From: Bugula neritina | Taxonomy: Eukaryota; Bryozoa; Gymnolaemata; Cheilostomatida; Bugulidae | Assembly: GCA_964035545.1 (NCBI GenBank) | Contig: OZ037765.1 | Span: 4,709,698-4,773,697, forward strand | Direction of reading: 5' to 3' | DNA length: 64,000 nucleotides | Shown: piece by piece, positions 1 through 64,000 of the stretch | Position numbering within the stretch: the first letter of the stretch is position 1 | Layout: every line of letters starts with the position of its first letter | Notes under the pieces: model-generated | Database searches by the model: none | Told to the model about the DNA's origin: nothing | What the model saw: the letters and a program-made list of their open reading frames with translations, nothing else | Program-made: the position numbers and the translations under genes

Positions 1-940
1 ATGTATTGAGATACTTAATCTAGATTAGTTTTATATATATATATATATATGTATGTATATATGTATTTATATATGTATTTATATGCATATATATATATTC
101 CGATAAAATGTATATATATAATATACATTTTCATAAAAAATATATATATGTATACTTTATAAAAAAAAATTTATATATTATGTTGCTTTAAATTATCTAT
201 ATCAGTTACGTTGCATAATGTATACTTGGCAGTCATACAATCATACAGCATGATATATCATTCACAGATTTTATGTTATCCATAAGAAAGGTGTTATCCA
301 TAGTCCACACTAATGCTGATTAAATTAAAGCTAGTTATAAATTGTTGGTAACTTTTGCAGTAAACATTTAGCTGCCTGTTGAAAGTTGATCATAAGTTGC
401 TGAGTGTAATAAGCTGAATTTTATAGCCTCTGGGTATAGCAACAGACTCAATTGTTTTTATTAACTATAAGAGTAAGGGCTATATGATTTGTATAGTATA
501 CAGGCTACTAAAAGTATCCACCAAGTCTGGCTTAGCACAAAGGCCTGAGCAATTAATATTTGATCAGTTAAAAATCCCAAATGTGGTTCAATGAAAATGT
601 TTACAGCATTATTTTCTAGCTTTGTGAGTAGATAGTATGCTTAGTCTTACTGTGTTTATCATTGCAGTGTTATGAACACTCACTGTGCATTGTTGATTGT
701 TCATAGTAATTACTGTATTAATTCAATTTAAACTATATGGGTGGTATTTCAGTTTTTAAGCACTGGTTCTTAATGAAATATTATGTGTATAGTGGACTGT
801 GGCAAACAAATTAACTCAATAAATGTAGTGTGAACCTTTGTTTGCTCAGTGAAATGCTGTGAAAAGGCACCCATACTGCATGGTGTTGGTTTGTTGTTAC
901 ACTGAGAAGTTATTTCAGCTTGCTTTTGTCTTTCCGTTAG
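1..940. other. AT-rich Patched intron sequence
   Basis: No coding exon was recognised here. The first 180 bases are AT-rich with short TA and TATG runs. An AG acceptor at 939-940 opens the first Patched exon in the window, so this stretch is most simply the intron before it. The exons for the N-terminal part of Patched must lie to the left of the window. Confidence 0.6.
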
Positions 941-3900
941 CCCTGCTTCATATGGGCTGGAACCTATCACATGGAAGAATCTTTACCCTGAATTGTTAGT
1001 CAGTACACTGGAAAACAATATGGACTTTGATTTCGATATAGTTAAGGACGCCCTACGCAGGGTATGTACCCTCTCTCTTATACAACCTACTTTGCCCTCC
1101 CTCTCTCTAGGTGTGTGGTCAGCAATGCGGCTATTGTTACTCATGTTTACTTTTTATATGCAAGTGCGTCAGCAAACAAAACAGCTGCAGGCAGCGCCAC
1201 ATTTCAGTTTGAAAGAACATGCTTTCTGCATTCAATTGATATTGTTTTTGTGTGTGTGCGATGTTCAGTTATAGAAAACTAGGCGATCTTTCTAACTGAG
1301 CTAAGATTATTGAGATGCCCAAAATGGTTGGCGTCAAGAATTGCTGAAACCTGTTAAAGCATGTTTTTATTAAATATTATTTGGAGTGGCTTGAGTTAAG
1401 TTCTTTTGGATTTTTTGTGTGACCAGTGTGAATGTAATTCTAATGATTGCTACTATGTTCTACCAACTATTATGTACTATCATCTACTATGTACTATCAT
1501 ATGCTATTTGCTATCATATACTATGTGCTACATGTGCTATCATGTGCTATATACTACTATCTGCTATGCGCTATTATGTGCTATCATATGCTATGTGCTA
1601 ATATCTGCTATATACCATCATGTGCTATATCTACTATCAACTATGTGCTATATGCTATCATGTGCTATATACTACCATATACTATGTACTATAGTGTGTT
1701 ATATGCTATCACCATATATGTGCTACTATGTACTATAGGGTTTTGTTATTCATTATAGTTAAACCAACTTTCATCACAACTTGTGCTGATAATCTTGTTT
1801 CCTATTGCAGTGTATAAACATGTTGATTGTGATAATTATTGATTAGCTAGGATTTCATAACTATTCACACTTCTATTATTACTTCACAATGAATCTTTTG
1901 TTCTATTGTGTTGGTATAATATGTTTTATAGTTGTGTATGTACACACTTTTTCTAACCTGTTAGAGTTGTCTCTCTCTGTATACTAAAGGCTGGATTAGT
2001 ATCTGGATACCAGAAGAAGCCCTGTCTTGACCCCTTTGACCCCGAGTGTCCCGTATATTCTGTCAACTATCGTTCTACTGAGACTGTGGACTCCGTGGCT
2101 CCAGCACTCACTGGGGGCTGCTCTGGGTTTGCCCCCGAGTTCATGCATTGGGAGGAAGATATGATAGTTGGCGGTAAACTTATTGTTTTTATGTTTTTTA
2201 TGGAGTTGTGTGCTCGTTGTAGACAACTTCACTATTTAAAACTCCTTGCCTTATGGAATTGTGAATTATGCTTTCAAAAAAAATTTGCGCCTTCTATTAA
2301 ATTTTTATACATGTATTTTATTGAGTCATATAAAACTATACAAGTCATGGAAATATGTGATAAATATTATCCTTTTTACTTTTTACATTAATTTTAATTG
2401 AATTGCATTAAAAATTAGACAAAAATAAACTAAATGAGGAGTAGCCAATAATATAGTTATCATTAAAAATAATTATAATAAAATTGAATTATATTTTAGA
2501 CTTTAGTTTGCATTTGGCTTACAGTTTTATGTAAAATTTGCTATAGTAATTAATTGAATTAGTTTTACGTGAACCTTCCTTGTGCATAATGCATCATTTA
2601 AATCTTATGTATGTGCAAAAATTACATTATTTCACATCTATCTACATCTGTTTGTATTTTATTGTAAGTACTTTAGTGTAAGTATTTTATTGTAAGTACT
2701 TTATTGCAAGGTGTGACGAGGAACAGAAGTAATGTAATGGTGTCGGCTGAAGCTGTACAAACTATTATTCAAATAATGGGGGAACAGGATTTATACAACT
2801 ACTACAAGGGCACCTACCTCGTCAGCTCTATTGACTGGACTCAGGAGAAGGCAGCACAAATCATAGAGGTCTGCTTACCATTTCTACCATCTCTACCTCC
2901 TACCAACTCTACCACCTACCAACTCTACCTCCTACCAACTCTACCTCCTACCAACTCTACCACCTACCATCTCTACCTCCTACCAACTCTACCTCCTACC
3001 AACTCTACTACCTACCAACTCTACCTCCTACCAACTCTACTTCCTACCAGCTCTACCTCCTACCAACTCTACCTCCTACCAACTCTACCTCCTACCAACT
3101 CTACCTCCTACCAACTCTACCTCCTACCAACTCTACCTCCTACCAACTCTACCTCCTACCAACTCTACTTCTTACCAACTCTACCTCCTACCAACTCTAC
3201 CTCCTACCAACTCTACCTCCTACCAACTCTACTTCCTACCAACTCTACTTCCTACCAACTCTACCTCCTACCAACTCTACCTCCTACCAACTCTACCTCC
3301 TACCAACTCTACCTCCTACCAACTCTACCTCCTACCAACTCTACCTCCTACCAACTCTACCTCCTACCAACTCTACCTCCTACCAACTCTACTTCCTACC
3401 AACTCTACCACCTACCAACTCTACTACCTACCATCTCTACCAACTCTACTTCCTACCAACTCTACCTCCTACCAACTCTACTTCTTACCAACTCTACTTC
3501 CTACCAACTCTACTTCCTACCAACTCTACCTCCTACCAACTCTACCTCCTACCAACTCTACCTCCTACCAACTCTACTTCCTACCAACTCTACCTCCTAC
3601 CAACTCTACCTCCTACCAACTCTACCTCCTACCAACTCTACTTCCTACCAACTCTACCACCTACCAACTCTACTACCTACCATCTCTACCAACTCTACTT
3701 CCTACCAACTCTACCTCCTACCAACTCTACTTCTTACCAACTCTACTTCCTACCAACTCTACTTCCTACCAACTCTACCTCCTACCAACTCTACCTCCTA
3801 CCAACTCTACCTCCTACCAACTCTACTTCCTACCAACTCTACTTCCTACCAACTCTACTTCCTACCAACTCTACCTCCTACCAACTCTACTTCCTACCAA

Positions 3901-6900
3901 CTCTACCTCCTACCAACTCTACTTCCTACCAACTCTACCACCTACCAACTCTACTACCTACCATCTCTACCAACTCTACTTCCTACCAACTCTACCACCT
4001 ACCAACTCTACTTCCTACCAACTCTACCTCCTACCAACTCTACCACCTACCAACTCTACTTCCTACCAACTCTACCACCTACCAACTCTATTACCTACCA
4101 ACTCTACCTCCTACCAGCTCTACTTCCTACCAACTCTACCTCCTACCAACTCTACCTCCTACCAACTCTACCTCCTACCAACTCTACCTACTATTACCTA
4201 GCTATTACTCTCTTTTTACTAAAGAAATGTGTTAATTTAAGCTTCTCTCAGCTACTTAACTATCTTACTGTTTCATAAATCAAACCACTTGCTATTTATT
4301 GATTTTAAATGTGTTTTGGGTATAAACAATCAGTCTTTTAAGCAGCATAAACAAAAGAGTTTTTCTTTCTTCAACTTATCTTAGATTATTTGAAAGCTAG
4401 CTCTGGTTAAGTTGAATTGTGCCTTAGTTTGCGAGGAGTTCGTCACTAATTATAGCAATATTCTAACATATACAAGATTTTCATTCTGCATTTTAAGATA
4501 TAAAAACCTAAAAAAACTTTCAACCGACTAAGTAAGTGATTGCGTTCTAATTTGCACGCACTTATTTTCATTCAGCTGATTTACAAGTAATGTGTAATAT
4601 GTTCTTTTTACCTATAGCTTCTGTCATTAGTAGCAAATCAGTAATTCAATATAATATTATAGTAATAGACAGTATATATTTTCGAATCAACAACTTTTCG
4701 AGTCAAAATATTAAGATGATAAAGATGGCTTGCTTAGCTTTCTTAATCACATAAGATGTAGTTAAATGGCAAAATAGTAAAAGTTGAAGGTTACCTTCAT
4801 TGTGCAGGTGTTCCAGAAGAAGTTCACAGAAGTGGTTGTCTCATTCAACAACCAGTCTAACGTGACAGACTCTGTCAGCTCGTTCACTCAAACGTCCCTC
4901 GACGAGCTGATTCAGGAGTTCAGTGAGATATCCTTTGTCAGGATTGGAATAGGGTATGGCTTGATGGTGAGTAGAACAATGGTGGGCTGTAGCTATTTGT
5001 TTCTATTTATAAATAATCTTAATTATTTAAATACTCTACACTGTTGAGACGTTTCTTCCAAACTATTTTAAGGGAACTGAGCAGATATTTCCAAATTTAA
5101 ACGTATGTTATTAAAGAATGAATGTTTTGATGTCACTTGAAATTTCAAACTATTTTTGTGTAATTCAATAAAGTTTTGTGTTCGTAAAATATTATGTAGG
5201 CTGAAACCTAAAATATTTTAACTTATGGAAAATACGCCAAGCTTGGTTTTTATAGTAATAGTTTTTTAAAAGAGAATAGAACATAACTCCAAATACTGCA
5301 AAGTCAATTTATATTTCAAGTTATGGAAAATACGCTAAGCTTAGTTTTTATGTGTATGGCTTTTTAAAATGAATGGAGCATAACTCCAAATACTGCAAAT
5401 AAGTCAATTTATTACACTTGTTGTACTGATAATATTTCAGCTGCTATACGCCATCCTCACACTGATGAACTGCTGTAACCCAGTACACTCACACGCTGGA
5501 GCTGGAATATGTGGTGTTGTGTTGGTATCTTTGAGTGTGGCGGCTGGACTCGGGCTATGCTCACTTCTAGGACTACCCTTCAACGCTGCCACCACTCAGA
5601 TAGTGCCGTTTCTAGCCCTGGGTCTTGGAGTAGACGACATGTTTCTTATGGTTCACACTTTCTCTCAGATATGTTCCTCAGGCTACACTCACTATCAGGT
5701 CAGTCTAACAGTCTACTTGCACACAAATACTATTTCAACAATTCTTCTTTCAACTTTTTTTAAAGCGATATGCTTACAATTTATAGAATAAAATGTACAT
5801 TAGTTTAGATCATCATTAATATATGGATTTTACCTGGGATCTGTTTAGAATTTTAAACAAAGTTATTTAAGTAGAAAAATTGTATTGTGGAATTTATATT
5901 ATAGAGATGTATAAGCATTCACAATTATTGTTTTAGGAGTCTTTTCAATATAAATTTTATATTTAACTTTTTTAAATATATTTTTATCCAATTAGTTTAA
6001 AAAAGCAGAATATATGTTTCAAAAAAATAATTAATGAAATTGTTGATTGATAATCATAAGTTAAACTTATTGTTTCAAACCATTTCTTTGCTGTAGCTAC
6101 ACTTTTGTTGTTATAAAAGAAGGCAGCTTCTAACTATATGTCCAGAAAAAGAGGCAATTTATATCTTATGAAATTTTTTCTTTCAACTTATAGAAGTTGC
6201 CTACTCAAATCTTGCATAGTTAAGTATAGACATTATACAACAGCCCAAAGTTACTATATTATGAGATGGTAACTCAGTGATATATAAACCTGACATGTCT
6301 TTGTACTGCAGGACCAAGCTGGGGAGTTGGTGAAGAGAGCCGGGTGCACTGTTCTACTGACTTCTCTGAGTAACAGCGGTGCCTTCCTCATAGCAGCTCT
6401 GGTACCCATACCAGCTCTCCGGATGTTCTCACTGCAGGTGTGTGTAGATACAGCGTACTTGCTGTTGCTACTGCTGTAGGTGAGCTAGTATCTTACTGTT
6501 GTAGGTGGGCTAGTATCTTACTGTTGTAGGTGGGCTAATATTCTACTGTGTTGTAGGTGAGCTAATATTATACTGCTGTAGGTGGGCTAATATTCTACTG
6601 TGTTGTAGGTGAGCTAATATTATACTGCTGTAGGTGGGCTAATATTCTACTGTGTTGTAGGTGAGCTAATATTATACTGCTGTAGGTGGGCTAATATTCT
6701 ACTGTGTTGTAGGTGAGCTAATATTATACTGCTGTAGGTGGGCTAATATTCTACTGTGTTGTAGGTGAGCTAATATTATACTGCTGTAGGTGGGCTAATA
6801 TTCTACTGTGTTGTAGGTGAGCTAATATTATACTGCTGTAGGTGGGCTAATATTCTACTGTGTTGTAGGTGAGCTAATATTATACTGCTGTAGGTGGGCT

Positions 6901-9900
6901 AATATTCTACTGTGTTGTAGGTGAGCTAATATTATACTGTTGTAGGTGGGAATACTTCTTCTGTTCAACTTGATCACAATTCTTCTCATCTTCCCCGCCA
7001 TTCTCAGCATTGATGCTTGGAGAAAGAAGAATTTCCGAGTCGATGTTGTGTGCTGCATAGAGTCGGCTCCTTCTACCAAAGTGACGGACATATCGGCACT
7101 TTCATCCCCGTCCCCTACTGATGACAAGCAGAATACAGTAGTTGTCTCTGAGGTTACAAGTGGGTAGCCTACTACAGTGATACCTGAATGTAGCCTGATA
7201 CATAATGTAGCCTAATTTCTAAATCAGATATAGATTATAAGGAGGGGAGATAATATTACCTTTCGTAAATGTAATAATGTGAGATAATATCTCATTTGCA
7301 AATCTGTACGAATGTTTCATCTATATAATACGCACAGTATATTTGCTAGCTGTAGTGCTAACCAGAGTCATATAACATTATAACTACGTAAAGTTTGACT
7401 GTAGCGCCAGACAATATAGTGACAAAGTTGGCTGCTACTGACTACACAGAGTATGAGGGTACTGCATCATACTCTGACACTGGGTCTTCACAAAACCTCA
7501 CCGAGACCAGCAAACCTTCAGCATGCTGTGGTAAGTGAATTCTCTTTCTAACAGCATATAGCTAAGGAGTCTATATAAAGTATAGGTTGGGATGTATCTA
7601 ACAGTAAGTTATATTACTTTACTTCATGTTACTACAGTTTTTAGTGTCAGTTTATATAATGTAGTTTCTGATTGGTTAGCTGTAAAGAGACTGTCCACTG
7701 TCAAACGACCTTCTTTATGTAATTTCAAGTTCCGTGACCTAAGCCTAACATTCACTCAGCATGCTGATGAATATCAATCAATCACTGGTAAATTTAGCTT
7801 TGAAAAACCTTTGAATTTAAATTTGCAAAAAGATTTAAGAAAGATTATCGTAGAACATTGTCTATCTTGAACCAACATAGCTGGTTTAATTATATTGATA
7901 GCATATATTATATTGATAGCTGTTAGCCCATTGATGTCTTCTCTCTTTGCTACAGATAATAAGACATCAAATAAATGTTCTGCCTTGTCGCTGAGCTGGT
8001 TGGTTGACCAGTTCTACCTGCCACTTGTGGAGACGACTTGGTTCAAGGTCGTAGTTTTTGTATTTAACACACTTCTAATATGCATCAGTATCTACGGCAT
8101 CACTCAGGTTGGTTCTTGAGTTATTAAAACAAATTCACTAGAATACCATAGTTGACTACTTTTTTAAATTTTGTTTTAAGGAATGGAAATGTTGTTTAAT
8201 TATTTTTATATACCTTATAGCGTGTTATAAAGTGGAATCCTTTTTTGGTGATGCTGAATCTTGCCTATGAACATGAAACTATTGAAGTAAAAATTAACCA
8301 AATTTCAGATAAATAGAAAATAGACTATGTATGCTATGCTATTTGCTATGTATGCTATGTTATTTGCTATGTATTCTATGCTATTTACTATGTATGCTAT
8401 GCTATTTGCCTTGTATGCTATGCTATTTACTATGTATGCCATGCTATTTGCTATGTATGCTGTGCTATTTGTTATGTAGGTTAAAGTTGGCATGGAACTT
8501 ACTGATATTGTTCCAAAGGAAACCAACGAGTACAGATTCCTTAAGGCGCAGAGCGATTACTTTGGATTCTATGACATGTATATAGTTACCAAGGTTGGTA
8601 ATCTTTATATTCCATTACTCGTATATAATTATTGGAATAGTTGATGCGTTCCTTGATTTCTATGTTGTTTATTGTTACTGAGGTTGGCTATAATATGTCT
8701 TGCAGGATAACTTCCAGTACCAACTGCCAGAAAATCAAAAACTTATAAGAGAGCTTCATGGGAAGATATCTCAAGTCAGTTATGTCATACGGAAAGATGA
8801 CGGGAGTTCTCGGGAGTTTTGGCTGGACTTAATGGTGAAATGGTTAAGAGGTTAGCCGTAGTGTTCAATGTATACTAAAATTTCCTAATGGGCTAAAATA
8901 TGAGAATCCTACAGCAGTGGAATGTTTTTAGCCAAAGTCTCATAAACTGTCTTCTTACAAAACATGATTAATTAGCCTCTAAATCTTGTTGGTAACCTGT
9001 GGTGCAGCAATGAGCAATTAGCTGCTCTAATATGCCGACTGGAGATAATGGAAACATGGACAGCGCATGTAAATATATGTGACCATCTATAGTTAAATGA
9101 GAAGGGGAGACTATTACTGTAAATTATTTGATGGTTTGAAGTATTGGTAATTTTATTTTTTGTCTGTAAAATAATCTCGTATATTATTATGAAGTATCAT
9201 GGCTGAGCTGTTAAACATCCATACTGTCTTAGGAGTTCACTATAAAGTTGTATTTAGGAGTTATCATATCACATTTGATAAAAGTGTTGTCTTCTCTTGT
9301 AGATTTACAAGAGAGTTATGATAATGATGTAGCAGCCGGGTTTTTCCACTCTACTGGGTGGTATTACAATGCCTCAGATGATGCCGTCCTTGCCTATAAA
9401 CTCCTCATACAAACAGGCGACACAAACAACCCTCTGGACAAAACTCAGGCCAGCTATAAAAGACTAGTGAATGATGAGGGAATCATAGCCTCAGACGCTT
9501 TCTATAACTACCTCACAGCGTGGGTGTACAACGACGTCCTCGCATATGAAGTGTCTCTGGCATCTATCAGACCAGAGGGTAAGGAGTGGTTCTATGTGCC
9601 CGGAGAAGGAGATCTGCTCATACCTAAAGCTCCTTCTATTCAGTTTGCTCGAATGTCGTTCTTCCTACACAATCTCGTCAACACAGAAGAAATAGTAAAG
9701 TGCATACGCGAAGTACGAAATATTTGTGAAGATTATGAAGAACTTGGGCTAGACAGTTACCCATCAGGACTTATCTTTACATTTTGGGAACAGTACATAA
9801 ACATCAGATACTATTTACTCATATCACTAGTATCAGTATTAGCATCAGTTTTTATTATTATAACATTTATGATGATGAACCCACTCGCAGCATTTCTCTT

Positions 9901-11515
9901 GGTGTTGACCTTGAGTGTGATTACAGTAGAGTTGTTTGGCTTCATGGGTCTGATAGGTATACAGTTGAGTGCCGTTCCCGTCGTGATTCTTGTAGCATCA
10001 GTGGGTGTGGGGGTAGAGTTCACTATCCATGTGATGACTAGCTTCATAACTAGTATAGGTAATCGCCAACTCAGGACTAAACGATCTCTTTCCTTCATGT
10101 TTGCTCCAATAGTGCACGGAGCTATTTCCACTCTACTTGGTATTATCATGCTTGCTGCGTCGCAGTTTGACTTCATCTTCAGGTAATTTTGCTTATATAC
10201 CTCTGCAAGTAACCACACTTACTAAAAGTATTTTTACTCATTCTATAGGTTTTCTACCAGTTAGCTTTCTTATATATCCTTAGGAAATTTAAAAGTGTGT
10301 AAAGTCAGTAAAATTAGACTGTAGACCTAATCATTCTAGACAGCATGTTTTACTCATGGTAAACACATGCTATAATGCAGGGAAGTAAAAAATTTCCAAA
10401 AGATTGTAGTGTTTAGGGTCATTTAATCTTACATAATCTGTCCAAATGACAACTTTGTCCTCCTATATTTTATAACATGGACTTATTTTCTCACAGCACA
10501 CATTATTTTTAATAAATCACAAGGTTTCAAATGAGTGCCAATGGTAGTTGATCTTTAATAAAAATAAGTTGTTGTCAAAAACTTTACCCCAAATACTTAC
10601 ATGCTCAACTGGTATATCATTTATTACAGCATGGTATGATAGTTGTATGTGTATACATGTTTCTCATAAGTTTCCACAATATAGTTGCCCGTAAAAGCAC
10701 TGTCATGTGATCTACTGCATATCCAAGCTGTTTGTTTATATTTACTGCGGTTGTTCTGTATTTATGCATGTTGTGTGCTTGTAGGTATTTCTTCCTCAGT
10801 CTATTGGCTCTGGTAGTGCTGGGACTATTCAATGGACTCGTCTTCTTCCCTATATTAATATCCGTGTGTGGGCCATCCGGTGAAGTAGAGCCCGAGAACT
10901 TATCCGACTCATCTATACCATTAACAAGGCTGATCATCACCCCTCCCTCTTCACCAGAAGGACATCGAGCTAGGAGAAGAAGGTCAAGTACAAAGAAGCC
11001 TCTCGCAGACCCTGCCGTCCTCTCCACCATTACAGAAGAACAGTCTGGGGCCTCTGCAGCCTCATCTCACTCTTCTAACCAAGAAATATGCAGTAAAGTA
11101 ACTCCAACAGTCAATGTGGAGACAACTATCACCCCGTACTTAAAACATTCATCTACACAAGGAGCTCAGTCTAAAAATGTTAGTATGATATAAAACTGAA
11201 ATAGTTACAATCCTCCTACTTTTTGTAATTTAATTATAAGACATACTTTTTGTGATTTAATTTTATAAATGTGAATAACTGTACTTTACACTATTATTGT
11301 TGAACATAACATAAAATGGGTGTATATACTTTTAGGGAACCAGGTCGTTTACTAAAGTGAAGACAAAGGCTACGGTAACTGTGGAGGTCCACACGGAACT
11401 GCCTGGATGTGGGGAACACGACTCCCCTATTGTTACTAAAACTTCTCATTCTCAGCCTACACAGGTAGAGGAAACGAATGACTTGGAGGATGCAGGATGT
11501 GTGACAACACTTTAG
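941..11515 (+). CDS. PTCH1: Patched (Hedgehog receptor), C-terminal two thirds, 14 exons
   Basis: A 12-pass RND-family sterol-transporter-like membrane protein that binds Hedgehog and represses Smoothened. I read exons at 941-1061, 1990-2173, 2711-2868, 4808-4966, 5441-5698, 6312-6437, 6946-7159, 7405-7530, 7956-8107, 8480-8593, 8706-8850, 9303-10182, 10785-11178 and 11336-11515 (stop TAG). All junction phases agree. Diagnostic segments are [13 protein letters not shown] in exon 2, the sterol-sensing/RND segment with [10 protein letters not shown] in exon 5, TDIVPKET in exon 10, and in exon 12 the second extracellular loop, FWEQYI and GVGVEFTIH of the second RND half. The last exon keeps a TATVTVEVH segment seen in Patched tails. 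The donor after 7159 (GTGGGT) was chosen because it is the one that keeps phase. The N-terminal part, including the start codon, is outside the window. Dispatched and NPC1 fit less well because the GGC-MHW and TDIVP blocks are Patched-specific. Confidence 0.95.
1440..1745. repeat. Degenerate CTAT/TGTGCTAT microsatellite in Patched intron
   Basis: About 300 bases of imperfect repeats built from TATGTGCTAT-like words, about 380 bases into the intron after exon 1. The open frames across it are low-complexity products of the repeat and not genes. Confidence 0.85.
2876..4195. repeat. 16-bp minisatellite, about 80 units, Patched intron 3
   Basis: Tandem unit CTACCTCCTACCAACT (16 bp) with few variants. 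It begins within about 10 bases of the exon 3 donor at 2869. Because 16 is not a multiple of 3 and the unit has no stop word in any of the three forward phases, it stays open in all frames. The exon 3 frame therefore runs on as a Leu/Pro/Thr/Tyr-rich open frame to 4278. This is intronic sequence, since exon 4 (4808) joins exon 3 in phase and continues the Patched protein. Confidence 0.97.
5225..5412. repeat. Direct tandem duplication of about 95 bp, Patched intron 4
   Basis: Two neighbouring copies share the words TATGGAAAATACGC, AAGCTT, GGTTTTTAT/AGTTTTTAT, CATAACTCCAAATACTGCAA and GTCAATTTAT in the same order. The second copy ends shortly before the acceptor of exon 5 (5441). Confidence 0.8.
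6474..6945. repeat. 52-bp minisatellite filling Patched intron 6, ends at the acceptor
   Basis: Two alternating half units of about 25 and 27 bp, each ending in CTGTAG or TTGTAG and followed by GTGAGCTAAT or GTGGGCTAAT. The last TTGTAG is the real acceptor, with exon 7 starting GTGGGAATA at 6946. The array therefore holds copies of the true 3' splice site together with the first bases of the next exon, and it fills almost all of the 508-bp intron. Confidence 0.95.
8330..8479. repeat. TATGCTATGCTATTTG-type microsatellite ending at a Patched acceptor
   Basis: Imperfect repeats of about 22 bp (CTATGTATGCTATGCTATTTG-like) run directly into the acceptor TTATGTAG at 8472-8479, just before exon 10 at 8480. 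Confidence 0.9.
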
Positions 11516-11886
11516 AGAGTATTCCTTGCCATTGTCTCACATCTCTTGAATATTAGCATTAATTCGTGGATATAATTTGCCATTTTGAAAATTATCCCAA
11601 TATTTTTGCGAACCTACAATTACACTGCTGCTCAAGAAAAGACAACTGCTATTTCAACACATGGCTGTTTTCATCCTTTTATTTTCACTCTTTGCGATGT
11701 TTTCATTTGTTCACTTTTGATCATTTTCTAGTACATTTGCAATGACTGTGAATTTTATTGTACATATGAAGAATTTTTACACCATAAATTTGTTTTTAGA
11801 AACGCGGCCATCTTTGTTTTACTACACTTTTTAAACAATCAAATGTGCTTTAAAACGTCTTCAGCCTTTATAATATATAAAATAAT

Positions 11887-11892
11887 AATAAA
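11887..11892 (+). promoter_or_regulatory. Candidate poly(A) signal of Patched
   Basis: AATAAA about 370 bases past the Patched stop in an AT-rich 3' region. The interval 11,516-12,262 holds no gene and separates the converging 3' ends of Patched and the peroxidase. Confidence 0.45.
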
Positions 11893-12262
11893 AAAACATA
11901 ATTTTATATATTTATATTTTATGCTTTGTAAAATAATTCATACGTCCAATACTTGAGTTGCACTAAAAAAACCAGAAAAATTAATGTGTGTATATATACT
12001 AGTATATAGCAAAAAACTCTTCCAACATTTCAAGAAAAATCTTGTTCATGATCTTGATTAAAAAGATAAAGAAGATATAAATAAGTAAAATGTATTAGAA
12101 TGCTGAATGTAAATATGAAATCAAATATCTCTCCACTGTTTACTGACAGAAGATCTAACAAATAGATTCATGTATATAGATATTGCAAGACGTAAACGTA
12201 AAAGCAGACGAGAGCTATGTATAGGTGAAAGATATTACAAGACATGTAAGAGAAGCTGTGAG

Positions 12263-14275
12263 TTATAGCTCATCCCTCAGTCTAGCTTCAGCTACTGCTT
12301 CATCTATCTTGCTCTCTATCAAGTCCATGCCAACATCTGGTCCCCACCCACCAAGCACCTGTCCATGTGAGTCAACCAGATACTTGTGAAAGTTCCATTT
12401 GGCACCCTCAAAGTTTTCTATTCCAGAATAAAAAAAAAAAATTGAAGGAATACACACATTCTGGCACAACAATCTAGGTGCTGTAACAGCATTGAGAATA
12501 TTGCAGTACACATAATTTACTTATTTCAAATTTTATTGTTCAAGTTGACCAGAGTAACAAACTAACAGAGCATGTGTGTAAGTGAAGTAAATTATAGTAT
12601 ACCTGTTAGGTATTTCCAGAAATCCGGGGTATTTGGTCCGAGCACCTCAATTTTATCGAAGATCTCAAAGTTGATGTGATAATCTTGGGTTAATTTTGCC
12701 CGAATGGTCTTGCTGTCCTACAAGGTCATGAAAAAGCTGAGATTGTGAATTTTTAAAAGTGTAGAAAGATATCGCCATTGTTCTACACACATAACTAACT
12801 AATAAACATCATAGAGGAACTATAGGATTCACTACACCTCTGGCTCTTGCTGCCCAAACTGGTTACAGGGAAAAGCAAGTATGTGGAGCCAATTTCCATA
12901 CTTTTCCTTTAACTTTCTGTAGTCGCGGTAATGAGAAGATGTATAGCCACAGTAAGATGCTACGTTTGTGACCAGTACAACCTAAAAACACAATTTATAT
13001 CTGAATGTTTAGAGAAACCAACACAGAATTGCTGCTTTAACTTACTAACAGCAAATTAAAAAAATTTAAAGTTTATGAACTTTGACCTAAACATTATATG
13101 GTAACGAGTCAATTTGGTCACATCATGCTTTATAAAATACAACTTTCAAAACAAACTTAATGGGCTGCAGAAACAAGAAAAAGATGATTTTAATAAGCAT
13201 CATTGGGCACAAACCATTGTTTTAAGTTTTTGTGTGAACATTTGGCTAAAATACTTACCAGACAAAATCAACAGCAAGCATGCGCCCACCTAAAAGTTCT
13301 ACACTTTTAAGAGTATCATTTTTTATAATGTTATCAGTAAAAAGCAAGTTTTTAACAATATCCTTAGAGTTAGTACACAGGAAGCAGCTGTGCCCTAGGA
13401 GTTAGAGCGTACGCTTAGTAAACAGGAAGTCCTGAGTTCGACAAAGGCCATTGATGATGTTAGGAAGAGCCTCCAGTCAGGTAGAGTGACTATAAACTTG
13501 TGTGAGTTAGAGTTAATACACATTAATAAAGTAAAAATGTGTATATAGTTATACTAGCCTACAGTTGCATGAAAATTAATATTACTAATACATAAAACTC
13601 AAATTATTAATATTCAAGATCCTATATAATTGCTTTCAAAAAAATTTGAACATTGCACAAGTACTAGTACTATTAGTATTAACAGAAACTAAGTCGAACA
13701 AGGATATACAAAATCAACGAGATGAAAAAACCCAGAAATGTATGGGTTTCAGTTTGTATCTAAGTTACATTCGGCATCATGAATTCAATACTGATCCTAA
13801 TAATAATAATAATAGTAATTAAAAACACAGTTACACCTAATATAACAATACCAATACTCATACCGAATACAGAATAGTGAAATGCAATCAGCGATACACA
13901 CAGACACAGTATCAATATGAGATTGAGTATCAGTATCACTCAATCAGTGCGATTATCATTATGAGTCCGAGTATGAAAATGAATATGATTATGAGTATGA
14001 CACAGATTGTCACTGTGAGTATTAGTAAAAATGACTGAATACTATGATTTATTCTTAGTCTGAAATCAACTTCAAGATTTAAAACTACCTCCAAGTCTAA
14101 CTGTAACTGTAAATTTACTAACCGTTTTCTCATATTTGCTAAAGTTTATGACATTTCCATCAGGGTCTTTAGCTGAAAAGCTGAAGAAATTATCAGCATT
14201 ACTGCCAAATACATTAAGTACTGGTAGGTAAGTAATGCTAACAAATAAAAGAAATGCACACTCAACAAATAACAT
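12263..14275 (-). CDS. GPX7: ER-resident glutathione peroxidase, GPX7/GPX8 type
   Basis: A thiol peroxidase of the GPX fold, expected to reduce peroxide in the ER lumen and pass oxidising equivalents to protein disulfide isomerases (family knowledge). Exons on the minus strand are 14275-14123, 12981-12838, 12717-12603 and 12417-12263, all in phase, giving about 188 residues, the usual GPX7 length. The start ATG is followed by a hydrophobic signal peptide (residues 2-22). Exon 2 holds VASYCGYT with a cysteine, not selenocysteine, at the peroxidatic position, and [12 protein letters not shown] with the catalytic glutamine. Exon 4 holds the WNFHKYL tryptophan motif. The protein ends RLRDEL, a KDEL-type ER retrieval signal. 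Intron 1 (about 1.1 kb) carries a SINE and simple repeats. GPX7 and GPX8 cannot be separated with certainty; the cleavable-looking signal favours GPX7. Confidence 0.93.
13384..13520 (+). mobile_element. tRNA-derived SINE relic in peroxidase intron 1
   Basis: A tRNA-like head with an A-box-like segment (GGAGTTAGAGCG) and a B-box-like segment (CTGAGTTCGACAAAGG), followed by a non-tRNA body. The cloverleaf cannot close fully and there is no proper acceptor end, so this is a SINE, not a working tRNA gene. Confidence 0.6.
13800..14055. repeat. Low-complexity AATA and GAGTAT/ATCAGT repeats
   Basis: A short AATAAT run followed by degenerate hexamer-like repeats (GAGTAT, CAGTAT, ATTATGAGT) inside the first intron of the peroxidase gene. 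No coding content was recognised. Confidence 0.6.
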
Positions 14276-14851
14276 GGTACTTGTACTAGAATAAAAATTC
14301 TATATCAACGTGCGTTCGTGTTGCTAAAAGATGTTAATTTATATTGCAGTAGCGATAGGATATACCCCCGGGCGTGGTTTTCTTTTCTCCGCGTGAAATG
14401 TGGCAGTGCAACTCTTCAAAACGCTGTACGCACAATTTTCGATATTATTATATTGGAATCACTAGGCGACGGGAACAGCGAAATAAATTTTTCTACAAGG
14501 ACGTCAGTCATATAACCGACAACTCCCTAGTACTGCATAAGTTGTCGCTGTGGTAAAATATAGGCAACAATTAACACTAATTTTAATTCAGTGAATATTT
14601 GCTCATTTTTGTCAATCTACTTCTGCATGAGATACAATATTATGGTTCGTACAATGATAGATAATCATTAGCCTTCTCTGTTGTTGCAGCAATAGTTTAA
14701 ATTCTATAGCATCCCTCTCTATACAAATATTTCAAGGCACATTATATAATTATACACCCAAGTACTTTAACACTTCTAGCCATTATTGACATCATTTTAA
14801 CTATGTGAAGCTAAAATTAAAAATAAATGTTTCATAGTATGTCATAGAATA
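14276..14851. other. Peroxidase 5' flank and intergenic sequence
   Basis: Directly upstream of the peroxidase start, 14,360-14,500 is relatively GC-richer (CCCCCGGGCG, CTCCGCGTG, GGCGACGGG), as expected for a promoter or 5' UTR. The rest, toward the UBTD 3' end, is AT-rich with no recognised gene. Confidence 0.4.
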
Positions 14852-14857
14852 TTTATT
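14852..14857 (-). promoter_or_regulatory. Candidate poly(A) signal of UBTD
   Basis: AATAAA on the minus strand about 480 bases past the UBTD stop, with AT-rich 3' UTR-like sequence between. Confidence 0.4.
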
Positions 14858-15333
14858 ATAAAAATATTTATACTTGCAACCAGCGGATGCACAAATTTGT
14901 TCTGAGGAGAAAAGTACTTTCTATATTAACAATATTTATAAAAGCATAAATTATACATTATATGTAATAACAAAAGATCAAGACTTGAAGTCTCAAATAA
15001 GTTTATATACATTGGAAACCCATTGCAAAATAGTTGGCATATGACCAAGTCAACAAGTGATTGAGAATTGTATTTGAAAAAGACTCAATTCAACATCATA
15101 CTTGAAACAAACACTCAAAATAAAAAAATATGAAAGTATGTCATTGCATGAGATGCTATTTTGAGTGCCTGCTATACAGATAAGTCATAACAATATAAAA
15201 AGTGTATAGATACATCTAATAGATTATACATATATGTGTGTAAATATAAAGGTGACTTAAAAAGTGAGTAAATATGGCGCCAACTAAGACCAAAGCCTGG
15301 ATAAATAGAACTAAGCGAGCTTGATGGACCTGT

Positions 15334-16908
15334 TTACACTTCCTCGGTAGAAGGCAAGACCACTTGAATCATGTGACCTTTAGGTACCTTTGTGTCTTCA
15401 ATTTTAAGTTTATCCTGAAGGACTTTGCCACCATAGAACCAGCGCTGTACGCCGTCGATATTCTCAACTTTAGCTAAAGTCTGTTTAATCTGCTTGATTG
15501 TGTGTTTGCTGCGAACTGTCAATTTCAGGTCTTTGCCGCTAGACAACCGAAGTTTAATAATCACTTCCTCCCCGGGATCTTCTTCGGCGCCGTCTGCTAG
15601 ATTGTCGTCTTCTGAATCCTCGCGGAGAAGATTTGACGGATGACTCAACACGTAGACAGGAAGTTGGTATCTGTTTCCCAGTTCATCGTAGCAGTCTGTG
15701 AGATACCCTTCACAAGCATACATACAATTTATCAAATAACTGCATTAAAACCTGTTGAACATGCTTGGACCAGCTGTGAAGTTTAATCTAATAAACCTTC
15801 AAACAATGAATTGCAATTTACAAATTTAAAGTTCACGAGTACTTGGATATACATGCTGTTTATCATGACCGACGACCTACCTCGTGGCAATGTAATACTG
15901 GCACCAGATAAAATAGCTTGAGCCAAATCAAAGTCTCTTGATTCACATGCATAGGCTGCAGCCTTCAGGGCGTCCCAAATCTCCTTTCTCCCGTCAAACG
16001 CTGGTGCCGTGTCCCAGAATTCATCTCTCTTGCTAGCAAGCTGACCAATAGTGATGGGATTTTCACTTTTCCACCGAGGCATCTCGTGTTTTAAAGGCTG
16101 ATTTTTACCAGTTGCTGGAATCATTTAGTGTAAACATATTTTACCAAATATTGGCATTAGAAGGAAAATAGATAAGATAAGCAAAATTGCTTACATCATA
16201 GCATAAATACTTCAACGATATTAATAAACCAGCTACAATCTAAAGTTATGACTATTACTAATACTATTAATAATATGAGAATATTATACGAGTACATGAG
16301 AATATTATACGAGTACATGAGATTATTATACAAGTACATGAGATTATTATACGAGTACATGAGAATATTATACGAGTACATGAGATTATTATACGAGTAC
16401 ATGAGATTATTATACAAGTACATGAGATTATTATACGAGTACATGAGATTATTATACGAGTACATGAGAATATTATACGAGTACATGAGAATATTATACG
16501 AGTACATGAGATTATTATACAAGTACATGAGATTATTATACGAGTACATGAGAATATTATACGAGTACATGAGATTATTATACAAGTACATGAGATTATT
16601 ATACGAGTACATGAGAATATTATACGAGTACATGAGATTATTATACGAGTATATGAGAGCCTTATACCTGTTCATGAGAATATTAGACGAGTACATGAGA
16701 ATATTATACCTGTTTACGATGATACTACACATCAGAAAAATCTCAAGAAGACATTACTACACAATAAATACTACATTATAATGTCTTGGGTGAGTAAAAG
16801 AGCCTTACTAGAGTGTGAATGTTGTGCATTGGACCTTCTGCCGCCCCGACTTGATGGACGGCTATTCAGCTCCTCGCCATCAGTCTCGGCAGACATACAC
16901 GAACCCAT
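15334..16908 (-). CDS. UBTD2: Ubiquitin domain-containing protein UBTD1/2-like
   Basis: A small adaptor that in vertebrates binds UBE2D-class ubiquitin-conjugating enzymes. Exons on the minus strand are 16908-16809, 16114-15881 and 15707-15334, phases 1 and 1, total 235 codons, close to human UBTD1/2. The protein starts MGSCMS, a glycine-2/cysteine-4 context suited to N-terminal acylation. Next come the conserved N-terminal domain ([41 protein letters not shown]), the linker block [14 protein letters not shown], an acidic stretch, and a C-terminal ubiquitin-like fold ([17 protein letters not shown] to GHMIQVVLP). Exon 1 is only 33 codons. A 21-bp minisatellite sits in intron 1. The gene lies head to head with MMS19. 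UBTD1 versus UBTD2 assignment is uncertain; invertebrates often have a single pre-duplication gene. Confidence 0.93.
16262..16720. repeat. 21-bp minisatellite, about 21 units, UBTD intron 1
   Basis: Units alternate between ATGAGAATATTATACGAGT-AC and ATGAGATTATTATACAAGT-AC forms. Because 21 is a multiple of three and the unit lacks stops in one frame per strand, it gives periodic seven-residue open frames on both strands (MRILYEY-type and NILMYSY-type). The array lies wholly between UBTD exons 1 and 2 and is not a gene. Confidence 0.96.
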
Positions 16909-18837
16909 GAGTCAAGTTAGACTTCAGCCTACAACATCCAACACCATTTAGGCTGTTTTGACTCCAACCTCTACATTTATCTTTACTCTAGGTACTAGTG
17001 TAAACTCTTAATGTAACTTTAGACATAGATGAGTAGAAATTAAAAGTTGATAGCATTATATCATACAATGCTGCCTAAACAACTATAAGTCAGTTATTCG
17101 ATAAACCCATCCTTTGGATAGTTTTGGGCTCTGATTTTCTAAAGAGGAAAAAATGAAAATTTGTTAAAGCAAATGGTTTTTCTAAACCATTTGATTTAAC
17201 AAAGTTATTTCAGACTTTGAAACTAAATTATTTTCTTTTAAAAGTAGCACACTATTTCCCTAAACTTAGCATCTAAAATACATTATTAAAAACATTGAAA
17301 ATATGAAATGAAGCAATACTGATATAAGGATTTAAAAAGGGCAAAACAATTCGGCTTACTAAAATGTCTGCCCATTCATACATTTGAATGCCAGATATAT
17401 TGGTAAACAATTAAAACTTGGATAGAAAATATAAATTGTTTGATTACTTGATTAACAATGAGCTGTAACTAGGATAAAAAATTCAGCAAACACCACAGCT
17501 TTCCCTACAAATGTTAAATATCAGATGAAATTAGTCAGGGTTCAAATGACAGCCATTTTGTAAAAAAAATGTTGCCATTACATGAAATATTTTTGCAAGG
17601 TTTTAATTAGTTTCTAATTAATTTGCAATTAGGTGAAAAGAAACAGTGTGAATGCTTTATCTGTGATTTGATCTAATATAATGACATTAGAGGCAAGTAC
17701 AGTTTCTATGGTTATAGCATCATCTCTTATAGCACCACTGTATAGACAAAATATTCCATTTACAATGCCAATTGATATTATTTTACATGCTTTTGGTACT
17801 GTTTGAGGGTTAATTGCTTTTTAAACACTTGCTATATATAAATACTCTGAACAGAATATTGTCTATATATAGACAACATTGTCTATTGCTACGAACTTGA
17901 ATTTCAACATATACTAAACAAGCTATTGATCACCATAATTATAATAATAATATGAAACCGATATGATTATACAACTATAAGTATATAATTAGAAACAGCA
18001 GACATAAAGTAGAATATACATAACAGATAACTCCAATTGATGTTGATGATTAATTTAATTTGAAATTAGAAGTCAAAGGGTTAACTTAAGTTGTACTTAC
18101 CAAATAATTGCAACTGTAAGACTAAGTCAGTAAGACTAAGTCAAAGTGTAAGGGTAAAAATGAAGATGTCGTCGTGCTCGAAGTTAAACTTGAAGTACTG
18201 ACTCAGAATGACTGACAGTGAGCGTGACTGTGAGTCAGAGTGAGAGTATTCGGCTAGGCTTAGGACTAGGGTTAGACTTATTGTTACTGTTACTGTGTTA
18301 GACTAAGACATATGACTTACTTTTGCTCTTACTCTTAGTCTTACTCTTAGACTTAGAGAGTCTGCTCTCAAAATCAGAAGCCTCAAGTTATGTAAACCCT
18401 ATTACTGTCACACAAAGATTAAAAATTAAATCAAAAGCTGTGCTAGCTTACGAATACTAAAATAAACTTTGAAATCAACAACCATAAACTCACTTAAAGT
18501 CAAAGAACCCTAATCTAAAAATAACATTTAAATTATCATCTAAGTCGAAATAAATGTTTGGGATACCAGCAATACGCATGTGTTGCTCAGTAAGTATTTT
18601 CCGTTTCCTCTCAGCTTATAACCAATTAAACACTTGTAGACATATCTCCAACCAATCATGGTAGTAGTAACTTATTTCAACATGTCAGCCCCCATCAACT
18701 TATAATACAATATTATTAACGATATATACCTGCATGACTAGCGTGCTTATCTCTTTTCGCACTTTTCTCTCTACTGCACCTTTGCTTGATTGATCGGCTA
18801 GATCTCTTTTTAGAAGATTTAACGTCAAATCGTCTAG
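16909..18837. promoter_or_regulatory. Divergent intergenic region between UBTD and MMS19
   Basis: The starts of UBTD (16908, minus) and MMS19 (18838, plus) face away from each other across 1.9 kb. Two CCAAT boxes sit at 18622-18626 and 18652-18656, about 190-215 bases before the MMS19 ATG. The stretch 18,110-18,380 is degenerate GACTAAGTCA/GTGACTGTGAG-type repeat. No other gene was recognised in the interval. A shared or two-sided promoter is inferred from geometry only. Confidence 0.5.
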
Positions 18838-21800
18838 ATGTCGCTTGTTGCAAAGTACCTTAGTGAGCCTACTCCTAGCCAAGAAGATTTTTTGGAAATT
18901 CTAAAAGGTGGGCGTGTGAGACTCAGACTGACTCTGAGTGAAGCCTAACAGTAACTGCCAAATTTTTAATATCCAATTCAAAAGTTAATAGTTAATATTA
19001 TAAGTATAAAGTAGAAGTAAACTGGTAACAAATAAATATATTATAACTCATAAATCACCATCAGTATCACTTTTACTTTTAGACTTTAGCTTTAACTTTA
19101 AGCTTAACGTTTATCATTATCATTATGTCTATGATAACATTAATGATTAATTATTATCATTATAATTATCATTATGTATTGTGATTCAGAATATGAGATA
19201 ATCATCAAATAATATTATCATTATGATTATGATAATTATCATGATGATTATCATTATGTCTTATGACTATGAGTTAAACTTAATGTTATGAATATCAATA
19301 TGATCTATTACTTATCAAAGTGAAAAGGGAATATATTAATATATCAATATTAATACTATTAGTATTACTAGTATGAGTATCATAAAGTTGACCAGGAAAA
19401 TAAAGTAGCAGATAACTAATAAGATAATAATCATAATGCAACTATTTAGGGTCAAATAATATTTAATTTAATATTATTAGTAGTGCTTCACTTCTGATTT
19501 CAACTCATATAATCAATCATCAATACAATGATTGCCATGACGATAATAATCATATTCATGAAATTCATTATGATCATTATTATTATCACTATAACTATAT
19601 ATGTGTCAGTAACTATAACTATATAACTACTACTAGTGCTAGTGCAAGTATCAGTGCTACACTGTGAGGATGTATATTATATTGTTGCTATTAATATTAG
19701 TATTACCTAAATTATTAGTAATGTCAGTATTCTTTGCAGTATGAGTAACCTGCAATATTCTTATAGATAGCATTTCCAATTTTATTAAATAATATATATA
19801 TGTATAATATGTTTGCTTTTTCACAGATGTTGAAGAGGGCACCAATCATGTTCTTGGCCTAGTAGAATCTCTTGGGTAAGAAATTTTTTATAGTTTTTTG
19901 ATAATATTTTAAATTTTCTTATCTTTCTTTTATTAATATTGCTATATCAAGTGAATCAAGATGATACTGGTAATATAAAGACTGTTAACCTATTTTGTTT
20001 ACGCTCAAACCTAAGGCTTATGCTTAATTTGTGATGATTTCTCATTTTTCTCCAACGCTTATTATAGCATTTATTTTCAGCCCCTCCCTGACATCATTAG
20101 ATAAGGAAACTCGTGCAAGTGCTACACAATTATTGGCTGATGTTATAAGCAACTCAAAAGGGTTGAGGCGGAACGACCTTGAGCCATTAGCAGATTTCTT
20201 CTGTGACAGAATCAAAGATCATCACTCCATTGTTCCACATGTTCTCACAGCATTCTCTACCCTGGTAACATAACGTTATAATTATCATATCTTCATAAAA
20301 GGGCATAGTGAAGTAAACTGCCTTATAGAGTAAAAGACATGTCACATGACTTGGGTTTTCACACAGACTGCTAGCGAAAACTAAGACTGTTTTTTCAATG
20401 TTTATATCTGTTCAAAATACTGATTGGACACTATGAAAAGTTTTTGTGGAAATTAACTGATCGGCTGGCTGCGCTTTAGCAATTCCATTTTTCACAAATA
20501 GGTTTCGTGTTCATATCTCTTACATATGACTATTGTTGAGAATGGTTAGTTTAAATAATATATGCGAGTTTCTATGAAGCATGTAAAGCGGTACACTTTG
20601 CCATTCTTGCAACATAAGAGTAAATTAATGTACAATACAGTAGCCTAATATCTGTAGTTTCCTAAAATAGACTGTGGTCATAATGTCTGTAGTGTTATTC
20701 TAGGCTGGTAGGTCTGATCTACCCGATGCCTCTGCAGTCTCCATCGTCCAGTCCATGTTTCAACATGGCGAGGTGCAAACTCTCAGTCAGCAACATCGAG
20801 CCACTGCATTCCAGACGCTAGTGAATCTGTTTCATCACAAGTTGGAAGGTAAACTGTCATCCTTAGTAACAATGCAGGTCTCTCTGTATGTAGGATATTA
20901 GTGCAGTAGAATGTGTTATCCTTTGTAATAATTGGTAAAAAAAGCATATATAAAAGCAATTATTGGCTATTATTGTTTTAGTTTGTATCATAGTTTCTTA
21001 TTTTGGTAAACTGTGTTTATTAATTCTGCTTAGTTTTTTTGGCTAACTCTATTTGTTATATGCATTCACTTTTGTTTACAAGTAGTTATGTGTCCAATGC
21101 TGAATGTATATTATATAAATAGTACAATCATGTTGCTTTGGTGTATAAGATACTTAATGATTTCAGTGCTGGTCATGTTAAGAGAGTCGTTCACTCTTGG
21201 ATATATTCAAATGATTGATGGGGAAAAAGACCCTAGAAATCTCCTGACTATCTTTGGTCTTACTCAGATAGTTATCAACAACTTTCCTATTGGTTAGTTC
21301 ATTGTTAACATCTTTTTTGTTGGTTACTCCATTATCACCAACTTTCCTATTTGTTAGTTTATTATTGACCTGACCTGTTAATTGTGAAATCAAAGTAAAA
21401 ACTAATCAAATGTTATAAACATTCAGGTGCCTATTGTGAGGAATTATTCGAAGTGACAGCTTGTTATTTTCCCGTGGACTTCACTCCGGTAAGTTTCCAT
21501 ACCATGAACTGAGGATATCTTTCCCTTTTATACATTATATATATAGTGAATTACTGCTGTCTATTCTTTAAGAGTACATTTTGTGCTGCCACACAGCATT
21601 CAAGAGGGGAGGGGCCCATATGCAGACCATATAGGGGGGATAACATGCATACTTTTGTTTAAATCTATTAAATTAAACTGTTCAAATTTCTAATAGATTT
21701 ACAAGTATTTATTAAATGAAACTTTTTCAATTGCTTGTGATGATTTTTTACAGTACAATTAAAATAGATGTAAGTATTATTTTTTTCAACTTGTTCATAA

Positions 21801-24800
21801 AATTAAAACGTATAAAACATTATGAATTAAGCTCATAAATCACAACCATGTTGAGTGCCAATAAGATGCGCAGAATGAAAATATGAACAGATTTAAACTG
21901 CATTTAAACCAGGTTTCTGTTTATAGTTAGACATAATTTATTTAAGTAAATCATGTATTTATAATTCTCATCATAGATTTTTTCCGGAAACATGTAACAA
22001 GGTGTGGAAACTGGTAAAACTGGATGAATTTATTTCGTAACTAGTATAGTATAGTAATATGAGCCATGCCTCCCACGATAAGTCGCCACCCTTGATAGAT
22101 CATGATGCCTTAAGATCTAGGGCTAAACTTTGAAGAGAATGACCTGATTAAAATGGTGTTATGTAGTATATTTCTATACTCTAATAATTGTATATCATAT
22201 GACCTTCAGCATGCTTTATGCTCTAATAAAATATATAAGTATTACTATATATATATTATATTTCTATTCTATGTTATAATGTCATGCAGCCTCCGGGAGC
22301 CTCTCTCCAGATTACTCGACAGCAGTTGGCAGACGAACTGAGAGCTACGCTGACATCTACCCACAGGTTCTCTCAATACTGCCTGCCTCTGCTCATCGAG
22401 AAGATTTCCTCAGACTTGCAGGCGGCCAAACAAGACTCGCTGCAGACGCTGGTGAGTTCTTGTCCTTCCTGTCTACTCACTCTAGACTCTCTTGTTACAG
22501 CATCAGTTTTAAACGTTTGTAAATAATTAGTTTATTTGATAGCCAACTCAATCACAATACACCTTTTGTATATATAATAGGGTTTTCAAAATTTTCCTAA
22601 CATTCATATATAACAAGCTTGCTGGACAGTTTTCTTTCCACATTACTTGATCAAACATTTTTCTCTATCTATTCATTCTTGGTTCTTAAATGGAAGCAAT
22701 GTTATTACATTTTGAGATCAATGCAATATCATGTAACTATCAATTTGATGCGATGTGTCAATGTCTGTTGATGTGATTTGATGCAGACGGGATGCTGTAA
22801 AGTATACAACGTTGAGCACCTTAGACCTTTTACCAATATTATGACACAGCAATTGTTACGGGAAGCCATGCTCTCCCCCTCAAGTAGAACTAAGGAGCTG
22901 GCACTAGAGGCTATCTCTGCCATCTGCAGCTGCTTAGCCAAACCGGTAGGTAATTGTTAGGACATTACATGAGCTTGGAAAGCTTGTTGGATAATTACAG
23001 CTTTACCTGTATTATCACAGCTATGTTAGCTACATTATGGTTTTTTTTCTATTGAGATGCAATGATTTTGGCTACTGCAAAATAGCTATCTTTTTAGACT
23101 GTTATGAAAGCTATTCATTTTCTTTTCTTTCAGTCTGCGATAATAAACATACATCTATATATTAAAACACAACAGTAATCATGAAAATATTCTTATGATT
23201 TAATTTTTTTCATCAAGCAGTTACTGCATTTTCGTTGCATTATTTAAATTGATGCTTATATGGTTGTGGTTTCTAAAAACGAAAGAAAAATTTGAAGCTT
23301 GGAAACGTAGCGATTAAAAGATATATCTTTATTCTCAGTCTCAGCCATTTTTAAACTTTCTTAGACATGAAACTTGCAACATATAAGGAGTTATAATATA
23401 CAGTAAGATGTAGCTGCAGGTTAATGTTAAATACTGAGTCTTGTTTTAACAGCAACTTGATTGGAATAATATTTTAATAATCTTCTGGTTTTGTGTTTTT
23501 CTACAATTTTAAAAATAGATTAAAGCTACAAAATATGCTGTTTGAGTTAACATGTCATACTGTTAGGAATGAGAGTTTGTAATAAATTCAATAGTGAAAT
23601 CAAAGTTTCTCTTGGAAAGAAATTATGTTTGATTTACTGCTCACAAAAGTTATTTGCGTGTTTTAAGGTAGACCTTAAATCGTGTCGCATTTCCTTGTTG
23701 TGACTACTAAGTTGTTGAAGCTGTTTTGTTGGATCTTCTCTGTTATGTTACAGATTGATGGAGTCACTGTGTACACAGATGTTGATGACTTCTGTACATC
23801 AATTATCAAAGGTTTGTCTTTCAAGAAAAGAATTTCTGTATTTTGTAATGAGGGATTGTACAATGTAAATCATGGGTTTTTGTAAAGGCTTGGAAGAAAT
23901 TTGTCTTTCTACTTGGGGGCTAATTTCTAAAATGTTGTTCTGCCTAAATTTGAATTTATGGCTTTAGAACTCGCGATTGATTAGCAGTCTACCATTAAAT
24001 ACTTTTACAAAACTCTCTTACCCTCCCTGCCCTTCCTTTACCACATATAATAATACTTTGTATGATTAAAATACCCTTGAACTAACTATACTGCTCACCG
24101 ATATTCCATGCATGAACAGTGTGAAGCATTACATAACCATCTACTTCTACTTAGTTATGCTTGGTGTGCTGAGATGGTATTTGAAGTTTTTAGCTGTTTT
24201 AGCATTGCTTTAACACAGCAATGAGGTTTCTATTGTATTTCTACCATTATAGTATTGAGTACATCTGTATTATCTTTCTGTAGAATGCAAGCACCATTTA
24301 TTTGAACCAGAGCACGAGTTAGTTGCGTCAAGTGTCAAAGTATTGCAAGCTTTACTCTCGTCCAATCAGCATGCAGCTAACTTTGTTCTGACTGATGTAA
24401 TGCCAGTAATACTAGAAAGACTGAATACTGGACAGCAGGTAACTGTTTAACTAGCTTAACTTGGTCTATGCATATCCATGAATCTATCAATTTTATCTGA
24501 TTCAAGATGATGAACTGATTACGCAAGAATCAATCAAAAGTATCAAGATTTATTGATCTACTGTAAACTAACATTTGAGTTTAAAGCAGCTATTTGTTAT
24601 TTACTCATCCATCAAATTCTACATCATATATTAAACTTGTGTGTGAGGTTTAAGTTAGAGGAACTTATACCACATACTTTTTTGATAGCTTGTAACTTGA
24701 AACAATACTAGATGACTTTTGATTGAATGACCACGACTTGACTATACTCGTATATTTAATTATTATCACATTGTGTTGTAGACTAAAGCAAAGTGTGTAT

Positions 24801-27800
24801 ATTTGGATATGATAAGAGACCTTCTGTCCAGCAGTGTAGGCAATGTATATTCTCACAAAGTGTCAGCTTTGGATACGGTCATCGAGCACATGAAACACTC
24901 GGAGGAGGCAGTGTGTGAGTCAGCGTTACGCTGCCTTGCTGAACTGGCAGATGCTGCCGGCAGCAAACTAGATGAAGTCAGTCAACCATTGTTAGACATG
25001 GCCACCAATTCTGAGTCTACTGCTATAAGGTAATTTGTACTGTCAGTGTGGTACTGGTGGTAGTACTAGTAGCAGTAGTACTAGTACTAGTAGTAGCGGT
25101 AGTAGTAGTAGTAATACTAGTGGTACTAGTGGTAGGAGTGGTAGTAGTAGTAGTAGCAGTAGTACTCATAGAAAAATTAGTTAAGGTATTAGAAGTCTTG
25201 GTAGTCATAGTAACAGCTGCAGAGTTTTCAATTATGATAGCGGCATTATTTACTAGGCATGAAACTCAGTAGTAGGAGTTGTCTTCTGCCGTCAGGTCAC
25301 CACTCTAATGTGTTTTGTATGTAGAAATACGTCCAGCCTTTGCCTAGCAGCTTTCTGTAAGCACAATGAAGAGGCCAGAGATGAAGTGGTATTTAAAGCC
25401 CTTCGCTCACGTCTCGTAGAGGTTCAGACATTGGAGTTGTCTACTCTGAATATTCTAGATGCTATAGTCGCACAATGCAGCTCTGATGTACGTCTGTATG
25501 TGCTAACACAGCTACTTATCTCCTTTGAACAGTGTCCACCAGGTAAAGTAACCTTTGTCTGCAGAAACCTTTGTTTCCAGTATTTATAATTGAAGCTAAA
25601 TGTCGAAACTACTCAACAAATCAAAGTAATATATTGTTTTGGAATTCATCGAAAGCTATTATTTGCATGAGGTTGTTGGTAACTGAGTGACCATGATAGT
25701 TTTTTTGTATAAATGCGTGAATAGGGTAAATATTTACTTGCAAAATACTGAGGTATTGTCCACTAGCAGGCTTTCTGTATTTTTCCTTGTTGAACAAGAA
25801 ATTATTTCAAATAAAAGGTGGTTTTTACTTTCAGTTTTGTTTGTTGAATTATTTGACGATATTTTCAGATGAATACTAAACCCTGTAAGCTTCAATGCTA
25901 GTTCATTTCTATGATTTCTGTTGTTTCATTTCTTTTTTTTGTGTGTGGAAGGAACCCCCACCGATCACTAGAAATGAAATATAGCTTTTGTTTTGGTCCA
26001 ATATGAATTAAATTTTGCATTAGAATTGCAATTTGCTACTTCAATTTATAAAGCATTTATGAAATTAGAGTTGTCTTCCTTTGTTGTAGATAATAATGTC
26101 CTCACGGATGGAATACTTTCTAGCATACTCTGTGCTTTGTCCTCTCCACTTAAATTAGACTCGAGCATCTTAACGTCATTCATGCAGACGTGTTTTGAAA
26201 TAAAATTGCCAGAAATTGCAGACTCTACTAGAATGCTGATGAGTGACATCATCATGCAGATTGTAAACTTCACTGACAAAAGGTAGATCAGGGCAAACAA
26301 TAACGTTGGCTAAACTAATATGTTGATGTAGCCAAAAGATCTAAACTGCATGTGTTTGAACCTGTGGCTATAAAACAGAAATATTCATACAAAAATGTAA
26401 ATTGTTTAGCAATATTTATTGCAGGCATCTATAATATCAGTTGCTAATTTATAGGAGTTGCAACTTTAACAACTTAGTGCGTCAGCTTCATCATAAATAT
26501 TTAAGTTCTGATTCTGTTTGTAGTTATCTGCCCTCCATAGCCGAGTCAGCTTTGACAGCGTTGAATACTCTTCCGTATAATGTGACAGCTTTACAGTCGG
26601 TGCTGTGTTCTCTACCTCATGGGGTATGTTGGTGAATCTTCAATTAGTCCACTTATCACATCCTTTATAGCTTACAATACAGCGAGTCACCTAAGTTCTG
26701 AAATTTTGCCAGTTATATTCCTTATATAAAATATGAAATCAACGTATGTGGACGGAATGTTACACATTGTGTGTTTGACCAGGTACTGGATGATACTCAG
26801 CTGTTAGATGTTTTCCAACCGCTAACTTCTCAGTCACCATCACCTCTCATGCGGCTGTCAGCGTGTAAAATCTGTGCATCAGTCATTAATAAAAGCACTA
26901 AAAGTAAGTCACTCAGTCTCTGGACACACTCATCTACAAAAACCCATTTACCTATAACACGGGCTTTTCAATGATAAGAGGGAGTAACTCCTCAATGTGT
27001 TTTCTCATTGTCTAAAATTTCACTCTTCTATTTTTATTAATTGTTTAAATTTTAAAATTGAGATGTCAAAAGTTATTTTATGAGAGTTATCTCTCTACAA
27101 AGTACACTTTTATTAAACCTTATAATGCACTCTCTGATTGTAGCTGAAAACCTGTTGAAAGATATTCTTTCAGTATTCGACTCCCCCACAGTTAATACCT
27201 TACCATTATGTTTTTGGACTACCAAAGCCTTAGTTCTTAGAAATCACCATCTATCACAGGGATGCGTGTCTAAGGTAGGCCGTACCAGCATTGAACCTAG
27301 CAGTTGTTCTGGGTATTAGCTATCTGGGCTACTTAGTAGTTACTACAGTTTTACAACTGTTTAAGAAAGAAAGCATGCAACCTCTTGTACGTTGAATACA
27401 ACTGCACTGATTTAAACTATAGAGCCGAAAATTTATCTGCAATTTGTCTTCTCTTGTTTTTCTTGTCGAAGTTTCAAACTTACAAACTTATATTACACTA
27501 TCACTACTTATATTACACTATCACTACTTATATTACACTATCACTACTTATATTACACTACCACTGCTTATATTACACTATCACTACTTATATTACACTA
27601 TCACTACTTATATTACACTATCACTACTTATATTACACTATCACTACTTATATTACACTACCACTACTTATATTACACTATTACTACTTATATTACACTA
27701 TCACTACTTATATTACACTATCACTACTTATATTACACTACCACTACTTATATTACACTATTACTACTTATATTACACTATCACTACTTATATTACACTA

Positions 27801-30800
27801 TCACTACTTATATTACACTATCACTACTTATATTACACTATCACTGCTTATATTATACTATCACTACTTATATTACACTACCACTGCTTATATTACACTA
27901 TCACTACTTATATTACACTATCACTACTTATATTACACTATCACTACTTATATTACACTATCACTGCTTATATTATACTATCACTACTTATATTACACTA
28001 CCACTGCTTATATTACACTATCACTACTTATATTACACTATCACTACTTATATTACACTATCACTACCTATATTACACTATCACTACTTATATTACACTA
28101 TCACTACTTATATTACACTACCACTACTTATATTACACTATCACTACTTATATTACACTATCACTACTTATATTACACTATCACTACTTATATTACACTA
28201 TCACTACTTATATTACACTATCACTACCTATATTACACTATCACTACTTATATTACACTATCACTGCTTATATTACACTATCACTACTTATATTACACTA
28301 TCACTGCTTATATTACACTATCACTGCTTATATTACACTATCACTACTTATATTACACTATCACTACTTATATTACACTATCACTACTTATATTACACTA
28401 TCACTACTTATATTACACTATCACTGCTTATATTACACTATCACTACTTATATTACACTATCACTACTTATATTACACTATCACTACTCACTTATATTAC
28501 ACAGGTGGTGAGCTGGCTAAGAAATCCTATGCTATCAGCTGATGTAGCTCGAGGATTTGAAGTTATACTGAAAGATTACAGGGATGTATTGAGCAGTAAA
28601 CAACATCCCAACATTAGGTTGATGTATAAACAAAGGCTATTTATGTTGGTGTTTCCTGTCCTTCATGAGATGTCCTCCTCCATTGAACAGGGTAAATAAG
28701 TTGCTGTATCTTTGAATACAAAAAGCTTAGTGGTTGAATTAATTATTGTTGAAGTCACTAGAAAGGTAAAGAACAGTTTTGGTCGCTGAGATAGTCAAAG
28801 TAGTATGCAAAGATTAGCTGGTTTTCTCCTGCAACTAAGATCAGATGCATTTAATCATGGGAAAGCAGGGAAAACAGAAACGCTTTGTATTGTGGCTGAA
28901 TTGCAGTGAGCACAGAGTATGGAGAGCTGATGTTAGTCTGTATGATCAGAGACCATTTATATGAGACATTGTTATACTCTTTGCTAATTTGTAGAGCTGG
29001 TAGCTAATGTACACATAGCAGTGACGAACTTAATCAAATATATACCTAAACAAGTGGCATCTACAGAAAAGCAAAAGGTATGCCATAACTATTCCACAGT
29101 GTAAAGTGTATCCTGGGGTTGTATACAGGGTGTTTGTGGTGGCATGTTTGTTAAGCCAGAGTAGAAATATTGTGAAGAAGTTGAAAGATTATGCTGTCAA
29201 GAAATTAACAACAAAGCAGCCAATAAAACTGGGTTAAAGTACAGATACTACGAACTTATTTACTTTGCTGCTAATAATAAATACCAATTTGTTGAACCCT
29301 TCTGGACCAAAATCATGTGCTAAATTAAACTGAGGAAGTTTGAAATAACTTTTTGTTATAATCTATAAAAGCGAGCATTACTTCCCTTACTATATTTGTA
29401 GTCCGAACTAGGGTTAAAGGTTAAGTTTAATTCTACTTTCAACATGCTTATAAAAGTAGTTCTCCTTTGCTAATTTTAACTGTTCATCCAAATGTTGAAG
29501 TTGTATGCCCTCTTCAGAGTCCAATTGTGATCTAATAAAATAGTATCTGTATTCAAAGAGCTTCAACTTTGACTGTAGTTACTATGATGTGTAACACATA
29601 ACTTTATGTTTAAACAGCTGATGACGCTGTTAGTGAAACTACTCCAGTCTGAAGACATCGAGGTGCTACAACAAACTCTACAGTTGATAGATGCTGACTC
29701 CGACAGCGGTCTATTAGAGCAGCATGTGGATACTCTACTGCCAATCCTAATTAGACTGAGCATTTGCTCCCCTAGCATGGTAGGTATATACTGCAATATG
29801 CTCCCCTAGCATGGTAGGTATATACTGCAATATGCTCTTCTAGCATGGTAGGTATAGACTGCTATATGCTCCCCTAGTATGGTAGGTATAGACTGCTATA
29901 TGCCCCTTTAGTGTAGTAGGTATAGACTGTTATATGCTCCTCTAGTATGGTAGGTATAAACTGCTATATGCTCCTCTAGTATGGTAAATATAGACTGCTA
30001 TATGCTCCCCTAGCATGGTAGGTATAGACTGTTATATGCTCCCCTAGCATGGCAGGTATAGACTGTTAGATGCTCCTCTAGTATGGTAGGTATAGACTGC
30101 TATATACCCCTCTAGTATGGTAGGTATAGACTGTTAGATGCTCCTCTAGCATGGTAGGTATAGACTGCTATATGCTCCTCTAGTATAGTAGGTATAGACT
30201 GCCATATGCTCCTCTAGTATGGTAGGTATAAATAGACTTGTGTAAAACACTAACAGATACATAAAATGCAGAAATTGACCCACTAATGATTTTTGTTTGC
30301 TATTTTTGAAATAGAAATAACAAGTTACTAAAATTACTCAATGAATTGCTAGCTTTATTTAATAAAACCATACGATTTGTAACTGACTCATCTTTCAAAC
30401 AAGTTCTTCGTTTCTCAACATACCTGCATACTATTACTATCCACTGCTACTAACTAACTGTGTTTGCAGCAAGTACGCATCTCCTCCCTGAAGTGTCTAG
30501 CCACCATGTCTAAACTGACCACCCTCCTCATCGTACCTCACATGAACTCCGTCATCAAGCAACTCCTTCCTGCCCTTGATGATAAGAAACGTCTAGTCAG
30601 AAAAGAAGCTGTCAAAACTAGAAATATTTGGTAAGATTTTATCATTACACTCTCCTATTTCCTCACTTCGTCATCAACTTAATGTTTTCATTAATATTAA
30701 GGTGCAGTAGGTTCATTTCTTGTTGGTCGCCTTGTGCCCTTTTTTAAAATGCACAAATGTGGATATTGTTGTTATATAAAAGACACTTTAAGCTGAATTC

Positions 30801-30972
30801 ACCAAACTGTATGTGGGTGTGTAGTGTAATAAACTACTTTCACGTTTTCAAGTATCCAAAAATCTAGGTCTATTTCAATATTAACAATCAATTTATTCCA
30901 TGTTTGTTACTTTAGTAGTTGTGTGTTTTCAATTCTAGGTGCATGGTTAGAGATGGACACGAGTCTCACTGA
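18838..30972 (+). CDS. MMS19: MMS19, cytosolic Fe-S cluster targeting factor, complete, 21 exons
   Basis: A HEAT-repeat scaffold of the cytosolic iron-sulfur targeting complex (with CIAO1 and CIA2B) that delivers clusters to DNA-metabolism enzymes such as XPD and DNA polymerases. Exons: 18838-18907, 19827-19875, 20081-20264, 20704-20848, 21167-21292, 21427-21488, 22290-22451, 22787-22945, 23754-23811, 24284-24438, 24782-25029, 25325-25542, 26090-26282, 26524-26623, 26783-26903, 27144-27274, 28505-28691, 28995-29077, 29618-29779, 30470-30630 and 30939-30972. They total 2808 nt (935 codons plus stop) with every phase matching; human MMS19 is about 1030 residues. Diagnostic blocks are QMIDGEKDPRNLL (exon 5), CYFPVDFTP across exons 6/7, FSQYCLPLLIEKI (exon 7), WTTKALVLRNHHLS (exon 16) and DDKKRLVRKEAV (exon 20). 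The exon 1 donor (GTGGGC) is weak, but exon 1 joins exon 2 in phase and copy 2 has a better donor there. The last exon is 34 nt. Confidence 0.95.
19080..19640. repeat. ATTATCATTATG-type low-complexity repeats in MMS19 intron 1
   Basis: Imperfect short repeats of ATTATCAT and ATGATAAT words that can pair with each other as inverted repeats. A diverged homologous tract is found at 43,480-44,280 in intron 1 of the second MMS19 copy, so it predates the duplication. Confidence 0.65.
21275..21365 (+). repeat. Tandem copies of the MMS19 exon 5 donor junction
   Basis: The exon 5 end and donor (CAACTTTCCTATTG then GTTAGTT) recur in the intron as a diverged copy reading CCAACTTTCCTATTTGTTAG, with a weaker middle copy around TTGTTGGTTACTCC. 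The matching intron of copy 2 (45,792 onward) shows the same structure. Confidence 0.7.
25030..25195. repeat. GTAGTACTA/GTAGTG trinucleotide-like tract after MMS19 exon 11
   Basis: A run of GTA, GTG and ACTAGTA words starts about 25 bases after the exon 11 donor. Homologous tracts of different length follow the exon 11 copies at 50,882 and 54,803. Long open frames in it are repeat artefacts. Confidence 0.9.
27478..28494. repeat. 20-bp minisatellite, about 51 units, MMS19 intron 16
   Basis: A very regular unit TATATTACACTATCACTACT (20 bp) with point variants such as ACTGCT, CCACTA and ATACTA. The array runs to within about 10 bases of the acceptor of exon 17. The acceptor itself (TTATATTACACAG, ending 28504) looks like a final, slightly altered unit. 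Two overlapping long open frames across it (Tyr/Thr/Leu/His-rich) are artefacts. Confidence 0.97.
29762..30235 (+). repeat. 34-bp minisatellite made of the MMS19 exon 19 donor junction, about 14 units
   Basis: The exon 19 end (GCTCCCCTAGCATG) plus its donor GTAGGTATA is repeated about 14 times with spacing near 34 bp. Most units keep both the exon-like end (CTAGCATG or CTAGTATG) and a GTAGGT donor. The first unit is the true exon end at 29779. Use of a downstream copy would bring in an in-frame TAG. Confidence 0.93.
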
Positions 30973-31191
30973 AGAGGATCTTTCTAATTGTTACCCAATT
31001 ACAAATGCAAGCTTAATTTTACTCCACATCAAAGCTTTTAACCATCATCAATATTTTAAAGTGATGCTCGACTTTAAGCTAATACGTTGGATGAACAAAT
31101 GTATTGACTTGGATAAAGTAAAAACTCATAAATGGCATGGCTACCTCCAAACAGAAGCAACTACTGCTTCCAGTAAAATTAGGTTACCACT

Positions 31192-31197
31192 AATAAA
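31192..31197 (+). promoter_or_regulatory. Candidate poly(A) signal of MMS19
   Basis: AATAAA 220 bases past the MMS19 stop; a second AATAAA lies at 31438-31443. The surrounding 3' flank (30,640-31,480) is copied at 55,990-56,636 and in part at 61,614-62,060. Confidence 0.45.
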
Positions 31198-31589
31198 CCC
31201 TAAAATTGCTTCACCCACTTGATCTGTGCCTAATTTATATTTATAATGTTGACATTATCTTGGGCCTAAAAATTTTTGAAAACATTCACACGTATAAAAC
31301 ATTAGAACAAATTTTCCAATTACTATTTTAGAAAACGAAGTGTCGGAAATGTTGAATAGTTAAAACTTTTTATTAGCAAAACTGAATTTTCAACTATAAA
31401 ACTTATTAATCCAAATTATGAGGCTCTACACTCATAAAATAAAATTATGATACTAAAAGAAATCTTAAAATGAGAATTTCTAGTGAAAGGAGCTCCTGGT
31501 ATAAAAAATATGTTAAATTTACTGTGAGAGCACAGTATACAAATTTAGTCAAATGCCAACAAATTGAGAAATTTAAGGAAGTAAGTTGG

Positions 31590-32286
31590 CAAAATGATGC
31601 ATCATAAGCCTTCTCCACGTTCCCGGTTTTCTGTTTCCTTTAACTTCCATCTCATGCATTCTGCTGATACCATCTTCTTTCTTTCTTCTACATATAAGTC
31701 GGAAGTCCGAACCACTGCAGCCTTCTTTTCATCAGTTCTAACACATTCATTACTTTCACTTCTTGCCTTATGCTTTTATTGGTCTTGTGTTCTTCGAGAG
31801 TAATTCCTAGGCAGTAACACGGCATTCTCATCTCCTACACTAGCTTTTTTCGAAAGGTAATCGGTCACTGGTCATGTTTCAGCTTTGTACAGTAGCACCT
31901 GTCGTATCACTGTCTTGTAAATGAGCACCTTTAGTTTCTTTGGAACTTTCTGGTCACATAAAATATCGGTCAGCTCCCTCCATTTATCCCAGGCTCTACC
32001 AATGCGCACTTGTACTTCTGTCCTGCATCCTCCCTCCTGGTGGATTGTAGTTCTCAGGTATTTGAATGTGACTTTTTGAGGCAAAGTGGCATGTGCAGAG
32101 CTTTCATATTCCTTTAATTTGATGTCATCACTGTCTTCTTTTGGTGATAGGTGTAATGTTTGTTGTTTGTTGTACGTTTGCGTGGGTAATAATAAAGATG
32201 AGACCATTGAAATAATGTATCGTGACGTAAGGTATAAAGTGTACAGTTTGACAGCATAGAAAGAACTTCTTCTCATCATAATTGTG

Positions 32287-32290
<4 letters not shown>
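31590..32290 (-). mobile_element. Degenerate non-LTR retrotransposon, end of reverse transcriptase
   Basis: The minus strand reads FKYLRTTIHQEGGC, RIGRAWDKWRELTDILCD, KLKVLIYKTVIRQVLLYKAET and, after frame breaks, EMRMPCYCLGITLEEH and LELMKRRLQWF. These match the thumb/C-terminal part of L1/RTE-like reverse transcriptases (the family form is FKYLGS-IYKTV-LLYGAE). Stops and frameshifts make it non-coding. Shorter copies of its last part lie at 58,425-58,735 and 62,070-62,370. Confidence 0.8.

Positions 32291-32291
<1 letters not shown>

Positions 32292-32325
<34 letters not shown>
32292..32325. repeat. (TA)n tract
   Basis: An uninterrupted TA run directly beside the non-LTR fragment; other (TA)n runs are at 46,102-46,138 and 47,204-47,236. 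Confidence 0.95.
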
Positions 32326-32330
<5 letters not shown>

Positions 32331-32492
32331 AGTTTTCAGAACTACTAGTTGTGGGTATGCTTGTGTGTTATCAATTATTGCATCACGCTGTGAGGTTATG
32401 CAATGAACTGAGCTAGTGAGAAAATATATTTAAAAAATAAGATACAAGTAGAAAAGAATGTACATCAGTTGATAAAATGAACAAAAGTTACA

Positions 32493-32837
32493 ATGTTACA
32501 TCAGTTAACCTGTTTGTTACTAGCGTAGTCCTCGTGTGTCAGTGGGCGCCAGAAGGTGCTGCATATACATGGGAGGTTGGCCCTGATTGGTCAACCTATA
32601 TTCCACTTCTTATTGGTTATATCATTTGGCGGACATTTATATCCTGTTGCCCCATATTAGCCTGCGGCGCCTGCCGCATGTGGAACAGCACGACTAGCCA
32701 AAAAACTATCGCATATGTTTGGCATATGTTCAGTGTAGAATCAGTCTACCACTGGAGCTCATTCTACTTACAATAAAGATTCTACTAAGACAACACTACA
32801 TCTTGTTCTTCTCATACAAAGAGTTATGTTACGTTAC
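32493..32837 (+). mobile_element. Candidate solo LTR
   Basis: A 345-base segment starting TGTTACATCAG and ending ATGTTACGTTACA (TG...CA form) with inverted CCAAT boxes (TGATTGGTC, TATTGGTTA) in its first half and AATAAAG at about 32,772 near its end, the order seen in LTRs. No target-site duplication could be confirmed, so this is tentative. The 99-codon open frame across it does not resemble a known protein. Confidence 0.3.
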
Positions 32838-33014
32838 AAAGTCCTCAAATGTGTAAGTGTTGTCTGCAAGACTCCACAAACATCTAACTTCAGATGAAGG
32901 TGATGCTGTGGCTTTGAGTTTTGCTGTCATTTTGTTATGGCCACACTTCAGTCCATAAGGTAGAATGTAGTTATAGTCTGATTCATGTTTCACCTTCATA
33001 CATATATCGATATA

Positions 33015-33272
33015 CAACAGAGCTGCCAGCCTTCCTATTGTACAAAATACAGGGGCCCAACAAGGGAGCAACAGCGTTGTCAGCCATCCAGTAGTACAAA
33101 ACGTAGGGGCTCCACAAAAAGGAAATAAAGGCACAGGAAAGGTGGAGCTAAGAAAAAAGGAAATAGAGTCAAGCAAGATGCAGCACTAGGACAGGGGGCT
33201 GGTATAGGACAAGGAGCTGGAATAGCAAATGGAGGTGTCATCACACTAACAAGAATAAACGTGAGTAGCTAA
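33015..33272 (+). other. Unrecognised basic, repeat-bearing open frame with one internal stop
   Basis: One frame reads two tandem CQPS-x(2)-TK-x-RG modules, then a Lys/Arg-rich stretch broken by a single TAA, then a Gly/Ala/Gln repeat (GQGAGIGQGAGIANGG). A consensus-like donor (GTGAGT) follows AATAAAC at 33,261. I recognise no family. It might be a decayed exon or the basic tail of a retroelement Gag. The opposite strand also has an open frame (32829-33176), so frame alone is weak evidence. Confidence 0.25.
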
Positions 33273-33279
33273 AAGAACG

Positions 33280-34619
33280 TAGTTTAGCATAGAGATGCAT
33301 GAAACATATGGTACAAGTGCAGGTGAAGAAAGGAGACTGTTTGAGCTGCTGTCATACACTGTTATTGATGAGGAAAGAACTTCAGCACTTCCTAAAAAAC
33401 AATGTAGTTTCACTTTATTGTTAGGAGTTGTCTGCTTATATTTATTTTAAAACATGGGTAGACAACTGCTAACAAACTGTAAATTCAAATTTTATTGTTG
33501 GCAGATCAAGTATAATAATATTATTAATATAACCTAAGCATAATGTAATTTTTATTGAGAGAAATAATTATTGCAAAATAACTGTTGCGTTTTATTATAT
33601 AATGCATGTTTATTATCGCAGGCCGAAAGAAAAGAGCAAATTTTTAGAGAAAAAGTGAATAACAGTAATTGCTGGGTTTATATAACAATCTAAAAAGATA
33701 GCTATAATATATTTTGTAGTAGCCAAAACCTTACATTGCTTGTATAAAACAAAATGTATAGCTAACATAGTTATGATAATATAAGTAAAGCTCTAATTAT
33801 TCCACAAGCTTTCCAAACTCATGGTATAGCTGATATAGCTTCCATGAGTAGAAGTAATAATACATACATGTAGATTCAACTACAACTGTAAAGCACACCA
33901 ATATATTTTAGAAGCCGCAAGTGTCTCAACTTTTTAATATTTTGAAACAATAAAATAATAATAAGTAGTAATAAAAAGATGCAATTAATTGTGAAAAAAC
34001 GCTACTTACCCCACTCAACACAGCACAACAATACTAATGTCGTGCATGAAGAAAAGCTGTGCATTATCAGGTTGTTCCAATGTTTATATATTAACTTAGA
34101 AAAAGCTATGTTGTTGGAAGTTTGTGTATTGTTGGAGCACATAATTTTGTCCTGAGTCTAATAAAACATTCTGAACCAAATTATAGGGATGCCTTGTATT
34201 TTGCTTTCATAGTCAATGTATTCTATAATATATAAGGCTTATTATAATAGTTATGCAGCCTTTGAAATGAGCAAATTTGCTTCCAAATAGAAAAAGCCGA
34301 ACTTCTATCTTCATCACTTATTATAAAAGCAATAAATAAATAAATAAAGCAATAAATAGAAGTCCTATATTGGAGCAATGAAACTATTAACATAATATTA
34401 TTCTTAGATTACTTGCCATGAGTAGTTGTGGTATAGCTAGAATTAGCAAAACATTGTTTAGAAACATTTTTGTATAGGCTGCAATTAAAATATTTAATAA
34501 ATATTTTTAAAAAAAATTCACTTACTTTAAGCTGACTATATAGTGACTTACAATGCATCAAAGGTGAAATATCAATTCAAGTACTGCTTATATACATTGT
34601 AAATAAATGTATGAGTTAT
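33280..34619. other. Spacer with no recognised gene
   Basis: AT-rich sequence, part of the transposon-rich spacer between MMS19 and its second copy. I see no exon, RNA gene or clear repeat family in it. Confidence 0.4.
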
Positions 34620-34990
34620 AGAGTCAAGTCAAGCCTCTCCATAGCATATAACTTGGTAGTGTTAGCTTGTTGTTCAAACACAATCTTCTTAATTTTTTTC
34701 CAAAGCCATTAATTTTCAGCTAGTTGCTTAACCTCCTTGAGAAATACAAGTATTGCAGATAACGGGTCATCTATATGATTCAAACTTCATGTAATTATGC
34801 CAACCCATGAATCGTAAGCATTAAAGCCTGAAGGGAATCTGACTGGTACTATAAACTGTTTGAAATTTGGTGCATGTTTGCAAATTTCTGACAAACTGTG
34901 GTTTAGAGCCACTGTATTATAGCGTACTACAATTGAATCTAAATACAAGCATCATGAGATTGGGAAACTCCTGCAGGAAGCATACATTTA
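34620..34990 (-). pseudogene. Leucine-rich-repeat gene fragment, decayed
   Basis: On the minus strand this stretch is similar to the better-preserved LRR fragment at 61,010-61,430 (shared FPNLM-L, L-QICK-type, PTHESW-region DNA words), but stops break every frame. The family is a non-canonical LRR protein; I cannot name it with confidence. Confidence 0.55.
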
Positions 34991-35204
34991 TCTGGCCATT
35001 AAAAGCATAACAAATGAAATTATTTTTCAAAAGTATATGGAATGAGTGGAAAACCATATTTTATATGTCTTATTTATGTATATGCTACAAAATATGCAAC
35101 CTGCAGCAATTATTTGGACTTAATTGTGTAATAACTCATAGGTAGGCATTTTGAATTTATATAGAGTATATTTTTGAACATTACTAATACTGTGACCCTC
35201 AGCT

Positions 35205-35287
35205 CAAACTAAAGTTTACAATGTGGCCCTCGCCACACGAATATTTCTTTTCAGTGGCCGGTGGTCTGAAAAGGTTGGACACCCCTG
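35205..35287. mobile_element. hAT-type terminal fragment (right end)
   Basis: Ends GAAAAGGTTGGACACCCCTG, the reverse complement of the common hAT terminus CAGGGGTGTCCAACC. A matching left end was not found, so the element is truncated or its other end has decayed. Confidence 0.5.
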
Positions 35288-35288
35288 G

Positions 35289-35534
35289 CAGGGGTGGGCA
35301 ACTTGGGCCTCCAGGGCCACTTTCAGCCCTTTGCCCATTTTTCATTAGGCCCTTTTAATACTTAAGATAAGTAAAATCTGTCATCATTATTCTGATTAGC
35401 CCAGCATAGGTTTGGTGACAACTGACAAGTTACTTTATTATATTAAATGATATTTTTATGTGTTTTTATGAGTCAGCCCTTCGTTTTGGCTGACTCCTTA
35501 ACTTGGCCCCGAGCAAATAGAGTTGCCCACCCGG
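35289..35534. mobile_element. Short non-autonomous hAT-like element
   Basis: Starts CAGGGGTGGGCAACTTGGGC and ends with GAGTTGCCCACCCGG, giving inverted termini of about 14 bp, diverged at the very end. It lies directly beside the hAT right end at 35,287. About 246 bp long with no coding capacity. Confidence 0.6.
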
Positions 35535-35539
35535 TCAGC

Positions 35540-35846
35540 TAGTTAACTTTGATAATTGCAATGAGCTACAGTCCAATGGAAAATTGGTCGTTGTGGGTAC
35601 GGAATTCCTATTGGTTAAAGGCTTAATTACGCGTTCAGCGCGGGCAAATAAAGGTAGCTCGCAAGCCGCATTCTCAGTTCAGTTTCCTGTCAGTTTCAGT
35701 AACCAGCGTGCTTGAAGTTAAAGTTAATTTAAAGTCACTTTTCTCTCTTTGAGCTTGTACAAGCATCTCTACTGCTACTGCACCATTGATCGATCTACTA
35801 GAAACATTTATTTTTAGAACATTCAACATAAAATTAAATCACCTAG
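35540..35846 (+). promoter_or_regulatory. Candidate promoter/5' UTR of the second MMS19 copy
   Basis: CCAAT boxes at 35573-35577 (plus) and, inverted, at 35583-35587 and 35610-35614, followed by GCGTTCAGCGCGGGCAAATA, about 200 bases before the ATG at 35847. From about 35,690 onward it is a diverged copy of the sequence preceding MMS19 exon 1. Confidence 0.4.
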
Positions 35847-38800
35847 ATGTCGTTTGTTGGAAAATCCCTTAGCGAACCTACTCATACTGATAGTGATACT
35901 CATACTCATACTGATAGTGATACTCATCCTCATAGCCAGGAAGATTTTTTGGAATTGGAAGTTCTAAAAGTAAAACTTAAAGGTAAGCGTGAGGCTCCGA
36001 CTGAGTCTGAGTGAGAGCTAAACAGTAAATGCCAAATAAGTGTTTAATGTTGTTATATTGAGTACTGGGGGTTTTCAACTACTAAGTACCTAATATAACA
36101 CAGGGTATGCATACAATTAGAATATTCTACATGTGTATAACTATAACGCGTTGATAGTTGGTATCACACTTACCGGTATTATTCTTCTCTTCAGTCACAT
36201 CTGCTTACGACGGACTCTAGTGTACAAGAGATCTGGAATCCTGTACCAAAGCTGCCACGTTTAGACAGAAGGTTCTCTCATTGCTTACTTCTTGTAGCCA
36301 GAGCTCCGTCACTCAACATAAAAGGTAAGGGTACGAAAGTGATAAGTATCTTATAGCTAAAGAGCAAAGTGCTATAATCCTTAGGCTAGAAGTCCTGTTG
36401 CGAAACATCATATATGTGGAAGTATACTTTTAGGGCTAATGTTGTACCATCTCCAATAATTAGTTGTATGTCCTGTATCATGGTGTATAACCTTGTAAGT
36501 GTGTGTCTATTTAATGTTACTGCTATTCTATATAGTAGGCATACACTATGTATGGAAGAAAAGATATATTATAAATGGGGAAAAGATAGAATACATGGAA
36601 GTATTCAATACAAAACAATATTAAGCTCTAACTAAGGTTGCAGGGAAGCAGGATGCTATATCTGTAGTATATTATATTGTAGTGGTATAGCATACAAAAT
36701 GTCAAGTATGAAATAATACTTGAATACATCTATAGCATCCTCCCCAATTTAGAGAAAGACACCTCCGGTGGCTTATGCTTGTTGAAAGCATAAACAATTA
36801 AGCATTACTACTCCGAAATAAAAAAGGAAGAAAAACCTTTCACAATAAAATGAGTAAAATTTGAAAATTATATATACTAGCTGTTATATAGGCCTATATG
36901 TATTCTATTAGTACCAGTGAGTTCATCGATTAGAGTGAGTATTTTTTTTTTATTTCTGGTCACATAATCTTTTTTTTTTTCTCACTCATTTTTTTACATT
37001 GTTCCCTTTTTTTGTAACCATATTTTCATTATTTTTTTTTGATGAACTATATCTGTTGATGAAATAAAAAAAAAAACAAGACTTTAGCTATAAGTAAACA
37101 TTTACTAAAAATACACTAATTATGAATATTATAAACATAAGTCACAGGAGGTGGTGATAACAATCGACTCCGCATTTTATCCAACTTTGAATATTTAAAA
37201 ATTTCGCTTGATTTGATTCAATTTTCCCAATACAGAGCTTACTTAATTTTATTTTAATCAAAAGTCAATTTGATTTCTGCAATTTTTAGTAAGTTTGTTT
37301 TATGAGAAGCCAAAACTGTAGAAGATGTTAACCTGTAATGCTAAAAAAATGTCAAAGTACTCCCCCCTGTGAACAACAGGAAAACTCCTGTGTTCCATTG
37401 AAAAACTTGATTATTAATATGGCAGTAAATATTAGTATATCTGGTATATCTGCATGGTTATGTAAAGTAATGAATCGGGTGTCAATATGGTTATTATGTA
37501 TGTAAGTGTGAAGTAGATAAGCTACTCAATGCTGCTACTAGTACTGGGTATGTCGGCTTCTAGTCATTGCAGTTTCGGATAGAGGGGGCGATATTGCTGA
37601 ATTGAGGATGCAGGCGAAGGAGCACTAGGTGTTGGTCTAGTGTCCACTTCTACCATATCTACGAATTCTGTGAAGCTAGTCTGATCGGAAGCGTCCAGGA
37701 ACCCATCCTGTTCTCCTGCCTCAACATCATTGTCAGATGTGTCCTCTGTGTCCTCAATGTCGATAGCTGCTACAATATTTCTCCTTCGCTGGCAACAACG
37801 ATTGTATAGAAAAATACCTAGCAATGCAATTGACAATATGGTGACTAAACAGTTGGATATCAAAGTCCACAATTCAAACGCACTCGCCACATGCCCTCCA
37901 AACAGGAAAGCAAACCAAGAGTTCCCTATCAAGTTCTCTTTCGACTCAATGACATTGTTTTTAAAGGAAACATGTCTGTTGGATTGAATTCCCATCGCTT
38001 CTAGAACTTGTTTCTGTCTTGACAAAGTAGCTAGCAATTCATTCAAGTCAGAGTGTGCTGACAGGTCAGGCCAACTTAGGTGATGGGCACGGCTGTAGAT
38101 TGTTTCATGGATTTTAAGAGGGTGTGCACCTAGAGAAATTCCAGGTAAACTCAGGTCTTCTCCAAGATTAACCTTTTCTACGGTACCATCTTGGTTGTAC
38201 CAAAACAATTCATCGTTCATCCGGAATGCAATTGCTGGTTTGGATGTGCACGGTGCTTGTGCACTTTGTGTGTGAATAATGTTATCCATTGGATCCATGA
38301 AACCAGTGTGCGTTTCCCCACTGAGTTCCAATTCTACTGGAATAAACATGGTGCAATTATTCTCTGACATAGGGAGCATTTTGTAGCTTTTTATTTCCGT
38401 ACATGGGTAAATCTTTAGAAAACCAGGACCAGACTCAGCTCGGATATTGCTTACCCCTAGTAAGTATCTGGCTGTACTCGTCGCATGTTGCTCTGCGAGT
38501 AGAGCTACGGTTTTGAGGACTTGAACTATGTTTTTACAGGTATATTGATAAGATGTCCAATACAGTTTTGATTCGATTCCGAGAATCTGTACTTCTAGGG
38601 ACTGAGCTATAGCGTCCATGACAGCATATGCTGGACTCAAACGACTCCTGCGGTCCCATTCTAGTCCAGGAGCCTTTTCAACGTGTTGCGTTAGAGTGGT
38701 GTTGAACAGGTCTGAAGTATTAAAAACAACAAGCAAACCTTGGTCCGACATTGTGCCTGACTTGCCGTCACAAGTGGTAATATTCTCAAAGGGGTTCTTG

Positions 38801-41800
38801 CGGAAAGTTAAAGCCAAGTCTTCTTGATCACTAACAAAATAGCCATCAAGGAAACTTCCTTCAACTTCATACCACTCCTCGTATGGACAATTAGCTTCTC
38901 GTTCTGTTTCCCATATTAGCATAGATTGATCTCTGAGTTTGCAGTAGCCATCAGAGTATGAGTTGCAATGGGAAACGTCACCTGCGGTGCTTTCAAAAGA
39001 ACTTTTCCCAAATGTCTTGTATACCGAAGCTGAAATATAACTGCATTGTTTCACTTCAAAGTGATGCCACTTGCAGCACCAAACATAAGCTAATCCTGCA
39101 GCTTTGTTTTTTGTAGTGTATGCACCATCACTTCCAGATAGGGCACCTTCATTGCATCTCTTCTCTAGTACCATATTTTCGCATTCGCTGCGGCTAACTG
39201 GCAGTGACCGGTGATATTCCTTCTTAGTTTTCACGTCCGTAAAAAGTGATATCTGTGTGGAGATGGTGTACAGCATTTTAGTGCATTGATAGGCTGCTGT
39301 ACGCCATTCCACTACATTTTTTCTGTAAACCGTAGCCTTCACAGGGGTTGGCGCATGAGTACTATTGGGTCTTGGAGTCGGATCACATTGGAAGTCATGA
39401 TTCAATTGATGAATAGATGGTCGCCTCACTTCACTGGAACTACACACCAAAGGATACCTGGCATACTGCGGCTGTGCCTTCTGTGTAGTGTTAAAAACAG
39501 TCGTGTTAGACAATGCATTCACTACTGCTGTCAACACTAACACAGATAGTATGCTGGTGAGAGTCTGACTGGCCACAGCTGGCCCCAGGAGAGCTGTGCC
39601 TTTTACTGGTGCAGTGGCTGCGGCTACACTGATCAGCATACACATTGCCACTAGTGCCAACATGTAGGTTTGCATTGTTGACAAACCAGTCCCCCGTCCT
39701 CTGCTTCTTTTTCTTTTGGGTTTCCTGTCAGAGATGAATTCATTTGGAGAGGTTTGAATTGAATTCACTGATTCCTCAGCTATGTCCTCTTGAGGAGGCT
39801 GAGTCAGAAGGGCCTCGGCAAATTCATCACCCTCTAGGCTCTCAATAGCATTGATGTGTCGCGTCCCACTGTAATCTTTGGTTTTGCTCTGTTGACCAGA
39901 GCACTGATTACGTTGTGGTTGCTGGTGAGAGGGTGGTTGAGGTGGGCAGGAAGGAAGTTGTGCTGGTGGGTGAGGGTACCGGGGAGAAGATTGGTAGTAG
40001 GGTTGAGGCTTCCCCTGGTTGAAGTATCTACCTCGTCCTCTTCCTCGGTTTGTTGTTCCTCTCCATCCACCACCTCTACCTCTGTCATTTCTCATTCCAA
40101 ACCCTTGACTCTGTTGTTGGTGTTGTTGGTATTGGGGCTGCCGTTGCTCTTTAGCTTGGTTGTGCACTAAAGTTTTCAACCATTCTACCTCTTTTTCTAG
40201 CTTTTGAACTGAGTCAGATGAGTTTACCGTTGCCACTATTCTCTGGGTGTCATCTCCCATCTGATGTTCTACATTTTCTTGCTTAAGTGCAAGTTTCCTA
40301 GCACTTTCTACAGTTGTGGGGTTTTTAGAGAGGAGGTGCCTCTTCAATCCTGGTCGTAGACCAGTAATAAAAGCAGATACTAGCACGCTATCTTTATGTT
40401 CAAGGGAGAGGTCAGGCCATTGGGTGTTGGCAGCTTCCATAAATTCGCCATAATATTCTAGTACGCTTTTCTTCCCCATCTTTATGTTCCACACTAATTT
40501 GCTTGAGTCGACAAACTCTTTGCATAACCTCTCTCGAAGACTCTTGTAACTAATCGCTAGCGTGGGCTCCTTTGCAACTACTGCCTTGAAAACCTGATAG
40601 GCACCACCTTCCAGGGCATCTGGAAGGTTTTGTGCCATCTGATAATCACTAAGCTGCAGTTTTTTTATGTTCTTTTCCCATTTTTCAAGAAATAACTCCC
40701 AGCTGGAACCAGGAGTTCCTTTAAATTTGATGTTCTGTGGAGGCTCTCTCAGAATAATAGGTGAGTTGTGAAATTTTCCCGCATCAGCTACTCCAATGCT
40801 GTGTTCAGATGGTGTTTCAGCTAAGCTTTGGATTGGTGAGTTATGAGGTTTTGGTGATCGTTGATTAGCAATGTGGGGATAACTTGATGTGAATTCCAAG
40901 GTAGTATTTGTAGGTGTAGGTGCTGGTTGTTCATGAAGTTGTCTTCTACTTGTTTTTCGTGGCGTAACTGGTGGAGGTAGGCGAGTTCGAGGCGGCGGAG
41001 TTGGTTCCGGCATGACATTTGCATCATTGGTAGATCTTTGACCCAAGGTGAGATTCCGAAAATCTTCGAGTTGTTGTTGTAACTTTTGTTGCTGGATTGT
41101 GAGCCGATGCTCTCTTTCCAGGAACTCATTTTGCTGTTGTTCTTGAACAGCGCTCTGTTCCTCATAGAACTTTCTCCGTTGGATTTCAAAACTTTCCTCC
41201 ATCTCGTACCGTCTCCTTGCTTGCTCTTGTCTTTCTACCTCGAGGTGCTGAAACTGTTCCGCCAGTTCATGCTCCTTCGTTTGTTGATACTGTCGCCATT
41301 GTTCTTGCTCATATCTCCATACATCTTTTTGCTTTTCCTGCTCCTCTACAAGTTTCTTGTATTCTAACTCGTAGAACTTTGCAATTTCATGCGGGTTCAT
41401 TGGGAGTCGTCTTTCGGACAACTCAACCAATGCGTGAGCTCCTTCTCTTGTCGAATCTTGTGAGAGAGTAGGAGTGTCTAAGCCCGTGGCTACATTTGTG
41501 GCACTACCTGGTGTCGTAATAGTACTAACACTAGTGGTGACTGTAGTTGTGGCGGTGGTCACGGTTCCGGTACTCATATTGTTGGTGCGTGACTTATAAT
41601 TTCCGACTAATAAGTGAGTTCAGCAGTACTTGTTTGCAATGTTATTAATGTTTATACTTTGTGCTAATGTACAATTATGTGTCTATTTCTTACTCAAGGA
41701 TATGTGTGCATGTACTATCCTGTATATATGACAAGGTGTGGCTTGCAGTTAAATACTTTAAGTTAGTGGAAGTCTTTTATTATGACCTCTGTACACTACA

Positions 41801-44800
41801 AATTATTCAGTTATTTCTGCTATTCAAGCCTAGTCTAAAATCTAAATTTAGTCAACCACAGTAATTAATTAGTTTGATATTCGTACTATGTAGTAAGGCG
41901 GTTGTTGTACTTAGGTACTATAATACGTAATAGGACAATGCTTTGTACTATAATACACTGACTGCACTGCAGGTGTCGCAATACTTAGTACTGCAATGTA
42001 ATATTCGTATAATGTGTAAATATATAATATACAATTCAGTGATGCTCTGATTGGCAATGCACTGCAAAGTAAATTGTAGGTAATTATAAGAAATTATGTT
42101 TAGGACAAGACTATTAATTATAGTACTTGTCAGCGCCTATACCTCAGCAGACAGTCGTAGACTGAATCTGTTTGGAATTTATTAACTGCTAAATAAGGAG
42201 CGTGTTAACCTTATCTGCAGCTCACCCAATTATACAACTAAATTAGCCTATTAGCAAAGGGAGGTAATTCACTTCTACAATTAATTATCTCTAAGCTAAA
42301 AAAAATTAAAACTGGCTTGTTTTCACCTTTTAAGCAGCAGAGAAAAATTAAACATATAGGAATTCTCGCTCTATTACTATTAGTCTATGGATGTATATTG
42401 TTTTGGGGTAATATGTAAAAGTTGATCCTTTTTGGCTTCAATTAATATTTTCTCAGTGCGGCCTAGCACTTCTACGGTCTACCCACGAGCAAAATATGAG
42501 CTCAGCGAATATAAAACCTACAGGAAAATATTAGTGAACAGCCAAATGAGGCCTGATCAACACTATCTAAAGTATTAATATAATTTTATCCCCTGGCGCA
42601 CGGGGTGGTTAACCAAGTGTCAAGAGCTATTAATATAAAGCTGGACACAATATTTAACAAGGGCAACCTTGGGCAAAAGCCAGTGCCTCCTCCAAAATGT
42701 TATATTGAGTACTGGGGGTTTTCAACTACTAAGTACCTAATATAACACAGGGTATGCATACAATTAGAATATTCTACATGTGTATAACTACAACGCGTTG
42801 ATAGTTGGTATCACACTTACCGGTATTATTCTTCTCTTCAGTCACATCTGCTTACGACGGACTCTAGTGTACAAGAGATCTGGAATCCTGTACCAAAGCT
42901 GCCACGTTTAGACAGAAGGTTCTCTCATTGCTTACTTCTTGTAGCCAGAGCTCCGTCACTCAACATAAAAGGTAAGGGTACGAAAGTGATAAGTATCTTA
43001 TAGCTAAAGAGCAAAGTGCTATAATCCTTAGGCTAGAAGTCCTGTTGCGAAACATCATATATGTGGAAGTATACTTTTAGGGCTAATGTTGTACCATCTC
43101 CAATAATTAGTTGTATGTCCTGTATCATGGTGTATAACCTTGTAAGTGTGTGTCTATTTAATGTTACTGCTATTCTATATAGTAGGCATACACTATGTAT
43201 GGAAGAAAAGATATATTATAAATGGGGAAAAGATAGAATACATGGAAGTATTCAATACAAAACAATATTAAGCTCTAACTAAGGTTGCAGGGAAGCAGGA
43301 TGCTATATCTGTAGTATATTATATTGTAGTGGTATAGCATACAAAATGTCAAGTATGAAATAATACTTGAATACATCTATAGCAATGTTAATCTCAAAAG
43401 TTAATAATATTTCAAAGTTTAGTATAAAGTAGAAATAGAATTACTATTAGAAGTAAACTTTTAGTTCTATGTTCTAACGAATAAATATTTATATAATAAA
43501 TATAATAACTCATAAATCATAAGACCTAGTCATAAGTCATAAATGATAATGATAAATATAATCGTTATCAATTTATTCTTTACTCTTTAGGCTAAGCTTT
43601 AACTTTAAGTTTATTATATTATTCATTATTATTTTGATAATCATTATGATTATAGTTATAATTTACATTATCATTATCACTTTATGCATTGTCATTGTGA
43701 TTCAAGATTTAAATCACCATCATCAATTAATATGAATAATATTATGACGATTATCAGTATCACTATGTCTTATACTTATAGTAATAGTTATAATTTATAA
43801 ATAAAAATAAAATATAAGTTAAACTTGATATTATCGTGTTTTCAATACCATTTATTAATTATCAAAGAAAAAGTGAAATTCAATATCATCAACATGAACA
43901 CTACTAGTACTACTAGTAACTGTAAGAAGCATCGTAAAGTTAACCAGAAAAATAAAGTAACATATGATAATAATGTAACTATCACTATGACCAATAAATA
44001 TTATATTTTATTTTGTTACAATTATTAATATTACTAATAGTAATAGTATTGGTATGGCACTTCAACTCATAAAATCACTACTGGATACAATGATTGCTGT
44101 AAAATTAAATTTATTATGGTTATTAATATTAGTATTACTATAACACTAAATATTACATGACTAAGTATATGACTACTACTAGTACTAGGTATAAGTATTA
44201 TCGCTACACTATGAGGATGTATATCAAACTGCTGCTTTTAATATTAGTATTACTTATACTATTGGTAATAATAGTATTGGTATGATTTGCAGCATGGGTA
44301 TCCTGCATTATTTTTAGATATGGCATTTCCATTTTTAATGCATAATGCGTATAGTATCAGTATGTTTGCATTTTCACAGATGTTGAAGAGAGCACCAATC
44401 ATGTTCTTGGCCTAGTAGAATCTCTTGGGTAAGAATTTTTTTATAATCTTTTAATAATATTTTAAAATTTCATACTTTTTTTATTAATATTGTCATAACT
44501 TGTAAATAAAGATATTACTGGTAACATAAATACTGTTGTTAACCTATTTATTTCAAGCTCAAACCTTATTTAATTATTTATTTGCAGCCCTTCCCTGACA
44601 TCATTAGATACAGAAACTCGTGCAAGTGCTACACAATTATTGGCTGACGATATAAGCAATTCGAAAGGGTTGAGGCGGAACGACCTTGAACCATTAGCAG
44701 ATTTCTTCTGTGACAGAATCAAAGATCATCACTCTATTGTTCCACATGTTCTTACAGCATTCTCTACCCTGGTAACATAATGTTATAATTAGCATATCTT

Positions 44801-46100
44801 CATAGAAGGGCATAGAAAAGTAAACTGCCTTATAGAGTAAAAGACATGTCATATGACTTGGATTTTCACACAGACTGCTAGCGAAAACTTGGACTGTTTT
44901 TTCAATTTCTATATCTATTCAAAATACTGATTGGATACTATGGAAAGTTATTGTGGAAAATAATTGATAAACTAACTACTCAATTCTAAGCTACTCCATT
45001 TTTCTCATTCAAATTTCCTGTTCATATTTCTTTCATATGCATATTATCGAGAATGGTTAATTTAAATATTATATGCCAGTTTCTATGAAGCATGTAAAGC
45101 GGTACACTTTGCCATTCTTGCAACATAAGAGTAAAGTGGTGCTCTTTTCAGATTAATATACAATACAGTAGCCTAATATCTGTAGTTTCCTAAAATAGAC
45201 TGTAGTCATAATGTCTGTAGTGTTATTCTAGGCTGGTAGGTCTGATCTACCCGATGCTTCAGCAGTCTCCATCGTCCAGTCCATGTTTCAACATGGCGAG
45301 GTGCAAACTCTCAGTCAGCAACATCGAGCCTCTGCATTCCAGACTCTAGTGAATCTGTTTCATCTCAAGTTGGAAGGTAAACTGTCATTCTTAGTAACAA
45401 TACAGGTCTCTCTGTGTGTAGGATATTAGTGCAGTAGAATACGTTATCCTCTTGTAATAAAAGCAATTATTGGCCATTGTTGCTTTAGTTGTGTTACTTA
45501 TTTTGGTAAACTGTGATTATTAATGATACCTAGTTTTTTTGGTTAACTCTAGATGTTATATGCGTTCACTTGTATTAAAAAGTAGTTATATTTCCAATGC
45601 TGAATGCATGTATAAATAGTACAAGGATGTTGCTGTGTAGTTTATGAGATACTTTCTGTTTTCAGTGCTGGTCATGCTAAGAGAGTCGTTCACTCTTGGA
45701 TACACTCAAATGATTTTTCAGGAAACAAACCCTAGAAACCTCCTGACTATCTCTGGTCTTACAAGAATAGTTGTCAACAACTTTCCTATTGGTTAGTTTA
45801 TTTTTACCAATTTTCCTATTGATTAATTTACTATTGACCTGACCTGTTAAGTTTGAAATCAAAGTAAAAACTAATCAAATGTTGAAAACATTCAGGTGAC
45901 TATTTGAAAGAATTATTCTGGGTGACATCTCGTGGCTTTCCTATGGACTCCAGTGACTTTCATATGTACTCCATTCGGGTGAGTTTTCATATTTTAAACT
46001 GATGAAATTTTTACCTTTTATACATTTCATAATGTGTCATAGTAAATCACTGTTGTCTATTTTTTAAGCAGGGGGTGGGGTAGGAGGTTCCATATGCAAA

Positions 46101-46141
<41 letters not shown>

Positions 46142-47199
46142 CAAGTGTTGGTTAGATCAAACTTTTTTTGCTTTTGAAAATACAATTAAAATAGACGAAA
46201 GTATTATTTTGCAATGACAATGACTATGCAACAGTTGAATTATGTTTCTATAAAATAAAAATATGGTTAAAGATATAAATACTTTTTAATATATTTATAT
46301 TGGGTACACTCTCATAAAATAGAAGGATTATTCACAGCATGAATAAGGTCAACCTCCAACTAATTTTAAACAGAACCCCTCAAATAAAACAAAAACAAGT
46401 ATCAGCCAGAAGCTAAATTTGAAACTCATCTTAGAGGCTTATTAAAATTTTATTTAAAACTATTTTTCATCTTTTACGCCTCATAAGCAGCATACAGGTA
46501 ACATAGGGTAACATGCCTCCAGAATTACTCCTTCTGCTAGCTTTTGAAAGATTATATCAGTAGTATCCTAAAATATTGTTCTTGGGAGCATTTTGATTTT
46601 CAGCAATGGGTTTGTTGTGAATTAAGGATTTATGAAAGCATTTCCAAAGATGTGTGTCCAACTTTCAGTGGTTACACCTATTAACTTCTTAGGTAAACAT
46701 GGCAGGGCTAAGCTAGTAGGTTTGTCTTTTGTTACATGTTCTTTGTTGCCCAACACCCTTTCTACTTGGAATTTCAAGTCAAGGAGTGTTATTTAGTGGC
46801 TTGAAGCTATAATTTCTGGTTGCACCGGCTCTGGTAGCTGTTAATTTCGGGTTATGTCTAAGAAGCTTAGTGCAATAAGTTTGTAAACACTGTTATTTAT
46901 TTCTGAAGCCTAGAGTAAACGAAAGAGACCACAAATTGTTCTTTTGTATTTATTGACTAACCTTACGTAACAATTCACCTACTCTTGTAATAGAAAAGGC
47001 CACAGCTCTACCTCTGCCTAGCTGCTATTGCTCTAGCTTGGTCTAGTCTTAAACTAGTTAGTAGTTTATTAAAAAGCACATAGATCACCTTTAAAGCACG
47101 TTTGCTAAAAGTCCAAGGCTAAACTTTGAAGAGAATGACCTAATAGTTACACATCATATGACCTTCAGCATGCTTTATGCTCTAATAAAATATAAGTAT

Positions 47200-47242
<43 letters not shown>

Positions 47243-50200
47243 TTCTGTTCTATGTTATAATGTCATGCAGCCTCCAAAAGCCTCTCTCCTGGTTTTACGG
47301 CAGCAGTTAATAGAGCAACAAAGAGCCACACTATCATCTACCCACATGTTCTCTCAATACTGCCTGAGTATGATCACCCGCACTATGGCAATAAAATGCC
47401 ATACAGACAAACAAAACTTGCTGCAGACGCTGGTGAGTTCTTGTCCTTCCTGTCTACTCACTTGGGACTCTCTTGTTAGAGCATCAGTTTTAAACTTTTG
47501 TAAATCACTAGTTCAATAGACAGTCAATTCAATCTCAATCCATTTGTTGTATATAATGTATCACTCTGTGAGAAAATTGATATAAAAGTTTGTAACGTTG
47601 GTAAATATGAAGTTTTATCAAAGTTTTCCTAACATTTATTTGTGTCATGCTATGATAACTCCTTGCTGGGCAGTTTTCTTTCTACATTACTTGAAGTTCA
47701 ATATAATGGGATGTATCCATGTCTGTTGATGTGATTTCATGCAGATAGACTGCTGTAAAGTATACAAGGCTGAACACTTTAGACCTTTTACCTCCCGTCT
47801 GTCACAGCAATTGGTAAGGGAAGCAGCAGGTGGGATAATTAGAACTCAGGAGCTGGCACTAAAGGCTATCTCTGTCATCTGCAGCTGTTTAGCTCAACCG
47901 GTAGGTAATCATAAACATGTTTTTATGATTTAATTTTGTCATCCAGTAATAAAAGTTTTATCTATATATATATTATGCAGTCTGCCATTGTCAACTTTTC
48001 TAAGACTTGACACTTCTCAAATTATGTTCTCAACTTGGTGGATGATTCTAATTGGGAAGTTGCAGCAACATATGTAGTTAGTTGTAAGCATGTTATTGCT
48101 GAATTCTGAGCCCTGTTTTAGCAACCCAAAATACTAAGTGGAATAATATTAACTAATCTTTTGACTTTGTGTCTTTGTTACAGTTTTGAAATTTATGGAA
48201 TAGAGCTACAAGATAAGTTGTTTCTTAAAAGAAAAGTTGCCTTTGAAACGAAATTCTATTTGATTTACTGTTCACAAGAATGTGAACAGTAAATGTTGAA
48301 CTGGTTCACATTCTATTCATTTGGACACTAATTTATTGAGGCTGCTTTTTGTTGAATAGTAAAAGGGTGTGTTGGTATTATATTATCTTATATGTTACAG
48401 ATTGATGGAGTCACTGTGTACACAGATGTTGATCACTTCTGTACATATGCTGTCAAAGGTTTGTCTCTCAATAAACTATTTGTTGTGACCAACTACTTTT
48501 AATTATTATAATTGCCTTGCATGACGAATAGTGTTGTAACAGTAAAAGCTTGTAAAAACTATTTTTGCTTTCCCTACTCAGGAATTATTTTTCAACATTT
48601 GGTTGTATGACTTTGCACTTGAGATAAATGAGCAATCCACCATTACAGATGTTTTGCCACAACACCACTTGTACCTAGCCCTTTCTTTACCACCTAGCAC
48701 CTTTCATGGTTAGAATATTTGAACTATATACTGCTTACTGACAATCCATACATGAATAGTGCCTAGTGTGACGCCACTGCCCTTCCAAGCTATTGCTACT
48801 TTTATATGCTTGATGGGTTGAGATGGTATTTACAACTTATTCAGCTGTTTTAGCATTACTTTAACACAGCAATAAGGTTGCTACCATATCTCTACCATTA
48901 TGGCAGTCATGTATATATAGCTGAGTACATATGTACTAACTTTCTGTAGAATGCATATGCCAGTTCCGACAGTTTGCAAATCACAACGTGGACAAGGTCA
49001 GGTCAAGTGTTCGAGTATTGCAAACATTACTCTCGACCAATCAGCATGCAGCTAACTTAGTTCTGGCTGATGTAATGCCAGTAATACTAGAAACACTGAA
49101 TACTGGACAGCAGGTAACTGTATAACTAGCTTCACTTAGGCTATACATATCTATAAACCTATTGTAGACTGGCCACATGTAGAGCATGTAATAGAACTAA
49201 TAACAATTACCTTGAAACTCTAGTGCACATAAGTTGAATGGCAATAAACACTGGCATTTACTCCTGCCACCCTAACAGGACAAAACAGAAGATAAGTGAG
49301 AAAAAACCCTGGTAGTTACTGTATTTAAGAAGATGTGGTAACAACCTGTTAGCTGAGTATGTTTGTCAACATCTGGTTAGTGTTCTCAAAGGTTGGCTTG
49401 GCTGGGAATGTTGTGCCATCTGGATAGACAATGGGATAAGGCATGCTTACTTTGTTTACAAGACTTGAGATTAGTTTTCCTCTGATGGACTACTACCTAT
49501 TCAATAGGCAATCCCGGGCTTTCCATGAATCGATCTGAGAAATGTGCTCAAATCGTTTTTCCATGAGAGTGTCAGATCGATCTCCGAAGTTACCTCCTCT
49601 TAAGTGAAAGATCCTTTAACAGTATAATTTGCCGACCCATCTGACTGATTAAAGCTACTGCTGTCAAAAAACAAGATTGTTGCAGTCTAAAAATTAACAC
49701 CACCTATAAACTATACGTGGAGTAAATTGACCAATTTATGATAATCAATTTTAATTTTTTAGCTTTACAGCGTATATAAAATTAATAACTGTCTTGCAGA
49801 TTATTCATAAACTTACAGGATTGTTAGGCTTGAAATTACGAAGCAAATAGCTAATGAAAGTAAGTTTTACTAGTCGTTTAAATTCAATTTAAATGCTCCC
49901 ATTTTTTGTACCTTCTACTGCCTATAATTTTATATAATTGAGTTTTCTTAATCAGTAGTACTGAAAGTCAAAGTTTTGGCATCTGAAAATGTGGCTATTG
50001 TAATTATTTAGTACTTTGCTTAGTAATTAACAATAAGTTATCATTTTTATTAGCAGACGACATTTTAGCGAACAGTCTTTTTCTACTTCTCAGATCGATC
50101 TTTCGTTTTTCCATGGTCTTATTGCCTTGAGATCGATCTGAGTTCGAGCTCTACAGACCGACCAGCTCAGAACGACTGAGATCGATCTTTGGCATCTTTC

Positions 50201-50807
50201 CATGGATCGATCTCAGCGAGATAGATACATAGAGAGCTGGTGAATTAAAGCAAGTCTCTACAAACCACTGCTCTTTCTTACTAAGAATCTTGCTGACCCA
50301 AACTGCTGCACTATTTAATTTTATTCAAATATGATGAAATGATTACAAAGGAATCTATCAACAGTATTCAGATTTATTGATCTGCTGTAAACTATCTAAT
50401 GAAGTTTAAAGAGTTTGTTATTCACTCGTTACTTCTACATCATATATCCAGCTTTACTGGCGATGTTCAACCTGAAAAAAAAACTTGTACTCTTCACTTT
50501 TTTTAAACCAACTTGAAAACTCGAAACAATATTGGATGAATTTCAGGTGAATGACCAACGACCTATTACCGTAACATCTACTCACACATGTATATATGTA
50601 TATAATCCTGTTATGTTGTAGACTGGAGAAAAGTGTATATACTTGGAGATGATAAGAGACCTTCTGTCCAGCAGTGTAGGCAATGTACATGCTCACAAAG
50701 TGTCAGCTTTGGATACAGTTAGCGAGCATACGAGACACTCCAAGGAGGCAGTGCGCAACTCAGCATTACGCTGCCTTGTTGTACTGGCAGATGTTGCCCG
50801 CAGCTAA
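35847..50807 (+). CDS. Truncated MMS19 paralogue (copy 2, exons 1-11, 482 codons)
   Basis: A tandem copy of the N-terminal half of MMS19. Exons: 35847-35982, 44380-44428, 44588-44771, 45232-45376, 45666-45791, 45896-45978, 47271-47432, 47745-47900, 48401-48458, 48950-49113 and 50622-50807. All splice sites are present and all phases match. Length changes against copy 1 are +66 (exon 1), +21 (exon 6), -3 (exon 8) and +9 (exon 10), every one a multiple of three. Amino-acid divergence is substantial. A TAA at 50805-50807 replaces a lysine codon (AAA) of exon 11; beyond it the copy has an out-of-frame insertion and lacks exons 12-20. The product would keep most of the MMS19 N-terminal HEAT domain but not the C-terminal part known to dock CIA2B/CIAO1. 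A young LTR element sits in intron 1. Either a working truncated paralogue or a recently dead gene. Confidence 0.6.
36051..36737 (-). repeat. 3' LTR of the Gag-Env element
   Basis: 687 bp, TG...CA. By eye it differs from the other LTR at a single base (T versus C near 36,129/42,776). A 73-codon open frame at 36414-36635 is duplicated exactly in the other LTR and is not a gene. Confidence 0.97.
36738..36745 (-). promoter_or_regulatory. Polypurine tract
   Basis: The minus strand reads TTGGGGAGGA immediately before the 3' LTR, the expected place and composition for the plus-strand primer of reverse transcription. Confidence 0.75.
37564..41577 (-). CDS. Gag-Env fusion polyprotein of an LTR retroelement (1,337 residues)
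   Basis: Residues 1-60 are Thr/Ser-rich. Residues 65-180 form a Gln/Glu/Arg-rich coiled coil. Residues 283-440 match a Ty3/Gypsy-type retrotransposon Gag capsid domain (F-GTPGSSWELFLEKW, L-LEGGAYQVF, SAFITGLRPGLK). Residues 495-520 are RG-rich in place of a CCHC knuckle. Basic residues with a furin-like RKRSR run (620-628) are followed by a hydrophobic leader (634-690), then a cysteine-rich ectodomain with many N-x-S/T sites (about 690-1220), a transmembrane segment (about 1235-1258) and a tail of about 80 residues with an acidic run. There are no stops or frameshifts in 4,014 bases. The second half has the layout of an Env glycoprotein; its fusion class is not clear to me. A protease, reverse transcriptase and integrase are absent, so mobility would need enzymes from another element. 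Confidence 0.88.
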   Translation of the reverse strand: MSTGTVTTATTTVTTSVSTITTPGSATNVATGLDTPTLSQDSTREGAHALVELSERRLPMNPHEIAKFYELEYKKLVEEQEKQKDVWRYEQEQWRQYQQTKEHELAEQFQHLEVERQEQARRRYEMEESFEIQRRKFYEEQSAVQEQQQNEFLEREHRLTIQQQKLQQQLEDFRNLTLGQRSTNDANVMPEPTPPPRTRLPPPVTPRKTSRRQLHEQPAPTPTNTTLEFTSSYPHIANQRSPKPHNSPIQSLAETPSEHSIGVADAGKFHNSPIILREPPQNIKFKGTPGSSWELFLEKWEKNIKKLQLSDYQMAQNLPDALEGGAYQVFKAVVAKEPTLAISYKSLRERLCKEFVDSSKLVWNIKMGKKSVLEYYGEFMEAANTQWPDLSLEHKDSVLVSAFITGLRPGLKRHLLSKNPTTVESARKLALKQENVEHQMGDDTQRIVATVNSSDSVQKLEKEVEWLKTLVHNQAKEQRQPQYQQHQQQSQGFGMRNDRGRGGGWRGTTNRGRGRGRYFNQGKPQPYYQSSPRYPHPPAQLPSCPPQPPSHQQPQRNQCSGQQSKTKDYSGTRHINAIESLEGDEFAEALLTQPPQEDIAEESVNSIQTSPNEFISDRKPKRKRSRGRGTGLSTMQTYMLALVAMCMLISVAAATAPVKGTALLGPAVASQTLTSILSVLVLTAVVNALSNTTVFNTTQKAQPQYARYPLVCSSSEVRRPSIHQLNHDFQCDPTPRPNSTHAPTPVKATVYRKNVVEWRTAAYQCTKMLYTISTQISLFTDVKTKKEYHRSLPVSRSECENMVLEKRCNEGALSGSDGAYTTKNKAAGLAYVWCCKWHHFEVKQCSYISASVYKTFGKSSFESTAGDVSHCNSYSDGYCKLRDQSMLIWETEREANCPYEEWYEVEGSFLDGYFVSDQEDLALTFRKNPFENITTCDGKSGTMSDQGLLVVFNTSDLFNTTLTQHVEKAPGLEWDRRSRLSPAYAVMDAIAQSLEVQILGIESKLYWTSYQYTCKNIVQVLKTVALLAEQHATSTARYLLGVSNIRAESGPGFLKIYPCTEIKSYKMLPMSENNCTMFIPVELELSGETHTGFMDPMDNIIHTQSAQAPCTSKPAIAFRMNDELFWYNQDGTVEKVNLGEDLSLPGISLGAHPLKIHETIYSRAHHLSWPDLSAHSDLNELLATLSRQKQVLEAMGIQSNRHVSFKNNVIESKENLIGNSWFAFLFGGHVASAFELWTLISNCLVTILSIALLGIFLYNRCCQRRRNIVAAIDIEDTEDTSDNDVEAGEQDGFLDASDQTSFTEFVDMVEVDTRPTPSAPSPASSIQQYRPLYPKLQ
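42679..42694 (-). promoter_or_regulatory. Candidate primer-binding site
   Basis: Three bases inside the 5' LTR the minus strand reads TGGAGGAGGCACTGGC, beginning with the TGG that pairs with a tRNA CCA end. I cannot name the tRNA. Confidence 0.55.
42698..43384 (-). repeat. 5' LTR of the Gag-Env element
   Basis: 687 bp, the same length as its partner and nearly identical to it; flanked on its outer side by ATGT matching the other side of the element. Confidence 0.97.
46102..46138. repeat. (TA)n tract in copy 2 intron 6
   Basis: A pure TA run. A second run at 47,204-47,236 lies about 35 bases before the exon 7 acceptor of copy 2. The rest of this 1.3-kb intron (45,979-47,270) holds nothing I recognise. 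Confidence 0.9.
49160..50320. mobile_element. Inserted segment with repeated TTTCCATG / ATCGATCT words
   Basis: Intron 10 is 343 bp in copy 1 but 1,508 bp in copy 2, the extra 1.2 kb lying here. Between 49,515 and 50,225 the palindrome-bearing word ATCGATCT occurs at least six times, usually just after TTTCCATG, and similar blocks (CTTTCCATG-ATCGATCTSAG) stand near both ends. No protein is encoded. A non-autonomous transposon is the likely source, but no target duplication or clear inverted termini could be fixed. Confidence 0.4.
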
Positions 50808-50881
50808 CTACAAGAAGTCTGTCAGCCATTGTTACTTGTTAGACGTGGTCACGAATTCTGAGTCTATCTCTGTAAGGTAAT

Positions 50882-51105
50882 TTGTACTGTCAGTGTGGTA
50901 CTAGTAGTAGTACTAGTAATAGTAGTGGTAGGAGTAGTAGTGGTAGTAGTAGTAATAGTAGTAGCAGTAGTACTAGTGGTAGTAGTAGTAATAGTAGTAG
51001 CAGTAGTACTAGTGGTAGTAGTAGTAGTAGAAGTACTAGTGGTAGTAGTAATAGTGGTAGTAGTAGTAGGAGTAATAGTAGTAGTGGTAGTAGTAATAAT
51101 CACAA
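50882..51105. repeat. GTA/GTG trinucleotide-like tract after copy 2 exon 11
   Basis: Homologous to the tract at 25,030 in copy 1 but about 60 bases longer and more regular, with repeated GTAGTAGTAATAGTAG words. Confidence 0.9.
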
Positions 51106-51138
51106 TACTAACAATCAGGTAATCCAGTGCATTGAGTG

Positions 51139-51190
51139 ATGTGTGTTTTCAATTCTAGGTGCATGGTCAACAATAGACACATAAGTTATC
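51139..51190 (+). pseudogene. MMS19 exon 21 remnant ending copy 2
   Basis: TGTGTTTTCAATTCTAG followed by GTGCATGGTC is the acceptor and start of MMS19 exon 21, placed directly after the exon 11 repeat tract. Copy 2 therefore lost exons 12-20 by one or more deletions. The downstream frame does not match the normal end. Confidence 0.75.
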
Positions 51191-51817
51191 ACTGTTTACT
51201 TTCACTCATTGTAATATTTTCATTTTTTTACAATTTTCAGAACTATAAGTATTTTTTCCCCATTAATCATAGTTGCATTGATTAAACTTTTTGATAGACC
51301 GATTCACCTTTTCTAGTTTTGATCTGGAAATATTAGAGTAATTTTCATGATGGCTGTTCACTTTTAGTTCCTATTTTGTACACTTGTAAAAAGTTAATCA
51401 ATAAATTTCTTGCTCACTCTTGATTCATTATTTATACTTGAAAATAAAATTGTGTCTAAAGTTTCAATAAACTTTTCTTTTCAATTAAGAAGCTTAAAAC
51501 CACTCATTTGGTAATAGAAAACTCAATATTGGATATGAGAACATAACTCTTAGTGCGGGTGTGGAAAACTGTATTTTTCACTTGGCTGATTACAATTTTT
51601 TAACAAAATATGCTGTCAACAACTATTAATTTTGTAGAGTAAAAGTTATTGTTTGTATAGTTGCTAGTATATTGAGTAGTAGAGTTGTTGGTGTGATTGG
51701 TAGTGATATATAGTACAATGCTGTCACTATAGTATATAGTATACAGTTACTATAGTTGATAGCATACAGTTGCTAGTATAAGTGTTAGTCCTATGATTGA
51801 GCACAAAGGGTGACTCG

Positions 51818-51975
51818 TTACTCAATCGGCTGACTATTTAGAGGCCTCAATTTCACTGGTGATTCATAACTTGTAATCCACACGATGAGCCCAACCAAGC
51901 TGGTCACATATGCCACTGCTACCACCATGATGAAAGCCCACGTGCTTATTACGGGCCTGTCACTCTCCGCTCTTC
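51818..51975 (-). CDS. Orphan last exon encoding a transmembrane C-terminus
   Basis: On the minus strand, after a pyrimidine-rich acceptor (TTTTTTTGAG), an open 52-codon exon encodes a polar lead, a hydrophobic span (WAFIMVVAVAYVTSLVGLIV) and a short tail PVKLRPLNSQPIE ending in TAA. GC content and codon pattern stand out from the AT-rich surroundings. It does not belong to MMS19 (opposite strand). I do not recognise the family, and I found no clear upstream exon to its right. It may be the last exon of a gene broken by the MMS19 rearrangements. Confidence 0.4.
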
Positions 51976-52506
51976 CTCAAAAAAAGGAGACTATGCTAAA
52001 ATTTATCTTTCAACGTAGCATGTATTATGTTTGAGCAAAGCTGTTGGTCATTTCACCAATTTTCAGTTCATATATAAAATTCACATTAAGCCTGCAGAAA
52101 ATAAGTCAGCAAATACTAAAAAATAGTAATATTTTCCTAAAAAATATTTTCTATAAGTTGTGTTGTGTCAACTATAACATTATATCATACATATAATATT
52201 ATTATACTATATATGTTTTAACCAAAATATTTTAAGAGTTGATGCTAAAGAAAGTTAAAAATTTGAATGAATTATTTCTGCTTAAGTTCAACAAAGTTGC
52301 TGGTTGAAATAGTCAACACTTGCATATTCAGTTCAATACCATCTCATCTGTATTGTATCGTAGCATTATTGCTATACAGGTTTTAAGAGATAAAGCTTTG
52401 TAAAACTTTTTTGATGAAAAATTAATGTTTTGGACTCTCTCTTTACTAAGGAAAGAACATACCTGCCATACTTCCATTACTACAGACCAAAATACACGCA
52501 CTTCCT

Positions 52507-53328
52507 ATGTGCTTTTCAAGACAAGAAAAGCCGCCTGAACTTCATGACAACATACTTAAAGTTTTACAACAAGACTTTGAAACGGAAAACACAAGCCTTT
52601 CTATAGATGATAGAAAGTTAGAGAACGAAATCCACAAGAATGAAGCTGGATTTATAGCTTTGCCACTCCCATTGAAAACACTTCTACAATCTGCTAAATC
52701 ATCTAGAGCAGTTGCACTTCACCGGTTCAGCGAGTACAGGAAACAGTATACTGGTTTTATGATAAGTATCATTGACAGAGGTGAAGCAGAGCTTATACCA
52801 CAATTAGAAAAGGGAGAAGGATGATATTTACCTAACTTCATCCTAAAAAGCCTAACAAGATTAGAGTCGTTTTTGAGGCAAGTGCTAAAGCTAATGGCAT
52901 ATACCTCAAGGACCATCTACTTGAAGGACCAGCACATATGAACAGTTTGCATTAAAAAACTATATTATGTTATGTTATTATGGAATAATATTATATTTCA
53001 CAATTTTTATGTTGAACCGAAAAGCCATAGAAACTACCTTAAGTTTTTCTGGTTTTCTGAAGGGAAAGTAGTAGAATATCAAATGAGAGTGCAATTATCT
53101 CCAGCATGGGTTAAGACATCTTGCTGCTACTAGTGGAAACAATGATGTCCAAAGATTCATTCACAACATTTTTTATATCGACAATGGTTTTGTGGGTGTA
53201 AGTGGTGCAAAATTAGCCCAGCAGCTTATTCAGGAAGCAGTGAAAACTTGTAGCTGTGGTGGACTTCGACTTCACGAGTGTGTTTCTAACAGTTCAGAAG
53301 CTCTACAACAATTACCAGAATCTGAAAA
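52507..53328 (+). pseudogene. BEL/Pao retrotransposon pol relic
   Basis: A 106-codon open stretch resembles the BEL/Pao segment before the reverse transcriptase (IHKNEAGFIALPLPL, ALHRFSEYRKQYTGFM, GEAELIP). After a stop and a frameshift, KIRVVFEASAKANGIYLKDH matches reverse transcriptase motifs, and further on FIHNIFYIDNGFV carries the polymerase box with YIDN where the family has YVDD. Internal stops, deletions and the changed active site make it dead. The right junction at about 53,328 passes straight into MMS19 intron 7 sequence. Confidence 0.8.
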
Positions 53329-53589
53329 CTATCAATTTGGTGCGATTTGTTCATGTTTTTTTATGTTTATTCATGCAGGCAGACTGCTGTAAAGTATTCA
53401 ACTCTGAACACCTTAGACCTTTTACCAATATTATGACACAGCAATTGTTACGGGAAGCCATGCTCTCAAGTAGAACTGAGGAGCTGGCACTAGAGGCTAT
53501 CTCTGCCATCTGCAGCTGTTTAGCCAAACCGGTAGGTAATTGTTGGGACATGAGCTTGGAAAGCTTGTTGAATAATTACAGCTTTACTT

Positions 53590-54300
53590 GTATTATTACA
53601 GCTATGTTAGCTACATTATGGTTTTTTTTTCTATTGGGATGCAATGATTTTGGCTACTGCAAAATAGCTATCTTTTTAAACTGTTATGAAAGCTATTCAT
53701 TCTCTTTTCTTTCAGTCTGCGATAATAAACATACATCTATATATTGAAACACAGCAGTAATCATAAAAATATTCTTATGATTTAATTTTTTTCATCAAGC
53801 AGTCACTGAATTTTCGTTGCATTATTTAAATTGATGCTTATATGGTTGTGGTTTCTAAAAACGAGAGAAAAATTAGAAGCTTGGAAACGTAGCGATTAAA
53901 AGATATATCTTTATTCTCAGTCTTTAGTCCGCCATTTTTAAACTTTCTTAGACTTGAAACTTGCAACATATAAGGAGTTATAATATACAGTAAAATGTAG
54001 CTGCAGGTTAATGTACATTATGCTTTTCTCTATTGTGATACAATGATTCTCGCTACTGCAAAATAGCTGACTTTGTAGAACGTATAAAACTCATCACTTT
54101 TCATTATTCATTCTCTTTTCTTTCAGTCTGTGGTAATGAGCATACATCTATATATTAAAACACAGCAGTAATATGAAAATAGTTTTATGTTTTACCTTCT
54201 TCATCAAGTAGTGACTGCATTTTCGTTGCATATTATGCAAATTGATGCTTATATGGTTGTGGTTTCTAACAAGCTTGGAAACATAGCGATTAAAAGATAT
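53590..54300. repeat. Tandem duplication of intron 8 sequence inside copy 3
   Basis: A block of about 260 bases (words GCTACTGCAAAATAGCT, TTCATTCTCTTTTCTTTCAG, GCTTATATGGTTGTGGTTTC) present once in copy 1 (about 23,020-23,290) occurs twice here, the second copy more diverged. Confidence 0.75.
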
Positions 54301-54802
54301 ATCTGCATTCTCAGTTGAGTTTTATGATGGTAAGTCTGTCGTGTGCTATTTTTAAATTTTCTTAGACTTGAAACTAGTGAAATAAAAGTTAGTCTTGGAA
54401 AGAAATTATGTTTGATTTACTGCTCACAAAATTTATTTGCGTGTTGTAAGGTAGACGTTAAATTGTTTCAAATTTCCTTGTTGTGACTACTAAGTTGTTG
54501 AACCTGTTTTGTTGGATCCTCTCTGTTATGTTACAGATTGATGGAGTCACTGTGTACACAGATGTTGATGACTTCTGTACATCATAAGAGATCTTTTGTC
54601 CAGCAGTGTAGGCAATGTATATTCTCACAAAGTGTCAGCTTTGGATACGGTCATCGAGCATATGAGACACTCCAAGGAGGCAGTGTGTGAGTCAGCGTTA
54701 CGCTGCCTTGCTGAACTGGCAGATGCTGCCGGCAGCAAACTATATGAAGTCACGCAGCCATTGTTAGACATGGCCACCAATTCTGAGTCTACTGCTCTAA
54801 GG

Positions 54803-55020
54803 TAATTTGTACTGTCAGTGTGGTACTGATGATAGTACTGGTAGCAGTAGTACTAGTGGTAGGAGTAATAGTGGTAGTGGTAGTAGTAGTAATACTAGTG
54901 GTAGTAGTAGTTGTGGTGGTAGTCATAGTAATAGTAATAGCGGTAGTGGTAGTAGCGGAAGCAACAGCAGTACTAGCAGCAGTAGTAATAATAGTAGTAC
55001 TAGCAGTAAAATTAGTTAAG
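54803..55020. repeat. GTA/GTG trinucleotide-like tract after copy 3 exon 11
   Basis: The third homologous copy of the tract that follows exon 11, with its own unit pattern (GGTAGTAGTAGTTGTGGTGG and AGCAGTAGTA stretches). Confidence 0.9.
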
Positions 55021-56637
55021 GTAGTAGAAGTCTTATTAGTCATAGGACCAGCTGCAGAATTTTAATTCATGATAGCGGCATCATTTACTAGGCATGAAAC
55101 TCAGTAGTAGGAGTTGTCTTCTGCCGCCAGGTCACTACTCTAATGTGTTTTGTATGTAGAAATACGTCCAGCCTTTGCCTAGCTGCTCTCTGTAAGCACA
55201 ATGAAGAGGCCAGAGATGAAGTGATATATAAAGCCCTTCGCTCACCTCTCGTAGAGGTTCATACATTGGAGTTGTCTACTCTGAATATTCTAGATGCTAT
55301 AGTCGCACAATGCAGCTCTGATGTACGTCTGTATGTGCTAACGCAGCTACACATCTCCTTTGAACAGTGTCCACCAGGTAAAATCTTGTTTTACCTCATT
55401 TGTTTTCTCCTGCAACTAAATTAAACTGAGGAAGCTTAAAATAACTTTTTGTTATAATCAACAAAACTGAGTGTTACTTCCCTCACTATATTTGTAGTCC
55501 TCTAGGGTTAAAGGATAAGTTCAATTCTACTTTCAACATGCTTATAAAAGTAGTTCTCCTTTGCTAATTTTAACTGTTCATCCAAATGTTGAAGTTGTAT
55601 GCCCTCTTCAGAGTTCAATTGTAAATGAATAATATTTAACTGTTCAATTTAATAAAACCATACAGTTTGTAACTGATTCATCTTTCAAATAAGTTCTTCG
55701 TTTTTCAACATACCTGCTGTGTAGTTGTTGTGAGCTATTGGTATGAAATACTGATAACTACAGGTTATATTGGTAAGCATACTCATCATTCTATTACTGT
55801 CCACTGCTACTAACTAACTGTTTGCAGCAAGTACGCATCTCCTCACTGAAGTGTCTAGCCACCATGTCTAAACTGACCACCCTCCTCATCGTACCTCACA
55901 TGAACTCTGTCATCAAGCAACTCCTTCCTGCCCTTGATGATAAGAAACGTCTAGTCAGAAAAGAAGCTGTCAAAACTAGAAATATTTGGTAAGATTTTAT
56001 CATTACACTCTCCTATTTCCCCACTTCGTCATCAACTTAATGTTTTCATTAATATTGAGGTGCAGTAGGTTCATTTCTTGTTGGTCGCCTTGTGCTCTTT
56101 TTTAAAATGCACAAATATGGATATTGTTGTTATATAAAAGACACTTTAAGCTGAATTTACCAAACTGTATGTGGGTGTGTAGTGTAATAAACTATTTTCA
56201 CGTTTCCAAGTATCTAAAAATCTAGGTCTATTTCAATATTAACAATCAATTTATTCCATGTTTGTTACTTTAGTAGTTGTGTGTTTTCAATTCTAGGTGC
56301 ATGGTTAGAGATGGAAATGAATCTCACTGAAGAGAATTTTTCTAATTGTTACCAAATTAATACTTTGGGTGAACAAATGTACTGACTTTGGTAAAGTAAA
56401 AACTCATAAACGGCATGGCTACCTCCAAACAGAAGCAACTACTGCTTCCAGTAAAATTACGTTACCACTAATAAACCCTAAAATTGCTTCACCCACTTGA
56501 TCTGTGCCTAATTTATTTATAATTATGACATTATCTTGGGCCTAAAATTTTTTGAAAACACATTCACAAGTATAAAACATTAGAACAAAGTTTTCCAATT
56601 ACTATTTTAGAAAACGAAGTGTCGGAAATGTTGAGTA

Positions 56638-58355
56638 CCGTAAAATGGGGTAACATTGGCCGTTTTGAGACAAATTTTGGGTGTCATATGAAAGGATTAC
56701 AATATTCTTTAAAATTTTTGGATGCTAAATGAAGCTTATCAACATATGCACTAAATGAAAGAACCTTTTGCAGTTTGGGACTGCTAGATCTCCTGTGGTA
56801 TTAAAAAAAGTAGGTGGCCAAAGTTACCCTATTTTCGGGGTAACTTTGGCCGGTGTCGTTATTCTCCATGTAGCTAAAGTTAGCAGCACTTGGAGCTTTT
56901 TTAGCCAGTTAGAAATTAAAGAACAACATTATTCAACTTCATTACTACAAAAAAAAATTATTTTAGACAAAATGCAAGCTATAATAGTGTAATTATTGCA
57001 TTGAAACCACAGCTATTCGACGTACATTGTTATTAAGTGTAAAAACTTTTGTATATGTATAAAAAATCAGGTATTTTGCTGGCAACATTGAATAAATCAC
57101 TGTACAAGTTCAAATTTCATTGAATTTAATTTTAAATTCAAGTATGCCCTTTCAAACTATAGGCTGTAACAGTTGTCTGTAGATTTTTTAAATAATGCGT
57201 AATGTCTTCAGAATTAACTGTTGCCCATTCCGGTGCTATGTTTTGGCACAACCTGTGAGACAAGCTATCTTTATGTCTTGACATAAAACTGAGACTCCAG
57301 TGATCTTGAGGGTAGTTGCTTTTGAAATGTTGCACTCTTCTCTCACATTTGTCAAAATAGGTCTTGACTATTATTCGAAAGTCTGTTTTATCTAATGGAA
57401 AGCCCCATTGAGCCAGCTTTGTAGTAGGTATGGTCAACAATGGCTACCTCCTCTACTTGTGAAAACACAGTTTGGCGTCCAGGCTTCAGCTTGTGTCTTC
57501 ATGCGGCTCTGTTTTGTAGTGTTCCTTTAGTAATATCATATTTCTAGCCACTTCTTGTCAAGACTTTCCAGCTGCCAATTCTTGTGAATAAAGCAAAACC
57601 AATGATCTCCTCAGATATGCCATATCTTGGAGATATTACTTTTCTTTAATATTTTCTGAGTATAATTGTCTTGAAAAATACATTTTACAATGCATGGTCA
57701 AATTCTTAAATAAAAAAAAACATTAAACACAAAATTGCTGTCTGGGAACAAAAATGTATAATTCCCCATGTAATTATTTCATATTTCGGACTCTAAGTTG
57801 TTTCAAATATATAACTAGAGCATTGGGTATAGGTGAATCAAATGATTGTGCCTTTAGAGAGTAATGTACTATGTGTCTGAAGGAACAGAAAATTCGCAGC
57901 GCTGCCAGAAACCTACTTTGGAGTACCATTTAGTCATGGCCAAAGTTACCCCAAATTCGTCAAAAATTGTACACAGTGAATTCAAGACACATATTTTAAT
58001 TTTGAATTTCAATTTATTTACCTAAATTACAAATATCCTGGTTAAATACTTACCAAAGTTCTTTAATACAAAAAAGAAAATGAGTCCAGCTTTTCTAATG
58101 CCTTCAAATAAATTAAAGTTGGACAGCGCTGAAAATCTTGTTGTCAAACAGGAAATTGAAAATGGCTGACAGCAAGAAGCAGCAAATAAGTATATGAATT
58201 ATTTTTCAGGAATAGGATGCACCAATCTGCAGTCAGTGCATATATACAATTAAAATATCTTTAGACTTCATAGATATAGCACCAGCTACATTTTAAACAT
58301 TTTTTCCAAAGTGGCCAAAGTTACCCCAAGTGGCTAAAGTTACCCCATTTTACGG
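56638..58355. mobile_element. Pogo-like DNA transposon, 1,718 bp, TA target duplication
   Basis: Inverted ends CCGTAAAATGGGGTAAC (left) and GTTACCCCATTTTACGG (right) are flanked by TA (56636-56637 and 58356-58357). The undisturbed target, TGTTGAGTAGTTAAAAC, is present at about 61,993-62,009, and a diverged empty site lies near 31,350. The word GGGGTAACTTTGGCC and its complement recur inside (about 56,838, 57,948, 58,315), likely transposase-binding subterminal repeats. The encoded transposase is decayed. Confidence 0.88.
57138..57632 (-). pseudogene. Pogo-type transposase N-terminal (HTH) fragment
   Basis: The best-preserved frame (57440-57138) has LAQWGFPLDKTDFRIIVKTY, then DHWSLSFMSRHKDSLSHRL, the CENP-B/pogo-type DNA-binding signature. 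Upstream, in broken frames, KYDITKGTLQNR and a GRQTVFSQVEE-like block give the first helix-turn-helix. There is no DDE catalytic domain in the element, and stops interrupt the frame. Confidence 0.75.
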
Positions 58356-58424
58356 TAGTTAAAACTTTTTATTAGCAAAACTGAATTTTCAGCTATAAAA
58401 CTTTTTAATCAAAATTCTGAGGCT

Positions 58425-58735
58425 CTACACTCATAAAATAAAAATTATGATACTAAAAGAAAGCGAAAGTCTGAACCTCTGCAGCCTTCTTTTCATCAGT
58501 TCTAACACATTCATTACTTTCACTTCTTGCCCTATGCTTTTATTATTTTTGTGTTCTTCGAGAGTAATTCCTAGGCAGTAACACGGCATTCTCATCTCCC
58601 ACACTAGCTTTTTTCGCAAGGTAATCAGTCACTGGCCATGTTTCAGCTTTGTACAGTAGCACCGGTCGTATCACTGTCTTGTAAATGAGCACCTTTTGTT
58701 TTTTTGGGACATTCTGGTCACATAAACATCACTGT
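58425..58735 (-). mobile_element. Non-LTR reverse transcriptase tail, copy B
   Basis: A copy of the 3' part of the fragment at 31,590 (EMRMPCYCLGITLEEH, LELMKRRLQ), with the middle deleted. It is nearly identical to the copy at 62,070-62,370. Confidence 0.75.
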
Positions 58736-59170
58736 TTATGCCAATGCTTTTGTTTTCACAATGCCTTGATGTGACTTGTGTATTTTTTGCAAAATTTCTG
58801 TTTGTTTTGACATTGATACTATCAGCTTTGAACCAGCAAATAGAAATTCATCACAAATTCTAATTTTATTACGCCATGGCCAATATTTTCTCTGAGCAAA
58901 ACTACATGATTTTTCATCTGGAGGCCATCTATTAATTACAATCAGTTTGAGTGCCTGTAATTCTCCGTCTTTTAAAACTGCTTGTTTGTATTTTACTTTA
59001 GCTTTATCAGAACAAAATATGACTTTAGGCAAATTTTTCATAGAAAGAAATTCAGCAACATTTACAAATGTCCCTACATTGGGCTAGGATGCTTTACTTA
59101 GCATATCTTTGTTCACCTGCCTGGGATCTAAACTAAGTCCTATTTGACTGTTGAGCTTTTTGTCATTACA
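58736..59170 (-). pseudogene. Ty3/Gypsy pol relic (integrase zinc-binding region), copy A
   Basis: The minus strand encodes KDGELQALKLIVINRWP, KYWPWRNKIRICDEFLFAG and EILQKIHKSHQGIVKTK, the segment leading into the integrase HHCC domain of Ty3/Gypsy elements (family form HxGHxGxxK). It is followed upstream by part of the reverse transcriptase start (LSLDPRQVNK). Pieces are missing between these parts. Confidence 0.75.
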
Positions 59171-59274
59171 GCGAGTGAACCCAAACCCAAAGTGTAAAAT
59201 TTTCAGACTGTCTAATGATTGTCGTGAGACTTAACTTAAACTCAGCTGCTTCTACAATAAAGAAACTGCAAAAA

Positions 59275-59590
59275 TTAAAAACAGTATATATTATCGCGAT
59301 TATCGCTTTGCTCTCTAGCGCTGACTAGTGAGGAACAATGCATCAACCGTGAAAGATTAATTTTAGCATCGCCCATAGATAAGTGTTTGAGTTGAGTTAA
59401 ATCAAGCATCGTCAGGAAATAACTTGGTAGTTCTGCATAATTTTTCACACACAATCTCATTAGTTTTTTTCCAAATTCATTAACCTTCAGCTGGTTATAA
59501 CAGTCTTGAGAAAGAAAACTATTAGAGATATCGAGGACTTCTACATCATTTAAATTTTCTTCGATGGTGTCCAACCATGAATCGTAGTAG
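59275..59590 (-). pseudogene. Leucine-rich-repeat gene fragment
   Basis: Reads VEVLDISNSFLSQDCYNQL, LMRLCVKNYAELPSYFL and LTQLKHLSMGDAKINLSRL, irregular leucine-rich repeats, open for 99 codons. It sits between two copies of the Gypsy relic and has no visible neighbouring exons. Related fragments lie at 34,620 and 61,010. Confidence 0.55.
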
Positions 59591-59639
59591 CACTAGTCGT
59601 ATTACTGTCTTGTAAATGAGCACCTTTTGTTTCTTTGGG

Positions 59640-60900
59640 ACTTTCTGGTCACATAAACATCACTGTCTATGCCAATGCTTTTGTTTTCACAATGCCTTGA
59701 TGTGACTTGTGTACTTTTTTCAAAATTTCTGTTTGTTGTGACATTGGTACTATCAGCTTTGAACGAGCAAATAGAAATTCATCACAAAATCCAATTTTAT
59801 TACGCCATGGCCAATATTTTCTCCGAGCAAAACTACATGATTTTTCATCTGGAGGCCATCTATTAATTACAATCAGTTTGAGTGCCTGTAATTCTCTGTC
59901 TCTTAAAACTGCTTGTTTGTATTCTGCTTTAGCTTTATCAGAACAAAATATGACTTCAGGCAAATTTTCCATAAGAAGAAATTCAGCAACATTTACAAAT
60001 GTCCCTACATTGGGTTAGGATGCTTTATTTAGCATATTTTTGTTCACCTGCCTGGGATCTAAACTAAGTCCTATTTGATTGTTAGGCTTTTTGTCATTAC
60101 AGCGGGTGAACCCAAACCTGCAGGTTCATTGCATTTTTGAATAACTTCTAACTTTTCAAGTTCACCCAAGCTCTGTTTTTAGCTTTAGTTTTACATTTAT
60201 GGGAACAGGCCCACTACTGCCAACTACTGGCTTAGCCTCAGGTCTTAACAATTTTTCAAATTTTCAAATTGAACTGAAGAACTGCATGAAAAAAATTTAA
60301 CATTGCTACATGCTAATGTTATCATTAAACATGCAGGGTCCCTCATTAACATCTGTAGTAGCATCTGGTACTTGTACAGTGTTAGTTGTAGGTTTCGTTA
60401 TAGCTTCAGATCTACATACCTTAGGAAAGTGACTAAATTTGCCGCATTTGTTACATGATTTTCCATACGCTGAGCAGTGTCTCCTGCTGTGACTAGACCC
60501 GCAGCTATGGCAGTTGTTCATAATATCCATTGTATGCTTTTTTGGCTGAAAATTATTTGAGTAGCTCTTTTTTTTTATCGCATCTACATTTGCTGGTTGC
60601 TCTGGTGCAGCACTCGCAAGGTTTCTCTGTATTATCTCTTTGGCTCTCTTGCGTCAACTGCTCTTCTGTCAGTTGCTGTAGCTCAATTGACAGAGCCTTG
60701 TTTTTATCCCTGTCAGCAATCTGTATTTAATGTTATCATTTACCACATTGCCGAATTCGCAATGTTGTGCTAAAGAGAGTTTCTCCATTGAGCTGCACTT
60801 TAGTATAGTTTAAAACCATCTACAGTGTTTCTTGCATTTCTTCCTGATTTGCCACTTGTCCATTATGTTTCCTGCAAGCATAGTATGTGTATTTTTTCTT
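59640..60900 (-). pseudogene. Ty3/Gypsy gag-pol relic, copy B
   Basis: From high to low coordinates the minus strand shows a Gag tail (DRDKNKALSIELQQLTEEQL), a paired zinc knuckle (CHSCGSSHSRRHCSAYGKSC and CNKCGKFSHFPKVC, 60306-60530), the reverse transcriptase start (GELEKLEVIQKCNEPAGLG, LSLDPRQ) and then the integrase zinc-binding region (59667-59972). The catalytic reverse transcriptase core and integrase core are deleted, and stops are frequent. The part 59,640-60,060 duplicates 58,690-59,130. Confidence 0.78.
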
Positions 60901-61009
60901 CATCATCCCTGCTAACAAGTGAAGGCAATGCAGCAAACACATTAATAGCCTTTTCTTCAGACGTACTGATTATTCTTTAGCAAACTCTACTTCCAAATGT
61001 CAATCGGGG

Positions 61010-61430
61010 TACTGCCCATATAAGATGAATGTTTAAGTAAAGTCAAGCATTTCGGGCATATAACTTGGTAGTGATGAATTATTGTCTACACACCACCTTT
61101 TTAGCCTTTTTCCAATTCCATTAATTTTCTTCTGGCTGCTTAACCTTCCTGAGAATTACAAGGTCATTTATAAATATGATTTAAAATTTCTGTAGTTATG
61201 CCAACCCATGAATCATAATCATCAAAGGTCGCAACAATTTGATGAGCACTGGCACAGATTTGCAAATTTGTGACAACATGCGTTCAGTTATTGCAGTGCT
61301 CGGCAAATTTAAATACATGAGATTTGGAAACTTTTTTGGAAAGCAATCATCAACCTTCCTACATAACTCAAGATAGAAATTGTTATTGGCCAAGTTCAAC
61401 GTATCAACACTTTTGCTCATCGCCTGCCAA
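61010..61430 (-). pseudogene. Leucine-rich-repeat gene fragment
   Basis: The minus strand reads SKSVDTLNLANNNFYLELC, FPNLMYLNLPSTAITERML and QICKSVPVLIKL in an open 74-codon stretch, followed by broken frames. Its better conservation shows that the parent was a real LRR protein gene (ZYG11/ZER1-like architecture is one possibility, not established). Confidence 0.55.
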
Positions 61431-61484
61431 AAGATACATACAGCTTCTTCATCTGAATCAGGAACAATGTTGATGTCTAGGATA

Positions 61485-61695
61485 TTTGCCTAGCAGCTCT
61501 CTGTAAGCACAATGAAGAGGCCAGATGAAGTGATATTTAAAGCCCTTTGCTCACGTCTCGTAGATGTTCATACATTGGAGTTGTCTACTCTGAATATTCA
61601 ATATTTACAATCACTTTATTCCATGTTTGTTACTTTAGTAGTTGTGTGTTTTCAATTCTAGGTGCATGGTTAGAAATGGACATGAATCTCACTGA
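61485..61695 (+). pseudogene. MMS19 copy 4: exon 12 piece joined to exon 21
   Basis: The first half of MMS19 exon 12 (with a 2-base deletion in GAGGCCAGATGAAG) is fused at about 61,597 to the sequence preceding exon 21, then exon 21 itself (61662-61695) follows. Not translatable as MMS19. Confidence 0.8.
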
Positions 61696-62069
61696 AGAGA
61701 ATTTTTCTAATTGTTACCAAATTAATACTTTGGGTGAACAAATGTATTGACTTGGATAAAGTAAAAACTCATAAATGGCATGGCTACCTCCAAACAGAAG
61801 CAACTACTGCTTTCAGTAAAACTAGGTTACCACTAGTAAACCCTAAAATTGCTTCACCCACTTGATCTGTGCCTAATTTATTTATAATTAGGACATTTAC
61901 TTGGGCCTAAAATTTTTTGAAAACACATTCACAAGTATAAAACATTAGAACAAAGTTTTCCAATTACTATTTTAGAAAACGAAGTGTCGGAAATGTTGAG
62001 TAGTTAAAACTTTTTATTAGCAAAACTGAATTTTCAGCTATAAAACTTTTTAATCAAAATTCTGAGGCT

Positions 62070-62370
62070 CTACACTCATAAAATAAAAATTATGATACTA
62101 AAAGAAAGCGAAAGTCTGAACCTCTGCAGCCTTCTTTTCATCAGTTCTAACACATTCATTACTTTCACTTCTTGCCCTATGCTTTTATTATTTTTGTGTT
62201 CTTCGAGAGTAATTCCTAGGCAGTAACACGGCATTCTCATCTCCCACACTAGCTTTTTTCGCAAGGTAATCGGTCACTGGCCATGTTTCAGCTTTGTACA
62301 GTAGCACCGGTCGTATCACTGTCTTGTAAATGAGCACCTTTTGTTTCTTTGGGACATTCTGGTCACATAA
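62070..62370 (-). mobile_element. Non-LTR reverse transcriptase tail, copy C
   Basis: Nearly identical to copy B at 58,425-58,735, part of the duplicated block. Confidence 0.75.
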
Positions 62371-63409
62371 ACATCACTGCCAATGCTTTTGTTTTCACAA
62401 TGCCTTGATGTGACTTGTGTACTTTTTTCAAAATTTCTGTTTGTTTTGACATTGGTACTATCAGCTTTGAACCAGCAAATAGAAATTCATCACAAATTCT
62501 AATTTCATTACGCCATGGCCAATATTTTCTCCGAGCAAAACTACATATCTTTGTTCACCTGCCTGGGATCTAAACTAAGTCCTATTTGATTGTTAGGCTT
62601 TTTGTCATTACAGCGGGCAAACCCAAACCTGCAGGTTCATTGCATTTTTGAATAACTTCTAACTTTTCAAGCTCACCCAAGCTCTGTTTTTAGCTTTAGT
62701 TTCACATTTATGGGAACAGGCCCACTACTGCCAACTACTGGCTTAGCCTCAGGTCTTAAGAATTTTTCAAATTTTCAAAATTTTCAAACCGAACTGAAGA
62801 ATTGCATGAAAAAAATTTGACATTGCTACATAATCCTACATTAAACATGCAGGGTCCCTCATTAACATCTGTAGTAGCATCTGGTACTTGTACAGTGTTA
62901 GTTGTAGATTTCGTTATAGCTTTAGCTCTACATACCTTAGCAAAGTGACTAAATTTACCGCATTTCTTACAGGATTTTCCATACGCTGAGCAGTGTCGCC
63001 TTTGTGACTAGACCCGCAGCTATGGCAGTTGTTCATAATATCCATTGTATGCTTTTTTGGCAGAAAATCTTTTGGAGTAATTTTTTTCTTTATCGCATCT
63101 ACATTTGCTGGTTGCTCTGGTGCAGCACTCGCAAGGTTTTTCTGTATTCTCTCTTTGGCTCTCTTGCGTCAACTGCTCTTCTGTCAGTTGCTGTAGCTCA
63201 ATTGACAGAGCCTTGTTTTTATCCCTGTCAGCAATCTATATTTAATTTTATCATTTAATCATTTACCACATTGCCAAATTCGCAATGTTGTGCTGAAGAG
63301 GGTTTCTCCATTGAACTGCACTATAGTATAGTTTAAAACCATCTACAGTGTTTCTTGCATTTCTTCCTGATTTTCCACTGGTCCATTGTGTTTCCTGCAA
63401 GCATAGTAT
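62371..63409 (-). pseudogene. Ty3/Gypsy relic, copy C, interrupted by an LTR
   Basis: Repeats copy B with extra deletions: a shortened integrase part (62,371-62,545), the reverse transcriptase start (about 62,570-62,710), a zinc-knuckle block with a frameshift (about 62,840-63,050) and the Gag tail (about 63,090-63,240). It stops at GCAAGCATAGTAT (63,409), where an LTR begins; copy B reads through the same word at about 60,885. Confidence 0.75.
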
Positions 63410-63701
63410 TGTTGTGATTTACACAATATTAGTGCGGGGTTCCTAGCTTGTGATTATGAGTTATTTATCCGCAGTAATAGAGGGTTTGTGGTAGGATTAG
63501 AATATATTTATTTACAGTTACATACTAAGAAAAGATAAACATAAAACATTTCAACTATTCAATTACATCCTCTCTAGTTACTAGAACGCTCTCTAATTAC
63601 AGCAAAATCCCTTCTAGTTACGCATCGCTGGGGGTTGTCACCTGACGCATCTCTAATTGGCTAGAGGACACGTGGAGGCGCGTACCGCGTGCCCTACTAC
63701 A
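63410..63701 (-). repeat. LTR (292 bp) of an element running off the window
   Basis: Bounded by TGTTGTGATTTACACA and GTGCCCTACTACA (TG...CA). The uninterrupted sister locus fixes its left edge at 63,410. On the right it is followed by CCGCCCCCCCAGCAGG, which on the minus strand is a G-rich polypurine tract, so this is most likely the 3' LTR of a minus-strand element. Confidence 0.7.
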
Positions 63702-64000
63702 CCGCCCCCCCAGCAGGAAGCCTACCTTCCTGATAACAACAGATAAAATAATAAAAAAATAATAAGAAAAATATAGAAGGAGATGCGTGCATGTTACATA
63801 CATAAAAATCACAATTAAAAAAAAATAGAACAAAGTATGAACAACGACACAGCGTTAACAATATCAAGAGGTACATGTAGGCCGATGGCCTATATAATCA
63901 AAATAAATTACTTGTGGACTAATGACAATTTTTATCGAGAGGTTTTATTATGGCACTGGGACACGAGATAGAAGGCCGTAAGTAAGACACCACCTGCGGC
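63702..64000 (-). mobile_element. Start of the interior of the edge LTR element
   Basis: Polypurine tract (63702-63717), then AT-rich sequence without coding signal to the window end. The element's genes would lie to the right. Confidence 0.5.

What the first reader, a model, noticed from the sequence alone, without database searches (positions are those of the whole stretch)
36051..43384. LTR retroelement that encodes only a Gag-Env fusion and no pol
Seen directly: matched 687-bp LTRs, ATGT target duplication, candidate primer-binding site, polypurine tract, and a single unbroken 1,337-codon ORF in which a Ty3/Gypsy-like Gag is followed in frame by a signal/TM-bearing, cysteine-rich glycoprotein. 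There is no protease, reverse transcriptase or integrase anywhere between the LTRs. Known non-autonomous LTR elements usually keep no genes or Gag alone. Keeping Gag and Env while losing pol, in one frame, is unusual. One explanation (inference) is reverse transcription of a spliced Gag-Env message, which would remove pol exactly; another is an in-frame deletion. Selection on both structural genes would suggest a parasite of particles made by a full-length partner.
Basis: partly seen in the sequence, partly recalled or inferred. Interest (0 to 1): 0.85.

Follow-up and report, generated by a model that had tools for sequence, protein, structure and literature searches.

The report
Retroelements with envelope before polymerase
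A moss-animal genome holds virus-like jumping elements whose envelope gene sits inside the capsid reading frame, ahead of the polymerase instead of behind it, and the copy in this window belongs to a young family that lost its polymerase by deletion but still keeps capsid and envelope under selection.

Summary
Observation confirmed: a minus-strand LTR element, LTRs differing at 1 of 687 positions, 4-bp target duplication, one 1,337-codon Gag-Env ORF. Host: bryozoan Bugula neritina. Seven full copies (5 independent insertions) lack RT and integrase; 5 solo LTRs exist. The splice idea fails: in the pol-bearing relatives found (C7, C5, decayed C1) the order is gag-ENV-pol, with Gag and Env in one frame and, at C7, pol in that frame behind one stop, CAA-UGA-CUA, a published readthrough context. 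Pol loss is a deletion downstream of env. "No protease" is true only of the window copy; the other 6 keep one after the stop. Env resembles Monjiviricetes fusion proteins, at the Pfam cut-off. Among pol-less insertions pooled dN/dS is 0.28 (gag), 0.12 (env), 0.31 (protease). Best reading: a Gag-Env-(UGA)-Pol polyprotein lineage with trans-mobilised derivatives; readthrough, polyprotein and trans-mobilisation are inferred. Seven paper searches listed no such gene order (listings, few papers opened).

The parts
36051..43384 (-). whole family A element, window copy (7,334 bp)
   Evidence: 6 further full copies in the assembly
42698..43384 (-). 5' LTR (element sense), 687 bp, TG...CA
   Evidence: 1 difference of 687 from the other LTR
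36051..36737 (-). 3' LTR (element sense), 687 bp
43385..43388 (.). target-site duplication ATGT (+ strand)
   Evidence: 4-bp duplications at 5 of 5 independent full insertions
36047..36050 (.). target-site duplication ATGT (+ strand)
42680..42694 (-). candidate primer-binding site TGGAGGAGGCACTGG
   Evidence: position after the LTR; matching tRNA end not found by one exact pattern, so unverified
41578..42697 (-). 1,120-bp leader between LTR and ORF
   Evidence: 98.1-98.7% identical in the other full copies
37564..41577 (-). Gag-Env ORF, 1,337 codons plus UGA stop
   Evidence: unbroken also in L010, L011, L013, L014; broken in L009 and L012
40351..40617 (-). Gag capsid domain, PF03732
   Evidence: residues 321-409 of P0001
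39706..40200 (-). RG-rich nucleocapsid-like region and linker to Env
   Evidence: pooled dN/dS 0.17
39604..39660 (-). internal hydrophobic segment at the start of Env, after a polybasic stretch
   Evidence: hydropathy; also in family B and in L029. Family A has a second hydrophobic stretch just after it that family B lacks
37567..39705 (-). Env, 713 aa, cysteine-rich, 41% identical to family B Env
   Evidence: pooled dN/dS 0.12
37807..37863 (-). C-terminal transmembrane segment of Env
   Evidence: hydropathy
37560..37566 (-). UGA stop followed by CUAG, readthrough-type context
   Evidence: CAA UGA CUA in 7 of 7 family A copies, in L026, and in 3 of 4 family B Env ends looked at; context published
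37492..37525 (-). scar of the window copy's own deletion, which removed most of the protease and the spot where the other copies lost pol
   Evidence: the other 6 copies carry about 435 bp more here
36738..37491 (-). 3' untranslated region; ends in polypurine word AATTGGGGAGGA at 36738-36749
   Evidence: the same region of L010 matches the 3' part of the decayed pol-bearing copy (L035, 92-93%)

Best explanation
The window element is a deletion derivative of a Ty3/Gypsy-type retroelement lineage with the gene order LTR-gag-env-[UGA]-pol-LTR. Shown: Gag and Env are one open frame; in the C7 relative the PR-RT-RNaseH-IN frame follows Env in the same frame after one stop in the context CAA-UGA-CUA; family A copies end after the protease and lack RT, RNaseH and IN; the window copy also lacks most of the protease. 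Inferred: one genomic RNA makes Gag-Env, whose internal hydrophobic segment threads it into a membrane with Gag inside, Env outside and the Env tail inside. A few per cent of ribosomes read through UGA-CUA and add protease (in full elements all of Pol) to the cytosolic Env tail, so Gag, Env and Pol reach the particle as one membrane-spanning polyprotein that the protease cuts. Pol-less family A copies spread by borrowing RT and integrase in trans from a pol-bearing relative, while supplying their own Gag-Env.
For: Gene order: the C7 copy (L022) has 1,220- and 1,288-codon frames separated by one stop in the same frame, with Pfam PR, RVT_1, RNaseH, H2C2 and rve in the second, LTRs identical over 634 of 639 bp compared, and TSD TAGC. 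The broken C5 copy (L023) and the decayed family A copy (L026) have the same order. Family C (L029, frameshifted) has CCHC-dUTPase-Env, then integrase. Stop context: CAA UGA CUA in A and B although Env is 41% identical and LTRs match at 292 of 622. UGA CUA(G) raises readthrough (passages of PMC4207609, PMC5133446, PMC11166343). The frame after the stop is a protease with dN/dS 0.31, binomial p 0.015. In B the stop is followed by a predicted stem (L022 z -4.7 and -4.8; L023 -3.5 and -2.8; L025 -2.3). Selection in pol-less A: pooled dN/dS gag 0.28, env 0.12, without the window copy 0.30 and 0.12; binomial p 2e-4 and 3e-10. Control: in B derivatives with truncated Env, L027 vs L028 gag is 0.16 but the Env remnant 0.65 (Fisher p 0.005 against family A env counts). 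LTR pairs differ by 0-7 of 687.
Against: No RNA, ribosome or protein data. No stem after the stop in the pol-less A copies tested (L009, L010, L012: z +1.6 to -1.6 over 60-350 nt), though decayed L026 reaches -2.7 at 180 nt; in L022 the stop window ranks 3 of 124 by raw energy. Env's Pfam hit is at the cut-off and vanishes when the 713-aa piece is scanned; family B Env gave no PF24664 hit; L029's integrase hit is below the curated cut-off (30.8 against 32.6 bits); the Env model failed (pLDDT 37). Family A Env has a second hydrophobic stretch after the first, which could change the drawn topology. The family A copy with pol is decayed, so the partner that moves A is not identified. The shared pol-loss junction is seen in 4 of 5 independent insertions; the window copy's own deletion removed that spot. 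B derivatives L027 and L028 moved with half of Env missing, so Env is not always needed. The protease active site reads DAGA, not DTGA/DSGA (canonical motif recalled). dN/dS values pool non-independent pairs. The tRNA for the primer site was not found.
Confidence: 0.7

Rival explanations
1. One reading: a gag-pol-env element made a spliced Gag-Env message that was reverse transcribed, removing pol exactly.
For: Gag and Env are in one frame without pol.
Against: Pol lies downstream of env in the three pol-bearing relatives read (L022, L023, L026). Gag-Env is one frame in L022 too. The protease is kept after env in 6 of 7 copies. The readable family B deletion junction has no GT-AG ends.
Confidence: 0.03
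2. Env is removed by splicing in full-length elements: the unspliced RNA makes Gag-Env, and a spliced RNA joins Gag to Pol, so no readthrough is needed.
For: An AG lies just after the stop in family A and in L023 and L025 (UGACUAG). Gag-Env and Pol share one frame in L022, so a spliced Gag-Pol could be in frame (inference).
Against: The C7 copy lacks that AG (UGACUAACC) while UGA CUA is kept; the bases upstream are not pyrimidine-rich (by eye). Splice sites were not searched systematically.
Confidence: 0.15
3. Env is made separately from a spliced or internally started message, and the Gag-Env fusion is incidental.
For: A methionine just before the hydrophobic segment is conserved between A and B.
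Against: In family C (L029, L037) no methionine lies within 50 residues before the hydrophobic segment (by eye). The frame between Gag and Env is open in W, L010, L013, L022 and L037, and the linker's pooled dN/dS is 0.17 in A.
Confidence: 0.25
4. Family A is not trans-mobilised; its copies came from one burst and sit inert, or spread by segmental duplication.
For: L010 and L011 share flanks, and L013/L014 are a tandem array. Only 5 independent full insertions.
Against: 5 of 5 independent full insertions and 4 of 5 solo LTRs have 4-bp duplications at their own sites. Copies differ from the window copy by about 1-2% in the ORF with dN/dS far below 1.
Confidence: 0.13
5. Gag-Env has been taken over by the host and is kept for a host function.
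For: Strong constraint on Gag-Env without pol.
Against: Several LTR-bounded copies at different sites, two of five independent insertions already broken (L009, L012), and young LTRs.
Confidence: 0.04

Closest known systems
Ty3/Gypsy (Metaviridae) LTR elements
   Same: PF03732 Gag; PR-RT-RNaseH-IN order in L022; its RT-RNaseH piece is closest to Ty3 among solved structures (1.8e-58); 4-bp target duplications
   Different: Env in frame between Gag and Pol; the stop codon ends Env, not Gag
Anakin BEL/Pao elements with chuvirus glycoprotein (PMC7642597; passages seen)
   Same: LTR element that carries a glycoprotein of the chuvirus kind
   Different: Anakin is BEL/Pao. The paper's introduction describes earlier env-like genes as lying downstream of the polyprotein. 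A follow-up (PMC10084718, passages) states no clear evidence of such capture by Gypsy elements.
TelKA2n of bdelloid rotifers (PMC5408684; passages seen)
   Same: non-autonomous, most of pol lost, env retained
   Different: paramyxovirus-type env described as an ORF3 (ORF3 is said there to lie downstream of pol); C-terminal part of gag also lost; no Gag-Env fusion in the passages seen
Gag-stop-pol readthrough of gammaretroviruses (PMC11166343 passages) and Tca2 (PMC2194720, start of abstract in the listing)
   Same: pol behind one stop codon
   Different: there the stop ends Gag; here it ends Env
Errantiviruses and retroviruses (gag-pol-env; recalled, and PMC10309623 passage for retroviruses)
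   Same: LTR elements with gag, pol and env
   Different: env last, usually from a spliced RNA (recalled)

Membership tests
LTR retroelement | paired LTRs, TG...CA ends, target duplication | tested here: met
LTR retroelement | tRNA primer-binding site | tested here: inconclusive
   candidate next to the LTR; one exact tRNA pattern 0 hits
Ty3/Gypsy (Metaviridae) | PF03732-type Gag | tested here: met
Ty3/Gypsy (Metaviridae) | RT and integrase in the order PR-RT-RH-IN, closest to Ty3 | tested here: met
   met for pol-bearing relative L022; the window copy itself has none; no tree was built
Errantivirus or retrovirus | env downstream of pol | tested here: not met
   env precedes pol in L022, L023 and L026
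Chuvirus-type (Monjiviricetes) glycoprotein | PF24664 match | tested here: met
   family A C-terminal piece 27.0 bits at a cut-off of 27, family C piece 32.2 bits; no hit for the 713-aa family A piece or for family B; families A/B and C are related (hhalign 99.3%)
Class III fusion fold | fold of the ectodomain | tested here: inconclusive
   model pLDDT 37; no solved relative by sequence
Programmed UGA readthrough | UGA followed by CUA | tested here: met
   literature passages
Programmed UGA readthrough | 3' stimulatory stem-loop | tested here: inconclusive
   strong in L022, weaker in L023 and L025, absent in L009, L010, L012, z -2.7 at 180 nt in L026
Programmed UGA readthrough | extended protein is made | not testable with these tools
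   indirect only: constraint on the protease frame
Non-autonomous, trans-mobilised element | lacks RT/IN yet present at several sites sharing one deletion | tested here: met
   5 independent insertions; the shared junction is seen in 4 of the 5 and was removed in the window copy; movement in trans itself not tested

The most novel reading that the evidence does not exclude
Bugula neritina carries a lineage of infectious-type retroelements (families A, B and probably C) that make Gag, a negative-strand-virus-type Env and Pol as one membrane-threaded polyprotein in the order Gag-Env-Pol, with Pol added by UGA-CUA readthrough behind the Env tail, so that Gag, Env and Pol are delivered together without Env splicing. 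The lineage repeatedly spawns pol-less derivatives, one of which keeps a selected Gag-Env(-PR) and spreads on borrowed polymerase.
Probability: 0.55. Interest if true: 0.87.

Novelty: new variant of a known kind. Interest (0 to 1): 0.78.

Why it matters
Retroviruses and env-bearing LTR elements are described with env last. Here env sits inside the gag frame and pol follows env. If the polyprotein is real, it is a different answer to how an enveloped retroelement brings Gag, Env and Pol to the same membrane in set ratios, and it shows a second route by which a retrotransposon can gain an envelope: insertion at the end of gag, upstream of a leaky stop. The pol-less derivatives give a natural experiment in how defective elements persist: where Env is intact it is under strong constraint (0.12), where it is truncated the constraint looks relaxed (0.65 on 17 changes), while Gag stays constrained in both.

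Tried and rejected
Splice origin of the Gag-Env fusion: rejected by gene order. Tunicate host: the Pfam GH6 search was empty there and in its controls, so uninformative; COX1 then read with AGA=Ser, ATA=Met, AAA=Lys (by eye), and 9 of 9 chromosome lengths fit B. neritina (the paper gives 216.00 Mb in 320 scaffolds, the assembly held here 215.85 Mb in 295 contigs). Env fold: AlphaFold on the single sequence failed, so no fold search was run. Env relatives in IMG/VR: 49 stretches matched a pattern, none confirmed. Solved relatives of Env: none. tRNA for the primer site: 0 hits. L036 (gag at 31%) shows no other frame over about 130 codons in the 4 kb fetched. Stem after the stop in pol-less family A: not found. 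The protease figure used a wrong frame and is discarded; one search replaces it. The word used to find the stop also hit once in L035 on the other strand, away from Env; taken as chance.

Rows left out of counts: L011 (same flanks as L010) and L014 (internal region identical to L013) were left out of the pooled dN/dS and segregating-site counts; the window copy was left out of the protease counts because it lacks it; L026 was left out of the pooled protease figure because it is decayed there (its rows are printed). L024 was looked at and does not carry the stop context (TAG; the sequence changes at the stop). L030 was not looked at for the stop.
Full report
What was checked. The window element is real. 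On the minus strand, 36051-43384, it has LTRs of 687 bp that differ at one position, a 4-bp duplication of the target, a long leader and one open frame of 1,337 codons. The first third carries a Retrotrans_gag capsid domain, the last third a viral fusion glycoprotein of the Monjiviricetes (chuvirus) kind at the curated cut-off. Scanned as one 713-aa piece the same Env gives no hit, so the family name rests on the trimmed piece and on the better hit of a distant relative.

Host. The assembly has 215.8 Mb in 295 contigs. Its nine largest contigs (lengths) agree with the nine chromosome lengths printed for Bugula neritina tzBugNeri2.1 (PMC11480708, table passage). Its mitochondrial COX1 reads, by eye, with invertebrate code 5.

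Family A. The LTR search gave 46 rows, 18 of them near-complete LTRs at 95% identity or more. Thirteen belong to 7 full copies: the window copy; L009 on C2; L010 and L011 on C8, which share their flanks and so are one insertion duplicated; L012 on C9; and a C8 tandem of two internal regions with three LTRs (L013, L014). Five are solo LTRs with no internal piece within 2.5 kb, 4 of 5 with a 4-bp duplication. That makes 5 independent full insertions, each with a 4-bp duplication; LTR pairs differ by 0 to 7 of 687. The Gag-Env frame is unbroken in 3 of 5 independent insertions (window, L010/L011, L013/L014) and broken in L009 and L012. The internal regions of all 7 are accounted for by the window's pieces plus about 435 bp; there is no room for RT and integrase.

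The protease. Six of the 7 copies have those 435 bp just after Env. There, in the Gag-Env frame after one UGA, is an aspartic protease (L010 piece, PF13975, 1.5e-13), read in L009, L010, L012 and L013 and present by frame length in L011 and L014. It ends at the protease-RT connector and runs into the 3' untranslated region. The window copy resumes only beyond that point, so its own deletion took the protease and also the spot where the others lost pol. That its pol loss is the same event is the simplest reading, not shown.

Where pol was. The Env search found 22 rows. At C7 (L022) a 1,220-codon Gag-Env frame is followed, after one stop and in the same frame, by a 1,288-codon frame with PR, RT, RNaseH, H2C2 and integrase core. 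It is 12,317 bp long, with LTRs identical over the 634 of 639 bp compared and a TAGC duplication. C5 (L023) is a broken copy with the same order. In family A itself, L026 on C1 is a decayed copy, 82-91% identical in its Env pieces, with a protease piece (96% over 386 nt), RT (62% to B) and an integrase-like frame recognised by eye after Env; its 3' region (L035) matches that of L010 at 92-93%. The L022 RT-RNaseH piece is closest to Ty3 among solved structures. Family C (L029, frameshifted in Env) has a CCHC knuckle (by eye), a dUTPase (4.5e-32), Env (PF24664, 3.9e-08) and then integrase (3.8e-07, just below the curated cut-off), with no room for RT between. The order gag-env-pol is thus seen complete in two B copies, decayed in one A copy, and in part in one C copy.

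The stop codon. In 7 of 7 family A copies and L026, and in 3 of 4 family B Env ends looked at, the stop reads CAA UGA CUA; the fourth, L024, changes sequence at the stop. The Env tails around it align poorly, and A and B Env are 41% identical. UGA CUA(G) is a published readthrough context in fungi and animals, and UGA with CUA, often with a 3' stem, is 'type II' readthrough (passages of PMC4207609, PMC5133446 and PMC11166343). In L022 the 120 nt from the stop fold at -44.6 kcal/mol (z -4.7, 0 of 200 shuffles). L023 (z -3.5, -2.8) and L025 (-2.3) are weaker, and the L022 window ranks third of 124 along the coding region. Pol-less family A shows no such stem; decayed L026 reaches z -2.7 at 180 nt. 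The context is therefore the better-supported signal.

Selection. Among the 5 independent pol-less insertions pooled dN/dS is 0.28 in gag, 0.17 in the linker and 0.12 in env; without the window copy 0.30, 0.16 and 0.12; among 4 copies the protease behind the stop has 0.31. Pairs are not independent. Counting segregating changes: gag 31 synonymous to 31 nonsynonymous and one stop (p 2e-4), linker 12 to 8 (p 0.003), env 39 to 18 (p 3e-10), protease 10 to 8 (p 0.015), against about 72% nonsynonymous expected. The four insertions other than the window copy share one pol-loss junction, so their differences arose after it unless copies recombined with pol-bearing ones. An internal control points the same way: family B derivatives L027 and L028, which share one deletion through env and pol, have gag at 0.16 (8 synonymous, 4 nonsynonymous) but the Env remnant at 0.65 (5 to 12). 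Against family A env this gives Fisher p 0.005; against their own gag 0.07. Counts are small.

Deletion is a habit of the lineage. L027 and L028 (B) share an identical junction with no GT-AG ends and sit at different sites (duplications CAGT and GTAC). L033 (B) has an 867-codon frame that begins as Gag and ends as the integrase tail. L037 (C) keeps Gag and the first part of Env, with no further long frame in the 5 kb fetched. Of these, family A is the one that kept the whole Env.

Mechanism. Shown: gene order, common frame, stop context, pol loss, constraint. Inferred: Gag-Env is one chain. Family C has no methionine within 50 residues before the Env hydrophobic segment (by eye), which favours fusion over separate start, though A and B have one. 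The topology would place Gag, the Env tail and any readthrough Pol on the same side of the membrane; a second hydrophobic stretch in family A only leaves this open there. Trans-mobilisation follows from the absence of RT and integrase. The partner is not known: the pol-bearing A copy found is decayed, while B has a copy with both frames open, and A and B share the LTR end TATAACA.

Literature. Seven searches for this gene order, for Gag-Env fusions or for Gypsy capture of such an Env listed no description; I saw the listings and passages of PMC10309623, PMC7642597, PMC12440569, PMC5408684 and PMC10084718 only. The last says it found no clear capture of such glycoproteins by Gypsy elements. The library lacks most subscription papers and preprints, so this is not proof of novelty. 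Env-retaining elements that lost most of pol have a precedent in rotifer TelKA2n (PMC5408684, passages).

Noticed in passing
window 9248-11193 +: Patched-like exons (multi-pass membrane protein; recognised by eye) away from the element.
   Followed up: no
window 2704-4278, 16196-16781, 27385-28542: Long frames made of short tandem repeats, in the second case open on both strands; probably not genes.
   Followed up: no
L029:2850-7117: Family C element with a dUTPase domain between the CCHC knuckle and Env; the related derivative L037 shows none there by eye.
   Followed up: partly
L010:6318-6824 and L022:2877-4166: The protease active site reads DAGA in both families instead of the usual DTGA/DSGA; by sequence the closest solved relatives of the L010 piece are Ddi1-type proteases.
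   Followed up: partly
window 41284-41520 - (Gag N-terminus): Weak match of the coiled Gag N-terminus to a solved DDI2 domain (0.0023); may be chance.
   Followed up: no
L013/L014 (C8:2512534-2527328): Tandem array LTR-internal-LTR-internal-LTR with identical internal regions and one outer target duplication.
   Followed up: partly
L033 (C5:9050500-9057500): Family B derivative: 867-codon frame that begins as Gag and ends as the integrase tail.
   Followed up: partly
G000 C6:11174072-11175412, C17, C196, C65: COX1 also on C6 (9 UGA codons, as in the C295 copy; possibly a nuclear insert), on C17 without UGA codons (possibly bacterial) and on C196 and C65 (other mitochondrial-type); small contigs may hold associates.
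   Followed up: no
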